From positions 1 through 50,669 of the forward strand of contig CACANA010000005.1 in NCBI GenBank assembly GCA_902533775.1: a DNA stretch of 50,669 bases. Direction: 5' to 3'. The stretch comes from an uncultured Pelagibacteraceae bacterium. Its GTDB lineage: Bacteria; Pseudomonadota; Alphaproteobacteria; Pelagibacterales; Pelagibacteraceae. The notes under the pieces were generated by a model. That model did no database searches and was not told where the DNA came from. It was given only the letters and a program-made list of their open reading frames with translations. Below are positions 1 through 50,669 of this stretch, in pieces. The stretch's first letter is position 1, and the number at the start of each line of letters is the position of its first letter. Both the position numbers and the translations under genes were made by a program.

Positions 1-81
1 TTCATCATTAATTTTTTTTACCAAATTTAATGGAATTTTAACAACAGCAATTTTTGGTCCAAACGGACTTAAAACTTTCAT
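1..81 (-). CDS. N-terminal fragment of an unidentified protein, cut by the window edge
   Basis: An open frame starts with ATG at 81 on the minus strand and runs off the left edge, giving 27 residues that begin MKVLSPFGPKIAVVKIPLNL. It starts 7 bases after the hisI stop and points the same way, so it is probably co-transcribed with hisI. The opening is faintly like small 2-oxoglutarate/Fe(II) oxygenases, but 27 residues cannot support a function. Confidence 0.55.
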   Translation of the reverse strand, partial: MKVLSPFGPKIAVVKIPLNLVKKINDE

Positions 82-88
82 TAATTTT

Positions 89-577
89 TTATATTTTTGT
101 TGGATTAGGTTGTCCTTTATAAACAACCTCTGGATCAAATTTTTTTTCTTCTTCTTCAAATTTCATTTCGATTTGTCTTGCATTATCAATTTTACCCAAA
201 GGAACAGATCTGTAAAAACAGGATCTGTACCCAACGTGGCAACTAGAACCTTCGCCAATATCTACAGTCATCCACACTGCATCTTGATCATCATCAATTC
301 GAATCTCTTTTACTTTTTGTACAAACCCACTTGTTTTTCCTTTATGCCAAATTGATTGCCTTGATCTGCTCCAGTAATGTGCTTCTTTGGTTTCAATAGT
401 TAACTTGAAGGCTTCGACATTCATATACCCATGCATTAATATTTCTTTTGTTTTTGAGCATGTTGTAATGACCGGAATCAATCCATCATTGTCGAATTTA
501 GGAGATAAAAGCTTGCCTTCTTCTATTTCTGCTACATTTTCTCTTTTTTTAAACATATATGTGGAATTATCTAACAT
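89..577 (-). CDS. hisI: Phosphoribosyl-AMP cyclohydrolase
   Basis: Hydrolyses the purine ring of phosphoribosyl-AMP in the third step of histidine biosynthesis; cytosolic and metal-dependent. The 162-residue protein shows the family blocks WSRSR (69-73) with WHKG (77-80), the acidic metal motif DDDQD (95-99), and the cysteine motif SCHVGYRSCFYR (C113, C120). It has no HisE domain, so phosphoribosyl-ATP pyrophosphatase must be encoded elsewhere. In characterised archaeal HisI the acidic motif carries a Cys zinc ligand (D-C-D); here that place is Asp96. I believe this variant is common in alphaproteobacteria but could not check. It is divergent from folE, with an AT-rich 57-bp gap that holds TATAAT at 587-592. 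Confidence 0.93.
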   Translation of the reverse strand: MLDNSTYMFKKRENVAEIEEGKLLSPKFDNDGLIPVITTCSKTKEILMHGYMNVEAFKLTIETKEAHYWSRSRQSIWHKGKTSGFVQKVKEIRIDDDQDAVWMTVDIGEGSSCHVGYRSCFYRSVPLGKIDNARQIEMKFEEEEKKFDPEVVYKGQPNPTKI

Positions 578-634
578 AATAATAAATATAATAAATATTT
601 TAAAATTAAGGTTTTATATATATAAAAGCACGTC

Positions 635-1237
635 ATGAAATTAGTAAAAAACGAAAACGAAAAAAAAATTAACGAAGTAACAGACAAGGAAGCTGAAGAA
701 GCTTTCGTTAAAATTCTTAAGTGGTTAGGTGAAGATCCTACCAGAGAAGGTTTATTGGAAACTCCAAAAAGAGTAACAAAAGCATTTAAAGAATATTTCA
801 AGGGATACAAAGAAGATCCTAAAGCAGTTTTAGATAAAACATTTGGTGATGTTGAAGGCTATAGCGATATGGTTGTTCAAAAAAATATTTCAGTTCAAAG
901 TCATTGCGAACATCACATGGCACCAATTATAGGAATTGCTCATGTAGCGTATATTCCAAATCAAAGAGTTGTAGGATTAAGTAAAATAGCAAGAGTAGTA
1001 GAAGTATTTTCTAAAAGATTACAAACACAAGAAAGATTAACCGTTCAGATCGCTAATACTTTAATGGAGTCTTTGGATGCAAAAGGAGTTGCGGTAACAA
1101 TAGATTCAACTCATCAGTGTATGACTATGAGAGGTATAAAAAAAGAGCAAGCTACCACAGTTACAAATTTTTATCTTGGACAGTTTAAAGACGATTTAAG
1201 TTATCAAAATAGATATTTGCGATTTATTGCAAAATAA
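635..1237 (+). CDS. folE: GTP cyclohydrolase I
   Basis: Converts GTP to 7,8-dihydroneopterin triphosphate, the entry step to tetrahydrofolate (and in some bacteria queuosine). The 200-residue length is normal for type I enzymes. The zinc site is complete: C91 and H94 in the CEHH motif (91-94) and C162 in HQCMTMRG (160-167). The conserved blocks KIARVVEVFSKRLQTQERLT (117-136) and the GLSK loop (114-117) are also present. The first 15 residues are Lys/Glu-rich and variable. The gene is followed after 15 bases by the AcuI-like reductase, so they may share a transcript. Confidence 0.96.
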   Translation: MKLVKNENEKKINEVTDKEAEEAFVKILKWLGEDPTREGLLETPKRVTKAFKEYFKGYKEDPKAVLDKTFGDVEGYSDMVVQKNISVQSHCEHHMAPIIGIAHVAYIPNQRVVGLSKIARVVEVFSKRLQTQERLTVQIANTLMESLDAKGVAVTIDSTHQCMTMRGIKKEQATTVTNFYLGQFKDDLSYQNRYLRFIAK

Positions 1238-1252
1238 TATTTACTGATAAAC

Positions 1253-2254
1253 ATGGCGGACTCATTTAAAGCAGTTGTAATAAACAATCAGAACGAAAAT
1301 TTTACAAGAGAAGTCAAAGAACTAAGTTTAGATCATTTTAAAGATGGTGAGGTGCTAGTTAAGATAGATTATTCTGATCTTAATTGGAAAGATGCAATGA
1401 TACTAAAAGATGGTGGTAAATTAGTTAAAGAGTATCCAAGAATACCTGGTATTGATTTTTCTGGAACTGTTGCACAAGGAGATGGTGAAGAATTTAAAGA
1501 AGGAGACAGAGTTATATTAACAGGTTGTAGAGCAGGAGAACTTTTTGATGGTGGATATTCTCAATACGCAAAAGTTAAAAAGGATCATATTACAAAAACA
1601 CCTGAGGGAATGACAAATAAACAAGCTATGGTTCTGGGAACTGCTGGTCTTACAGGTTTGTTATGTGCCTTTGCAGTTAAAGCAAGAGAGGAACTATTGA
1701 TGCAATCAAAAGTAAACGATGTATTGGTAACAGGTTCTACGGGTGGTGTTGGAATGGTTGCAGTAATGGTTCTTGCTAAGATGGGAATTAATGTAACAGC
1801 TATAACTGGTAAACCAGATAAAGCAGATTACTTAAAAGAACTTGGTGCAAAAAACGTTATAGATCGTAAAGAATTTGAGGGCGAAGCAAGATTAATAGAT
1901 AAAGGAACATGGGATGGAGTTGTAGATACCGTGGGTGGTAACATTTTATCTAATGCAATAGCTCAAACTAAACCAAAAGGAATTGTTGCCATATGTGGAA
2001 ATGCTAGTGGCAATAAATTAAATACATCAGTAATTCCATTTATATTAAGAGCAGTTAAATTATGGGGAGTAGACTCGGTTAATATCAGTAAAAAAAGAAA
2101 AGAGTTTGTCTGGGGAGAATTTCCTGCTTTGCTAGATTTTAATATTTTAGAAAAATCTGTAAATACTATTGGATTAGATGAATTATTAAATGTCTATCCC
2201 GATATATTAAAAGGAAATTTAAAACATAAAATAGTAGTGGATGTAAATAAATAA
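1253..2254 (+). CDS. acuI: AcuI/YhdH-type NADPH-dependent acrylyl-CoA reductase (MDR family)
   Basis: A 333-residue medium-chain reductase of the YhdH/AcuI branch. Visible family blocks are SDLNWKDAMI (41-50), YPRIPGIDFSG (61-71), AGLTG (131-135) and the nucleotide-binding loop GSTGGVG (161-167) followed by VMVLAKMG. As in this zinc-free branch, no structural-zinc Cys cluster is seen. Characterised AcuI enzymes reduce acrylyl-CoA to propionyl-CoA, which detoxifies acrylate from DMSP cleavage. That role would fit a SAR11 bacterium but is inferred from family membership only. The stop codon overlaps the start of the downstream LysR gene (TAATG at 2252-2256), so the two are translationally coupled. 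Confidence 0.8.
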   Translation: MADSFKAVVINNQNENFTREVKELSLDHFKDGEVLVKIDYSDLNWKDAMILKDGGKLVKEYPRIPGIDFSGTVAQGDGEEFKEGDRVILTGCRAGELFDGGYSQYAKVKKDHITKTPEGMTNKQAMVLGTAGLTGLLCAFAVKAREELLMQSKVNDVLVTGSTGGVGMVAVMVLAKMGINVTAITGKPDKADYLKELGAKNVIDRKEFEGEARLIDKGTWDGVVDTVGGNILSNAIAQTKPKGIVAICGNASGNKLNTSVIPFILRAVKLWGVDSVNISKKRKEFVWGEFPALLDFNILEKSVNTIGLDELLNVYPDILKGNLKHKIVVDVNK

Positions 2255-3144
2255 TGGATTGGGATAAATTAAAAATATTTCATGCAGTTGCTGAGGCAGG
2301 TAGTTTTACAAGCGCAACTGTTATTCTAAACCTTAGCCAATCTGCAATTAGTAGACAAATTCAATCTTTAGAAGAAGATTTAAAAGTTAAATTATTTGAG
2401 CGTCATGCCAGAGGTTTAACGCTAACTGAAAATGGCGAATATGTATTTAAAACGGCACATGAAGTTATCTCTAAATTAAAAGAGGTAGAAACAACTTTAG
2501 GAGATAAAAAACACAAACCTTCTGGAAAACTGTCAGTAACAACAGTAGTTAGTTTTGGAACAACCTGGTTAACACCAAGAATACAGGAATTTATGCAACT
2601 TAATCCTGAAATTGAGGTTGAACTGATATTTGATGATAGAGAACTAGATTTAAGTACAAGACAAGCGGATATTGGTATATTTATGAGAAGACCAAAACAA
2701 CTTAATTACATTCAAAAAAAGCTTATAGATATCAATTATCACATCTACGGATCACCAAAATACCTAGAAAAACATGGATATCCTAAGACAATTAATGACT
2801 TAAATAAGCACAACTTTATTTCATTTGGTAGAGGAGCTCCATCACCAGTTTATAATCCAGATTGGGCATTAAAACTTGGAATGAAAGATAATAAAAAAAG
2901 AAAAACTGTAATGAGAGTGAATAGTGTTTATGGTTTACTATTAGCTGTTCAAAGCGGTGTAGGACTAGCTGCAATTCCAGATTACTTAACTGTGAAACAA
3001 CCAAATATTGTTAAAGTTTTACCAAGCGTTCAAGGTCCAACTACTGAGGCACATTTTGTATATCCTCAATCACTTAAAAATGTTGCTAGAGTTCAAGCTT
3101 TTAGAAACTTCCTTTACAGTAAAATTTCTGAGTGGGAATTTTAA
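2254..3144 (+). CDS. LysR-family transcriptional regulator
   Basis: A 296-residue LysR-type regulator. The N-terminal winged helix-turn-helix covers about residues 2-60 (AEAGSFTSATVILNLSQSAI, then SRQIQSLEEDLKVKLFERHA). The effector-binding domain from about residue 90 starts SGKLSVTTVVSFGTTWLTP. It overlaps the AcuI-like gene by one base, so that reductase is its likeliest linked gene or target, although LysR genes are more often divergent from their targets. The next gene lies beyond a Fur-like operator and belongs to a different system. The effector is unknown. Confidence 0.9.
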   Translation: MDWDKLKIFHAVAEAGSFTSATVILNLSQSAISRQIQSLEEDLKVKLFERHARGLTLTENGEYVFKTAHEVISKLKEVETTLGDKKHKPSGKLSVTTVVSFGTTWLTPRIQEFMQLNPEIEVELIFDDRELDLSTRQADIGIFMRRPKQLNYIQKKLIDINYHIYGSPKYLEKHGYPKTINDLNKHNFISFGRGAPSPVYNPDWALKLGMKDNKKRKTVMRVNSVYGLLLAVQSGVGLAAIPDYLTVKQPNIVKVLPSVQGPTTEAHFVYPQSLKNVARVQAFRNFLYSKISEWEF

Positions 3145-3177
3145 ATAATTTATCCAAAAAACAGTAATAATTGCGAT

Positions 3178-3236
3178 TGATTATCAATTGCGACAATATT
3201 GCAATTGATAATCATTTTCATTGAGAATAGTTATCA
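3178..3236. promoter_or_regulatory. Tandem Fur-like boxes upstream of the iron transporter
   Basis: Two 15-base sites match the 7-1-7 Fur inverted repeat TGATAATNATTATCA. The site at 3206-3220 (TGATAATCATTTTCA) matches 13 of 14 positions and the one at 3222-3236 (TGAGAATAGTTATCA) matches 12 of 14. A perfect 14-bp inverted repeat, TGATTATCAATTGC at 3178-3191 with its complement at 3201-3214, overlaps the first box. The array ends 53 bases before the futA start and follows the LysR stop. Iron-dependent repression by Fur is inferred from the match and the downstream genes. Confidence 0.82.
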
Positions 3237-3289
3237 TCCGCATTGCAGGACAAAATACGTTTAATATAAATATAAATTTAAGGAGTAGA

Positions 3290-4312
3290 ATGAGAAAACT
3301 AACAATAATTTCATTGTTTTTTGCTTTAATTTCAAGTTTTACGATTGCAGCTGAGGTCAACATTTTTAGTGCAAGACACTATGATTCTGACATTCAATTA
3401 TATGAAAAATTTACAGCAGCAACAGGAATTAAAGTAAACGTAGTATCAGGTAAAGATAAAGCCCTGCAGAAAAGAATTACTGAAGAGGGAGCAGACTGTG
3501 TTGGAGATTTATATATCACAGCTGATGCTGGAAGATTAGGTGCATTTGCAGCAAAAGGAATGATGCAAAATGCAGGTTGGTCAAAAGCTATTAAGGATGC
3601 CGTACCTGCACAATTTAGATCTGCAAAATGGACTGGAATAGCTAAAAGAGCAAGAATAATTTATTATTCACCTGAAAGAGTAAATGCAAACGAACTTAAT
3701 GGCATGACTTACGAAGGTCTAGCTGATCCAAAATGGAAAGGTAGATTAGTAATAAGAAAATCTAACAACATTTATAACCAATCTTTAGTTGCTTCACTTG
3801 TTAAGAATAATGGTAAAGCAAAAACTGCAGAATGGTCTAAAGCTGTTGTAGCAAACATGGCTAGAACTCCAAAAGGTAATGACCGTGCTCAAATCATGGC
3901 TGTTGCTGCAGGAGAAGCTGATATTGCTGTTGCAAATACATACTATCATGCATTGATGTTATCTGGAAAAAAAGGTGCTGAACAACAAGAAGCAGCAAAA
4001 AAAGTAATGCCTTTTTTCCCTAATCAACAAGATAGAGGAACGCACATTAATATTAGTGGAGCTGGTATGCTTAAACATGCACCAAACAAAGCTAATGCTG
4101 TAAAATTAGTTGAGTTTTTATTATCAACAGAGGCTCAAAATCATATTGTAAATAATACTTTTGAGTATCCAATGATCGGTGGTGTAACACCTAATGATTT
4201 AGTTCCAGGCAAAGAGATGAACTTTGTAATGGATACTAAAACAAGTGTTAAGTCATACGGTGCAAAACAAGCAGATGCATTAGAAGTAATGTTAGCTGCT
4301 GGTTGGAAGTAA
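3290..4312 (+). CDS. futA: Iron(III) ABC transporter, periplasmic substrate-binding protein (FutA/FbpA type)
   Basis: Periplasmic ferric-iron binding protein of about 340 residues. I chose the ATG at 3290 because AGGAG lies at 3281-3285 and a typical signal peptide follows (MRKLTIISLFFALISSFTIA, cleavage near AA-EVNIFSARHY). The in-frame ATG at 3221 would start inside the Fur-like operator. The mature start SARHYDSD and the tyrosine pair in ANTYYHALM correspond to the His/Tyr ligands of FutA-type proteins, and GADCVGDLY is also typical. It is followed directly by a small Cys-rich ORF, a hairpin, then permease and ATPase genes. Confidence 0.93.
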   Translation: MRKLTIISLFFALISSFTIAAEVNIFSARHYDSDIQLYEKFTAATGIKVNVVSGKDKALQKRITEEGADCVGDLYITADAGRLGAFAAKGMMQNAGWSKAIKDAVPAQFRSAKWTGIAKRARIIYYSPERVNANELNGMTYEGLADPKWKGRLVIRKSNNIYNQSLVASLVKNNGKAKTAEWSKAVVANMARTPKGNDRAQIMAVAAGEADIAVANTYYHALMLSGKKGAEQQEAAKKVMPFFPNQQDRGTHINISGAGMLKHAPNKANAVKLVEFLLSTEAQNHIVNNTFEYPMIGGVTPNDLVPGKEMNFVMDTKTSVKSYGAKQADALEVMLAAGWK

Positions 4313-4486
4313 ATGACAGCTGTTAAAAAAAAATTTACTACGGAAGTTGATTATAATAAATCTACCAAAGCCTGTCCTGCATGTGCTTCGGAGTGTGAAA
4401 AAATCAATAAACGTGTAAATAATAGAAAATTGTCTGAAATTAAAACTAAGGAGGTTCCGCATATCCTAAAAGTATTTAATTTTTGA
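4313..4486 (+). CDS. Small Cys-rich protein (57 aa) in the iron-uptake operon
   Basis: An ATG follows the futA stop with no gap (TAAATG at 4310-4315) and opens a 57-codon frame ending in TGA at 4484-4486. A Lys-rich start (MTAVKKKFTTEVDYNKSTKA) is followed by CPACASEC (residues 20-27), which has CxxCxxxC spacing, then a basic stretch and the ending HILKVFNF. It has no signal peptide or membrane segment. The upstream GGAAG (4306-4310) could serve as a ribosome site. The cysteine spacing could bind iron or another metal, which suits the operon, but I do not recognise a family. It is followed by the hairpin at 4500. Confidence 0.6.
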   Translation: MTAVKKKFTTEVDYNKSTKACPACASECEKINKRVNNRKLSEIKTKEVPHILKVFNF

Positions 4487-4499
4487 TTTTCTAAAGTTT

Positions 4500-4543
4500 G
4501 TGCCTATGGTTTGGTCTCCTAAACCATGGGCACTTTTGATTTT
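4500..4543 (+). terminator. Hairpin between futA and the permease gene
   Basis: A 13-bp stem pairs 4500-4512 (GTGCCTATGGTTT) with 4521-4533 (AAACCATGGGCAC), with one G-T wobble and an 8-base loop. It is followed by TTTTGATTTTC. This is a good intrinsic-terminator shape with a slightly broken T tract. It lies inside the operon, so it probably allows partial read-through and lowers permease expression relative to futA. Confidence 0.8.
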
Positions 4544-4569
4544 CATGATTATAAGGCGGATTATAATAT

Positions 4570-6180
4570 ATGAAATTTAATTCCTGGTATTTATCATCTT
4601 TTATAGTTTCATTTATTGTTGCAATTCCAATTTTAACTGTGTTTGCAAGTTTCTTCCAGGAAACAACTAATTACTTTGATATTTTAAAAAATACATTTTT
4701 AATTGAATATATTTATAATTCCTTAATATTACTTTTAGGAGTTTTAGTTCTTACATTATTCTTAGGTGTTGGCAGTGCATATGTAGTTTCATTTTATGAT
4801 TTTCCAGGTGTTAAATTTTTTAAATGGGCTTTAATATTATCTTTTGCAGTACCTGCTTACATTTATGCTTATTCATTAACTGCTTTTTTTGAAAACTTTG
4901 GAACACTATACTCAATATTGAAATCTTTATTTGGACCTGGTGAATATAATCAATCCATTCCAAAATTTGATGGTATGCTTGGTGCTATTTTATCTATTTC
5001 TTTTTCACTATTTGGATATGTTTACGTTTTAACTAGAGCATCTTTTCATTATCAGTCTCAAAATTTAATAGAATTAGGACAAAATCTAGGTTTTTCAAAA
5101 TATAAATCTTTCTTTAAAATCATTTTACCATCTGCAAGACCAGCTATAGTTGCGGGTTTAGCATTAGTTGCTATGGAAACATTATCAGATTTTGGAGCAG
5201 TATCATTTTTTGGAATAGCAACTCTTACTACTGGAATATATGATTCATGGATATCTTTTGATGATTTAGCTTTTGCAAATCAGCTCTCATTTTTTTTGCT
5301 ATTATTTATATTAGGACTTTTTTTTATTGAGAATATTTCAAGAAAAAAAGCTCAATATCACTCTCCAGTTAAGGGAGGAATTAAAGAAAAGAAGAAAATT
5401 AAATTAAACTTTTCAAAAGGTTCTTTGGCATTCGGATTTTGTTTTTTAGTTTTTTTAATCAGCTTTTTATTCCCTGTTTTACAAATGTTGTATTGGACAA
5501 TAATTTTTCCAAAAAATTTATTTGATTTAAATACTTTTCAATTATTTATAAACACAATTTACTTGGTATTTTTATCAAGTGTTGTTCTAGTAATTTTTTC
5601 ATTTATTTCAAATTATGGAAACAGAGTAACTAAAAGTAAATTCTTAAATTATCTTACAACATTTTCTATTACTGGTTATGCAATTCCTGGTGTAATTTTA
5701 GCTGTAGCATTCATCACTTTTATTGCTTGGTTTGATAATACTTTTATAAAAGCCTTTGAATTTAATTCTATAAAGAGAGTATTTATAGGATCTATTTTTG
5801 GTTTAGTAATAGTTTATTTTATCAGATTTTATTCATTAGCTTATAACGGTTTGAAAACGGGTTATGAAAGAATAAATAGGTCAATTGATGAAAGTTCTTA
5901 TCTTCTTGGTTACTCGAAAATAAAAACTTTTTTAGGAATTCATGTTCCTTATTTAAAAAATTCTATTTTTCTTATAGGGATATTGATTACTATAGAAGTA
6001 ATAAAAGAATTACCTATAACTTTGATATTGAGACCATTTAACTTTGAAACATTCGCTACAACAGCATATATTTTTGCATCTCAAGATCTCTTAGAGGCTG
6101 CAGCAGTTCCATCATTATTCTTGATATTAATTGCAAGTACATTTATTTTGATTACGTCTAAATTTATTTTGAAAGACTAA
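4570..6180 (+). CDS. fbpB: Iron(III) ABC transporter permease (FbpB/FutB type, fused double domain)
   Basis: Inner-membrane channel of the iron transporter. The 536 residues hold two BPD_transp_1-type permease domains in tandem, with about 12 hydrophobic segments. The first EAA-type loop lies near residue 170 (ELGQNLGFSKYKSFFKIILP) and the second near residue 440 (ESSYLLGYSKIKTFLGIHVP). A hydrophilic Lys-rich linker near residues 258-278 separates the halves. The RBS is AAGGCGG at 4553-4559. It overlaps the ATPase gene by one base (TAATG), as expected for a stoichiometric pair. Confidence 0.93.
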   Translation: MKFNSWYLSSFIVSFIVAIPILTVFASFFQETTNYFDILKNTFLIEYIYNSLILLLGVLVLTLFLGVGSAYVVSFYDFPGVKFFKWALILSFAVPAYIYAYSLTAFFENFGTLYSILKSLFGPGEYNQSIPKFDGMLGAILSISFSLFGYVYVLTRASFHYQSQNLIELGQNLGFSKYKSFFKIILPSARPAIVAGLALVAMETLSDFGAVSFFGIATLTTGIYDSWISFDDLAFANQLSFFLLLFILGLFFIENISRKKAQYHSPVKGGIKEKKKIKLNFSKGSLAFGFCFLVFLISFLFPVLQMLYWTIIFPKNLFDLNTFQLFINTIYLVFLSSVVLVIFSFISNYGNRVTKSKFLNYLTTFSITGYAIPGVILAVAFITFIAWFDNTFIKAFEFNSIKRVFIGSIFGLVIVYFIRFYSLAYNGLKTGYERINRSIDESSYLLGYSKIKTFLGIHVPYLKNSIFLIGILITIEVIKELPITLILRPFNFETFATTAYIFASQDLLEAAAVPSLFLILIASTFILITSKFILKD

Positions 6181-7235
6181 TGGCTAATAATTTTTTTGAA
6201 ATTGATAATGTTTCCTTTACTGCAGGTGGGAAAAACAAAGTTAATAATGTTTCTTTAAAAATTGAAAATGAAGGAGAAATTGTATGTTTACTTGGCCCCT
6301 CTGGCATAGGTAAAACCACAATATTAAGAACTATTGCAGGTTTAGAAAAAATTAATAAAGGTAAAATTAATCTGAAAGGTAGAACAATTTCTTCTGAAAA
6401 TATTCATATCGAACCAGAAAATCGTAATATTGCTCTATCATTTCAAGAAAACAGCTTATTTCCTCATTACAATATAGAAAAAAATATTAATCTTGGTTCA
6501 GATAGAGTGAAAGATCATAAAAAAATACAAACTAAAGAAGTAATTAATTTTTTAAACTTAAACAAAATATTAAATAAATTTCCGCATGAGATAAGTGCTG
6601 GCGAAGCCCAAAGAGCATCTCTAGCAAGATCTTTAGTTTCTCAACCTGATTTATTAATGCTTGATGAGCCATTATCTAATGTAGATCAAAGTTTCAAGGA
6701 GGAAATTCAAGTTGAATTAAAGCAAATTTTAACAAATTCTAAAATAACAACAATAATTGTAACACACGATTCTTATGAAGCTTTTTATCTAGGCAGTAAA
6801 TGTGGAATAATATTAGATGGTGAATTAAAGCAATATGATGATCCATATAACGTTTATCATTTACCAAATTCAATAGAAGTAGTTAATTTTTTAAATAGAG
6901 GTACATTAATACCAGCAGAAGTTACCAGTCCGAAAAGTCTTGAAAATGAAGATTTAGGTACAATAACTGGAAATTTCGCTAGACCGTTTCCAATAGGATC
7001 TAAAGTAAAATTATTAATACAACCAGAGGACTTACAGCATGATGATGCGAGTAATCTCAAACTTGAAGTAGTAGATAGAAAATTTAGAGGATCAAATTTT
7101 ATTTATACATTAAAAACATTAAGTAATAAATTAATACCAGTTTTTGTGCATTCTCATCATATTCATCAACATGAAGTTGATGAAAAATTTGGTATAAAAA
7201 GACCCATTCACATCGATCATATTGTTTGCTTTTAA
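6180..7235 (+). CDS. fbpC: Iron(III) ABC transporter ATPase (FbpC/FutC type)
   Basis: ATP-hydrolysing subunit of the iron transporter, 351 residues. It has Walker A GPSGIGKT (39-46), a Q-loop Q89, signature SAGEAQ (139-144), Walker B ending D162-E163, D-loop SNVD (166-169) and switch His196. The signature departs from the usual LSGGQ: Ala140 replaces Gly and Glu142 replaces Gln. All other catalytic residues are in place, so I expect it to be active. The C-terminal part from about residue 245 looks like a TOBE domain. It ends 26 bases before the DMGDH-like gene, which may be read through from this operon. Confidence 0.93.
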   Translation: MANNFFEIDNVSFTAGGKNKVNNVSLKIENEGEIVCLLGPSGIGKTTILRTIAGLEKINKGKINLKGRTISSENIHIEPENRNIALSFQENSLFPHYNIEKNINLGSDRVKDHKKIQTKEVINFLNLNKILNKFPHEISAGEAQRASLARSLVSQPDLLMLDEPLSNVDQSFKEEIQVELKQILTNSKITTIIVTHDSYEAFYLGSKCGIILDGELKQYDDPYNVYHLPNSIEVVNFLNRGTLIPAEVTSPKSLENEDLGTITGNFARPFPIGSKVKLLIQPEDLQHDDASNLKLEVVDRKFRGSNFIYTLKTLSNKLIPVFVHSHHIHQHEVDEKFGIKRPIHIDHIVCF

Positions 7236-7261
7236 ATTTAATTGTATAAATTACATTAAGT

Positions 7262-9700
7262 ATGAAGGAGTTACCAAAAAGTACTAAAGTAGTAGTTATT
7301 GGCGGAGGTGTTGCAGGAACATCTTGCGCTTATCATCTGGCAAAATTTGGTTGGAAAGATGTAATATTGCTTGAAAGAGATCAATTAACATCAGGAACTA
7401 CTTGGCACGCTGCAGGTCTTCTAGGTCAATTAGGTGCATCATCTACAATTACCAAAATTAGAAAATACTCTTTAGATCTTTATAAAGAATTAGAAAAGAC
7501 TACAGGATTATCAACTGGGATGAAGCAAAATGGTGCAATTACAGTTGCATCTACTAAAGAAAGAATGCAAGAATTGCTAAGACAAGCAACGACTGCACAA
7601 TTGTCTGATGTTGAAGTAGAAGTCTTAGATCACAAAAGATTAAAAGAATTATATCCAGTGATTCATAGTGAAGATCTTGTAGGTGGTGTTTACATGCCAA
7701 AAGATGGACAAGCAGATCCTGTTGGAGTTACTAACGTGCTTGCAAAAGCTGCAAAAATGGAAGGTGCTCAAATTTTTGAAAAAACTCCTGTAAAAAAAAT
7801 TTTAATTAAAAATTCTAGAATTAGTGGGGTAGAAACTGATAAAGGTGTCATTGATTGTGAATACGTTGTTATGGCTACAGGAATGTGGTCAAGACAATTA
7901 GGCGAAGAAATTAATGTTAGTGTTCCTTTATACCCAAATGAACATTTTTATATAATCACTGAGCCAATGAAAGATTTACCTCAAAATCTTCCTGTTTTAA
8001 GAGATTATAATGCTTGTTTATATTTGAAAGAAGATGCAGGGAAAATGCTTGTTGGAATTTTTGAACCAAATGCAAAACCAGCATTTAAGGAGACGGGAAG
8101 AGTACCTGATGACTTTTCTTTCGGCGAACTTCCCGATGATTTTGACCATTTTGAACCATATTTAGAAAAATCATTTCATAGATTACCAATGTTAGAAAGT
8201 GCAGGAATTAGAAAATTTTTCTCAGGCCCAGAATCTTTTACTCCAGATACGCAATACTTATTAGGAGAAACTCCTGAGGTAAAAAATTTATACACGTGTT
8301 GTGGTTTTAATAGTATTGGAATAGCAAGTTCAGGTGGTGCGGGTAGAGTAACAGCAGAATGGATGATGAATGGACATATAAATGAGGATTTATTTTCATT
8401 AGATATTAAAAGATTTCAGAAATTCCACTCTTCAAAAAACTTTATTATGGAAAGAGTTACAGAAACACTCGGTGATTTGTATGGAATGCATTGGCCATTT
8501 AAACAGCACAATACATCAAGAAATCAAAAGCTTTTACCTTATCACGAGGAATTAAAAAATGCTGGAGCTTGTTTTGGAGTTGCAGGGGGTTTTGAAAGAC
8601 CGATGTGGTATTCATTAAATGGTAAAGAGCCTAAGTATCAATATAGTTTTAATTATCAAAATTGGTACCCATCAGCAAAGCATGAAACTTTAAATGCAAG
8701 AAAAAATGTTGGACTTTTTGATTTTTCAACTTTTTCAAAGTTTGATTTAAAAGGGGAAAAAACTCATCAAGAACTTCAAAAGTTATGTACCGCTAACATT
8801 AAAAACGAAATTGGTAAAACAACATATACTCATATGCTGAATGAAGATGGGGGAATAGAAACAGATTTAACTGTTGTATGTATAGATAAAAACTTTTTTA
8901 GAGTTGTAAGCTCTGCAGCTACAAGAGAACACGATAAGTACCATATTTTAAAGTATTTAGATGAAGACGTATCTTTTAAAGATGTAACAGAAGATATTTG
9001 TTGTTTAGGATTGTTTGGTCCAAAGAGTAGAGAGATGATCTCGAAAATAAGCAATGATGACTTTAGTAACGATAAATTTAAGTTTGGAACTGGAAAGTTC
9101 ATAATGATAAATGGTGTTAAAGCTTGGGCTCAACGACTTTCTTACGTAGGTGAATTAGGATTTGAGCTTTATGTGGAATCAAGTTTAGCTAAGGATTTAT
9201 ATGAAATTCTAATTGAAGAGGGGAAAAACTTCGAATTATCTCATTGTGGAATGCATGCAATGGATATTATGAGAATGGAAAGTGGATTTGTTCACTGGGG
9301 ACATGATATTTCACCAGAAGAAAATCAGTATCAAGCAGGTTTAAAATTTGCAATTAGTTATAAGAAAAATGTAAACTTTGTTGGAAAAGATGCTCTATTA
9401 AAAATTAAAGACAAAAAATTAGATAAAAGAATGATGATGTTTACTCTTAAAGACAGCAAACCTGGTGAGCCACTTTTACTACATGAAGAACCTATTTATA
9501 TGGATGATAAAATTATTGGTAGAACAACTTCAGGAAATTATTCTTTTTGTTATAATAAAAATCTTTCATTTGGATATGTCAATTCTGGAAATACAATTGA
9601 AACATTAAAAGACAAAAATATATATATTGAAATTGAAAAACTAAAATACCCAGTTGAGGTATTAGAAAAACCTTTAAACAATAAAGATTTTAAGAACTAA
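7262..9700 (+). CDS. FAD-dependent dimethylglycine/sarcosine dehydrogenase-like protein with GcvT domain
   Basis: An 812-residue oxidase-aminomethyltransferase fusion. The N-terminal half has the FAD loop VVIGGGVAGTSCAYHLAKFG (11-30) and TSGTTWHAAGL, in which H49 matches the histidine that carries covalent FAD in dimethylglycine and sarcosine dehydrogenases. The half after about residue 425 looks like the GcvT folate-binding domain, with a GcvT C-terminal barrel. The family oxidatively demethylates N-methyl glycines and passes the one-carbon unit to tetrahydrofolate, so a role in glycine-betaine breakdown is likely. The exact substrate (dimethylglycine, sarcosine or another methylated amine) cannot be read from sequence. 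The 3' end overlaps the convergent EamA gene by 11 bases. Confidence 0.88.
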   Translation: MKELPKSTKVVVIGGGVAGTSCAYHLAKFGWKDVILLERDQLTSGTTWHAAGLLGQLGASSTITKIRKYSLDLYKELEKTTGLSTGMKQNGAITVASTKERMQELLRQATTAQLSDVEVEVLDHKRLKELYPVIHSEDLVGGVYMPKDGQADPVGVTNVLAKAAKMEGAQIFEKTPVKKILIKNSRISGVETDKGVIDCEYVVMATGMWSRQLGEEINVSVPLYPNEHFYIITEPMKDLPQNLPVLRDYNACLYLKEDAGKMLVGIFEPNAKPAFKETGRVPDDFSFGELPDDFDHFEPYLEKSFHRLPMLESAGIRKFFSGPESFTPDTQYLLGETPEVKNLYTCCGFNSIGIASSGGAGRVTAEWMMNGHINEDLFSLDIKRFQKFHSSKNFIMERVTETLGDLYGMHWPFKQHNTSRNQKLLPYHEELKNAGACFGVAGGFERPMWYSLNGKEPKYQYSFNYQNWYPSAKHETLNARKNVGLFDFSTFSKFDLKGEKTHQELQKLCTANIKNEIGKTTYTHMLNEDGGIETDLTVVCIDKNFFRVVSSAATREHDKYHILKYLDEDVSFKDVTEDICCLGLFGPKSREMISKISNDDFSNDKFKFGTGKFIMINGVKAWAQRLSYVGELGFELYVESSLAKDLYEILIEEGKNFELSHCGMHAMDIMRMESGFVHWGHDISPEENQYQAGLKFAISYKKNVNFVGKDALLKIKDKKLDKRMMMFTLKDSKPGEPLLLHEEPIYMDDKIIGRTTSGNYSFCYNKNLSFGYVNSGNTIETLKDKNIYIEIEKLKYPVEVLEKPLNNKDFKN

Positions 9701-10571
9701 TTTTCTTTTTTCTACTTTCGGCCTGAACAAATAAAACCCCAAATACTATTATTCCAATAACTCCAAAAGTTTTATTAAAATCAAAAGGTACACCAAAAAT
9801 ATAAAAGTTGATTAATGTTGACCAAATTAATTGTGAATATTGAAAATTAGTAACAAAAGATAAATTTGATAGCTGAATCGCAAATATAATTAAAAGATGA
9901 CTAGTAAAACCTAATACACCCAGAAATACTAACCAAATCCACAAGCTCTTATTCTCAATTGGTGTCCAGTCAAACATTACATAAATAGAGAAAACAATAG
10001 CCCCTACAACAGCAGCATAAAATAGCGCCACTAAAGGATCATTATTACCAGAAATAAATTTTGTAAAAAATTGATATAAAGCCCAACATACTGGTGGCAC
10101 CAAAGGAAAAATTAAGTCTAAACTTAAAACCTTCATACTTGGACTCATTGAATAAATTATACACCCGAAGCTTAACAACATTAAAATTATACCTTTAGGT
10201 GAAAGAATATCTTTTAAAAATATTGCCGTTAAAATTGATACTATTAGTGGAGCCGAGAAGAAAACTACATAGATATCGACAAGGTCAAATTTTTGTAAAG
10301 AATGAATAAAAAAAAAAGTAGCAAAAACCATTAATATAGATCTAATAATATTAATTTTAAAATTGCTTTTTAAGTTTAATTTAGGTTTTAATATTGCAAA
10401 TAAAATTAAAATAATGACAAAGTGAAAAAAAAATCTTCCCCAAATTACTTGATTTAATGGCATTAATGTTCCTAAATATTTTGCAGTAGAGTCTTGGCAA
10501 ACTAAAATAAAAAATCCAGATATAGATAAAATTATAACTTTGGTAATAGATTTATTTTTAAGAAAATTCAT
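9690..10571 (-). CDS. EamA/DMT-family transporter
   Basis: A 293-residue inner-membrane protein with about ten hydrophobic helices arranged as two EamA repeats. The first starts ITKVIILSISGFFILVCQDS and the second includes LIFPLVPPVCWALYQFFTKF. It ends in a short basic tail (ESRKKKISS). Members move small metabolites, often as exporters, but the substrate cannot be predicted. It is 15 bases downstream of the tartrate/malate-type dehydrogenase on the same strand. Its 3' end overlaps the convergent DMGDH-like gene, so no terminator fits between them. Confidence 0.88.
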   Translation of the reverse strand: MNFLKNKSITKVIILSISGFFILVCQDSTAKYLGTLMPLNQVIWGRFFFHFVIILILFAILKPKLNLKSNFKINIIRSILMVFATFFFIHSLQKFDLVDIYVVFFSAPLIVSILTAIFLKDILSPKGIILMLLSFGCIIYSMSPSMKVLSLDLIFPLVPPVCWALYQFFTKFISGNNDPLVALFYAAVVGAIVFSIYVMFDWTPIENKSLWIWLVFLGVLGFTSHLLIIFAIQLSNLSFVTNFQYSQLIWSTLINFYIFGVPFDFNKTFGVIGIIVFGVLFVQAESRKKKISS

Positions 10572-10586
10572 AATTTTGATTAAATT

Positions 10587-11660
10587 TTAGACTGAACTAA
10601 GATTATCTAAAATTTTTTTTGAGCACTGTTCAGTATTACTAGAGCCTTGAAGATCTTTTGTTCGACTGTTTTTATCTTTAAGAGTTAATTCAATTGATTT
10701 TACTATTCTATCAGAAGCTTCTTTTTCACCTAAGTAATCCAACATCATTGCAGCTGACCAAATTTGACCCACTGGATTTGCTATCCCTTGTCCTGCAATA
10801 TCTGGTGCAGATCCATGAACGGGTTCAAATAAAGATGGGTATTTATTTGTTGGATTAATATTTCCAGACGGTGCAATTCCAATAGTACCAGTACAAGCTG
10901 GCCCTAGATCTGATAAAATATCTCCAAAAAGGTTTGATGCGACTATCACATCAAAACGTTCAGGACTTAGAACAAATCTAGCAGCTAATATATCAATATG
11001 GTACTGATCAGTTTCTACATCAGAATAATTCTTTTTATTCTCATTAAATCTTTCGTCCCAATAAGGCATTGTAATTGATATTCCATTGGATTTTGTTGCA
11101 CTTGTTAATTTTTTTCTTTTTCTTTTTTTAGCTAATTCAAAAGCAAATTGTTGAACTCTATCTATTCCATATTTTGACATTATTGTTTCTTGAATAACCA
11201 CTTCTCTATCAGTTCCCTGATACATTCTTCCACCGACTGATGAGTATTCTCCTTCAGTATTTTCTCTTACAATTATCATATCAATATCACCAGGTTTTTT
11301 ATTAGCTAACGGTGCATTTACACCTTCAAAAAGTTTTACAGGTCTTAAGTTAATAAATTGATCAAACTCTCTTCTAAATTTTAATAACGAACCCCAAAGT
11401 GTTATATGATCTGGATATTTATCTGGCATGCCAACTGCACCAAAGAAAATTGCATCGTGTTTAGTGAGCTTTTCTTTCCAGTCGTCTGGCATCATTTTTC
11501 CATGTTTTTCATAATAATCACATGATGCAAAATCATAATCTTCTATATTTAATTTAAATTGATGTTGCTGAGAAATTTCTTTTAAAATTTTTTGCGCTTC
11601 AGGTACAACTTCTTTTCCAATGCCATCACCAGAAATTGACGCTATTGAATATTCTTTCAT
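10587..11660 (-). CDS. Tartrate / D-malate-type dehydrogenase (isocitrate/isopropylmalate dehydrogenase family)
   Basis: A 357-residue NAD-dependent beta-decarboxylating dehydrogenase. Motifs include GDGIGKE (11-17), LLKFRREFDQFINLRPVKL (92-110), VRENTEGEYSSVGGR (131-145), K190 in TSATKSNG, the metal aspartates D223, D247 and D251, and NLFGDILSDL. The NTEGEYS block, in place of the TGGIYF type of LeuB, points to the TtuC/DmlA branch that acts on tartrate or D-malate. A 3-isopropylmalate role seems unlikely but not excluded. The start codon directly abuts the stop of the upstream GMP reductase gene (11660/11661), so the two are co-transcribed. Confidence 0.82.
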   Translation of the reverse strand: MKEYSIASISGDGIGKEVVPEAQKILKEISQQHQFKLNIEDYDFASCDYYEKHGKMMPDDWKEKLTKHDAIFFGAVGMPDKYPDHITLWGSLLKFRREFDQFINLRPVKLFEGVNAPLANKKPGDIDMIIVRENTEGEYSSVGGRMYQGTDREVVIQETIMSKYGIDRVQQFAFELAKKRKRKKLTSATKSNGISITMPYWDERFNENKKNYSDVETDQYHIDILAARFVLSPERFDVIVASNLFGDILSDLGPACTGTIGIAPSGNINPTNKYPSLFEPVHGSAPDIAGQGIANPVGQIWSAAMMLDYLGEKEASDRIVKSIELTLKDKNSRTKDLQGSSNTEQCSKKILDNLSSV

Positions 11661-12695
11661 TTATTTAGTGAATGTATCGTTAAATTGCTTAGTAACTCTG
11701 ACAAAAGTTGTGCACTTACTTAATTGTTTTAAAGAGGGTGCACCAACATATGTACAACTACTTCTTACACCACCTAAAATGTTTAAAATGGTATCATTAA
11801 TTTTACCACGGTACTTCACTCTGACTGTTCTTCCTTCGCTACTTCTGTAGTCTGATAATCCGCCGTAATGTTTATTGTTAGCTGTTTCAGAACTCGATCC
11901 ATAAAATTCGACATATTTAGAACCATTAGATTTTACTAATTTTCCTTTACCTTCATCATGGCCTGCAAACATTCCTCCAAGCATAACAAAATCAGCTCCT
12001 CCTCCAAATGCTTTAGCAACATCACCTGGACATGTGCATCCGCCGTCTGCAATTATATGCGCACCTAATCCATGAGCTGCATCTGCGCATTCTATTACTG
12101 CGCTTAATTGAGGATAGCCAACTCCAGTTTGTATACGCGTCGTACAAACACTTCCTGGTCCAATACCAACTTTAACAATATCTGCGCCTGATAAAATTAA
12201 TTCTTGAGTCATATCAGCAGTAACAACGTTACCAGCTATGATTGTTTTCGTTGGATATTTATCTCTAACAGATTTTAAAAATTTACTAAAATGCTCTGAG
12301 TAACCGTTTGCAACATCGATACAAATAAATTTAATGAAATTAAATTCTTTTAAAACTTTATCTAAATTTTGAAAATCTTCTTTTTTTGTTCCAATGCTTA
12401 AAGCTACATTTGGATATATTGATTTAATTTTTTTAAATTGTTTAATTTTTTTAACATCATGCTGTTTTGTTAAGCATGTAATCATTCCGTATTCAGATAA
12501 TTTTTCGGCAACACCAAGCACGCCTACACCATCCATATTTGCTGCCATTATAGGAATACCAGACCATTCGTTATTACTATATTTAAAACGATAGGTTCTC
12601 TTTAAATTAACATCTTTTCTACTTTTAAGAGTGCTTCTTTTTGGTCTAAAAAGTACGTCGGAATAATCTAGTTTTAGCTCTTCTTCAATTCTCAC
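11661..12695 (-). CDS. guaC: GMP reductase
   Basis: Reduces GMP to IMP in purine salvage. Counting from the chosen GTG start, the catalytic loop [11 protein letters not shown] holds C184 and is followed by [20 protein letters not shown], both typical of GuaC rather than IMP dehydrogenase; there is no CBS domain. I placed the start at GTG 12695 because the protein then begins (M)[19 protein letters not shown], which aligns residue for residue with E. coli GuaC and gives 344 residues. An in-frame ATG at 12713 would add only six residues (MYTFIF). Neither start has a clear Shine-Dalgarno. It abuts the next dehydrogenase gene without a gap. Confidence 0.92.
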
Positions 12696-12817
12696 AAAAA
12701 TGAAGGTATACATTCAATGAATGATAATTCAATTTAATAATTGACCTTATTAACGTTGTATTTGAACAATTTTAAAATTACTGATTGAATAATTAATATA
12801 TAAATTAAAATAAATAA

Positions 12818-13693
12818 ATGTTTGAAGGTTTTAAAAGTAAATACGTCAAAGTTAAAAAGGGAAAAGTCTTTTGTAAAATTAAAGGAGATGGACCACCTTT
12901 ATTATTGCTTCATGGTTATCCTCAAACACATTTAATGTGGCATAAAACAGCTCCAGAGTTATCAAAAAGCTTTACTGTAGTTGCAGCAGACTTAAGAGGT
13001 TATGGAAACAGTTTAACTCCACCATCTGATAGTAAACATTTCAACTATTCTAAAAGAGAAATGGCGAATGACATGAAACAAATGATGGTAAAATTGCGAT
13101 ATCCAAAATTTTTTGTTGCAGGTCATGATAGAGGTGGAAGAGTTGCTCATAGATTGGCAAGAGACCACAGAAAAAACGTGCTTGCTCTTAGCGTTTTAGA
13201 TATTTGTCCAACTTTAGACATGTACGAACTAACAACTAGAGATTTTGCAAAATCTTACTTTCATTGGTTTTTCTTAATTCAACCAAAATGGTTACCAGAA
13301 AGAATGATAATGAGTGATCCAAGAAAATGGATGAAGAATTGCTTAGATAAATGGTCTGGGAATCATAAATTTGGAAAAGTTGAAGAGGGTTATCTAAAGT
13401 GCTTTAAACAACCAAATAGAATACATGGATCATGCGAGGATTATAGAGCATCTGCTACTATTGATCTTGATCATGACAGACATGATCGAAAGAAAAAATT
13501 AAATATTCCTGTTCAAGTTTTATGGGGAAAAAATGGAGTTATAGGTAAACAATTTAAACCAATTAAAATTTGGCAAAAATATGCAAATAAAAAAATTGTT
13601 GGAGTTGCTGTTAAATCTGGACATTTTATACCAGAGCAAAATCCCAAAGAAACTATTAAACAATTGAAAAGTTTCTTTTTAAAAAATGCTTAA
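12818..13693 (+). CDS. Alpha/beta hydrolase of the haloacetate (fluoroacetate) dehalogenase type
   Basis: A 291-residue cytosolic alpha/beta hydrolase. It retains the residue set described for fluoroacetate dehalogenases: nucleophile D104 in GHDRGGR (102-108), carboxylate-binding R105 and R108, acid D128, halide-pocket H149-W150 and Y209, and catalytic H269 in SGHFIPEQNP. The oxyanion region LLHGYPQTHLMWH (30-42) also fits. Epoxide hydrolases share the fold but lack the HDRGxR plus HW set. Hydrolysis of a haloacetate or a related short carboxylate is therefore a reasonable but unproven reading. The gene overlaps the dioxygenase gene by 8 bases, opening a three-gene operon. Confidence 0.82.
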   Translation: MFEGFKSKYVKVKKGKVFCKIKGDGPPLLLLHGYPQTHLMWHKTAPELSKSFTVVAADLRGYGNSLTPPSDSKHFNYSKREMANDMKQMMVKLRYPKFFVAGHDRGGRVAHRLARDHRKNVLALSVLDICPTLDMYELTTRDFAKSYFHWFFLIQPKWLPERMIMSDPRKWMKNCLDKWSGNHKFGKVEEGYLKCFKQPNRIHGSCEDYRASATIDLDHDRHDRKKKLNIPVQVLWGKNGVIGKQFKPIKIWQKYANKKIVGVAVKSGHFIPEQNPKETIKQLKSFFLKNA

Positions 13694-14474
13694 AATAATT
13701 CCTAATAAAAAAAATATAGGCGCAGAATTAGTCTGTGATTTAAATAAAATTGATAATTCTACATTAAAAAAAATTAAATCTGCCTTATCGAAATATGGAA
13801 TGATTTATTTTAGAAACCAAAAATTAAGCTCTGATCATTATGTAAAATTTGCAAAAAAATTTGGAAAACTTGCAAACTATCCAAGACTTAAAGGATTGAA
13901 TAAAAAATATCCTCAAATAACTGTTGTTCAAAGAAAATCTACTGATAAAGGCCCTAGTTTTGGTGAGCAATTTCACACTGATTCAATTTATACGAAAAAA
14001 CCACCTAGATTTACTATGTTGCTTTCTAAATTAGTTCCAAAAAAAGGTCAGGCAAACACAGATTTTTGTTCCCAATATTTAGCTTATGAAAAATTACCAG
14101 CTAACTTTAAAAAAAAGTTTAAAAACGAAAAATGTATATTTTCATCAGAAGGACCTATTTCTGTAACGAGATTGGAAAGAGAGAAAGAAAAGGGGAAAAA
14201 AGCTAAAGAACTTATTTCAAAGCATAAATTAATAAGAAAAATAAATAGTAAATATACTTTATATTGTAGTCCAGGGCATTTTATTCGATTTAATAATAGT
14301 AAAATTGATAAAAAATTAAAAACTTATTTATTTAAACACCAATTAAAAAAAAGTTTTCAATATTCTTTAGAATGGGAAAAGAACCAATTAGCTATTTGGG
14401 ATAACAGATCTATGCTTCATCAAGCTACAGCTTTTAAAGGAAATAGAATTATGCATAGAATTACTGTCCAATAA
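13686..14474 (+). CDS. TauD/TfdA-family 2-oxoglutarate-dependent dioxygenase
   Basis: A 262-residue Fe(II)/2-oxoglutarate enzyme. The iron triad is visible as H97-x-D99 (FGEQFHTDS) and H245 in WDNRSMLHQATAF. R258 in RIMHRITVQ should bind the 2-oxoglutarate carboxylate. N-terminal blocks KYGMIYFRNQKLSSDHYVKF (36-55) are typical of the family. Members hydroxylate taurine, aryloxyacetates, carnitine precursors and others; the substrate is not evident. It overlaps the dehalogenase-like gene upstream by 8 bases and the carrier gene downstream by one base (TAATG), so the three probably act on related compounds. Confidence 0.88.
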   Translation: MLKIIPNKKNIGAELVCDLNKIDNSTLKKIKSALSKYGMIYFRNQKLSSDHYVKFAKKFGKLANYPRLKGLNKKYPQITVVQRKSTDKGPSFGEQFHTDSIYTKKPPRFTMLLSKLVPKKGQANTDFCSQYLAYEKLPANFKKKFKNEKCIFSSEGPISVTRLEREKEKGKKAKELISKHKLIRKINSKYTLYCSPGHFIRFNNSKIDKKLKTYLFKHQLKKSFQYSLEWEKNQLAIWDNRSMLHQATAFKGNRIMHRITVQ

Positions 14475-15397
14475 TGTTTCAAGTATTTTTAGGATTAACA
14501 CCTTTTATTGGTATTACCCTCTTTGGTTATCTTTTGGCAAATATTAAAATATTTGATTTACAAAAAGCTAGAATATTTAATTTATTTCTTTTTTATATTG
14601 CTGTACCAGCCCTAATAATAAAAATAGTTGCACAAAGTGATATTGGAAAAATAGATGTTTATCAAATTTCATGCTACTTTTTTATGCAATTAATTATCGG
14701 AATATTTGCTTTTTTAGTAACAAAAAATAATTTTAAAAGATCAATGCAAGAATCAATTATTTGGGCACTAACTGTTGCCTTATCTAATCATGTAATTTTA
14801 GTTCTACCTATTGCTGAAATATTCTTTTCTGGAAGTACAATAACTCAAATCTCAGGTATTATTTTGATGGACAGTGTGGTTTTAATATCAATATTTAGTT
14901 TTTTCTTAGAACTTACTGCAAAAAAAAAAATTAAATTATTTCCGTTTTTAAAAAATTTAATATTAAATCCAATGATATTAGCAATATTAATTGGATTAAT
15001 AATAAGAATTTCAAAGATCAATATAGACGAAACTCCATTTGAGTATATACTTCAAAGACTGGCAGTATGTGTAATGCCAGTTGGTTTATTTGCAATCGGA
15101 ATCATTCTATCTTTTTATTCAAAAAAAATTTTCAATAAATTAACAATCACTATTTCAATATTAAAACTTATTATATCACCAATTATTTTGCTAATTTTAG
15201 GTTACACATTCTTTAGCTTATCAAATCCAATTAATTTTGCTGGAGCCTTGTTGGTTAGTGTTGGTCCTTGCGGAGCTACCTCAATTGTTATGTGTTCTGC
15301 ATATAATGTAAGTCCAGAAAATATTATTAAGGCAATATTTATTTCAACATTTGCTTCAATATTTACCTTTTTATTTACAATAAATTTATTAAATTAA
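14474..15397 (+). CDS. AEC (auxin efflux carrier) family transporter
   Basis: A 307-residue inner-membrane protein with about ten hydrophobic segments and a break after the fifth (TAKKKIKLF). The family-typical ALSNHVILVLPIAEIFF (early) and GAATSIVMCSAYNV-like (late; here SVGPCGATSIVMCSAYNV) segments are present. AEC members export or import small carboxylates such as malate. The gene is coupled to the upstream dioxygenase by a TAATG overlap, so it may move a substrate or product of the dehalogenase/dioxygenase pair. This is inference from context. Confidence 0.86.
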   Translation: MFQVFLGLTPFIGITLFGYLLANIKIFDLQKARIFNLFLFYIAVPALIIKIVAQSDIGKIDVYQISCYFFMQLIIGIFAFLVTKNNFKRSMQESIIWALTVALSNHVILVLPIAEIFFSGSTITQISGIILMDSVVLISIFSFFLELTAKKKIKLFPFLKNLILNPMILAILIGLIIRISKINIDETPFEYILQRLAVCVMPVGLFAIGIILSFYSKKIFNKLTITISILKLIISPIILLILGYTFFSLSNPINFAGALLVSVGPCGATSIVMCSAYNVSPENIIKAIFISTFASIFTFLFTINLLN

Positions 15398-15403
15398 ATA
15401 AGT

Positions 15404-15853
15404 ATGATCAAAAATATATTTAGTATCCTTTTTATTTCTTTATTCTTATCATCGATTTCGATAGCTAAAGATAAAATAGATGAAACTATTGATAAAACCA
15501 CTGACTTTTTAAAATCTATAACTAAAAAAAGTTTAAATAAATCGCAAACAGCGGAATTTTTAAATAATTATGCAATAACATTGGAAGATGAGAGAAATCA
15601 AGGTGTTGTAACATATATATTTGACGAAAAGAATTACAAAAGATACCAAGATGGAAAAGTTATTTCAGAAGATGGATGGAGATTTACAAATTTAGGCAAG
15701 TTAAGAGTTTTTTCGGGTGATATTAAATTAACATGGAAATTTAAACTTGATAAGCAAAACGTAATAGTAATTAAGACTAAATTCCAACCACTTGGAAAAG
15801 AATATCCTTTTACTTATCAATTAAAAGATAAGTTTTTTGAACAAATAAACTAA
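15404..15853 (+). CDS. Secreted protein of unknown function
   Basis: A 149-residue protein with a signal peptide (MIKNIFSILFISLFLSSISI, cleavage near IA-KDKID). The mature part opens with a helical Lys/Glu/Asp-rich stretch and continues with alternating charged and hydrophobic residues (GDIKLTWKFKLDKQNVIVIK) suggesting beta strands. No Cys is seen and I recognise no family. It starts 6 bases after the AEC transporter gene and its stop is immediately followed by the ATG of a small basic ORF. Confidence 0.8.
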   Translation: MIKNIFSILFISLFLSSISIAKDKIDETIDKTTDFLKSITKKSLNKSQTAEFLNNYAITLEDERNQGVVTYIFDEKNYKRYQDGKVISEDGWRFTNLGKLRVFSGDIKLTWKFKLDKQNVIVIKTKFQPLGKEYPFTYQLKDKFFEQIN

Positions 15854-15967
15854 ATGTCAAAAAGATATAGTGGAAAATCATTTAAAGACTCGAGTGTAAT
15901 GAAAAAAGCTAAACTTTCTCTCAAGGAAAAAAGAAAAATTAAAAAAGATAAGAAAAAGAGTAAGTGA
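15854..15967 (+). CDS. Small Lys-rich protein (37 aa)
   Basis: ATG directly follows the stop of the secreted-protein gene (TAAATG at 15851-15856). The frame gives MSKRYSGKSFKDSSVMKKAK and then an almost purely Lys/Arg/Glu tail to TGA at 15965-15967. About 16 of the 37 residues are Lys. Such a protein would bind nucleic acid or stay disordered. The AT-rich genome makes short Lys-rich frames likely by chance, so the call rests on the coupled start and the clean frame. It ends 51 bases before tRNA-Met. Confidence 0.42.
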   Translation: MSKRYSGKSFKDSSVMKKAKLSLKEKRKIKKDKKKSK

Positions 15968-16018
15968 AATCTTGTTTGCATCAAAAAATAAAAGTAGTAT
16001 AAACCAACAATTATTTAC

Positions 16019-16095
16019 GGCGGGGTAGCTCAGTTGGTTAGAGCGCGGGACTCATAAGCCCGAGGTCAGTGGTTCGATCCCACTTCCCGCTACCA
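16019..16095 (+). tRNA. tRNA-Met (anticodon CAT, elongator type)
   Basis: A full cloverleaf can be drawn. The acceptor pairs 16019-16025 (GGCGGGG) with 16085-16091 (TCCCGCT), using G-U at both ends. The D stem is GCTC/GAGC (16028-16031, 16041-16044). The anticodon CAT is at 16053-16055 and the T arm is 16068-16084 with loop TTCGATC. The discriminator A and an encoded CCA end at 16095. The paired first position and the lack of a GGG/CCC anticodon stem argue against the initiator, and overall it resembles alphaproteobacterial elongator tRNA-Met. tRNA-Ile2 (lysidine) cannot be excluded. The last anticodon-stem pair (A31/G39, 16050/16058) is mismatched. Confidence 0.93.
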
Positions 16096-16139
16096 TTTTT
16101 AGCCCTTTTAATTGCTATATATATCTTTATAAATAATTA

Positions 16140-16988
16140 ATGAAATTTATTGTAAAAATTATCATATTTCAGTTGCTTTTTATCTCAGGTTCTTTTGCAA
16201 AAGTAGATAAAGTAGTAGATAGATTTTATTCTTCTTTGGAAAGCTTTTTGGAGGAGAATTTTGAAAATACTGATTTTTCAATAAAAAAAATTGAAACTAT
16301 CAAACCTGAAATAGGTATACAAACATTTAAGATTATTTCAGAAGATAATTCAGATTTATCCTTTTTCCAAGGATCTCTATTTTTACACGACAGTGACAGA
16401 GAAACATTTAACCTAGGATTTGGACAAAGATATTTATCTAATGATGAAAGTATATTATTTGGTTTAAATGCTTTTTATGATTATGAATTTGATTATGAGC
16501 ACCAAAGATTTAGTATAGGTGCTGAAATTAAATCTTCCATTCTAGATTTAAATTACAATCAATATTTTGCTCAAAGTTCTAGTAAAAAAGGAAAAAATAG
16601 TAAAAATGAAGAAGCTATCGATGGATTTGATGTTGAGTTAGGTGCACATCTTCCCTACATTCCATCTATGAAAGCTTATTTGAAAGCTTTCGATTTTGAG
16701 GTTTCTGGTGGAAAAGATTTTCAAGGTTTAGAAATTTCGACACAATTTAAAGTACCGAATTCTGGACTTTCATTTGAAATTGGTCATACTGATTACGATC
16801 ATCACAATGATCAAAGTTTTATCAATCTTAGATATAGTAATAGTATAAAAAATCCAGGCACATCTTTATTTAGTAGTGAGGCTTTTGAAAGAATTTCCAT
16901 GAAAGATAGAATTTATGAGAAAGTTAGAAGAGATAATATCATAAAGAAAAAAGGAGCGGGTTTTACTGTTAAAGCAGGAGGATTTTAA
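16140..16988 (+). CDS. Stand-alone inverse autotransporter beta-barrel (intimin/invasin-type) without passenger
   Basis: A 282-residue outer-membrane protein with a signal peptide (MKFIVKIIIFQLLFISGSFA). Residues 91-132 (from NLGFGQRYLSNDESILFGLN through NAFYDYEFDYEHQRFSIGAE) and 161-186 (DGFDVELGAHLPYIPSMKAY) match the barrel of intimin/invasin-type inverse autotransporters. The C-terminus YEKVRRDNIIKKKG resembles the linker that follows the barrel in intimins, and the protein ends there with no Ig-like or lectin passenger. A strong SD (AGGAGG, 16977-16982) and a TAATG overlap couple it to the next gene, an exported protein. I infer a surface role, possibly as a two-polypeptide system. Confidence 0.78.
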   Translation: MKFIVKIIIFQLLFISGSFAKVDKVVDRFYSSLESFLEENFENTDFSIKKIETIKPEIGIQTFKIISEDNSDLSFFQGSLFLHDSDRETFNLGFGQRYLSNDESILFGLNAFYDYEFDYEHQRFSIGAEIKSSILDLNYNQYFAQSSSKKGKNSKNEEAIDGFDVELGAHLPYIPSMKAYLKAFDFEVSGGKDFQGLEISTQFKVPNSGLSFEIGHTDYDHHNDQSFINLRYSNSIKNPGTSLFSSEAFERISMKDRIYEKVRRDNIIKKKGAGFTVKAGGF

Positions 16989-17851
16989 TGAATAATTTTA
17001 AATATTTATTTTTGATTTTATCTACAATTTTTATTTTTGAGATGTTTAACTCTAATAGGGCTGAAGCATGTACAATTAATTCTGGAGTTGTAAAACATGG
17101 ATCAACTGGTGCCGATGATTCTATAGAAGATGGATGTGACACAACTCCAAATTCCTATGAAGTGGTTATTTACAAGTTATATTTATGCACATCTTCTCCG
17201 ACAGAAGCCACAACGACATCGACAGTTGTTTTAACAAATTGTTCACAAATTTTTGATAATTCAAGTGGAGCAACCGCATCCGTATCGCAAGGACAAGAAA
17301 TAGTTTTAGATGGCACTTACACTCGACCTCCAGATGGGACTTATACCCATGGTTATGCATTTATGGACAATACATTTGGTATAACTTGGGCAGGAGAGAT
17401 TGCAGCATCAATGGATGGAATGACAGGAGGATCTGGTGTTTTTTGTGGAACAGTAGCTGGTTCAGGAACACATGCAAAAGGTAGCACTCATAGTAATAGC
17501 TCTGTTTGTGGTGCAAGTGCCATAACCCCAGGAAAATTTGTTGAAACTTTAGCTCAATTTGGTGCATCCTCGGATGCATTTTCATCAAAAGCTTTTGTTG
17601 AAAATATTAATGGAACTACAGCTAGTATAACTGGATATTTAGTTGATAGTAACGGTCACAGAGCCGCAAACACAGGTGAAGTAGACAAACTTGAGGGATT
17701 AGTTGCTTTTGCAAATCCAGTAGTTATTACTTCAGATACTACATCTATAAGTATGACATTTAATGTAGGTGAAGGAATGCACCTTGTTGATGAGAGTGAC
17801 GAATTATATATTGGAAGTGGACCTTTCCAAGCAATAATGACCGCAAATTAA
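16988..17851 (+). CDS. Exported Cys-containing, Ser/Thr/Gly-rich protein, possible surface partner of the barrel protein
   Basis: A 287-residue protein starting with a hydrophobic signal segment (MNNFKYLFLILSTIFIFEMF) and a likely cleavage site near AEA-C at residue 27/28; this is not a classic lipobox. The mature protein is rich in Ser, Thr, Gly and Ala with six Cys (28, 50, 67, 85, 153, 174), which could make three disulfides. It includes a Gly/Ser/His stretch near residues 145-175. Charged residues are few compared with neighbours. I recognise no family. Translation is coupled to the inverse-autotransporter barrel upstream, and its TAA shares TTAA with the stop of convergent apt. Confidence 0.78.
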   Translation: MNNFKYLFLILSTIFIFEMFNSNRAEACTINSGVVKHGSTGADDSIEDGCDTTPNSYEVVIYKLYLCTSSPTEATTTSTVVLTNCSQIFDNSSGATASVSQGQEIVLDGTYTRPPDGTYTHGYAFMDNTFGITWAGEIAASMDGMTGGSGVFCGTVAGSGTHAKGSTHSNSSVCGASAITPGKFVETLAQFGASSDAFSSKAFVENINGTTASITGYLVDSNGHRAANTGEVDKLEGLVAFANPVVITSDTTSISMTFNVGEGMHLVDESDELYIGSGPFQAIMTAN

Positions 17852-18375
17852 TGTCCTGGAAAATCTAAAAGATTTTCAACTGGATATCCCTTTTTAACTA
17901 GATTATCTGTACCGCCCAAATCAAAAAGATTTATTACAAATATAAATCCAGCTACTTTACTTTTTGATATCTCAATCAATTTAGCTGCTGCCTCTGCAGT
18001 ACCTCCAGTAGCAATTAAATCGTCTATTATTAAGACTCTATCATTTTCATGAAATGAATCTTTGTGAACTTCTATTGTAGCCGTTCCGTATTCTAATTCA
18101 AAATCAACAGAATGTACTTCTGCAGGTAATTTATTTTTCTTTCTTAACATTATGAATGGTTTATCAAGTATATAAGAAACAGCTGACGCAAAAACAAATC
18201 CTCTAGATTCTACAGCTGCAACTTTATCAAACTGGAATTTTTTTGATCTTTCAACAATTTGGTTAATACATTCTTTGAATGCCTTTTCATTTTTAATAAG
18301 TGTTGTAATATCTCTGAAAAGAATTCCCTTTTTAGGATAGTCTTGAATTGATCTAATATGTTCTTTTAAATCCAT
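17848..18375 (-). CDS. apt: Adenine phosphoribosyltransferase
   Basis: Salvages adenine with PRPP to AMP. The 175-residue length is standard. The PRPP-binding motif VLIIDDLIATGGTA is at 114-127, the flexible-loop region ESRGFVFASAV is at 56-66, and the N-terminus DYPKKGILFRDITTL is family-typical. It is divergent from mtnP with only 28 bp between start codons. Adenine is the product that MtnP releases from methylthioadenosine, so the pair forms a salvage unit with a shared promoter region. The stop shares a TTAA with the convergent exported-protein gene. Confidence 0.95.
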   Translation of the reverse strand: MDLKEHIRSIQDYPKKGILFRDITTLIKNEKAFKECINQIVERSKKFQFDKVAAVESRGFVFASAVSYILDKPFIMLRKKNKLPAEVHSVDFELEYGTATIEVHKDSFHENDRVLIIDDLIATGGTAEAAAKLIEISKSKVAGFIFVINLFDLGGTDNLVKKGYPVENLLDFPGH

Positions 18376-18383
18376 AAAACTTA

Positions 18384-18391
18384 ATTATAAT
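18384..18391. promoter_or_regulatory. Palindromic -10-like box in the apt/mtnP divergent gap
   Basis: The 28-bp gap between apt (start 18375) and mtnP (start 18404) contains ATTATAAT, which is its own reverse complement and gives TATAAT on each strand (18386-18391 plus, 18389-18384 minus). Initiation 6-8 bases downstream of either box would leave 5-8 nt leaders at most. Any -35 contacts would lie in the neighbouring coding ends. The promoter function is inferred. Confidence 0.5.
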
Positions 18392-18403
18392 CTAAATTGT
18401 ATT

Positions 18404-19276
18404 ATGGCAAATAATAAATTAGCAATTATTGGCGGAAGTGGCCTATATGATGTTGAAGAGTTTAAAGACAGAGAGACACTAGATTTAAATACTCCATGGG
18501 GAAAACCTTCTGATTTAATTTTAAAGGCAAAATACAATAATAAAGAAATTTATTTTCTGCCAAGACATGGAAAAGGTCATTTTATCTCTCCATCAAAAAT
18601 AAATTTTAGAGCAAATATTGATGCACTTAAACAACTGGGTATCACAGACATAGTTTCTGTTTCAGCTGTTGGATCCTTAAAAGAAGATTTACCTCCAGGT
18701 AAATTTGTTATTGTTGATCAGTTCATTGATAGAACTTTTGCAAGGAACAAAACTTTTTTTGATGATGAGATTGTTGCGCATGTATCTATGGCACATCCAA
18801 CCTCAAATGGGTTGATGAATGCTTGTGAGGAGGCGATTAAAAAAGAAAGCATACCTTATCAGAAAAGTGGAATCTATGTTGTTATGGAAGGACCACAATT
18901 TTCAACATTGGCAGAGTCAAATTTATATAGATCATGGAAAGCAGATGTTATTGGAATGACAAATATGCCAGAAGCTAAACTAGCAAGAGAAGCAGAAATT
19001 AGATATGCTTCAGTATCGATGGTAACAGATTATGATTGTTGGCATCCAGATCACGAAAATGTTGATGTTCAACAAGTTATAAAAGTACTCTTAGATAATG
19101 CCGCGAAAGCAAAAAATATGATTAAAAACTTGATAGAGAACTTTGAAAATCACATTGATCCTAATGACCCAACTAATAATTGCTTAGATGTTGCAATAAT
19201 TACTGCTCCAGAAAAAAGAACACAAAAAACTAAAGATAAATTAAAAACAATTGCAGGAAGGGTTTTAAATATATGA
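18404..19276 (+). CDS. mtnP: 5'-methylthioadenosine phosphorylase
   Basis: Splits methylthioadenosine with phosphate into adenine and 5-methylthioribose-1-phosphate. The 290-residue protein has the phosphate loop IIGGSGLYD (8-16), the RHGKGH block with SPSKINFRANIDALKQLGI, and MEGPQFSTLAESNLYRSW with IGMTNMPEAKLAREAE, which are typical of MTAP rather than general purine nucleoside phosphorylase. The following gene overlaps by 4 bases (ATGA) and mtnA comes next, placing the protein in a methylthioadenosine salvage operon fed by the nearby spermidine-synthase gene. Confidence 0.93.
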   Translation: MANNKLAIIGGSGLYDVEEFKDRETLDLNTPWGKPSDLILKAKYNNKEIYFLPRHGKGHFISPSKINFRANIDALKQLGITDIVSVSAVGSLKEDLPPGKFVIVDQFIDRTFARNKTFFDDEIVAHVSMAHPTSNGLMNACEEAIKKESIPYQKSGIYVVMEGPQFSTLAESNLYRSWKADVIGMTNMPEAKLAREAEIRYASVSMVTDYDCWHPDHENVDVQQVIKVLLDNAAKAKNMIKNLIENFENHIDPNDPTNNCLDVAIITAPEKRTQKTKDKLKTIAGRVLNI

Positions 19277-20205
19277 AGAAACTATTTTTAATTTCATTAT
19301 TTTTGATTATTTCTAATTTCGCTTACGCTAATGGTAAAATTTTAAAAAGTGGATTTTTTACTAAATCAGCTTCAGTAGATGAGGGTATGGAAGTAAAAGA
19401 TCCAAAAAACAAAATTATAATTATTTATAATCATGGTCAAAATTCAAATGATAAAGCACACAAGAACGAATGTATTTGGGTAAATCAAATAAGAAATCAA
19501 GCTTCATTAGTTGATGAGGAAATTAATGGTAAAAAAATTATGGTTTATAATTTCTGCTCAAATGATTTTGCAGGCGATATGTCATTAAAAAAACACTGGT
19601 GGAAGTCCAAAACTCCTTATGTGGGCAAACATAAGTTAGACAAAAGGATTGAAAAAAATTTAGAATTAGTTGAAAAATTTATAAGCATAGGAGTTCCAAG
19701 AAAACAAATTATCATATCAGGCCATTCATGTGGAGGTCTATTAACCCTAATGTTGTTATCATCTCACCCTGAAAAAGTAGGTGGCGGTATATCATATATG
19801 CAAGCTTGCTTTGGTCAGCTTTCTAAAAGTTATAAAGTAAAAAAAGTAGGTCCTGAAAAGGCATTAGAAAAATTTGCTAAAAAATACCCTGGCCCTGCTG
19901 AATTAAGAGCAAGACAAATTAATAATATTAAAAATTCTGAAAATGTTCCTGTTCTCGCTTTTACGCATCCAAAAGATAAGTTTGAAGGTCTGTTATCTGA
20001 CTGGTTAGAAGAAGTTCCAGGAGTTAAAAGAATTGTTATTTCTGAAGATTATAAAATTAACGGAAAATCTTGTGTTGTTAAAGGAGTTGATTGGCAAAAA
20101 AATATCTCAGCTCAGAAAAATCCAGGTCATGAAATGAACCAGGCTGATTGTTTTCAATATTATAATCCAACAATTAAAGAATACATTGCTTATAGAATAA
20201 AATAA
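19273..20205 (+). CDS. Exported alpha/beta-hydrolase-fold protein of unknown substrate
   Basis: A 310-residue protein with a signal peptide (MKKLFLISLFLIISNFAYAN). Downstream is an alpha/beta hydrolase core: strand NKIIIIYNHGQNSND, nucleophile elbow ISGHSCGGLLTLMLLSSHPE, and a late GHEMNQADC segment that may carry the catalytic His. Several Cys in the mature region suit an oxidising periplasm. It overlaps mtnP by 4 bases and mtnA by one, an intimate position for an apparently periplasmic protein between two cytosolic salvage enzymes. I cannot name the substrate; esterase or dienelactone-hydrolase-like activity is possible. Confidence 0.75.
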   Translation: MKKLFLISLFLIISNFAYANGKILKSGFFTKSASVDEGMEVKDPKNKIIIIYNHGQNSNDKAHKNECIWVNQIRNQASLVDEEINGKKIMVYNFCSNDFAGDMSLKKHWWKSKTPYVGKHKLDKRIEKNLELVEKFISIGVPRKQIIISGHSCGGLLTLMLLSSHPEKVGGGISYMQACFGQLSKSYKVKKVGPEKALEKFAKKYPGPAELRARQINNIKNSENVPVLAFTHPKDKFEGLLSDWLEEVPGVKRIVISEDYKINGKSCVVKGVDWQKNISAQKNPGHEMNQADCFQYYNPTIKEYIAYRIK

Positions 20206-21281
20206 TGAAAATTAATGGTGTTGAATATAAAACAATTTGGTTTGATGAAGAAAAACAAGTTGTAAAAATAATAGATCAAACAAAGTTACCACATAAATTT
20301 ATAATAAAAGAATTAAATTCAGTTAAAGACGCTATAAATGCTATTAAAACAATGGAAGTTCGAGGTGCTCCATTAATCGGAGGCACAGCTGCATTTGGAT
20401 TGGTTTTAGCTATAAAAGAAAATAACAGTTTAGAATTTATAAAAAAAAGTTCGGAAGAATTAGTTGCTTCTAGGCCGACGGCTATAAATCTTCAGTGGGC
20501 AGTTCATAGAATGAATAACAAATTATCATTTGTTGAACCTGGAGATTTATTTAATGTTGCACTCAATGAAGCTATAGAAATTTGTAAAGAAGATGAGGGA
20601 TTTTGTGAAAGTATTGGTAAAAATGGATTAAATATTATTGAAGATATATATAATAAAAAAAAAGATACCGTAAATATTCTCACACATTGTAATGCAGGTT
20701 GGTTAGCTACAATAGATTGGGGAACGGCAACTTCTCCTATTTATCATGCACATAAAAAAGGAATACCAATACATGTTTGGGTAGATGAAACTAGACCAAG
20801 AAATCAAGGAGCAAACCTTACATCATACGAACTTAACGAAGAAGAAATTCCAAATACAATTATAGCAGATAATACTGGTGGAATATTAATGCAAAGAGGA
20901 CAGGTTGATATGTGTATTGTTGGAACAGATAGAACATTATCTAATGGAGATGTGTGCAATAAAATTGGCACTTATTTAAAAGCCCTAGCAGCTCATGATA
21001 ATAAGGTACCTTTTTATGTTGCTTTACCAAGTTCAACGATAGATTGGAATTTAAAAAACTCCAAAGATATTCCAATAGAAGAAAGAGACCCAAAAGAACT
21101 TTCTCATGTGGATGGAATTAACAAAGATAATAAAGTTGATAAAGTTTTAATATATCCTGAAAAAAGCAAATCATTAAATTTAGCCTTTGATGTAACACCT
21201 GCAAAATATGTTACTGCATTAATAACAGAAAAGGGAGTTTGTAATGCTTCTTCTGAGGGCTTAAAAAAATTATTTAATTAA
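20205..21281 (+). CDS. mtnA: Methylthioribose-1-phosphate isomerase
   Basis: Isomerises 5-methylthioribose-1-phosphate to 5-methylthioribulose-1-phosphate, the step after MtnP. The 358-residue protein has MEVRGAPLIGGTAAFGL (50-66), RPTAINLQWA (90-99), catalytic C162 in THCNAGWLAT, and D242 in VGTDR, the Cys/Asp pair of the MtnA family; the related eIF2B subunits lack it. It is the last gene of the mtnP operon and its TAA abuts the stop of the convergent aldolase-dehydrogenase fusion. No mtnB, mtnC or mtnD is in the window. Confidence 0.92.
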   Translation: MKINGVEYKTIWFDEEKQVVKIIDQTKLPHKFIIKELNSVKDAINAIKTMEVRGAPLIGGTAAFGLVLAIKENNSLEFIKKSSEELVASRPTAINLQWAVHRMNNKLSFVEPGDLFNVALNEAIEICKEDEGFCESIGKNGLNIIEDIYNKKKDTVNILTHCNAGWLATIDWGTATSPIYHAHKKGIPIHVWVDETRPRNQGANLTSYELNEEEIPNTIIADNTGGILMQRGQVDMCIVGTDRTLSNGDVCNKIGTYLKALAAHDNKVPFYVALPSSTIDWNLKNSKDIPIEERDPKELSHVDGINKDNKVDKVLIYPEKSKSLNLAFDVTPAKYVTALITEKGVCNASSEGLKKLFN

Positions 21282-23315
21282 TTATCTTAAAGAAGCTGCA
21301 ATATTTCCACCGTCAACAGTTAGTACTGCTCCAGTTGATTTTTTTGATATCGCAAGATGATAAAAAGCTTTGGCCACATCATCTGCTTTAACTTCGCTTA
21401 ACAGTAGATTACCACTCATATATTGATCCGTGGTTACTTCTCTTGCTTTTGCTCTTTGTTTAATCATTTTATCATTTAATAAACCACTTCTAATTCTATC
21501 AGCGTTTACACCATTTGATCTTATACCAAGGTGTCCATAATCAACAGCATATTGTTTACATAAATTTAAAAGCGCAGACTTAGGCAATCCATATGGTCCA
21601 AAATTTTTACCAGGATTAACTGATTGCTTAGATATATTAAATAACAAACACCCATTTATATTTTGTTTTTTCATAATTTTTACAGCCTCTGAAGCACAAT
21701 TTTGGTGTGAGAAAAAATTATCTTCAAAACTTTTTCGAAGTATTTCATCATTAACTTCTGCAATTGATCCACCTATAGCAGTACCAGCATTAGATATTAA
21801 AATATCTACTCCTCCATATATTTCCAAAATTTTACTAAATGCTTTTTTTACGCTTTGTTTGTTGGTTACATCACAGTGGATACAAAGATCACTTATTTTA
21901 CTCTTTAAATCATTTATCTTACTTTTATTAATATCAAGCAAAACAACCTCAGCTCCATATTTTTTAAATAATTTATAAGTTGCTTTACCAATTTCACCAG
22001 TGCTACCAGTGATAACAACTACATTGCCTTGCAATTCTTTTTTTGCTTTGTTTAATTTTGCTTGTTCTAAGGACCAATACTCGACATCAAATAAGTCTTT
22101 TTTTGATAAGAATTTATATCTGGAAGTCTCTTCAACGCTTGAAATTACATTGGCATTAGTTTGTGTTAAATCTCCTGCAATTTTTGCAGCTTTTAAGGTA
22201 TCTCCTACTGTAAATAAACCAAAATTCTGAACTAGAATTACTCTAGGAGATGTATCAAGCATTACTTTTTTTTCTTTAGTTTTTTTCTTATTAGATTCAA
22301 AATATTTTTTATATTTTTGCCTATATTCTTTGAATTTTTTTTCAGCTAAATTTTTAAATTCATCTAAAGTACAGTTTGCTTTTGGTGATATTACTAAAGG
22401 AAATGGTTTAACTCTTATGACGTGATCAGGTGTAGCTGTACCTTCATTTGAGTATCTATTTATATCTTTACCATTAATAAAATAATCTAACTTACTATTT
22501 TTTTTAAAATTTAAGATAAACTTGTTATCATTTTTTTCAGATAAAAGACCTCTCAATATAGGAGCTATATCTGCAGTTGAGAAATTAAATTTAGTTTTCT
22601 TTACCTGTTTTATTTTTTTCTTTTTTAGTTTGGTTAAAGTTTTTTCAGCATCAGATATATACTTTATCATTAAACTGTAAGCATCTTTTGCATTATCAGC
22701 AAATGTGAAAATGCCGTGGTTTAATAAAATCAAACAATTTATATTTGGATTTTTAGAATAAACTTCATTTATTTTTTGTGCTAATTTAAATCCTGGCATT
22801 ACATAGGGTACTATTGCAGTTTTTTTACCAAATATTTTTTTTGATAATATTTCTCCATTTGGTCTATTAGTGATTTTCATAATTGCATCAGAATGAGTGT
22901 GATCAACAAATTTAAACGGTAAAAATGCGTGTAAAAAAGTTTCAACTGATGGATTGGGTGATTTTGTATCTATTAAATTTTTTTTTTGAAAAGCAACCAT
23001 GTCATCATCAGAGAGAGTTTTCTTTTTTTTCATAGTTAGCAATGGATTTAATTTAACAGCTGGTAAACCTGCTGGTTCAATTTCAGCCATATCCCATCCG
23101 CTGCCTTTTACGCAAAGGACATCGTAATATTTACCATCTATATCTTTGATTTTGGTCTTAACTGAAGTATTGCCACCACCATGCAAGACCAATTCTGGAT
23201 TTCTTCCTAGAAGCCTAGTTGTATAAACTCTTAAAGCCATATCTTCAGAATGACCTAATTTCTTATACTTTTTAATATATTTTTTAGCTTCGTTTTCTGA
23301 CCAATTGTTTTTCAA
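21282..23315 (-). CDS. Bifunctional class II aldolase / short-chain dehydrogenase
   Basis: A 677-residue fusion of two enzymes. The N-terminal class II (zinc) aldolase part carries GGGNTS (46-51), E125, H139/H141 in VDHTHSDAI and H200 in LLNHGIFTF. The C-terminal short-chain dehydrogenase has TGSTGEIG (436-443), NAG (509-511) and the YGLPK catalytic pair Y575/K579. The architecture matches the RhaD-type 'rhamnulose-phosphate aldolase/alcohol dehydrogenase' family. No rhamnose kinase or isomerase is nearby, while mtnP, mtnA and speDE flank it. Cleavage of methylthioribulose-1-phosphate to DHAP and methylthioacetaldehyde, with reduction or oxidation by the second domain, is therefore plausible but inferred. 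Confidence 0.88.
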   Translation of the reverse strand: MKNNWSENEAKKYIKKYKKLGHSEDMALRVYTTRLLGRNPELVLHGGGNTSVKTKIKDIDGKYYDVLCVKGSGWDMAEIEPAGLPAVKLNPLLTMKKKKTLSDDDMVAFQKKNLIDTKSPNPSVETFLHAFLPFKFVDHTHSDAIMKITNRPNGEILSKKIFGKKTAIVPYVMPGFKLAQKINEVYSKNPNINCLILLNHGIFTFADNAKDAYSLMIKYISDAEKTLTKLKKKKIKQVKKTKFNFSTADIAPILRGLLSEKNDNKFILNFKKNSKLDYFINGKDINRYSNEGTATPDHVIRVKPFPLVISPKANCTLDEFKNLAEKKFKEYRQKYKKYFESNKKKTKEKKVMLDTSPRVILVQNFGLFTVGDTLKAAKIAGDLTQTNANVISSVEETSRYKFLSKKDLFDVEYWSLEQAKLNKAKKELQGNVVVITGSTGEIGKATYKLFKKYGAEVVLLDINKSKINDLKSKISDLCIHCDVTNKQSVKKAFSKILEIYGGVDILISNAGTAIGGSIAEVNDEILRKSFEDNFFSHQNCASEAVKIMKKQNINGCLLFNISKQSVNPGKNFGPYGLPKSALLNLCKQYAVDYGHLGIRSNGVNADRIRSGLLNDKMIKQRAKAREVTTDQYMSGNLLLSEVKADDVAKAFYHLAISKKSTGAVLTVDGGNIAASLR

Positions 23316-23334
23316 TGTTTATCCTCGATAAATT

Positions 23335-23342
23335 ATTATAAT
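23335..23342. promoter_or_regulatory. Palindromic -10-like box in the aldolase/speDE divergent gap
   Basis: ATTATAAT recurs here, the same self-complementary octamer found between apt and mtnP. It lies 19 bases upstream of the aldolase-dehydrogenase start (23315) and 62 bases before the speDE start (23405). It could serve both strands. Use as a promoter is inferred, and AT-rich DNA makes chance matches likely. Confidence 0.35.
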
Positions 23343-23404
23343 AGTTTTTTGTTTGAAAGAAGTAAAAAATTTCGTTAGTTAAAAAAGATATATATTAGAT
23401 TCTT

Positions 23405-24445
23405 ATGGAAAAAGTTGGGGAACATATAACACTGGATATAGTTGGAACTAAAAAGGAATATACTCCCGAATTTTATGAAAAGTTAGTTTATAAAATTGCT
23501 AAAGCAGCAAAAGTAACAGTTTTAAAAATTTCTAAATATAAATTTGAGCCACAAGGATTTACATTGGTCGCTTTGCTTGCTGAAAGCCACATTAGTTTTC
23601 ATACTTTCCCAGAAAAAGAAATTGTAAGCTTTGATTTTTTTACATGTGGAAAAGTATCACCAAAAGTTTCTCTCGACATAATAAAAGACGAGATGGAACA
23701 TACAAATATCATAATTAAAGAATTTAATAGAGATACTATTGATCTTTATCATGACAATTATAGTTCTCCAGGTTTAAAAAAATCATATGTTGTTAATAGA
23801 GTTTTAGAAAATTTTAAATCTAAAGTTGGTCAATATATTGAAATACTTGATTTAGAACAATTTGGAAAAGCTTTATTTATTGATAATGAGATACAAGTAG
23901 CTGAAAGTGATGAACACTTATATAGCTCAACCTTTGTAAATTCAGGTCTTAATTTAAATTCAAACAAAGAAAAAGCCGCAATTATTGGTGGAGGTGACGG
24001 TGGTGTTGCAAGAGAATGCATTTCACAAAACTTTGGCTTTATAGATTGGTATGAATTAGACCCTGAGGTTGTTGATGTATGTGATAAACATCTTAGCAAA
24101 ATTGGTGAGAAAGCTACCGAAAAGAATTCAGTTAAATGTGTTTGGGGAGATGCTTTTGAAAGTATTAAATCTGTTAAAGACAATACTTATGATCAAATAT
24201 TTGTTGATCTAAATGATGATCAATTTTGTATAGATTTGGCTGCAAAAAATATGTCATCTTTAGAAAGAATTTTAAAACCTAAAGGTGTAATTACCGCTCA
24301 AGTAGGAAGCCAAGACAAAAAACCAAAACAAGTTGAAAATTGGTTAAATGTTTTTAACAAAAATTTTGGAAATACAAAACTTTCAAGAGTTTATATACCA
24401 AGTTTCGATTGTTCTTGGAATTTTTCCTCGTCAATAAATCATTAA
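23405..24445 (+). CDS. Fused S-adenosylmethionine decarboxylase and spermidine synthase-like aminopropyltransferase
   Basis: A 346-residue fusion. Residues 1-115 are a bacterial-type AdoMet decarboxylase: the self-cleavage site is E60/S61 in LLAESHISFH, with H66 and C81 (FFTCGK) matching the processing and proton-donor residues. Residues 125-346 are a spermidine-synthase-like domain with GGGDGG (195-200), E217 in YELDPEV, D249 and D268/D271. The usual DSTDP-type catalytic block reads DLND, and the YHE motif after the Asp/Glu-rich loop reads YSST. The product is probably spermidine or a similar polyamine plus methylthioadenosine, which the neighbouring mtnP/mtnA/apt genes would recycle. It diverges from the aldolase fusion. 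Confidence 0.88.
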   Translation: MEKVGEHITLDIVGTKKEYTPEFYEKLVYKIAKAAKVTVLKISKYKFEPQGFTLVALLAESHISFHTFPEKEIVSFDFFTCGKVSPKVSLDIIKDEMEHTNIIIKEFNRDTIDLYHDNYSSPGLKKSYVVNRVLENFKSKVGQYIEILDLEQFGKALFIDNEIQVAESDEHLYSSTFVNSGLNLNSNKEKAAIIGGGDGGVARECISQNFGFIDWYELDPEVVDVCDKHLSKIGEKATEKNSVKCVWGDAFESIKSVKDNTYDQIFVDLNDDQFCIDLAAKNMSSLERILKPKGVITAQVGSQDKKPKQVENWLNVFNKNFGNTKLSRVYIPSFDCSWNFSSSINH

Positions 24446-24504
24446 TTTTTCTTTTTAAAACAATAATTTTATGAAATAATCTTCAAAATTTTTGGAGGAA
24501 AAAA

Positions 24505-25332
24505 ATGAAAAAATTAAAAGTATTAGGACTTGGTATTTTGATATCATCATTTCTAACAATTTCTTCAATTGCAGATCAAATTAAAATAGGAACTGAAGGT
24601 GCATATCCACCTTGGAATTCTAAAGATTCAGCTGGAAATTTGATTGGCTTTGAAGTCGAATTAGCAAATGAATTATGCAAAATTATGAATCATGATTGCA
24701 CAATTGTAGAGCAAGACTGGGATGGAATGATACCAGCTTTAGTCTCAAGAAAATTTGATGCCATCATGGCTGGAATGTCAATAACTGGTGAGAGAATGAA
24801 AACAATAAACTTTTCTCAAGGTTATGCTGATGAAGTTGCATCATTAGCTGTTATGAAAGGATCAAAAAACGAAGGCCTTAAAACAATGTCAGCTATAAAT
24901 TTATCTGACGTAAGTGCTGATGAACAAGCAACACTAGATGTTTTGACTAAAGCATTTAAAGGTAAAACTATTGGTGTACAAACAGCAACAATTCACCAGA
25001 ACTTCTTAGAGTCAGGTTTAATGGGTAATGTAAAAATAAGAACTTACAAAACTCAAGATGAAGTAAACTTAGATTTATCTGCTGGTAGAATAGATGCGGC
25101 GCTAGCCGCGGCTGTTGCTTTTACAGATTATGCAGAAAAATCTGGTAAAGGAGTTGTATTAACTGGACCAACATTTGCAGGTGGAGATTTTGGTAATGGT
25201 GTTGGTGTAGGTATTAGAAAAGGTGACTCTAAACTTTTAAATGATTTTAATGCAGCAATTGATAAAGCTAGAGATGATGGCGTTATTAGTAAGCTTGCTA
25301 TAAAACATTTTGGTTTTGACGCTTCTATGTAA
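24505..25332 (+). CDS. Amino-acid ABC transporter, periplasmic binding protein (family 3; octopine/Lys/Arg/Orn type)
   Basis: A 275-residue periplasmic protein with signal peptide (MKKLKVLGLGILISSFLTIS, cleavage near IA-DQIKIG) and the family-3 solute-binding layout: GTEGAYPPWNSKDSAGNLIG near the N-terminus, then FDAIMAGMSITGERMKTINF, with the DxxxxxxAxxxxF-like domain-2 stretch near SAGRIDAALAAAVAF. This matches lysine/arginine/ornithine or octopine/nopaline binders. A strong SD (TGGAGG, 24493-24498) precedes the start. A hairpin separates it from the two permease genes. Confidence 0.92.
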   Translation: MKKLKVLGLGILISSFLTISSIADQIKIGTEGAYPPWNSKDSAGNLIGFEVELANELCKIMNHDCTIVEQDWDGMIPALVSRKFDAIMAGMSITGERMKTINFSQGYADEVASLAVMKGSKNEGLKTMSAINLSDVSADEQATLDVLTKAFKGKTIGVQTATIHQNFLESGLMGNVKIRTYKTQDEVNLDLSAGRIDAALAAAVAFTDYAEKSGKGVVLTGPTFAGGDFGNGVGVGIRKGDSKLLNDFNAAIDKARDDGVISKLAIKHFGFDASM

Positions 25333-25344
25333 TAAATTATTTAT

Positions 25345-25366
25345 GGGTGGCTATAATTAGCCACCT
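25345..25366 (+). terminator. Hairpin between the amino-acid binding-protein gene and its permeases
   Basis: GGTGGCTA (25346-25353) pairs perfectly with TAGCCACC (25358-25365) around a TAAT loop. An outer G-T pair can extend it. There is no T tract, so it is a weak terminator at best. It ends 6 bases before the permease ATG (25372), so it more likely controls message stability or hides the ribosome site. Confidence 0.6.
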
Positions 25367-25371
25367 GTATT

Positions 25372-26064
25372 ATGGAACTTCTATATTTTGGTGATAAAGG
25401 TTGGGGAGACGAGTTATTCTTTGCAACCTTAATGACAATTGCGGTTTCAATAACCGCAATGATTATAGGCTTTATATTTGCTGCTTTATTTACTCCATTA
25501 AAATTATCTAATAACAAATTTCTTAATTCTATTGGTAATGCATACACCACTGTTATTAGAGGTGTACCTGAGCTTCTAGTAATTTATTTATTTTTCTTTG
25601 GTGGAAGTGGAGCAATTATGTTTGTTGCTTCAATATTTGGTTATAATGATTACATCGAAATTAATGCTTTCTTAACTGGTTCATTTTCAATAGGGATAAT
25701 ATCGGGAGCATACTCAACTGAAGTATTTAGAGGAGCCCTACAATCAATCGATAAGGGTCAATTCGAAGCTGCAAAAGTTTTAGGTTTTAATAAATATATT
25801 TACTTCTTTAAAATTATTTTGCCTCAAATGCTAAGATTAGCAATTCCAAACTTAAGTAATGTTTGGCAAATTACATTAAAAGATACTTCTCTTATATCTG
25901 TAACGGGTTTAGTTGAAATAATGAGACAATCCTATATTGCGGCTGGCTCAACTAGAGATCCATTATTTTTTTACTCGTTTGCAGCAGTTTTATACTTAAT
26001 GCTTACATTTTTAAGTATGCAATTATTAAATAGATTAGAAACAAAATATAGCAAAGGTTATTAA
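25372..26064 (+). CDS. Amino-acid ABC transporter permease (HisQ/OccQ type)
   Basis: A 230-residue inner-membrane permease with about five hydrophobic helices and the EAA loop FEAAKVLGFNKYIYFFKIIL followed by PQMLRLAIPNLSNVW. The block IRGVPELLVIYLFFFGG is typical of His/Gln/Arg/octopine permeases. It overlaps the second permease gene by one base (TAATG), so the two form a heterodimer. No Shine-Dalgarno is seen beyond the adjacent hairpin. Confidence 0.92.
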   Translation: MELLYFGDKGWGDELFFATLMTIAVSITAMIIGFIFAALFTPLKLSNNKFLNSIGNAYTTVIRGVPELLVIYLFFFGGSGAIMFVASIFGYNDYIEINAFLTGSFSIGIISGAYSTEVFRGALQSIDKGQFEAAKVLGFNKYIYFFKIILPQMLRLAIPNLSNVWQITLKDTSLISVTGLVEIMRQSYIAAGSTRDPLFFYSFAAVLYLMLTFLSMQLLNRLETKYSKGY

Positions 26065-26741
26065 TGGATATTGAATTAATGATTAATAGTTTTCCTAAGT
26101 TGTTAAATGCAACTTTGATTACTCTTAAACTATTATCTGTATCTTTAATTCTTGGTCTTTTTATTGGATTAGGTTTTGCAATCTTGAGAATGAATAATAA
26201 TAAGTTGATTAATAAATTTGCTTATGGATACTCATATATTTTTAGAGGAACACCTCTATTGGTACAAATCTTCATAATATATTTTGGATTAGGTCAAATT
26301 GAATACTTAAGAACAACAATTTTATGGGTAGTTTTAAAAGAACCATACTGGTGTGCGATAATTGCATTTTCATTAAATACTGGGGCTTATACTTCAGAAA
26401 TATTGAGATCAGCTTTTCAAACTATAAAACCTGGATATTTAGAAGCTGGAAGAAGCCTAGGGATACCTTCAAAAATTATTTTTACAAAAATACAGATTCC
26501 TATTGCAATAAAACAATCTTTACCAGCTTATGGAAATGAAATTATTTTGATGCTTAAAGGTACATCCTTGGCAAGTACAGTCACACTTATGGACTTAACT
26601 GGTGTTGCTAAATATATAATTTCAACAACGTTTAAGCCAGTAGAGGTATTTATTGTGGCAGGAGGTATTTACTTGTTTATGACTTTTATAATTCATAATG
26701 TTATTAAATATTTAGAAAAAAAATATGGATTTCAAACATGA
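26064..26741 (+). CDS. Amino-acid ABC transporter permease (HisM/OccM type)
   Basis: A 225-residue inner-membrane permease, partner of the preceding one. It shows YIFRGTPLLVQIFIIYFGLG, NTGAYTSEILRSAFQTIKPG and the EAA loop LEAGRSLGIPSKIIFTKIQI, as in HisM/OccM proteins. It overlaps the nitrilase gene by 4 bases (ATGA at 26738-26741). No ATPase gene is present in this cluster, so the transporter must borrow one encoded elsewhere. Confidence 0.92.
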   Translation: MDIELMINSFPKLLNATLITLKLLSVSLILGLFIGLGFAILRMNNNKLINKFAYGYSYIFRGTPLLVQIFIIYFGLGQIEYLRTTILWVVLKEPYWCAIIAFSLNTGAYTSEILRSAFQTIKPGYLEAGRSLGIPSKIIFTKIQIPIAIKQSLPAYGNEIILMLKGTSLASTVTLMDLTGVAKYIISTTFKPVEVFIVAGGIYLFMTFIIHNVIKYLEKKYGFQT

Positions 26742-27523
26742 AAATAGCTTGCATACAATTATCTAGTGGAGAAAATTATCAAAATAATTTCAAAGATATT
26801 GTTAAATATGTAAATCAAGCTATAAAAAATAAATCTGATTTAATTATTACACCTGAAACCTCTTCTTTGATGTCTAGTAGTAGAGAAACACTTTTTAAAT
26901 ATTCATATGAAATGAATAAAGATCCAATTTTGAAGAAAATTAGGGAAGTTTCAAAAAAATATAAGAAATGGATTTTACTCGGATCAATTTGTGTTAAGGT
27001 TAAAAACAAACTCAGAAATAGATCTATACTGGTTGGACCAAATGGAAAAATTATCAAATATTATGATAAAATTAATATGTTTGATGTTAAAATTCCAAAT
27101 AAAGAACAACATAAAGAAAGTAAAACTTTTAAAGCAGGAAATAAATTGGTCACTGCCAACTTACCTTGGGGCAAAATAGGTTTTACAATCTGTTTTGATC
27201 TGAGATTTCCTGAACTTTATAGGAATTTATCAAAAAAAAATTTAAGTTTTATAGCTGTTCCATCAGCTTTCACAAAGTTTACTGGACAAAAACATTGGTT
27301 AACTCTTTTAAGAGCAAGAGCTATTGAAAATTTTTGTTATATTTTCGCGCCAGCTCAAACTGGTAGAAATACCCCTAAAAGAGAAACTTTTGGTCATACA
27401 ACAATTATTTCACCAGACGGAAAAATATTAGCATTAAAAAAATTAGGCAAAGGAGTGATCTATTCAAAAATAAATCCTAAGCTTTCTATGGATTTAAGAA
27501 AAATAATTCCAAGTTTAATTTAA
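26738..27523 (+). CDS. Nitrilase-superfamily amidohydrolase (Nit1/Nit2-like)
   Basis: A 261-residue C-N hydrolase with the complete Glu-Lys-Cys triad: E40 (IITPETSS), K111 (YYDKINMFD) and C152 (GFTICFDLRFPEL). The HLFD-like KINMFDVKIP segment and RFPELYRNLSKK place it near Nit/omega-amidase enzymes, which hydrolyse omega-amides of keto acids or deaminated glutathione. It is coupled by ATGA overlap to the amino-acid permeases, so an imported amide or nitrogen compound is a plausible substrate. The 3' end shares a TTAA stop with the convergent ATP-grasp gene. Confidence 0.87.
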   Translation: MKIACIQLSSGENYQNNFKDIVKYVNQAIKNKSDLIITPETSSLMSSSRETLFKYSYEMNKDPILKKIREVSKKYKKWILLGSICVKVKNKLRNRSILVGPNGKIIKYYDKINMFDVKIPNKEQHKESKTFKAGNKLVTANLPWGKIGFTICFDLRFPELYRNLSKKNLSFIAVPSAFTKFTGQKHWLTLLRARAIENFCYIFAPAQTGRNTPKRETFGHTTIISPDGKILALKKLGKGVIYSKINPKLSMDLRKIIPSLI

Positions 27524-28968
27524 TTCCTACTATCAACAATCAATGTGTCTTTAGATCCACCACCTTGAGAGCTATTAACTATTGTACTACCTTTTTTTAA
27601 GGCAACTCTAGTTAATCCACCAGTTGTAACATAAGTTGATTTACCTGTTAAAATAAACGGTCTTAAATCTAAATGTCTTGGTTCAATGTTTTCAGGTGTG
27701 ATTGTGGGAACAGTAGAAAGAATCTCTAATGGTTGTGCAATGTAATTTCTAGGATTTTTTTTGATATTTTTTATCATTTCTTCTTTTTCTGCTTTAGAAG
27801 CTTTAGGACCAATCATAATTCCATAGCCACCTGATGCATTTGAAGGTTTGACCACATACTTAGAGATATTATCTATAACGTGTTCTCTATTTTTTTTATC
27901 TCCACAAAGAAGAGTTTCAACTTGATCAATAATTGGTTGTTCGCCTAAATAGTAAATGATCATTTTATTTACATAAGAATAAACTGCTTTATCATCTGCA
28001 ACTCCCGTTCCTAAAGCATTAATAATTCCAACATTTCCTTTTCTCCAACATTTGAAAACACCAGGCACACCTAATAAGGATCCTTTGAAAAATACTTTTG
28101 GATCCATAAAATTGTCATCTATTCGTCTATAAATACAATCTACCTTTAAAGGACCTTTTACTGTTTTCATGTAAACATGATCGTTTTCAACAAATAAATC
28201 TTTACCCTCCACCAATGCTATCCCCATTTGTTCCGCTAAAAAGGAATGTTCAAAATAAGCAGAATTATAGATACCAGGTGTCAATAAAACCATGTGTGGA
28301 TTATTAGTTTTCTTAGGAATACACTCTGTCATGCAATTATATAATTTATTTGCATATTGATGAACTGAGGAAACCTTATATCTTGTAAATAATTCTGGAA
28401 AAATATCTCTCATTACCATCCTATTTTCCAGCATGTATGATACTCCAGATGGAACTCTTAAATTATCTTCTAGAACCAAAAAATCTCCATCAATATTTTT
28501 TATAAGATCAATCCCAGATATATTTGACCATGCTTTGTGTTTTGGGGAGAAACCTTCACATTCCTTTAAATACAAAGGAGAATTAAAAATTAATTCTTTA
28601 GGTATTACTTTATCTTTAAATATTTTTTTTGCATTGTAGACATCATCGATAAATAAATTTAGCGCCTTAACTCTTTGTGCAAGTCCTTTTGCAACCTTTA
28701 ACCATTGGCTTTTTGGTATTATTCTTGGAATAATATCTAGAGGCCATTTTTTCTCTTCAGCTCTATTATTTGCAGCATAAACTCTAAAATTTATTCCTCT
28801 TGCACTTATTGTACTTTGACAATTTTTTTCTATTTCTTGTAATTTTTTCTTTCCATATTTTTCAAGTATCCCCGCAATGATTTTGGCGTGACTTCTCAAC
28901 TTCTTTTCTTTACTTATATAACCATCAAAAGTTGATTTTGAATCGTAGTTTTTCCAAAAATCAGACAT
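27520..28968 (-). CDS. Circularly permuted ATP-grasp protein (COG2308 type)
   Basis: A 482-residue protein with the hallmarks of the circularly permuted ATP-grasp family: RGINFRVYAANNRAEEKKWP, DIIPRIIPKSQWLKVAKGLA, LKECEGFSPKHKAW, VLEDNLRVPSGVSYMLENR, and the C-terminal GLTRVALKKGSTIVNSSQGG. Family members are predicted peptide or amino-acid ligases. They are commonly encoded with an alpha-E protein, a transglutaminase-like protease and the Anbu proteasome homologue. Here Anbu is the divergent neighbour across a 115-bp gap; alpha-E and transglutaminase genes are not seen. No substrate is known. Confidence 0.9.
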   Translation of the reverse strand: MSDFWKNYDSKSTFDGYISKEKKLRSHAKIIAGILEKYGKKKLQEIEKNCQSTISARGINFRVYAANNRAEEKKWPLDIIPRIIPKSQWLKVAKGLAQRVKALNLFIDDVYNAKKIFKDKVIPKELIFNSPLYLKECEGFSPKHKAWSNISGIDLIKNIDGDFLVLEDNLRVPSGVSYMLENRMVMRDIFPELFTRYKVSSVHQYANKLYNCMTECIPKKTNNPHMVLLTPGIYNSAYFEHSFLAEQMGIALVEGKDLFVENDHVYMKTVKGPLKVDCIYRRIDDNFMDPKVFFKGSLLGVPGVFKCWRKGNVGIINALGTGVADDKAVYSYVNKMIIYYLGEQPIIDQVETLLCGDKKNREHVIDNISKYVVKPSNASGGYGIMIGPKASKAEKEEMIKNIKKNPRNYIAQPLEILSTVPTITPENIEPRHLDLRPFILTGKSTYVTTGGLTRVALKKGSTIVNSSQGGGSKDTLIVDSRN

Positions 28969-29083
28969 ATAAGCTTAATTTTTTTACATAAGAGTTAAAT
29001 AAGCAAATGATTAAATTAGATATCTGATATGAAATAAATGGGTTTTATTGTGATCACATATAATTTAAATATTTAACTTTATT

Positions 29084-29812
29084 ATGACTTATTGTATTGG
29101 CATTAAAACAGAGACAGGCTTAGTTTTTGCATCAGATTCTAGAACAAACGCTGGATTAGATAATGTAAATATATATTCCAAAATGCTCACACACGATGTA
29201 GGAGATAGAACAATTGTAATTGTTACATCAGGAAATCTTGGAACTTCTCAGGCAGTTTATAATTCAATTAAAAAAGATTTAAAAAGTGAAACTGGAATTA
29301 TGAATTTAAATACCTGCAGTGACTTTGAGCAAATTGCGTCATATATAGGATCTCTCAATATTGAACATTCATCTCCACAAGGCATTAACACCGATAGCGT
29401 TTTACTAGGTTCAACATTTATTGTTGGTGGCCAAATAAAAAACCAATCACCAGAATTATATTTAGTTTATCCTCAGGGAAATTATATTCGTCCAGCCGAC
29501 AGTAAACCTTATTTAGTTATAGGAGAAGTTAAATATGGAAAACCAATATTAGATAGAGTAATTACCCCAAAAGTTTCAATTGGCGATGCATCGAGATGTG
29601 CACTGATATCAATGGACTCGACATTAAAAAGTGATTTAACAGTCGGACCACCTATAGATTTTGCTGTTATAAAAAAAGATGAGATCAAAATAGCATCACT
29701 CAAATGCTTAAATATGGATGACCCAGAATTTTCAAAAGTTTGTAGTCAATGGTCGCAAGGTATTTTTAAAATATTTGATTCTTTTCAAAGATTTGATTGG
29801 GAACAAAATTAA
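29084..29812 (+). CDS. Anbu proteasome-like protease (ancestral beta-subunit, COG3484)
   Basis: A 242-residue Ntn-hydrolase of the Anbu family. After Met removal the chain starts T1-Y-C-I-G, giving the catalytic N-terminal Thr. D17 (ASDSRTNAG) and K32 (YSKM) complete the proteasome-type triad. DSRTNAGLDNVNIYSKM is a close match to the family hallmark. Anbu subunits form an open helical ring rather than a closed proteasome, and the natural substrate is unclear. It faces the ATP-grasp gene across 115 bp, the usual Anbu partner. The stop shares TTAA with the convergent DUF6165 gene. Confidence 0.92.
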   Translation: MTYCIGIKTETGLVFASDSRTNAGLDNVNIYSKMLTHDVGDRTIVIVTSGNLGTSQAVYNSIKKDLKSETGIMNLNTCSDFEQIASYIGSLNIEHSSPQGINTDSVLLGSTFIVGGQIKNQSPELYLVYPQGNYIRPADSKPYLVIGEVKYGKPILDRVITPKVSIGDASRCALISMDSTLKSDLTVGPPIDFAVIKKDEIKIASLKCLNMDDPEFSKVCSQWSQGIFKIFDSFQRFDWEQN

Positions 29813-30198
29813 TATTTAGTGTATTCCTTAATTTCTTTTATTTTAGACCCAGTTTTATTATTTATTTCTAATTTTAAATTAGCTCTTTCATCATTTAAGA
29901 AATGAACATCTCTTGATAATTTAATAAACTTTTCACCAAATTCAGATTTTTTTTCACATAATCTTTTATCATCTTCTATTACCCAAAGCTTTGAATTAAT
30001 TTCCTTTAAAGAGACATACAAATTTTGAATTTTTTTAAAATCTTTAATATTTTCACTTAATTGATTTTTTAAAATATCATATTCATCTTTTATATATTTA
30101 AGTTTTTCAAGATCTTTAATTTTTTCTAATTTAATTTCTAAAATCGAAATTTTGTCTAATAATTCTCCAACAGATACTTCAACTAAAATTTTATTCAT
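29809..30198 (-). CDS. DUF6165-like coiled-coil protein
   Basis: A 129-residue soluble protein, strongly helical, with heptad-like Leu/Ile spacing over most of its length (LLDKISILEIKLEKIKDLEK and later KLSRDVHFLNDERANLKLEI). The opening MNKILVEVSVGELLDKISIL resembles the DUF6165 family, which is often found beside LPS glycosyltransferases. That fits the divergent GT9 gene, 32 bp away. The function is unknown. Confidence 0.78.
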   Translation of the reverse strand: MNKILVEVSVGELLDKISILEIKLEKIKDLEKLKYIKDEYDILKNQLSENIKDFKKIQNLYVSLKEINSKLWVIEDDKRLCEKKSEFGEKFIKLSRDVHFLNDERANLKLEINNKTGSKIKEIKEYTKY

Positions 30199-30230
30199 AT
30201 TAATTCATATTATGTTAAGTTGTTAAAAAT

Positions 30231-31172
30231 ATGTCTAATATACTTATTATAAAACACGGTTCTTTAGGTGATATAGCGCAAGCGAGTGGGGCGATTCAAG
30301 ATATATTTGAAAATCATAAAGATGATAATTTGTACATATTATCAACTAAACCTTATTATGAATTATTAAAAAAAAACCCATTTATAAAAGATGTCATAAT
30401 AGATAAACGTAAATCTAGATTTAACCTTATTTATTTATATCTTTTAATGAGAGAAATTAAAAAATATAGGTTTTCCAAAATTTATGATTTACAAAATTCT
30501 AGTAGATCAAGGTTTTATAAAAAAATATTGCATCCTAAAGAAGGATTAGAAATTTGGTCATCTACATCTACCACATTACCAAAAGAGATAACAAAAGAAG
30601 AATTTGACAAAGGTCCAGTTTTAAATCGATTTGAACATCAATTAAATAAATCTGGTTTGATCACTAAAAATGTTTTAAAGCCAAACTTCAATTGGAGTTG
30701 TGAGGATATTTCTAATCTAAAAAGTATTTATAAACTTGAAAAATATATAATTTTATTTCCTTTTTCATCCGCTCATTTAACTATCAAAAGATGGCCTTTT
30801 TACAATGAGCTGATAAAGAAAATTAAAGAAAAATTTGAAAATAAATACCAATTAGTTGTAGCGCCTGGGCCAAATGAAATTAAAATTGCTAATGAAATAG
30901 ATGCTAAAATAATACTTAACAATGAAAGAGCTTTAAATATTTCTCAATTATCAACTTTGATAAAAGATAGTTCTTTTGTAATTGCTAATGATACTGGACC
31001 AGCACATATGGCTGCTCATTTAAATGCAAAAGGGTTAGTTTTATTTGGATCACATACCACAGCTAAAAAAGTAAGTATTGAAAGAGAAAATTTTAGAGCA
31101 ATTCAAGTTTCTGATTTGACTAAACTTTCAGCAGACAAAGTATTTCAAAGAATGCAAGAAGCTATTACTTAG
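30231..31172 (+). CDS. Glycosyltransferase family 9 (ADP-heptose:LPS heptosyltransferase-like)
   Basis: A 313-residue GT-B glycosyltransferase. It opens ILIIKHGSLGDIAQASGAIQ, which is the GT9 N-terminus, and has the acceptor/donor segments LFPFSSAHLTIKRWPFYNEL and the signature FVIANDTGPAHMAAHL, followed by GLVLFGSHTT. It is shorter than E. coli WaaC/WaaF by roughly 10-30 residues. It would transfer a sugar to the lipid A-core at the inner membrane. The donor sugar is not proven. Its 3' end overlaps the convergent membrane protein gene by 8 bases. Confidence 0.88.
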   Translation: MSNILIIKHGSLGDIAQASGAIQDIFENHKDDNLYILSTKPYYELLKKNPFIKDVIIDKRKSRFNLIYLYLLMREIKKYRFSKIYDLQNSSRSRFYKKILHPKEGLEIWSSTSTTLPKEITKEEFDKGPVLNRFEHQLNKSGLITKNVLKPNFNWSCEDISNLKSIYKLEKYIILFPFSSAHLTIKRWPFYNELIKKIKEKFENKYQLVVAPGPNEIKIANEIDAKIILNNERALNISQLSTLIKDSSFVIANDTGPAHMAAHLNAKGLVLFGSHTTAKKVSIERENFRAIQVSDLTKLSADKVFQRMQEAIT

Positions 31173-32244
31173 TTTTTCTAAATTTTGATAATAAAAAAGG
31201 CAAAAATAAAACTATTATAAAAATTCTTAAAAAATGATGGTAGCTTACAAATATTGGATCAATGTTATAAGCAACACTAATGACAACCATTTCATGAATT
31301 CCTCCAGGAGCAAAACTTAAAAAAGTTGGGATAAATTCAAACCCTATGTAAGTGAGCAAATAAGCAGTTATCATTGCAACAATTACTAAAATTGAACTAA
31401 CTACAATTCCATGAAATATAAAAAACAATAATTCTTTAATTTTTAATCCATTTAATCTTGTGCCTAAAGCTGTTCCAAGAAATACAAATGCAATGTTTAT
31501 AAATGCATCTGGGAATCTGGCATTAATTATTTCAAAGGTATAAAAAGTACCAGATAAAGCCATTGCACCAACTAAAGTAGGTGATGGAATTTTATAATTT
31601 TTTAAGATATTTGCAAAAATAAAACAAATTATTAGCAAAAATGATATTTCTAAAAAATACCTTTCATTATAGATATTTTCATAATTGTAACCCGTCATTT
31701 CTGAGAAACCTAAATTATTAATAAAAAAAATAGGAACAAAACTTACTATAAATATCACTCTGGTAGCCTGAGGAATTAATACACCTTTATCATTTTTGCT
31801 TTTACCAAATTCTAATAAGGCTGCTGATATTGGAACAAAGGCACCTGGAAGAGCTGCCAAAACTGAAATGAATTTACTAAATTTACAAACTTTAAAAAAA
31901 TAATACCCAGCAAGGACGGTGCTTACAATTGTACAAATCAACATTGCCAGTGATGAGAAAATCCACAAATGGATTTTATATAAAAGAGTTACATTTAAAG
32001 TTCCACCTAGAATTATACCAACAATTAAAAATATAGGATTTAATAATTTAGTTGGAAAAACTATTTTAAAATTTGTAAATGCGAAACATAAATTCAAACC
32101 CAAAGATCCTAATAACCAGGGCAAAGGTAGATTAATTAAAGTACCTAAGTATCCACCAACAAGTCCTATAAATAGAGCTTTATAACTACCTACTAAAGCT
32201 AAAATATATTCCTTTATGTTTTTGGAAAAATTATATTTGAGCAT
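31165..32244 (-). CDS. AbrB/COG3180-family membrane protein (putative transporter or regulator)
   Basis: A 359-residue polytopic protein with about ten hydrophobic segments in two similar halves. The family-specific blocks GGYLGTLINLPLPWLLGSLG (first half), GAFVPISAALLEFGKSKNDK and, near the end, FAPGGIHEMVVISVAYNIDP are visible. This family is sometimes annotated 'ammonia monooxygenase' or 'AbrB regulator', which is misleading; it looks like a transporter. It diverges from tctC, so it may relate to tricarboxylate uptake, but nothing in the sequence proves it. Confidence 0.82.
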   Translation of the reverse strand: MLKYNFSKNIKEYILALVGSYKALFIGLVGGYLGTLINLPLPWLLGSLGLNLCFAFTNFKIVFPTKLLNPIFLIVGIILGGTLNVTLLYKIHLWIFSSLAMLICTIVSTVLAGYYFFKVCKFSKFISVLAALPGAFVPISAALLEFGKSKNDKGVLIPQATRVIFIVSFVPIFFINNLGFSEMTGYNYENIYNERYFLEISFLLIICFIFANILKNYKIPSPTLVGAMALSGTFYTFEIINARFPDAFINIAFVFLGTALGTRLNGLKIKELLFFIFHGIVVSSILVIVAMITAYLLTYIGFEFIPTFLSFAPGGIHEMVVISVAYNIDPIFVSYHHFLRIFIIVLFLPFLLSKFRKTK

Positions 32245-32305
32245 TGACTAAAATTTATAACTTATGTTTAATGATGGTTTCATAAATATAATAAGAGAGG
32301 AAATA

Positions 32306-33280
32306 ATGAAACTAATTAAAACTTTTATTTCAGTTTTATTCTCTGCTTTCCTTCTATTTTCATCAACAAGTTCATTTGCAGTTGAAAAATTACATTTTTT
32401 AATTGGCGGTGGTGCTGGTGGTGGTTGGGATGGAACTGCTAGAGGTACTGGAGAAGCATTAACAAAAGCTGGTTTTTTGAAAAGTGCATCATTTGAAAAC
32501 ATGTCAGGTGGTGGAGGTGGTAAGGCTTTGGCTTACCTAATCAATAACGCTCCGAAAGATACAGTTTTAGTTCAGTCAACACCATTGGTGTTAAGATCAA
32601 TTACAAGACACAAGGGTTATGTAAAAGGTACTGGCACTTTATCTTATAAAGATGTTAAACCAATTGCAGGTGTAATTGGAGATTATGGTGCAATAGTTGT
32701 TGCAAAAAATTCACCTATCAAAAATTTCAAAGATGCAGTTGATCAATATCAAAAAGATCCAAAGTCAATTAAAATGGCTGGAGGATCTGTAAGAGGAAGC
32801 ATGGACCACTTAATTGGTGCGTTAGCTTTCCAAGCAGCTGGAGCAAATCCAAACGATGTTATCTATGTTCCATATGATGCTGGTGGAAAAGCACTTGCTG
32901 GACTTTTATCTGGAGAAACTCAAATACTTTCAACAGGCTTAGGTGAAGTAATGGGTGCTAGAGATCAAGTAAGAATAATTGGTATCACAGCTCCTGAAAG
33001 AGTAGGTGATGCACCAGAAGCTCCAACATTAAAAGAGCAAGGATATGATGTTCAGTTTGTTAACTGGAGAGGTTTCTTTGCACCAAAAAGCATGAGTATG
33101 AGTGACTATAACAAAATCTCTAAAATGCTTGGTGATGTTCAAAAGACACCAGAGTGGGAAGCTGTTAGAAAAAGAAATGCATGGGTAAATATATATAACC
33201 CAGGTTCTAAATTTGATGCGTTCTTAGAAAAACAAACAGTTGAAATGACAGCTCTGATGAAAAAACTTGGAGTAATATAA
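32306..33280 (+). CDS. tctC: Tripartite tricarboxylate transporter, periplasmic binding protein
   Basis: A 324-residue periplasmic protein (TctC/BugT family). I take ATG 32306 because GAGAGG (32295-32300) precedes it and the signal peptide MKLIKTFISVLFSAFLLFSS starts there; the ATG at 32264 adds 14 residues with no SD. The mature part has LHFLIGGGAGGGWDGTARGT and MAGGSVRGSMDHLIG, the carboxylate-binding loops of the family. Two hairpins follow before tctB, the second shaped like a terminator. Confidence 0.92.
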   Translation: MKLIKTFISVLFSAFLLFSSTSSFAVEKLHFLIGGGAGGGWDGTARGTGEALTKAGFLKSASFENMSGGGGGKALAYLINNAPKDTVLVQSTPLVLRSITRHKGYVKGTGTLSYKDVKPIAGVIGDYGAIVVAKNSPIKNFKDAVDQYQKDPKSIKMAGGSVRGSMDHLIGALAFQAAGANPNDVIYVPYDAGGKALAGLLSGETQILSTGLGEVMGARDQVRIIGITAPERVGDAPEAPTLKEQGYDVQFVNWRGFFAPKSMSMSDYNKISKMLGDVQKTPEWEAVRKRNAWVNIYNPGSKFDAFLEKQTVEMTALMKKLGVI

Positions 33281-33294
33281 TCTTTATAGATTAT
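33277..33294 (+). terminator. Small hairpin over the tctC stop codon
   Basis: ATAATCT (33277-33283) pairs perfectly with AGATTAT (33288-33294) around TTAT. It covers the tctC TAA at 33278-33280. There is no T tract, so it may protect the 3' end of the tctC message rather than terminate. Confidence 0.45.
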
Positions 33295-33304
33295 TAAAAA
33301 ATGT

Positions 33305-33351
33305 AAAGCAGTGAGAATAAGTCCTACAAAATTTATCTCACTGCTTTTTTT
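33305..33351 (+). terminator. Intrinsic terminator shape inside the 5' end of tctB
   Basis: AAAGCAGTGAGA (33305-33316) pairs perfectly over 12 bp with TCTCACTGCTTT (33336-33347) around a 19-base loop, and seven Ts run 33345-33351. The GTG start codon of tctB (33311-33313) lies in the ascending stem, so the element is partly translated as the N-terminus of TctB. It should reduce transcription and translation of tctBA relative to tctC. Confidence 0.82.
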
Positions 33352-33781
33352 AGTTTTATCAGTATTTTATTTATATACTGCTTACAACATTCAAGTATTT
33401 GCATTTGATGAGAATGCACCATTCAATGCTAGGACTTTTCCAATATATTTAGGTTGGGCAGGAATAATTTTATCGAGTTTAAAAATAATTTTACCTGAGA
33501 AAATTACTACAGAGGTAAATCATAAACACTTAGATTATAAAAGTATAATCTATCTAATAATTATCTCACTAATATATGCAGCTGTAATTTTGAAAATTGG
33601 ATATTTTATATCAACTTCTTTATTTCTTTTTGCATCTTACTATTTCTTAGGTGAAAGAAGATGGGGATTGATGTTTATTTTATCTTTTCCATTTGTTGCT
33701 GCATTTATGTATTTATTGCATGGTTTACTAAATATATATCTTCGTGATCCGTTTTTAAAATATATTGGAGTCATGGGATGA
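33311..33781 (+). CDS. tctB: Tripartite tricarboxylate transporter small membrane subunit
   Basis: A 156-residue TctB-type protein with about four hydrophobic segments, beginning at residue 8 (FISLLFLVLSVFYLYTAYNI). ARTFPIYLGWAGIILS is typical of the family. The start is GTG 33311: an in-frame TAG at 33287 blocks anything longer, and the first ATG downstream is internal to the protein. The start codon sits in a terminator-like stem. It overlaps tctA by 4 bases (ATGA). It pairs with TctA in the inner membrane. Confidence 0.85.
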   Translation: MRISPTKFISLLFLVLSVFYLYTAYNIQVFAFDENAPFNARTFPIYLGWAGIILSSLKIILPEKITTEVNHKHLDYKSIIYLIIISLIYAAVILKIGYFISTSLFLFASYYFLGERRWGLMFILSFPFVAAFMYLLHGLLNIYLRDPFLKYIGVMG

Positions 33782-35277
33782 TCGAAGGAATACTAATTGG
33801 ATTATCAACTGCGTTATCATTAACGAATATTTTAATGGTGATGGTTGGCTGTTTTGCTGGAACAATAATTGGAATGTTGCCAGGACTTGGACCAATGACT
33901 GCAATTGCATTAATGATACCAATTACCTACGGCTTTGATCCATCAACGGGTTTAATCTTAATGGCTGGTGTTTACTATGGTGCAGTATTTGGAGGATCTA
34001 CATCTTCAATTTTGTTAAATGCTCCTGGAATACCAGGAACTGTTGCTACTGCTTTTGATGGTTATCCAATGGCACAACAAGGAAAAGCTGGTAAAGCTTT
34101 AGCGATAGCAGCCTATAGTTCATTTGCTGGAGGAACAATTTCTGCAATATTTTTATTAGTTGCAGCCCCTAGTTTGTCAAAAGTAAGTTTAGCTTTTAGA
34201 TCACCTGATTATTTTGCATTAATGATTTTAGGGTTAACAGCCATTTCTGCATTTTCATCAAAAGGACAGTTTTTAAAGGCAATGATGATGGTTGTTTTAG
34301 GATTAATGTTAGCAACTGTAGGACAAGACTCTTTATCAGATATAACAAGATTTACATTTAATAATATGAATTTAACTGATGGAATAAGCTTTGTATTAAT
34401 TGTAATGGCTACATTTGCAATGAGTGAAGCTCTAACGATTATTTTTAGAGGGAAAGATCCAAACAGAGCTGCAAAACAAATTTCATTAACAGAATTAGGC
34501 TCAATTAAAGTAAATAAAGAGGAAACAATTAAAATGGCTAAAACAATACCTAGGTCATCTATACTTGGTTTCTTAATTGGTGTTTTACCTGGCGCAGGAG
34601 CAACAATTGCATCTTTCTTAGCATATGGAATGGAGAGAAATTATGTAAACGAAGAAGAAAAACAAAAATTTGGAAAAGGTAGCGTTCATGGTTTGTCAGC
34701 TCCAGAAACTGCAAATAATGCTGCTTGCTCTGGTTCATTTGTTCCATTACTAACATTAGGAATTCCTGGAAGTGGAACAACTGCTGTAATGCTCGGAGCT
34801 CTTTTAGGATTTGGTATTCAACCAGGACCAAGACTTTATCAAACTAACCCTGAAATTTTTTGGTCGGTTATCATGTCAATGTATATTGGTATGGTTGTAC
34901 TTTTAATTTTAAATTTACCATTAATTCCCTATATTGCTAGAATTTTAGCAGTACCCAGAAATTACTTAATTCCTTTAATTTTATTTTTCTCAGTGACAGG
35001 AATTTATTTAATGTCATTTAACAATTTCGATATTTTTTTAATGATAGGAATTGCATTGGTTGCAACTTTTTTAAGGCTCTATGATTTTCCCATGCCACCT
35101 TTAATATTAGCTTTTGTACTCGGGGGGTTAATGGAGGAAACATTGAGAAGATCACTTTTAATAAGTGATGGTTCACCTAACTTTTTATGGGATAGGCCTA
35201 TAACACTAATAATCTTATTAATTACAATAACAATTATTGGATGGCAAATTTTTTCAACTTTTAGAAAAAAAAATTAA
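33778..35277 (+). CDS. tctA: Tripartite tricarboxylate transporter large membrane subunit
   Basis: A 499-residue polytopic protein with about 11-12 hydrophobic segments. The TctA signature GTIIGMLPGLGPMTAIALMI lies near residues 29-48 and its second copy, GFLIGVLPGAGATIASFLAY, near 264-283, showing the internal repeat of the family. It also has the conserved PETANNAACSGSFVPLLTLG. It forms the sodium-coupled channel for tricarboxylates or related acids. The stop shares TTAA with the convergent small membrane protein gene. Confidence 0.95.
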   Translation: MIEGILIGLSTALSLTNILMVMVGCFAGTIIGMLPGLGPMTAIALMIPITYGFDPSTGLILMAGVYYGAVFGGSTSSILLNAPGIPGTVATAFDGYPMAQQGKAGKALAIAAYSSFAGGTISAIFLLVAAPSLSKVSLAFRSPDYFALMILGLTAISAFSSKGQFLKAMMMVVLGLMLATVGQDSLSDITRFTFNNMNLTDGISFVLIVMATFAMSEALTIIFRGKDPNRAAKQISLTELGSIKVNKEETIKMAKTIPRSSILGFLIGVLPGAGATIASFLAYGMERNYVNEEEKQKFGKGSVHGLSAPETANNAACSGSFVPLLTLGIPGSGTTAVMLGALLGFGIQPGPRLYQTNPEIFWSVIMSMYIGMVVLLILNLPLIPYIARILAVPRNYLIPLILFFSVTGIYLMSFNNFDIFLMIGIALVATFLRLYDFPMPPLILAFVLGGLMEETLRRSLLISDGSPNFLWDRPITLIILLITITIIGWQIFSTFRKKN

Positions 35278-35690
35278 ATATAAATTTTATCAGCTAGACC
35301 GTAGCAAAGAATTCCACTTAGCACTGTTAAAATTCCAGATGCAATGACACCTTCACTATTTGTTTTTTCATTATGTCCAAGCTTATTGATATAAATTGTA
35401 TATATCCCAATTAAAAAATATAAAACGTTTTGTGCAAAAATTAGTGTAAAGAAACCCCATGTTCCAGTCAAACCATCTGCTTTGATTAACATTATGTAAA
35501 GTGCCACTAAAACTGATGCAATAAATGGAGCACCAAAAAATCTAACCATCACAGCCGCAGAATGATCTATATTGTATTGATCTAAAAATGATTTTGTTGC
35601 AACCACTGTTCTGAAAGCGTAAACGGCATAAACAATAAAATGAACGATAAAAATACTTAAATAAATTATTCCATTAAATTTATCTAGCAT
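35274..35690 (-). CDS. Small membrane protein of unknown function
   Basis: A 138-residue protein with four hydrophobic segments (YLSIFIVHFIVYAVYAF, APFIASVLVALYIMLI, WGFFTLIFAQNVLYFLIGIY, ASGILTVLSGILCYGLA). I recognise no family. It is 9 bases downstream of the glycosyltransferase gene on the same strand. Its stop shares TTAA with tctA. Confidence 0.75.
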   Translation of the reverse strand: MLDKFNGIIYLSIFIVHFIVYAVYAFRTVVATKSFLDQYNIDHSAAVMVRFFGAPFIASVLVALYIMLIKADGLTGTWGFFTLIFAQNVLYFLIGIYTIYINKLGHNEKTNSEGVIASGILTVLSGILCYGLADKIYI

Positions 35691-35699
35691 TCATTAACT

Positions 35700-36782
35700 T
35701 TATAAGATTCTTTTGTAGTTTTCAATTATCTTATCCCAAAGAAAATTTTCGGAATGATTTTTGCACTCTTTTCCAAACTCAATATATTTATTACCTTCAA
35801 ATAAACTATCTATACTAGAATAAATTTCATCTAGACTATTACCATCACAAATTAATCCCGTTTTATTATGAACAATTGCATCAGAAGCACCACCATCTTT
35901 ACCACCTATTGATGGTATCCCATATTGTGCAGCCTCAATAAATGAAATTCCAAACCCCTCGACTGAAGTTTTGTGAATTATTGATGGCATTATAAAAATA
36001 TTTGATTTTGCAATTAATGCATTTTTCAATTCATTAGATATATCGCTTAAAAAATTTACATATTTATCAAGTTTTAATTCTATCACTAATTTTTTTAAAT
36101 TTTCTTCTTCATCTCCGTATCCTATACAAGTGTAAGTGATATTGGGATATTTCTCTTTTAAATTCCTAATAGCCATTATAACTTTTTCATGATTTTTTCT
36201 TTTGTCAAATCTAGAAACAGTAATTAGCCTTTGTTTTTTTCCTTTTAGCATTTCTTCTGCTTGTTTAAGGTCATCTTTTGGAATTTCTTCAACGGGATCT
36301 ACACCTGGATTTATGACTATTAATCTTTTTTCTTCAACTCCAAGACTAACCGCTAAATTTTTCGTAAAGTTTGAGTTTGCAACCACATGATCAACATTAT
36401 TTAAAACTTCTAGAACTTTTTTATTTAACCTAGATCCTTTAGGGTGATTAATTTCTTTAGAATGAATTAAACATATTTTCTTATTTGGAGACTTTATAAG
36501 TTCTAAACTTTTCCAGTGATCTGCAATGATACAATTTATATTTTTATTTTCGTTTAAATATTCATTTATTAGTAAAGATTTTCTATATTTTCTTAATAAT
36601 TTAACACCACTAACTCTTTCAATGGTAAATGAAACTTTATCATCAAACTTTTTATGGTCCTCATGATGATCAGCAAAAACTTTAACCATATCAATTTTTG
36701 ATAAGGATCTTGCCAAACCCCACATTAGATTTTGCATACCACCAACATCAGGAGGGAAAGTTGTTGTAATAATTAAATACAT
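35700..36782 (-). CDS. Glycosyltransferase family 4
   Basis: A 360-residue GT-B enzyme. The N-terminus MYLIITTTFPPDVGGMQNLM is GT4-typical. The donor-binding half shows LITVSRFDKRKNHEKVIMAI and the E-x7-E block FGISFIEAAQYGIPSIGG. It would build a cell-surface glycan or lipopolysaccharide sugar; donor and acceptor are not evident. It starts at the last base of the thioredoxin-like gene (36782, a TAATG overlap), so the two are one transcript. Confidence 0.88.
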   Translation of the reverse strand: MYLIITTTFPPDVGGMQNLMWGLARSLSKIDMVKVFADHHEDHKKFDDKVSFTIERVSGVKLLRKYRKSLLINEYLNENKNINCIIADHWKSLELIKSPNKKICLIHSKEINHPKGSRLNKKVLEVLNNVDHVVANSNFTKNLAVSLGVEEKRLIVINPGVDPVEEIPKDDLKQAEEMLKGKKQRLITVSRFDKRKNHEKVIMAIRNLKEKYPNITYTCIGYGDEEENLKKLVIELKLDKYVNFLSDISNELKNALIAKSNIFIMPSIIHKTSVEGFGISFIEAAQYGIPSIGGKDGGASDAIVHNKTGLICDGNSLDEIYSSIDSLFEGNKYIEFGKECKNHSENFLWDKIIENYKRIL

Positions 36783-37336
36783 TAATTAGATGACCATTTT
36801 ATGCCACAACCCATACTTGGGAATTGTTCTTCTGGACCTTTACCTGTTTCTGAAACTTGTTTCATGGCTAAAAATAAATCACTATCTCCAGATCTAACAG
36901 GCTTTAGTTCTCTTAATTCTCTAATTCTTCCTCTATATTGAAGACCAAAATCTTTATCATAACCAAAAAAATCAGGAGTACACACAGCATCATATCTTCT
37001 TGCAATGTCTTGTGTTTCATCAATTAGGTAAGGAAAATTAAACTTATGTTTAATCGCAAACTCTATCATTTTTTCAAAAGAGTCTTCTGGATAATTAATT
37101 GGATCATTAGAGCATATAGCAACTGAATTTATTCCTAAATCATTAAGCTTTGTACAATCCTCCACAACATCTTTTATAATTGCTTTTACATAAGGACAAT
37201 GATTACAAATAAACATTATCAAAGTTCCATTTTCACCTTTGATATCATTTAAGGATATTAATTTATTCTCTGTAGATTTTAATTCAAAGTTTTCTGCTTT
37301 TTTTCCAAAATCACATACTGGTGTTTTAATAGGCAT
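36782..37336 (-). CDS. Thioredoxin-fold (AhpC/TSA-like) protein
   Basis: A 184-residue protein of the thioredoxin-like peroxiredoxin group with the CxxC site in MFICNHCPYVKAIIKDV (Cys near 48 and 51) and the later SNDPINYPEDSFEKMIEFA segment typical of the family. It has no signal peptide, so it is cytosolic. It is likely a reductant-linked thiol oxidoreductase, but its partner is unknown. It diverges from the gamma carbonic anhydrase gene with only 20 bp between start codons. Confidence 0.85.
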   Translation of the reverse strand: MPIKTPVCDFGKKAENFELKSTENKLISLNDIKGENGTLIMFICNHCPYVKAIIKDVVEDCTKLNDLGINSVAICSNDPINYPEDSFEKMIEFAIKHKFNFPYLIDETQDIARRYDAVCTPDFFGYDKDFGLQYRGRIRELRELKPVRSGDSDLFLAMKQVSETGKGPEEQFPSMGCGIKWSSN

Positions 37337-37356
37337 AATGTAATAATATATAAATT

Positions 37357-37869
37357 ATGTTTTACGATTTAAAAGATAAAAAACCAAAAAACTCTGGCGA
37401 AAATTGGGTAGCACCAAATGCAACTATTATTGGAGATGTCACATTAGAAAAAAACTCTAGTGTTTGGTTTAATGCTGTAATTAGAGGTGATAATGAAAAT
37501 ATTCATGTCGGTGAAGGTTCAAATGTTCAAGATGGAAGCGTTTTGCATACTGACCCAGGTTGTCCATTAAGAATTGGTAAAAATGTTACTATCGGTCATA
37601 TCGTTATGCTTCATGGATGTACAATAGGAGACAATAGTTTAATTGGTATTGGAGCTGTCATTTTAAATAATGCAAAAATTGGCAAAAACTGCATCATTGG
37701 TGCTAAAGCATTAATAACTGAAAATAAAGAGATCCCAGATAACTCATTAGTAGTTGGAGCACCTGGAAGAGTAGTTAGAAAACTTACTGATGAAGAAATA
37801 GGTAAAATTACTGAGAACGCAAAACATTACCAAGACAATTGGAAAAGATACGTAAAAACTGTTTTTTAA
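37357..37869 (+). CDS. Gamma-class carbonic anhydrase homologue (YrdA/PaaY type)
   Basis: A 170-residue left-handed beta-helix protein built from hexapeptide repeats. Zinc ligands H64, H81 and H86 are in SVLHTDPG and GHIVMLHGCTIG, matching gamma-class carbonic anhydrases. RGDNENIHVGEGSNVQDG is the usual N-terminal block. YrdA/PaaY proteins act as carbonic anhydrase or thioesterase; which applies here is not settled. It abuts the DUF1330 gene (one base apart) and lies near a beta-class homologue. Confidence 0.88.
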   Translation: MFYDLKDKKPKNSGENWVAPNATIIGDVTLEKNSSVWFNAVIRGDNENIHVGEGSNVQDGSVLHTDPGCPLRIGKNVTIGHIVMLHGCTIGDNSLIGIGAVILNNAKIGKNCIIGAKALITENKEIPDNSLVVGAPGRVVRKLTDEEIGKITENAKHYQDNWKRYVKTVF

Positions 37870-37870
37870 T

Positions 37871-38161
37871 ATGCCAGCTGGGTATGTAATTGCACAATTA
37901 AGAGTAACTAATCCAGAAAATTATAAAGAGTACATTGAAAAAGTTAATCCAATTGTAAAAAAATTTGATGGAGAATTTTTAGTTAGAAATGGTGAATATC
38001 AAATATTTGATGGTGAAACTAAATTTCCAAGAATAATAGTTCTAAAATTTCCAAGTTATGAGAGGGCGCTAGAGTGGTATAATTCAGAGGAATATAAACC
38101 AATAAAACAAATAAGATTGGATAATGCTGAGGGGACAAATATAATAATTAAGGGACTTTGA
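37871..38161 (+). CDS. DUF1330 family protein
   Basis: A 96-residue ferredoxin-like alpha-beta barrel protein. MPAGYVIAQLRVTNPENYKE and PRIIVLKFPSYERALEWYNS are the two halves of the DUF1330 signature. The function is unknown in the family. It lies one base after the gamma carbonic anhydrase stop, so the two are co-transcribed. Confidence 0.9.
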   Translation: MPAGYVIAQLRVTNPENYKEYIEKVNPIVKKFDGEFLVRNGEYQIFDGETKFPRIIVLKFPSYERALEWYNSEEYKPIKQIRLDNAEGTNIIIKGL

Positions 38162-38165
38162 AAGA

Positions 38166-38561
38166 TTAATCTTTTAGCGACAAAATTTTAAAATTTATTT
38201 TCAACTCTGGGAATTTTTTATCTATAATTAATTTAATTTTTTTAAAAGAATCCTTGTGAATTTTCTTTTCAATAGTTGAATTAAATTCTTTCTTTCCATT
38301 CACTATTTTAGCTGCACCACAATCTTCGTGATTAATTACTATTAATTTACTTATATTATGTAACTTTATTGAAGTTGATAAATTATCCAAAAAGGTTGAT
38401 TGCCATTTTTTAAATTTTTTAGAAGTTACTCCGATGGCAGCTCCAGCAATAGTAAATGAGCTATATTTTCCAGTTAATTTTTTTTTCTTTAAATAATTAA
38501 AAACTTTTGGCTGAAACCTTGGATCCATACATGACAAAACCATAGCTTCATATTTTTTCAT
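38166..38561 (-). CDS. Short beta-carbonic anhydrase-like protein
   Basis: A 131-residue protein with the zinc-site pattern of beta carbonic anhydrases: C11-x-D13-x-R15 (LSCMDPRFQP) and H78-x-x-C81 (NHEDCGAAK). I start at ATG 38561, which gives a one-base TAATG overlap with the upstream gene; the ATG at 38576 adds five residues. It is much shorter than the usual ~200 residues and lacks the C-terminal part, so it may not be active on CO2, although the zinc set is complete. It is co-directional with the oxidase-like and dehydrogenase genes upstream. Confidence 0.75.
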   Translation of the reverse strand: MKKYEAMVLSCMDPRFQPKVFNYLKKKKLTGKYSSFTIAGAAIGVTSKKFKKWQSTFLDNLSTSIKLHNISKLIVINHEDCGAAKIVNGKKEFNSTIEKKIHKDSFKKIKLIIDKKFPELKINFKILSLKD

Positions 38562-39166
38562 TATGGTACCAACCAAGTATCTTTACTATTATCAATGTCA
38601 AATCTAGCTCTTCGATGACCTTTTGCAGCTAAATACAACCACTCAATAGATTTAATTTTACACTGTATAACAGTGAAGTTTTTATATCCTTCTTCACTTT
38701 GTTCTTTTGTGTAATCAAAATTATCTAATTCAGGTTTTAAACCAGATGTTGGAATATCAGACTCTGTACCTGGTCCATTATCTACTAAGTAACACTTACG
38801 ACTTATATGTTGGGTTTTTTCCCAAGATTGTTTTGTTATATCATTATTGTGATTGATAATTGCTTCAACTTTTAATCTAACCTGAATTTTTTCATCTTTA
38901 TCATAAAATAACATCGATGAATTTGGGTTTTTTTCTAAGATTTTAATTTTATCAGATCTAATGTCACTGTGAAATTGAACTAAATTATTTTGTTTATCTG
39001 ATTTTCTAAGAACAACAATTCTACTTTCAATATTATCTTCACTTCCACACGAAAAAACAGGTATTCTAAATGGTGAAGACCTATTAGTAACTGCATCAGT
39101 TAGCATTAACCAAATTTTCTTTTTTATTTCGGAAAAATCCTCGTAGTAGGGAACAGTGGTAGACAC
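38561..39166 (-). CDS. Pyridoxamine 5'-phosphate oxidase-like flavin protein
   Basis: A 201-residue split-barrel protein. SRIVVLRKSDKQNNLVQFHS and SDKIKILEKNPNSSMLFYDK match the PNPOx-like FMN-binding half, and the C-terminal WLYLAAKGHRRARFDI resembles the dimer-forming tail of the family. It is distant from PdxH, so the vitamin B6 role is unproven. It is coupled to the short carbonic-anhydrase-like gene and follows a dehydrogenase gene by 2 bases. Confidence 0.78.
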   Translation of the reverse strand: MSTTVPYYEDFSEIKKKIWLMLTDAVTNRSSPFRIPVFSCGSEDNIESRIVVLRKSDKQNNLVQFHSDIRSDKIKILEKNPNSSMLFYDKDEKIQVRLKVEAIINHNNDITKQSWEKTQHISRKCYLVDNGPGTESDIPTSGLKPELDNFDYTKEQSEEGYKNFTVIQCKIKSIEWLYLAAKGHRRARFDIDNSKDTWLVP

Positions 39167-39168
39167 AA

Positions 39169-40044
39169 TTATTTTTTCTTTTTTAATCTAGCTATTAAGC
39201 TAGAGCTATCCCAACGATTTCCACCCATTTTTTGAACTTCAGCATAATAGCTATCTACAATTTCAGTTACTGGTACAGGTGAACCATTTCTTTTTGCTTC
39301 TTCAATACAAATTTTTAAATCTTTTCTCATCCAATCCACAGCAAATCCGTAATCAAATTTATCTGCTACCATAGTTTTATATCTATTTTCCATTTGCCAT
39401 GACTGAGCTGCACCTTTTGAAATAGTTTCCATAACTTTATCCATATCTAAACCTGCATTAATTCCAAAATTTACTGCTTCAGATAAACCTTGAACCAAAC
39501 CACCAATACACATTTGATTAACCATCTTAGTTAATTGTCCACTGCCTGATGGTCCAATCAAAGTTACTTTTTTACTATAACAATCAATTATTGGCTCCGC
39601 TTTTTTAAAATCACTTTCATCTCCACCAACCATGACAGTTAATATTCCACCTTCAGCACCTGACTGTCCTCCTGATATAGGAGCATCTAAAAAACCAAAT
39701 CCTTTATCTTTTGCAGCTTTATAAAGTTCTCTAGAAATTTCAGCAGACACTGTTGAATTATCTATATATACACTTCCTTCTTTAGCATTATGAAATAATC
39801 CATTATCGCCTAAAGAGACTTGTCTTAAATCATCGTCATTCCCAACACAGGTAAAAATAAAATCAGCATCTTTAGCAGCTTCAGATGGTGTATCAGCCAT
39901 ATTACCTTTGTATTCACCAATCCACTTTTCTGCTTTTGATTTTGTTCTGTTAAAAACAGTTACATTATGTCCTGCTTTTGATATATATCCTGCCATTGGA
40001 TAACCCATTACACCAAGACCTATGAAAGCAACTTTAGAAGTCAT
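39169..40044 (-). CDS. Beta-hydroxyacid dehydrogenase (GarR/MmsB family)
   Basis: A 291-residue NAD(P)-dependent enzyme of the tartronate semialdehyde reductase / 3-hydroxyisobutyrate dehydrogenase family. The nucleotide loop FIGLGVMGYPMAGYISKAGH (8-26), substrate motif DAPISGGQSGAEGG (120-133) and catalytic K173 in GQLTKMVNQ are intact. The precise substrate cannot be told from sequence. Divergent start codons with the MFS carrier are only 8 bases apart. It is 2 bases upstream of the oxidase-like gene. Confidence 0.9.
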   Translation of the reverse strand: MTSKVAFIGLGVMGYPMAGYISKAGHNVTVFNRTKSKAEKWIGEYKGNMADTPSEAAKDADFIFTCVGNDDDLRQVSLGDNGLFHNAKEGSVYIDNSTVSAEISRELYKAAKDKGFGFLDAPISGGQSGAEGGILTVMVGGDESDFKKAEPIIDCYSKKVTLIGPSGSGQLTKMVNQMCIGGLVQGLSEAVNFGINAGLDMDKVMETISKGAAQSWQMENRYKTMVADKFDYGFAVDWMRKDLKICIEEAKRNGSPVPVTEIVDSYYAEVQKMGGNRWDSSSLIARLKKKK

Positions 40045-40052
40045 ATTTTTTT

Positions 40053-41261
40053 ATGTTTAAAAATTTAAGTTTAAAAGTAATTGTATTTGGATTTATATTT
40101 ACATTTTTTTCAAGCTTTGGACAGAGTTTTTTTCTTGGAATATTCAATACAAGTATAAGAGAGACACTATCGATAACTCACGGACAATTTGGCTCAATAT
40201 ATGCAACAGCAACATTGTGTAGTAGTTTATTACTTATTTGGGTTGGAAAGAAAATTGATGATATAAATATTTTCCGATTTGCAATCTATGTAACATTACT
40301 TTTATCTTTTTCTTGTTTTTTCTTTTCAAAAATATCATCTATAGTTTTTTTATTCATTGCAATTTTCTTAATGAGATTTTCAGGACAAGGAATGATGTCT
40401 CATACTGCAACAACAACAGTTTCAAGATATTTTACAAAATCACGGGGTAGGGCATTAAGTATTTGTTGGTTTGGTTTATCAAGTGCTGAATTTATTTTAC
40501 CTGTTTTAATGGTATTTTTGTTGTCATTAACGACTTGGCAAAATATTTGGACAGTAATTGCTTTATTAATTTTAATATTTTTGCCGATTGCATCATTCTT
40601 TTTAGTTCGAACTGTTAAACTTGATACGAGAGAAAGCACTGAAGGTGAAGAATTTAAAGAGGAAAATATTAAGCAATGGAAAAGAATTGAAGTAATAAAA
40701 GATTATAAATTTTATATAGTAAGTATGAATATGTTGGCCATGCCTTGGATAGCAACAGGTGTATTTGTTTATCAGTCATTTATTACTGATTCAAAAAATT
40801 GGGGACCATTTGTAATTGCCCAGTCTTTTATGTCTTATTCAGTATTTTCAGTAATTACACTTTTAATATCTGGTTTCTTAATTGATAAATTCACAAGTCG
40901 AAAACTTTTAATATTTATGAATATTCCTTTATTTTTATCAACTTTTGTAATTATTTATTTTGATGCACAATTTACTGCATTTATATTTTTAGGTTTAATT
41001 GGAATATCAAATGGTTTGGCAAACGTTTTGGGATCTTCTACTTGGGCTGAAGTTTATGGTGTAAAGCATATTGGATCTATTAAAGCTTTGACCACTGCAC
41101 TTATGGTTTTTTCAACAGCTTTCGGAACTGCTCTTTTTGGTATTTTAATTGATATCGGATTTTCAATTGAGAAAATTGCTATAATATCTGCACTTTATAT
41201 ACTTATTTCTTTTATTCTTCTTTTTTTAGTTAGAAAAAAATTAAATCCAATTTTAGTGTAA
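40053..41261 (+). CDS. Major facilitator superfamily transporter
   Basis: A 402-residue carrier with about 12 hydrophobic helices. MFS features are GKKIDDINIFRFA (loop 2-3), the ISWF-like mid-loop between halves, and GFLIDKFTSRKLLIF in the second half. The central hydrophilic loop (DTRESTEGEEFKEENIKQWK) has a net negative charge. The N-terminal start is well placed before the first helix (VIVFGFIFTFFSSFG). Because its start is 8 bases from the divergent dehydrogenase start, its promoter must lie within that gene. The substrate is unknown. Confidence 0.87.
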   Translation: MFKNLSLKVIVFGFIFTFFSSFGQSFFLGIFNTSIRETLSITHGQFGSIYATATLCSSLLLIWVGKKIDDINIFRFAIYVTLLLSFSCFFFSKISSIVFLFIAIFLMRFSGQGMMSHTATTTVSRYFTKSRGRALSICWFGLSSAEFILPVLMVFLLSLTTWQNIWTVIALLILIFLPIASFFLVRTVKLDTRESTEGEEFKEENIKQWKRIEVIKDYKFYIVSMNMLAMPWIATGVFVYQSFITDSKNWGPFVIAQSFMSYSVFSVITLLISGFLIDKFTSRKLLIFMNIPLFLSTFVIIYFDAQFTAFIFLGLIGISNGLANVLGSSTWAEVYGVKHIGSIKALTTALMVFSTAFGTALFGILIDIGFSIEKIAIISALYILISFILLFLVRKKLNPILV

Positions 41262-41303
41262 AAATACTTGATTTTGTTGATCTTGGAGTATATTTAATCG
41301 CCC

Positions 41304-41831
41304 ATGGCAAGAGTTACCGTTGAAGACTGCATAGATAAAGTAGATAGCCCTTATGAATTAGTTTTGGTAGCTAAAGAAAGAGCTACTCAACTTAATTCAG
41401 GAATTGAACCTACATTAGATAGAGATAACGATAAGCACACAGTTATTGCTTTAAGAGAAATAGCTGAAGAGACAATTAAAGTTCCAGATTTAACTGAAGC
41501 TGCAGTTTACAAACTTAGAAAACATGTAGAACAAATTGATGATACTGCTGAAGAAGATGAAGATATTGGAGATGATTTTGAGAATTTGTATAAAGGTGAA
41601 ATCTCTAAAAGTGGTGTACCAATTCTTCCTTCGAAAAGAGCTAGAAAAATCCCTGAAAAAATTCAAGTTTCAAAAGAAGATCTTGCTGAATTATCTCCAT
41701 CAACTCAACCTGATGTTAATGTTGAAGCTCCAAGTGAGGCTGAAGAAAATGATGATGTATCACTAGATCAAGTTTCAGAAGCAGAAGAACAAGTTTCAGA
41801 AAACGTAAACGAAGAAGAAAATAATTCTTAA
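41304..41831 (+). CDS. rpoZ: RNA polymerase omega subunit with acidic C-terminal extension
   Basis: A 175-residue omega subunit. The first 60 residues ([20 protein letters not shown] then [11 protein letters not shown] and [10 protein letters not shown]) are the classic RpoZ core, which helps fold and hold the beta' subunit. After residue ~80 there is a long Glu/Asp-rich tail with repeated [15 protein letters not shown] units and very low complexity. Typical omega proteins in gammaproteobacteria are near 90 residues, so the tail roughly doubles the protein. The stop abuts the stop of the convergent CoA-transferase. Confidence 0.93.
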
Positions 41832-42974
41832 TTAAGAAAACTCTTTTAGTATTTTTTCCCTGTGTTCATCAAGATCAGGAATATCCCCTCTGGTACTTTT
41901 ATCTTCATAAGAGGACATCTTTATTGGATTACCTGCTAATCTAAAATCACCAACTACTTTATGATAGGCCTTAACAATCATGTTTCTCGCCTCTACTTGA
42001 GGATTTTCTACTGCTTCTTTAATATTAAATATTGGTCCACAAGGTATCTTTAATTTTTCCATTTCACTTACCCATTCAGAAGTATTTTTTGAAGAAAGTT
42101 TATCTTCAAAAATTGATTTTAGTTCATTCATATTTTCACATCTAAGAGAATTAGTATTAAATCTTTTATCACTGATCATTTCAGGTATTCCTAATACTTC
42201 ACAAAGTTTTTCATATAATTTATCGTTACCTGCAGCAATGATTATATAACTATCTTTTGTTTTAAATGCCTCAAATGGAGCAATTGAAGGATGTCTGGAT
42301 CCCATAGGTTTAGGAATTTCATTTTTAGATAAATATCTTGCAATTGCATTTTCCAAAATTGCAATTTGGCAGTCTAACATTGAAACATCTATAAACATTC
42401 CTTTACCTGTTTTTTGTCTATCATACAAAGCTGCATTAATTCCAATTGCAGTAAAAAGGCCCGCTGTAATATCACCAATTGATGTTCCAACTCTTGTTGG
42501 TTCGCTATTTGGGTGACCTGTGACACTCATCAGTCCACCCATTCCTTGAACTACCATGTCATAAGCGGGTAATTCTTTTAAAGGGCCAGTTTGACCGAAA
42601 CCAGATGCAGATGCATATATTAATTTTGGATATTTTATGCTCACATCTTTCCACCCATATCCCCATTTTTCTAAAGTACCTGGTTTAAAATTTTCTACTA
42701 AAATGTCTGCTTTTGCTAAAATTTTATCAAAGATTTTTTTATCTTCTTCATTTTTTAAATTAAGAGCAATACTTTCTTTTCCTCTGTTAAGTGACATAAA
42801 ATATGCTGAATAGTCTTTTACAAAAGGTCCAAACTTTCTTGAATCGTCACCAATTTCTGGTGCTTCTACTTTAATTACACGTGCACCGAGATCAGATAAA
42901 ATCATTGTACAATATGGACCTACTAAAACCCTAGTAAGATCAACAACTAATAAATTTTTTAAAGGACCATCCAT
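41832..42974 (-). CDS. Family III CoA-transferase (CaiB/Frc/BaiF type)
   Basis: A 380-residue CoA-transferase. The probable catalytic Asp is D168 in GTSIGDITAGLF, aligned with Frc Asp169. LVVDLTRVLVGPYCTMILSD and EAPEIGDDSRKFGPF with NFKPGTLEKWGYG are strong family marks. It would move CoA between two acids; partners are not evident from sequence. It is divergent from the TRAP dctPQM genes, which are followed by malonyl-CoA decarboxylase, so activation of an imported acid such as malonate is one possibility. Confidence 0.88.
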   Translation of the reverse strand: MDGPLKNLLVVDLTRVLVGPYCTMILSDLGARVIKVEAPEIGDDSRKFGPFVKDYSAYFMSLNRGKESIALNLKNEEDKKIFDKILAKADILVENFKPGTLEKWGYGWKDVSIKYPKLIYASASGFGQTGPLKELPAYDMVVQGMGGLMSVTGHPNSEPTRVGTSIGDITAGLFTAIGINAALYDRQKTGKGMFIDVSMLDCQIAILENAIARYLSKNEIPKPMGSRHPSIAPFEAFKTKDSYIIIAAGNDKLYEKLCEVLGIPEMISDKRFNTNSLRCENMNELKSIFEDKLSSKNTSEWVSEMEKLKIPCGPIFNIKEAVENPQVEARNMIVKAYHKVVGDFRLAGNPIKMSSYEDKSTRGDIPDLDEHREKILKEFS

Positions 42975-43056
42975 AATAAGTACGTCATTTCCTTATATTG
43001 ACTCTTCTGCTCAAGTTCAATTTAATATCACCATTATAAATAAAAAGGGGAAAACT

Positions 43057-44067
43057 ATGTTAAGAAAAATAACATTATATTTGTCTTCAATAATTATAGC
43101 TTTTTCAATAGTAGGATCTGCATACGCAGTTACATTAAAAGCAAGTCACCAATGGCCAGGTACACCAAGAGCTGATGGCTCTTTTGACCCACGTCATGAA
43201 ATGGTACAAATTATTGCTGATGAAGTAAAAAAAGCAAACGTTGATTTAGAAATCAGAATTTATCCAGCTAAGTCACTTTATAAGCCAAAAGAACAGTGGA
43301 AGCCTATGACCACAGGTCAATTAGATATTTCTGCTTTCCCATTAGCTTATGCATCAAAATTCCATCCAGAGTTTGATGCTACATTAATGCCAGGAACTGT
43401 AAAAAATCATGAGCATGCATTGAGATTTAATAAAGGTCCAATGATGACTGAGATTAAAAAAATAATCAGTGATGCTGGTGTTGTAGTACTATCTGATGCA
43501 TGGTTAGGTGGTGGTTTTGCATCAAAAACTAAATGTATCAAAAATCCAAGTGATGCTAAAGGACAAGTGATGAGAGCTGCAGGAAAAGCTTTCAACCAAA
43601 TGTTAGAGGCTGCTGGTGCAGGTATACAAAGTATGCCATCATCTGAAATTTATACTGGATTACAAACTGGTGTATTAACAGGTGCAAATACTAGTTCAGG
43701 AAGTTTTGTAAGTTACAAAATTTACGAACAAGTAAAATGTGCAACTCCTCCAGGAAAATTTGGTTTATGGTTTATGTATGAACCAATTTTAATGTCTAAG
43801 AAAAGCTACAATGCATTAAATTCAAGCCAACAAGTGGCTTTGATGAAAGCAGGAAAAGTTGCTGAGAAATATATGACAGCTCAAGTAGAAAACTTAGATA
43901 AAAAGTTTGAGGAAGCATACAAAGCTGCAGGTGTTAAATTAGTGTATATGGATGCTAAGGATCATGCTGCATGGGTTGATATTGCAATAAAATCATCCCA
44001 CAAAGCTTTTGCTGAAAAAGTTCCAGGTGGCGATAAGCTAATGGAAATGGCTTTAGCAGTTAAATAA
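43057..44067 (+). CDS. dctP: TRAP transporter, periplasmic binding protein
   Basis: A 336-residue DctP-type periplasmic protein with signal peptide (MLRKITLYLSSIIIAFSIVG, cleavage near AYA-VTLKAS). RAAGKAFNQMLEAAGAGIQS carries the conserved Arg that binds the substrate carboxylate, followed by PSSEIYTGLQTGVLTGAN. SD AGGGG (43046-43050) precedes the ATG. A terminator hairpin separates it from dctQ. The likely substrate is an organic acid; the downstream malonyl-CoA decarboxylase hints at malonate. Confidence 0.92.
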   Translation: MLRKITLYLSSIIIAFSIVGSAYAVTLKASHQWPGTPRADGSFDPRHEMVQIIADEVKKANVDLEIRIYPAKSLYKPKEQWKPMTTGQLDISAFPLAYASKFHPEFDATLMPGTVKNHEHALRFNKGPMMTEIKKIISDAGVVVLSDAWLGGGFASKTKCIKNPSDAKGQVMRAAGKAFNQMLEAAGAGIQSMPSSEIYTGLQTGVLTGANTSSGSFVSYKIYEQVKCATPPGKFGLWFMYEPILMSKKSYNALNSSQQVALMKAGKVAEKYMTAQVENLDKKFEEAYKAAGVKLVYMDAKDHAAWVDIAIKSSHKAFAEKVPGGDKLMEMALAVK

Positions 44068-44081
44068 AATAATATATAAAG

Positions 44082-44117
44082 AACCCCTATTTATTCTCTA
44101 TAAGTAGGGGTTTTTTT
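44082..44117 (+). terminator. Intrinsic terminator between dctP and dctQ, hiding the dctQ ribosome site
   Basis: AACCCCTATTTA (44082-44093) pairs with TAAGTAGGGGTT (44101-44112), with one wobble in 12 bp, and seven Ts fill 44111-44117 up to the dctQ ATG at 44118. The AGGGG (44106-44110), the only good Shine-Dalgarno for dctQ, lies in the descending stem. The element should both limit read-through and block translation of dctQ until it opens. Confidence 0.88.
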
Positions 44118-44612
44118 ATGAAAGAAAAATACTTAAAATTCTGTGATTATGTTTCAAGAGCTTGTGGAGCTTTTGCTGTTTTAGCTTTACTTTTATCTAT
44201 TCTTGTAATCGTAGAATTAGTTTTCGAGAGATACTTTTTTCAAAGAGCAATCACTTGGCAAACTGAGCTTGTTACAATGCTTCTAGTTGCTTCAACATTT
44301 ATAGGAAGTGCATATGTTTTAAGTGAAAAAGCTCATGTCAGCATGGAGTGGATTTATGATTTTTTATCAAAAAAAAATATTTTAAGACTTAAAATTTTTA
44401 CTTCATTAGTCAGTTTATTATTCTTCCTAATTTTATTTTATTTTGGTTTTTTAATGGTTGAGGAAGCGTTTACTAAAAATTATTCAACAGGAACTGTTTG
44501 GGATCCTCCTTTGTGGGTACCATATTCCTCAATGATGATAGGGGCTGCGTTAATGATTTTACAATATATAGCAGAAATAATTAAGCTTATAGACGAAAGG
44601 GATGCTAGCTAA
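44118..44612 (+). CDS. dctQ: TRAP transporter small membrane subunit
   Basis: A 164-residue protein with four hydrophobic segments, the DctQ layout. AITWQTELVTMLLVASTFIG, followed by ASTFIGSAYVLSEKAHVSM, is the family's helix 2-3 region. The C-terminal tail ends in acidic residues. It overlaps dctM by one base (TAATG), so the two membrane subunits are coupled. Its SD is inside the terminator-like hairpin. Confidence 0.92.
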   Translation: MKEKYLKFCDYVSRACGAFAVLALLLSILVIVELVFERYFFQRAITWQTELVTMLLVASTFIGSAYVLSEKAHVSMEWIYDFLSKKNILRLKIFTSLVSLLFFLILFYFGFLMVEEAFTKNYSTGTVWDPPLWVPYSSMMIGAALMILQYIAEIIKLIDERDAS

Positions 44613-45943
44613 TGGATCCATTAATAATTGCAATAATCGTTGCCGTTTTTACTTTGATAGTTTTATTTTCGGGAATACCAATTGCTTTTGGTTTAAGCTT
44701 TGTATCAATAGCTCTTTTAGTTGCCTTCGAAGGTTTCCAAATGCTTGATGTTTTTGCTGAAACTTTCTATGCAGGATTAAATTCGTTTGTCCTGCTTTCA
44801 ATACCAATGTTTATCTTAATGGGAATGGCAGTTGCTAATTCCCCAGCAGGAAAAGATTTATATACAGGATTAGACAGATGGTTATGGAGAGTACCTGGTG
44901 GACTAGTTATCTCTAATATAGGAGCTTGCTCAATTTTTGCTGCACTTAGTGGATCAAGTCCTGCAACCTGTGCTGCAATTGGTACCATGGGAATTCCTGA
45001 AATGAGAAAAAGAGGATACTCAGACCAAATTGCAACAGGCACTATAGCAGCGGGAGGAACATTAGGAGTTTTAATACCTCCAAGTATTGTTTTAATTGTT
45101 TATGGTATTGCAACTGGAACATCGATTGGAAGATTATTTTTAAGCGGATTGATACCAGGATTTATGCTTGCAGGTATGTTTGCTATCTGGGCACTGATAC
45201 ACAGTTACTTTATAGATAAAGATTCAGCTAAAGCTTTAAAAAATAGAACACCTCCAACTTTCAAAGAAAAAATTGAAGTTTTACCAAGAATACTTCCTTT
45301 CCTAGCAATCATTGCTGGTGTCTTATATGTTTTATATGGTGGTGTTGCTACTCCATCTGAAGCTTCAGGAGTAGGAGCTTTTTTAGTTTTTGTTTTGATT
45401 GCAGTTGTCTACAAAATTTACCAACCAAAAAAAATATGGAATATTGTTAAAGTTTCAATGAAAGAAAGTGTGATGATAATGTTTATTATCGCAGCTTCTT
45501 ATCTTTTTGCATTTACATTATCACAACTTTACGTAACTCAATCCTTAGCTCAAAGTATGGTAGAGATGAGCTCTAATAAATGGGTAGTATTTATTTTAAT
45601 AAATATATTTCTGTTGATTGCAGGTTTCTTTTTACCTCCAGTTGCTGTAATTGTTATGACTTCAGCAATATTATTGCCAGTTATAACTCAACTGGGATTT
45701 GATCCGTACTGGTTTGCAATTGTATTTACGATTAATATGGAAATTGGTCTTATTACACCACCCGTTGGATTAAACCTTTATATAATTAAAGGCATAACAC
45801 CAGATGTTAGTTTGTCAGAAATTTTAAAAGGATCTATTCCATTTATGATAATTATGGCTCTAGCTATACTTATTTTATGTATTTTTCCTGAGATTGTGAC
45901 TTGGTTACCTGACAAAATAATGGGTAAAAGTTTAGGTTTTTAA
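44612..45943 (+). CDS. dctM: TRAP transporter large membrane subunit
   Basis: A 443-residue polytopic protein with about 12 hydrophobic segments, the DctM subunit that catalyses sodium-driven uptake. IPMFILMGMAVANSPAGKDL, ALSGSSPATCAAIGTMGIPE and AAGGTLGVLIPPSIVLIVYG are diagnostic. The 3' end is followed 15 bases later by the malonyl-CoA decarboxylase gene, so they may be one transcript. Confidence 0.95.
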   Translation: MDPLIIAIIVAVFTLIVLFSGIPIAFGLSFVSIALLVAFEGFQMLDVFAETFYAGLNSFVLLSIPMFILMGMAVANSPAGKDLYTGLDRWLWRVPGGLVISNIGACSIFAALSGSSPATCAAIGTMGIPEMRKRGYSDQIATGTIAAGGTLGVLIPPSIVLIVYGIATGTSIGRLFLSGLIPGFMLAGMFAIWALIHSYFIDKDSAKALKNRTPPTFKEKIEVLPRILPFLAIIAGVLYVLYGGVATPSEASGVGAFLVFVLIAVVYKIYQPKKIWNIVKVSMKESVMIMFIIAASYLFAFTLSQLYVTQSLAQSMVEMSSNKWVVFILINIFLLIAGFFLPPVAVIVMTSAILLPVITQLGFDPYWFAIVFTINMEIGLITPPVGLNLYIIKGITPDVSLSEILKGSIPFMIIMALAILILCIFPEIVTWLPDKIMGKSLGF

Positions 45944-45958
45944 TATATAAAAAACACC

Positions 45959-47266
45959 ATGTTAAATATAAAAAGAATATTCGAGACAATAGCTGATGCT
46001 GGTCAAAAAATTTTAGAGAAAAAATCATTAAAAAAATTCTCTAAAAAAAGAGATTTAATTGAGCTATGTGATGACTTGTTATCATCTAAAGGAGCAGCAT
46101 TTGGAATTACATTAGCAAGAGATATTCTTTTTAGATACCATAACTTATCTCATGAAGATAAATTAAAATTCTTACTTCAAGTAAATGAAAAATATAAACC
46201 TGATACAGCTAATATTGATAACGCCATAAAAGACTATACCGAAAATAAAAATAGTAGATCGATTTTAAATTTATCAAGAATTACATCGGGAACTAGAAAA
46301 GAATTGTTTGTTAGATTAAACATGGCACCAAATGGAACAGCAGAAATTGTTTCTTTAAGGGAAGATCTACAAATGTTTTTAACAAAAAATCCTGAATTAA
46401 AGGAATTAGATTATGACTTGATAGATATATTTAAAAACTGGTTCAATCCTGGATTTTTAAAATTAAGAAAAATTACTTGGGATACAAAAGCTGCGATATT
46501 AGAAAAATTATTAAAATATGAAAAAGTTCATTCAATGAAAGATATGAATGAATTGAAAATTAGATTAGGAGAAAACAGAAGATTTTTTGCTTATTTTCAT
46601 CCAGCATTAGAAGATGAGCCAATAATTTTTGTTGAGATTGCATTAACCAAAGGTTTAGCAAAATCTATTCAAGAATTGACAAGACCAAATGATGGAAAAA
46701 ACGAAAATTATGATACAGCTACATTTTATTCAATTAGCAACTGCCAAGAGGGTCTTTCAAGAGTTACGCTTGGTAACTTCTTAATCAAGAGGGTGGTATA
46801 CGAATTGCAAGAAGAGTTACCTGATGTAAAAAATTTTGGAACTTTATCACCGATGCAAGGTTTTGCAGATTGGGTAAAATCTTCAGAAAATGAGAAACTT
46901 AGTGAAATTGTTCAAAAAGATAATTTTGTAAAAGTTGAGTTTTTAAAATCTTTAGATCTTAAAATTGGAGATAGAAAATTTATTGATAATAAAGATTTAC
47001 TTACAAAACTTGCTTTAAATTACTTAGCTGTACAAAAAAATGATCTAGGTTTTCCCATTAATGATGTTTGTAGGTTTCATTTAAAAAATGGAGCTGAAAT
47101 TGACGATATTGTAGTTAATGCTAACGTTTCTGATGTAGGATTTAAAAGGTCATTTGGAATCATGGTTAATTACAAATATGAACTTGGGAAAATTGAGCAA
47201 AATCATCAAGATTATGTAAACGAAAAAAAAATTAATATATCAAGCAAACTCAAAAAATATGTCTAG
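45959..47266 (+). CDS. Malonyl-CoA decarboxylase
   Basis: Converts malonyl-CoA to acetyl-CoA and CO2. The 435-residue protein has the MCD layout: helical N-terminal domain, then WFNPGFLKLRKITWDTKAAI, RRFFAYFHPALEDEPIIFVE, and the catalytic-domain block FYSISNCQEGLSRVTLGNFL plus VKNFGTLSPMQGFADWV with the active-site Ser/His region. The gene overlaps dusA by 8 bases. Together with dctPQM upstream, the setting suggests malonate or malonyl-thioester metabolism. Confidence 0.9.
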   Translation: MLNIKRIFETIADAGQKILEKKSLKKFSKKRDLIELCDDLLSSKGAAFGITLARDILFRYHNLSHEDKLKFLLQVNEKYKPDTANIDNAIKDYTENKNSRSILNLSRITSGTRKELFVRLNMAPNGTAEIVSLREDLQMFLTKNPELKELDYDLIDIFKNWFNPGFLKLRKITWDTKAAILEKLLKYEKVHSMKDMNELKIRLGENRRFFAYFHPALEDEPIIFVEIALTKGLAKSIQELTRPNDGKNENYDTATFYSISNCQEGLSRVTLGNFLIKRVVYELQEELPDVKNFGTLSPMQGFADWVKSSENEKLSEIVQKDNFVKVEFLKSLDLKIGDRKFIDNKDLLTKLALNYLAVQKNDLGFPINDVCRFHLKNGAEIDDIVVNANVSDVGFKRSFGIMVNYKYELGKIEQNHQDYVNEKKINISSKLKKYV

Positions 47267-48260
47267 ATTAAATAGAACTGTTTCTGTTGCTCCAATGATG
47301 GACTGCACAGACAAACATGAAAGATTTTTCTTAAGACTAATTAGTAAAAACGTTCTTCTCTATACTGAAATGATTGTCTCAGAAGCTATTGATAGAGGAG
47401 ATAAAAAGAAACTATTAGAATTTGATATGAGAGAAAAACCTGTTGCTCTGCAACTTGGTGGTTCTTCTCCAAAATTATTGGGAAATGCAGCATATTTAGG
47501 TGAAGAATTTGGTTATGATGAAATAAATTTAAATTTAGGTTGTCCAAGTAAAAAAGTTCAGAAAAATAGATTTGGGGCTTGTTTAATTCAAGAACCTAAT
47601 CTTGTTGCTGATTGTCTAAGTGAAATGATTTCAAAAACAACACTTCCTGTAACAGTTAAAACTAGAATTGGATATGACAATGTTGATCAATACGAAAATT
47701 TATATAATTTTGTGAATATTTTAAAAGAAACAGGTGTTAAAACTTTTATAATCCATGCCAGAAAAGCAATGTTAGGAAAATTTACACCTAAACAAAATTT
47801 AAATATTCCACCTTTGAAATATGAATACGTAAATAGATTAAAAAAAGATTTTAAAGATTTAGAAATAATAATTAATGGAGGCATAACGTCTACTGATCAA
47901 ATCAAAGAACATTTAGATCATGTAGATGGTGTTATGATTGGAAGGTCAATTTATCATTCCCCTTACATGTTAGCAGATATTGAGAACCAAATTTTTAATA
48001 ATAGTGAAGTTTTAACAAGACAAGAAGTTGTTGAGAAACTAATTGAGTATGTAAAAGAAGAAATTAAAAAAGGTACAAAATTAAATCAAATCATGAGACA
48101 TACTCTTGGTTTATTTCATGGTCAAACTGGTTCTAGTTTTTGGAAAAGATATTTAAGTGAAAATATGTGTGTAAGAGATGCCGATGTTAAGAAAATTGAT
48201 CACATAATGGATAAAGTAAAGTTTAATCCACAAAGTATATCGGCAGGTCAAATTGAATAA
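47259..48260 (+). CDS. dusA: tRNA-dihydrouridine synthase A
   Basis: FMN-dependent reduction of specific uridines in the tRNA D-loop. The 333-residue protein has SVAPMMDCTDKHERFFLRLI (9-28), NLGCPSKKVQKNRFGACL (92-109) with C95 in the GCPS motif where the catalytic Cys is expected, VTVKTRIGYDN, and FIIHARKAMLGKFTPKQN, all typical of DusA. It overlaps malonyl-CoA decarboxylase by 8 bases upstream and the next gene by 8 bases downstream, so it is part of the same transcript. Confidence 0.94.
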   Translation: MSRLNRTVSVAPMMDCTDKHERFFLRLISKNVLLYTEMIVSEAIDRGDKKKLLEFDMREKPVALQLGGSSPKLLGNAAYLGEEFGYDEINLNLGCPSKKVQKNRFGACLIQEPNLVADCLSEMISKTTLPVTVKTRIGYDNVDQYENLYNFVNILKETGVKTFIIHARKAMLGKFTPKQNLNIPPLKYEYVNRLKKDFKDLEIIINGGITSTDQIKEHLDHVDGVMIGRSIYHSPYMLADIENQIFNNSEVLTRQEVVEKLIEYVKEEIKKGTKLNQIMRHTLGLFHGQTGSSFWKRYLSENMCVRDADVKKIDHIMDKVKFNPQSISAGQIE

Positions 48261-49086
48261 TACTCTTTTAGAGATTAATAATATTTATTTTATTTTTTTA
48301 ATGATGGCAGCCGCTGTTCCGGTTGGTTTTTTTGCAGGTTTTTTTGGTATCGGTGGAGGATTAATCTCAGTTCCATTTTTATTTTTTGTATTTGAAACAT
48401 TTAACGTGGATAAAGATTATTTGATGCATTTATCTGTAGGGACAGCTTTCTCAATAACAATTTTAACTGCTACAGCTTCAGTATTAACTCATAGAAAATA
48501 CAACGCTGTTGATTTTAATATTATTAAAAATTATGGAACATTTGTAATAATAGGCGTTTTCTCTGGAACATTGATGGCAGCATTGATGAATACTAAAACA
48601 TTATTATTCTTTTTTTCTGCAGTTGTTTTCTTTTTTGGAGCTTACTTGTTGTTACAAAGGGAAAAGAAAAAAAAAATTAAAAAAAAATTTAATATTTTCC
48701 CAAGAATAGTATTTGGATTTTTGTCAGGATTAATTTCTGCACCTATGGGTATAACAGGAGCTATGATGAATGTTCCTATACTAAGGTACTTTGGTTATCC
48801 TATTAACTTAGCAATAGGAAGCTCTGCAGCCATTGGATTTATAATAGCTCTATTTGGATCAATTGGATTTTTTACATCTGGCTTGATGTTAAAAGCCGAT
48901 ATCCCACTCAGTATTGGATTTATTAATATACCTGCATTTATAATTTTTGTTCCAATAACCACATTTATGGCAAGGATTGGAGCAAAAACAGTACAAGATT
49001 TAGATAGAGTTAAAACACAAAGGTTATTTGGTGTTTTTCTTTATGTTATTGGTACTTTGTTTTTATATAGATTTTTAGTGACCTAG
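48253..49086 (+). CDS. TauE/SafE-family (DUF81) membrane permease
   Basis: A 277-residue membrane protein with about eight hydrophobic segments. AGFFGIGGGLISVPFLFFVF and GFLSGLISAPMGITGAMMNV are the two halves of the TauE/SafE signature. Family members export or import sulfite, sulfoacetate or similar small anions. The start is TTG at 48253, which overlaps dusA by 8 bases; an in-frame ATG at 48301 would cut off the first 16 residues and much of the first helix, so TTG is preferred but not certain. Confidence 0.87.
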   Translation: MNNTLLEINNIYFIFLMMAAAVPVGFFAGFFGIGGGLISVPFLFFVFETFNVDKDYLMHLSVGTAFSITILTATASVLTHRKYNAVDFNIIKNYGTFVIIGVFSGTLMAALMNTKTLLFFFSAVVFFFGAYLLLQREKKKKIKKKFNIFPRIVFGFLSGLISAPMGITGAMMNVPILRYFGYPINLAIGSSAAIGFIIALFGSIGFFTSGLMLKADIPLSIGFINIPAFIIFVPITTFMARIGAKTVQDLDRVKTQRLFGVFLYVIGTLFLYRFLVT

Positions 49087-49121
49087 GAGACGAGGTGGTT
49101 TCAGTCTCCCTCCGCCACCTC
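49086..49121. other. GC-rich element with two interleaved inverted repeats
   Basis: Between the stop of the TauE/SafE-like gene and the convergent phosphomannomutase gene, GGAGAC (49086-49091) complements GTCTCC (49104-49109), and GAGGTGG (49092-49098) complements CCACCTC (49115-49121). The two stems interleave with no base between them, so they are either a tight pseudoknot or two mutually exclusive hairpins. The 36 bases are far more GC-rich than the surrounding sequence. There is no T tract on the plus strand, and I do not recognise a known RNA family. Confidence 0.5.
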
Positions 49122-49174
49122 AATTACATAATAATCGATTCTCTAAAACTTTATTAACTCTTTATAGTTGAATT

Positions 49175-50629
49175 TTAAATTTTTTGATCGTAATCCCCAA
49201 CTTTACCAGTTTTTTGAATTAAATTATCAATAAATTCAAAGATTTTTATCTTTCTTTTTTCAGAAGTTGCGCTTTCAATTACTATTACTAATGAGGGTTT
49301 ATTGGAAGATGCTCTTATTAATCCCCAGGATCCATCTTTAAAAGAAAATCTTATTCCATTTACTGTTAGTATTTCATTAATTTCTTGATCATCAATTTTT
49401 ATTTTATCTTCTTTAATTTTCTTAATTTCCTCAACCAATTTATCAATAACCTCATATTTTTCGCTATCTTTACAGTATGGACCCATTGTAGGACTTTGAT
49501 AAGTTGTTGGTAATTCAGCAAGTATTTCACTCATTTTTTTGTTATTTTTATCGAGTAGCTTACAGACCTGTATTGCTGAATTAATTCCATCATCATAGCC
49601 ATATCCCAAAGGTTTATTAAAAAAGAAATGTCCACTTTTTTCAAATCCAGCTAAAGCTTTTTCAGCATTTACCTTTCTTTTGATATGAGAGTGTCCTGTT
49701 TTCCAATAAATTGTTTCACAATTATTTTCTTTTAATACTTTATCATTTGAATATAGACCTGTCGATTTTACATCAACAATAAATTTACTATTTTTATGAT
49801 CTTTTGAGAGATTTCTAGCAATTAAAAGCCCTATTTTATCTGAAAAGATTTCATTACCTTTATCGTCAATAACACCAACTCTGTCTCCGTCACCATCAAA
49901 TCCAAATCCTATGTCTGCATTATTATCTTTCACAGCTTTTGAAATTGCATGTAACATTTCTAAATCTTCAGGATTAGGATTATATTTTGGAAAAGTCCAA
50001 TCCAGATTGCAATCAAGTTCAACGACTTCGCACCCAATACCTCTTAAAATTTCAGGCGCGAATATTCCAGCTGTTCCGTTACCACATGCAACAACTGCTT
50101 TAATTTTTTTATTTAATGAGTTTTTTGTTATCAAATCATTTTTATAAATATCTTGGAAACCATCAATTTTTTTTATATTTCCTTCACCATTAATAAAATT
50201 TTGATTAAGAGTAATATTTTTTAGTTCTTTCATTTCTTCAGGTGCATGAGTTAATCCTTTTTTGATGCCCATTTTTACACCTGTCCAACCATTTTCATTA
50301 TGACTTGCTGTAACCATTGCAATTGCATCTGAGTCTAAATTAAATTGTGCGAAATAAACCATAGGAGATAAGGATAATCCTATATCTTCGATTTTACACC
50401 CAGTTGAAACCAAACCTTCTTTTAATTTTTCTTTGATACGCTCGCTGTAAGATCTGTAATCTTGGCCAACTATAACTCTAGGATTGTTTTTTTTTGTACG
50501 ATTAATTATTTGAGTTCCAAGACCTTTACCGAGTTGAACGATTCCATCATCATCTATGTCTTTTTCGTATACCCACCTTGCGTCATATTCCCTAAAGCCG
50601 TAGGGATCAATTTTTCCCGAATTATTCAT
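49175..50629 (-). CDS. Phosphomannomutase / phosphoglucomutase
   Basis: A 484-residue alpha-D-phosphohexomutase. The phosphoserine loop TASHNENGWTGVKMG holds S109, the metal loop GFDGDGDRVGVID carries D245, D247 and D249, the sugar loop reads GFEKSGHFFF (usually GEMSGH), and the phosphate-binding loop RASSNKPSLVIVIES is near the C-terminus. It interconverts hexose 1- and 6-phosphates, feeding LPS and exopolysaccharide precursors. The sugar-loop variant Phe/Lys for Glu/Met is notable. It starts 40 bp from the window edge with AT-rich sequence upstream. Confidence 0.9.
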   Translation of the reverse strand: MNNSGKIDPYGFREYDARWVYEKDIDDDGIVQLGKGLGTQIINRTKKNNPRVIVGQDYRSYSERIKEKLKEGLVSTGCKIEDIGLSLSPMVYFAQFNLDSDAIAMVTASHNENGWTGVKMGIKKGLTHAPEEMKELKNITLNQNFINGEGNIKKIDGFQDIYKNDLITKNSLNKKIKAVVACGNGTAGIFAPEILRGIGCEVVELDCNLDWTFPKYNPNPEDLEMLHAISKAVKDNNADIGFGFDGDGDRVGVIDDKGNEIFSDKIGLLIARNLSKDHKNSKFIVDVKSTGLYSNDKVLKENNCETIYWKTGHSHIKRKVNAEKALAGFEKSGHFFFNKPLGYGYDDGINSAIQVCKLLDKNNKKMSEILAELPTTYQSPTMGPYCKDSEKYEVIDKLVEEIKKIKEDKIKIDDQEINEILTVNGIRFSFKDGSWGLIRASSNKPSLVIVIESATSEKRKIKIFEFIDNLIQKTGKVGDYDQKI

Positions 50630-50669
50630 GTGGATATATGTACATTTTTTTAAAATTTTTATTGATAAT

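What the first reader, a model, noticed from the sequence alone, without database searches (positions are those of the whole stretch)
17848..24445. Polyamine synthesis, methylthioadenosine salvage and a candidate fused DHAP-shunt enzyme in one locus
speDE makes methylthioadenosine, mtnP splits it, apt takes the adenine, mtnA makes methylthioribulose-1-phosphate. None of the classical next enzymes (mtnB, C, D) is here; instead a class II aldolase fused to a short-chain dehydrogenase abuts mtnA. In the known DHAP shunt a class II aldolase cleaves methylthioribulose-1-phosphate to DHAP and methylthioacetaldehyde, and a dehydrogenase then handles the aldehyde. The fusion could do both steps in one protein and would return carbon and reduced sulfur.
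Basis: partly seen in the sequence, partly recalled or inferred. Interest (0 to 1): 0.78.

Follow-up and report, generated by a model that had tools for sequence, protein, structure and literature searches.

The report
Fused SAR11 methylthioadenosine-salvage aldolase-dehydrogenase
In this SAR11 ocean bacterium, a two-part enzyme encoded between genes that make polyamines and genes that recycle their sulfur-containing by-product is predicted to split that by-product's sugar and likely also to process the aldehyde released, and sister strains carry a different, smaller aldolase in the same slot.

Summary
The interpretation gains strong comparative support. In 157 Pelagibacterales genomes no mtnB, mtnD or RuBisCO-like protein passes its cut-off. 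Of 89 genomes with mtnA, 70 have a stand-alone ~215-aa FucA/Ald2-like aldolase near mtnA, 17 have the fusion, none has both, and 2 have neither, both because a contig ends there. An mtnA tree needs about 8 swaps (at least 4). Beyond SAR11, the fusion's family (NF006192, not the rhamnose family TIGR02632) is linked to mtnA or mtnP in 33 of 50 carriers among 289 Alphaproteobacteria. Rhamnose isomerase TIGR02629 is absent from all 66 carriers tested. The closest characterised enzyme, RhaEW, oxidises its aldehyde with NAD+, so the fusion is predicted to make DHAP plus (methylthio)acetate; reduction to methylthioethanol is not excluded, and no activity was tested. Against: 8 of 50 class carriers also have an ARD (mtnD-family) match, 3 lack an identifiable mtnA, and the SAR11 short aldolase resembles E. 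coli FucA slightly more than E. coli Ald2. Verdict: a new variant of the known DHAP shunt.

The parts
17848..18375 (-). apt, adenine phosphoribosyltransferase, divergent from mtnP
   Evidence: TIGR01090 201.5 bits, cut-off 185.85
18404..19276 (+). mtnP, S-methyl-5'-thioadenosine phosphorylase
   Evidence: NF006492 439.3 bits (cut-off 437), TIGR01694 311.8 bits (cut-off 274.85)
19273..20205 (+). alpha/beta-hydrolase-like ORF in the variable slot between mtnP and mtnA; probably not part of the pathway
   Evidence: PF02230 23.3 bits (cut-off 23); the slot holds other genes or nothing in other SAR11
20205..21281 (+). mtnA, S-methyl-5-thioribose-1-phosphate isomerase
   Evidence: TIGR00512 412.5 bits (cut-off 279); 57% identical to MtnA of the E. 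coli S88 mtnK-mtnA-ald2 cluster
21282..23315 (-). class II aldolase (about residues 1-227) fused to a classical SDR (about 425-677); predicted methylthioribulose-1-phosphate aldolase / aldehyde dehydrogenase or reductase
   Evidence: NF006192 905 bits (cut-off 639), TIGR02632 444.2 bits (cut-off 567.75); context and exclusivity; model
23405..24445 (+). speD-speE fusion (AdoMet decarboxylase plus spermidine synthase), source of methylthioadenosine
   Evidence: TIGR03330 92.6 bits (cut-off 75.65), PF01564 86.4 bits (cut-off 22.9); beside the fusion in 54 of 57 SAR11 loci, the other 3 being cut by contig ends

Best explanation
The aldolase-SDR fusion beside mtnA is predicted to be the enzyme that ends a dihydroxyacetone-phosphate (DHAP) shunt: its aldolase half would cleave 5-methylthioribulose-1-phosphate into DHAP and methylthioacetaldehyde, and its SDR half would likely oxidise that aldehyde with NAD+ to (methylthio)acetate. 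Shown here: the gene content and order; conservation of the metal ligands and of the SDR tetrad; absence of other known takers of methylthioribulose-1-phosphate in Pelagibacterales (mtnB and RuBisCO-like protein, and mtnD downstream, none over cut-off); mutual exclusion with a stand-alone FucA/Ald2-like aldolase in the same slot; and family-wide linkage to mtnA or mtnP. From established pathway knowledge: SpeD-SpeE releases methylthioadenosine, MtnP and MtnA turn it into methylthioribulose-1-phosphate, Apt takes the adenine. Inferred: the substrate, from context and exclusion; coupling of the two halves and the oxidative direction, from RhaEW, the closest characterised relative, which gives no DHAP without NAD+. 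Reduction to 2-methylthioethanol, the outcome in known DHAP shunts, is the main open alternative for the second step.
Against: No activity was measured. In the class sample 8 of 50 carriers also have an ARD (mtnD-family) match over cut-off, 6 of them over 60 bits, against 12 and 6 of 239 non-carriers, so the fusion does not always replace the oxygen-dependent route. 3 of 50 carriers show no mtnA match; one, G186, lies among ABC-transporter and sugar-kinase-like genes and may act on another sugar. The Reyranella-type clade has no mtn gene in the fetched flanks. The SAR11 short aldolase is 41-47% identical to E. coli FucA and only 37-40% to E. coli Ald2, so its own Ald2 role is also inferred. 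On direction: the SDR carries the canonical Asn that RhaEW-type proteins lack (9 of 9 Leu), which would also suit ordinary alcohol-aldehyde redox. Fisher p values treat related genomes as independent.
Confidence: 0.75

Rival explanations
1. Same aldolase step, but the SDR half reduces methylthioacetaldehyde with NADH to 2-methylthioethanol. The fusion then supplies the unidentified 'putative alcohol dehydrogenase' of the known DHAP-methanethiol shunt.
For: Known DHAP shunts yield 2-methylthioethanol by an unassigned dehydrogenase (PMC5893883 and PMC10986504, passages); the fusion's SDR has a full Asn-Ser-Tyr-Lys tetrad, and Leu replaces the Asn in 9 of 9 RhaEW-type proteins.
Against: RhaEW, the closest characterised relative, oxidises with NAD+ and gives no DHAP without it (PMC3870299, passages); the conserved Asp461 suggests NAD(H), which more often serves oxidation (general knowledge).
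Confidence: 0.35
2. The enzyme mainly disposes of 5-deoxyadenosine, the radical-SAM by-product: it cleaves 5-deoxyribulose-1-phosphate to DHAP and acetaldehyde, which the SDR half converts to acetate or ethanol. This can coexist with the methylthio role.
For: The E. coli DHAP shunt handles both substrates (PMC10986504, passages), and B. thuringiensis DrdA cleaves 5-deoxyribulose-1-phosphate (PMC6079011, passages).
Against: In SAR11 the gene sits beside speDE, which makes methylthioadenosine, in 54 of 57 loci, the rest being cut there.
Confidence: 0.2
3. It is a rhamnulose-1-phosphate aldolase/lactaldehyde dehydrogenase (RhaEW), as some databases name it.
For: Same domain order and 29-32% identity to RhaEW-type proteins; two of the 120 listed records call it RhaD.
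Against: Fails TIGR02632; separate clade; no TIGR02629 rhamnose isomerase in 66 of 66 carriers, although the same model scores 671 bits beside a RhaEW-type gene; the one FGGY kinase classified in a SAR11 carrier is glycerol kinase.
Confidence: 0.04
4. It acts on another sugar-1-phosphate, such as ribulose-1-phosphate from nucleosides, and its place beside mtnA is incidental.
For: Class II aldolases are promiscuous (PMC6302742, passage); 17 of 50 class carriers show no mtn gene within about 2 kb in the stretch held, some on short contigs.
Against: Slot exclusivity and repeated swapping with an Ald2-like enzyme; 33 of 50 linked, the 24 closest in 13 families.
Confidence: 0.1

Closest known systems
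DHAP shunt with Ald2 (R. rubrum, R. palustris, E. coli ATCC 25922)
   Same: MtnP (or nucleosidase plus MtnK), MtnA, then a class II aldolase predicted to give DHAP and methylthioacetaldehyde; 70 of 89 sampled SAR11 mtnA genomes carry a stand-alone Ald2/FucA-like enzyme near mtnA.
   Different: Here the aldolase is a distantly related long form (no significant BLASTP match to the short one) fused to an SDR, and the fate of the aldehyde is predicted to be settled in the same protein.
RhaEW / RhaD_aldol-ADH (TIGR02632), rhamnulose-1-phosphate aldolase-lactaldehyde dehydrogenase
   Same: Same two-domain architecture, shared metal ligands and NAD-binding Asp.
   Different: 29-32% identity, separate clade, below the family cut-off, Glu instead of Asp at residue 125, Asn instead of Leu at 533, and mtn rather than rha neighbours.
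NCBIfam NF006192 'bifunctional aldolase/short-chain dehydrogenase'
   Same: The window protein is a member (905 bits, cut-off 639).
   Different: The model's name gives no substrate; this work proposes methylthioribulose-1-phosphate for most of the family.
DEP1 / MtnB-type fusions of methionine salvage
   Same: A class II aldolase-fold domain fused to a second salvage enzyme, acting after MtnA.
   Different: DEP1 is a dehydratase-phosphatase fusion of the oxygen-dependent route (PMC6079011, passage); here the partner is an SDR and the mtnB model is not met.

Membership tests
RhaEW / TIGR02632 rhamnulose-1-phosphate aldolase-SDR | Score over the curated cut-off of 567.75 bits | tested here: not met
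   444.2 bits; 448-467 in three other SAR11 members and 488-496 in two non-SAR11 members, against 853-980 for three RhaEW-type proteins
RhaEW / TIGR02632 rhamnulose-1-phosphate aldolase-SDR | Encoded within a rhamnose locus, with a rhamnose isomerase in the genome | tested here: not met
   TIGR02629 0 of 66 carriers; neighbours are mtn and spe genes. RhaA-type isomerase PF06134 was not searched
RhaEW / TIGR02632 rhamnulose-1-phosphate aldolase-SDR | Cleaves rhamnulose-1-phosphate and oxidises lactaldehyde | not testable with these tools
   needs an assay
NF006192 aldolase/SDR | Score over the curated cut-off of 639 bits | tested here: met
   905 bits
DHAP shunt | MtnP (or nucleosidase and MtnK) and MtnA | tested here: met
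DHAP shunt | A class II aldolase in the place after MtnA, other MtnA-product enzymes absent | tested here: met
   fusion abuts mtnA; mtnB, mtnD, RuBisCO-like 0 of 157 over cut-off; mtnC not searched
DHAP shunt | Methylthioribulose-1-phosphate aldolase activity | not testable with these tools
   needs an assay
Ald2 (FucA-like short aldolase) | About 215-aa stand-alone protein homologous to Ald2 | tested here: not met
   677 aa with SDR; no significant BLASTP match between short SAR11 aldolase and fusion
MtnB dehydratase TIGR03328 | Score over the cut-off of 137.05 bits | tested here: not met
   no match in the window's genome; 125 of 157 genomes have sub-threshold matches, 0 of 157 over cut-off
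Classical SDR | Glycine-rich NAD motif and Asn-Ser-Tyr-Lys tetrad | tested here: met
   TGSTGEIG, Asn533, Ser562, Tyr575, Lys579; the tetrad assignment is recalled from SDR literature

The most novel reading that the evidence does not exclude
NF006192 is a one-protein oxidative DHAP shunt found across Alphaproteobacteria: it turns methylthioribulose-1-phosphate straight into DHAP and (methylthio)acetate with NAD+, never releasing the reactive aldehyde, and SAR11 lineages have repeatedly swapped it for a stand-alone aldolase, toggling between two ways of recycling the by-product of polyamine synthesis in the surface ocean.
Probability: 0.42. Interest if true: 0.8.

Novelty: new variant of a known kind. 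Interest (0 to 1): 0.72.

Why it matters
SAR11 cells are among the most abundant in the ocean and, as generally known, need reduced sulfur from outside, so the fate of methylthioadenosine is a real budget item for them; here that fate gets a concrete, testable gene. The finding also proposes a substrate for a widespread NCBI family now named only by its domains or mistaken for rhamnose enzymes, and a candidate for the unassigned aldehyde-handling step of the DHAP shunt. The repeated exchange of two unlike aldolases at one locus is a natural complementation experiment that predicts both do the same first step.

Tried and rejected
Rejected: rhamnose catabolism; classical methionine salvage by mtnB-D in Pelagibacterales (mtnC not searched); the MTA-isoprenoid (RuBisCO-like) shunt there; the idea that the short aldolase is mtnB (61-76 bits against 137 in five proteins).

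Led nowhere: a search for a shared neighbour that would reveal the next step gave only housekeeping-looking genes near the mtn-linked fusions (bc1-complex-like, YchF-like, peptidyl-tRNA-hydrolase-like, a dienelactone-hydrolase-like protein; names by eye), no obvious thiol-releasing enzyme. Rfam found only a tRNA in the window. The structure model and fold searches confirm the two folds but not the substrate; loops 44-46 (aldolase glycine loop) and 512-519 and 564-573 (near the SDR active site) have low confidence. Literature: the listings (titles and starts of abstracts) showed no paper that links an aldolase-SDR fusion to methylthioadenosine; the library holds only open-licence papers. Of PMC10986504, PMC6302742, PMC8437039, PMC3870299, PMC5893883, PMC6079011 and PMC12632272 only passages found by term were seen.

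Data left out: fusion proteins under 560 aa (L160, L180, L253) were dropped, and loci L187-L220 were not used for the fusion set; the fusion tree used 83 of the 158 proteins kept, mainly to thin near-copies and duplicates, and without the partial L251 and L252. It was a quick build that warns of long branches meeting. For the mtnA tree, stretches under 330 aligned residues and identical rows were dropped, leaving 98; its bootstrap had not fully settled. In the exclusivity count one short aldolase lies 9075 bp from mtnA, three lie 1.0-2.6 kb away and eight 235-399 bp away. Some PF00596 rows were not printed; by its per-genome counts they are the matches of f1 fusions and one weak match in G141 whose place is unknown.
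Full report
What is there. The window lies in a Pelagibacterales (SAR11) genome of 965 kb in 53 contigs, 74% complete; its fusion protein is 97-99% identical to those of ten uncultured Pelagibacteraceae genomes. mtnA and the fusion converge with no base between the stop codons. The fusion starts at TTG 23315 with a GAGGA six bases upstream and diverges from the speD-speE gene. That start aligns with the Met of family f2 relatives.

Other routes are missing. In an even sample of 157 Pelagibacterales genomes, 115 of them at least 90% complete, none has a match over cut-off to mtnB (125 have sub-threshold matches, which are other class II aldolases), mtnD (one sub-threshold 21.8-bit match) or the RuBisCO large-chain family that holds RuBisCO-like proteins. 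mtnC was not searched. So methylthioribulose-1-phosphate, which mtnA would make in 89 of the 157 (86 over cut-off), has no other known taker here except class II aldolases.

Two aldolases, one slot. The fusion is full length in 17 of 157 (14 in family f1, 3 in f2), and all 17 have mtnA, in G100 as a fragment at a contig end. Most other mtnA genomes have a stand-alone 210-232-aa aldolase; in the loci read it usually starts where mtnA stops and is followed by speDE. Counting within 10 kb of mtnA: 70 short only, 17 fusion only, 0 both, 2 neither, of 89. Both exceptions are assembly ends: in G141 mtnA stops 201 bases from the contig end; in G144 the last 4.1 kb of the contig align at 93% to G088 and stop within about a dozen bases of where G088 has the fusion's stop codon. 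None of the 57 SAR11 fusion loci of the collection scan shows the short aldolase. Fisher's test gives p = 2e-16 for the exclusion and 4e-5 for the tie to mtnA, but related genomes are not independent. A tree controls for that: over 98 MtnA proteins the label 'fusion or short' needs 8 changes (7-9 in bootstrap trees, at least 4 forced by supported branches), and G120 and G124, which have the short aldolase, nest inside the window's own clade. Five short aldolases scored best with FucA-like models (197-214 bits, below their cut-offs) and failed the mtnB model. They are 37-40% identical to Ald2 of the E. coli S88 mtnK-mtnA-ald2 cluster and 41-47% to E. coli K-12 FucA; S88 Ald2 itself is annotated L-fuculose-phosphate aldolase. 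The short aldolase and the fusion give no significant BLASTP match (E = 0.011), so this is replacement by a distant relative, not by an ortholog.

Neighbourhood of the fusion. Of 80 loci kept from the genome-collection scan, 57 are SAR11 and 23 other Alphaproteobacteria. speDE adjoins the fusion in 54 of 57 SAR11 loci; the other three begin at a contig end there. mtnA lies in 53 of the 57 stretches: within 100 bp in 24, at 0.1-3.5 kb in 21, farther (up to about 9 kb, beyond inserted genes) in 8. In two of the three family f2 genomes apt-mtnP-mtnA-fusion run in one direction with overlapping ends; the third has mtnA-fusion on a short contig. Among the 23 others, L169, L179 and L182 show mtnP-apt-mtnA-fusion, L162 mtnP-fusion, L178 mtnA-fusion; the remaining 18 show no mtn gene in the stretch held.

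Class-wide test. In 289 alphaproteobacterial genomes drawn evenly, 50 hold a protein over the NF006192 cut-off. 45 of these 50 have mtnA over cut-off, against 81 of 239 without the fusion (p = 9e-14, not corrected for kinship). With fragments, 47 of 50. In 24 of 50 the fusion is within 400 bp of mtnA; in 23 of these it follows mtnA on the same strand, the window being the exception; they span 13 families. Four more are within 1.9 kb of mtnA, and five others adjoin mtnP or mtnP-apt, giving 33 of 50. Against a strict replacement: ARD matches over cut-off occur in 20 of 289, 8 of them fusion carriers; over 60 bits in 12, six of them carriers. Three carriers show no mtnA match; G186 sits among transporter and kinase-like genes.

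Not the rhamnose enzyme. The window protein scores 444 bits with TIGR02632, below 567.75, and 905 with NF006192, above 639. Three RhaEW-type proteins from the same class sample score 853-980 with TIGR02632, and two of these sit beside rhamnose isomerase genes scoring 671 and 630 bits with TIGR02629 (cut-off 647). No carrier of 66 has a TIGR02629 match; the other isomerase type, PF06134, was not searched. FGGY kinases, the family of rhamnulo- and fuculokinase, occur in 14 of 17 SAR11 carriers; the one I classified is glycerol kinase. In a tree of 83 fusions the RhaEW type is one clade with support 100, and the SAR11 fusions one clade with support 95 (quick method). The mtn-linked members are spread through the NF006192 clade, so an mtn role may be ancestral there (inference).

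What is known and what is new. The DHAP shunt, its MtnP variant and Ald2 are known, as is the SpeD-SpeE fusion of SAR11 (PMC8437039, passage, which calls SpeE a multidomain product of a gene fusion). RhaEW was reported as always lying in rha loci; the NF006192 fusions are therefore a distinct kind by place and sequence. The listings of ten literature searches showed no paper on an aldolase-SDR fusion in methylthioadenosine salvage, and the search for 'DHAP shunt' with 'Pelagibacter' found none. I file it as a new variant of the DHAP shunt.

Noticed in passing
window 19273-20205 and the mtnP-mtnA gap in L040, L045, L050, L052, L061, L097, L099: The gap between mtnP and mtnA is a small variable slot: a hydrolase-like gene here, other unrelated genes or nothing in other SAR11 genomes, although mtnP and mtnA stay.
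   Followed up: partly
window 16140-16988: An inverse-autotransporter beta-domain protein (PF11924, 129 bits), followed by a 287-aa ORF without Pfam match and preceded by a tRNA at 16019-16092; an intimin-like surface protein is unexpected in a streamlined SAR11 cell.
   Followed up: no
L099 5008-13981, L097 5619-10999 and L283: In the G088/G144 clade genes that look like a sulfatase, a TRAP transporter and others (named by eye) lie between mtnA and the fusion, parting the two by 9 kb.
   Followed up: partly
L232 (G186) 4693-11605: An NF006192 member without any mtnA match in its genome, next to ABC-transporter, glycerol-3-phosphate-dehydrogenase-like and FGGY-kinase-like genes (named by eye): possibly a branch with another substrate.
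   Followed up: no
L164, L165, L166, L167, L171, L240: Reyranella- and Enhydrobacter-type fusions keep the same active-site signature but show no mtn gene nearby; some lie near genes that look like a xanthine phosphoribosyltransferase, an alcohol dehydrogenase or TauD (named by eye).
   Followed up: partly
L169 5260-7268, L182 4661-5206, and a cluster of 12 mtn-linked loci: Several mtnP-apt-mtnA-fusion operons of other Alphaproteobacteria lie beside genes that look like the cytochrome bc1 complex (named by eye).
   Followed up: no
L230 5177-7129 and L231 5965-7917: A third type of aldolase-SDR fusion (L230: best model NF006196, 764 bits, cut-off 831) with a second class II aldolase-like gene and a kinase-like gene nearby, in genomes (G349, G441) that also hold the mtn-linked fusion.
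   Followed up: no
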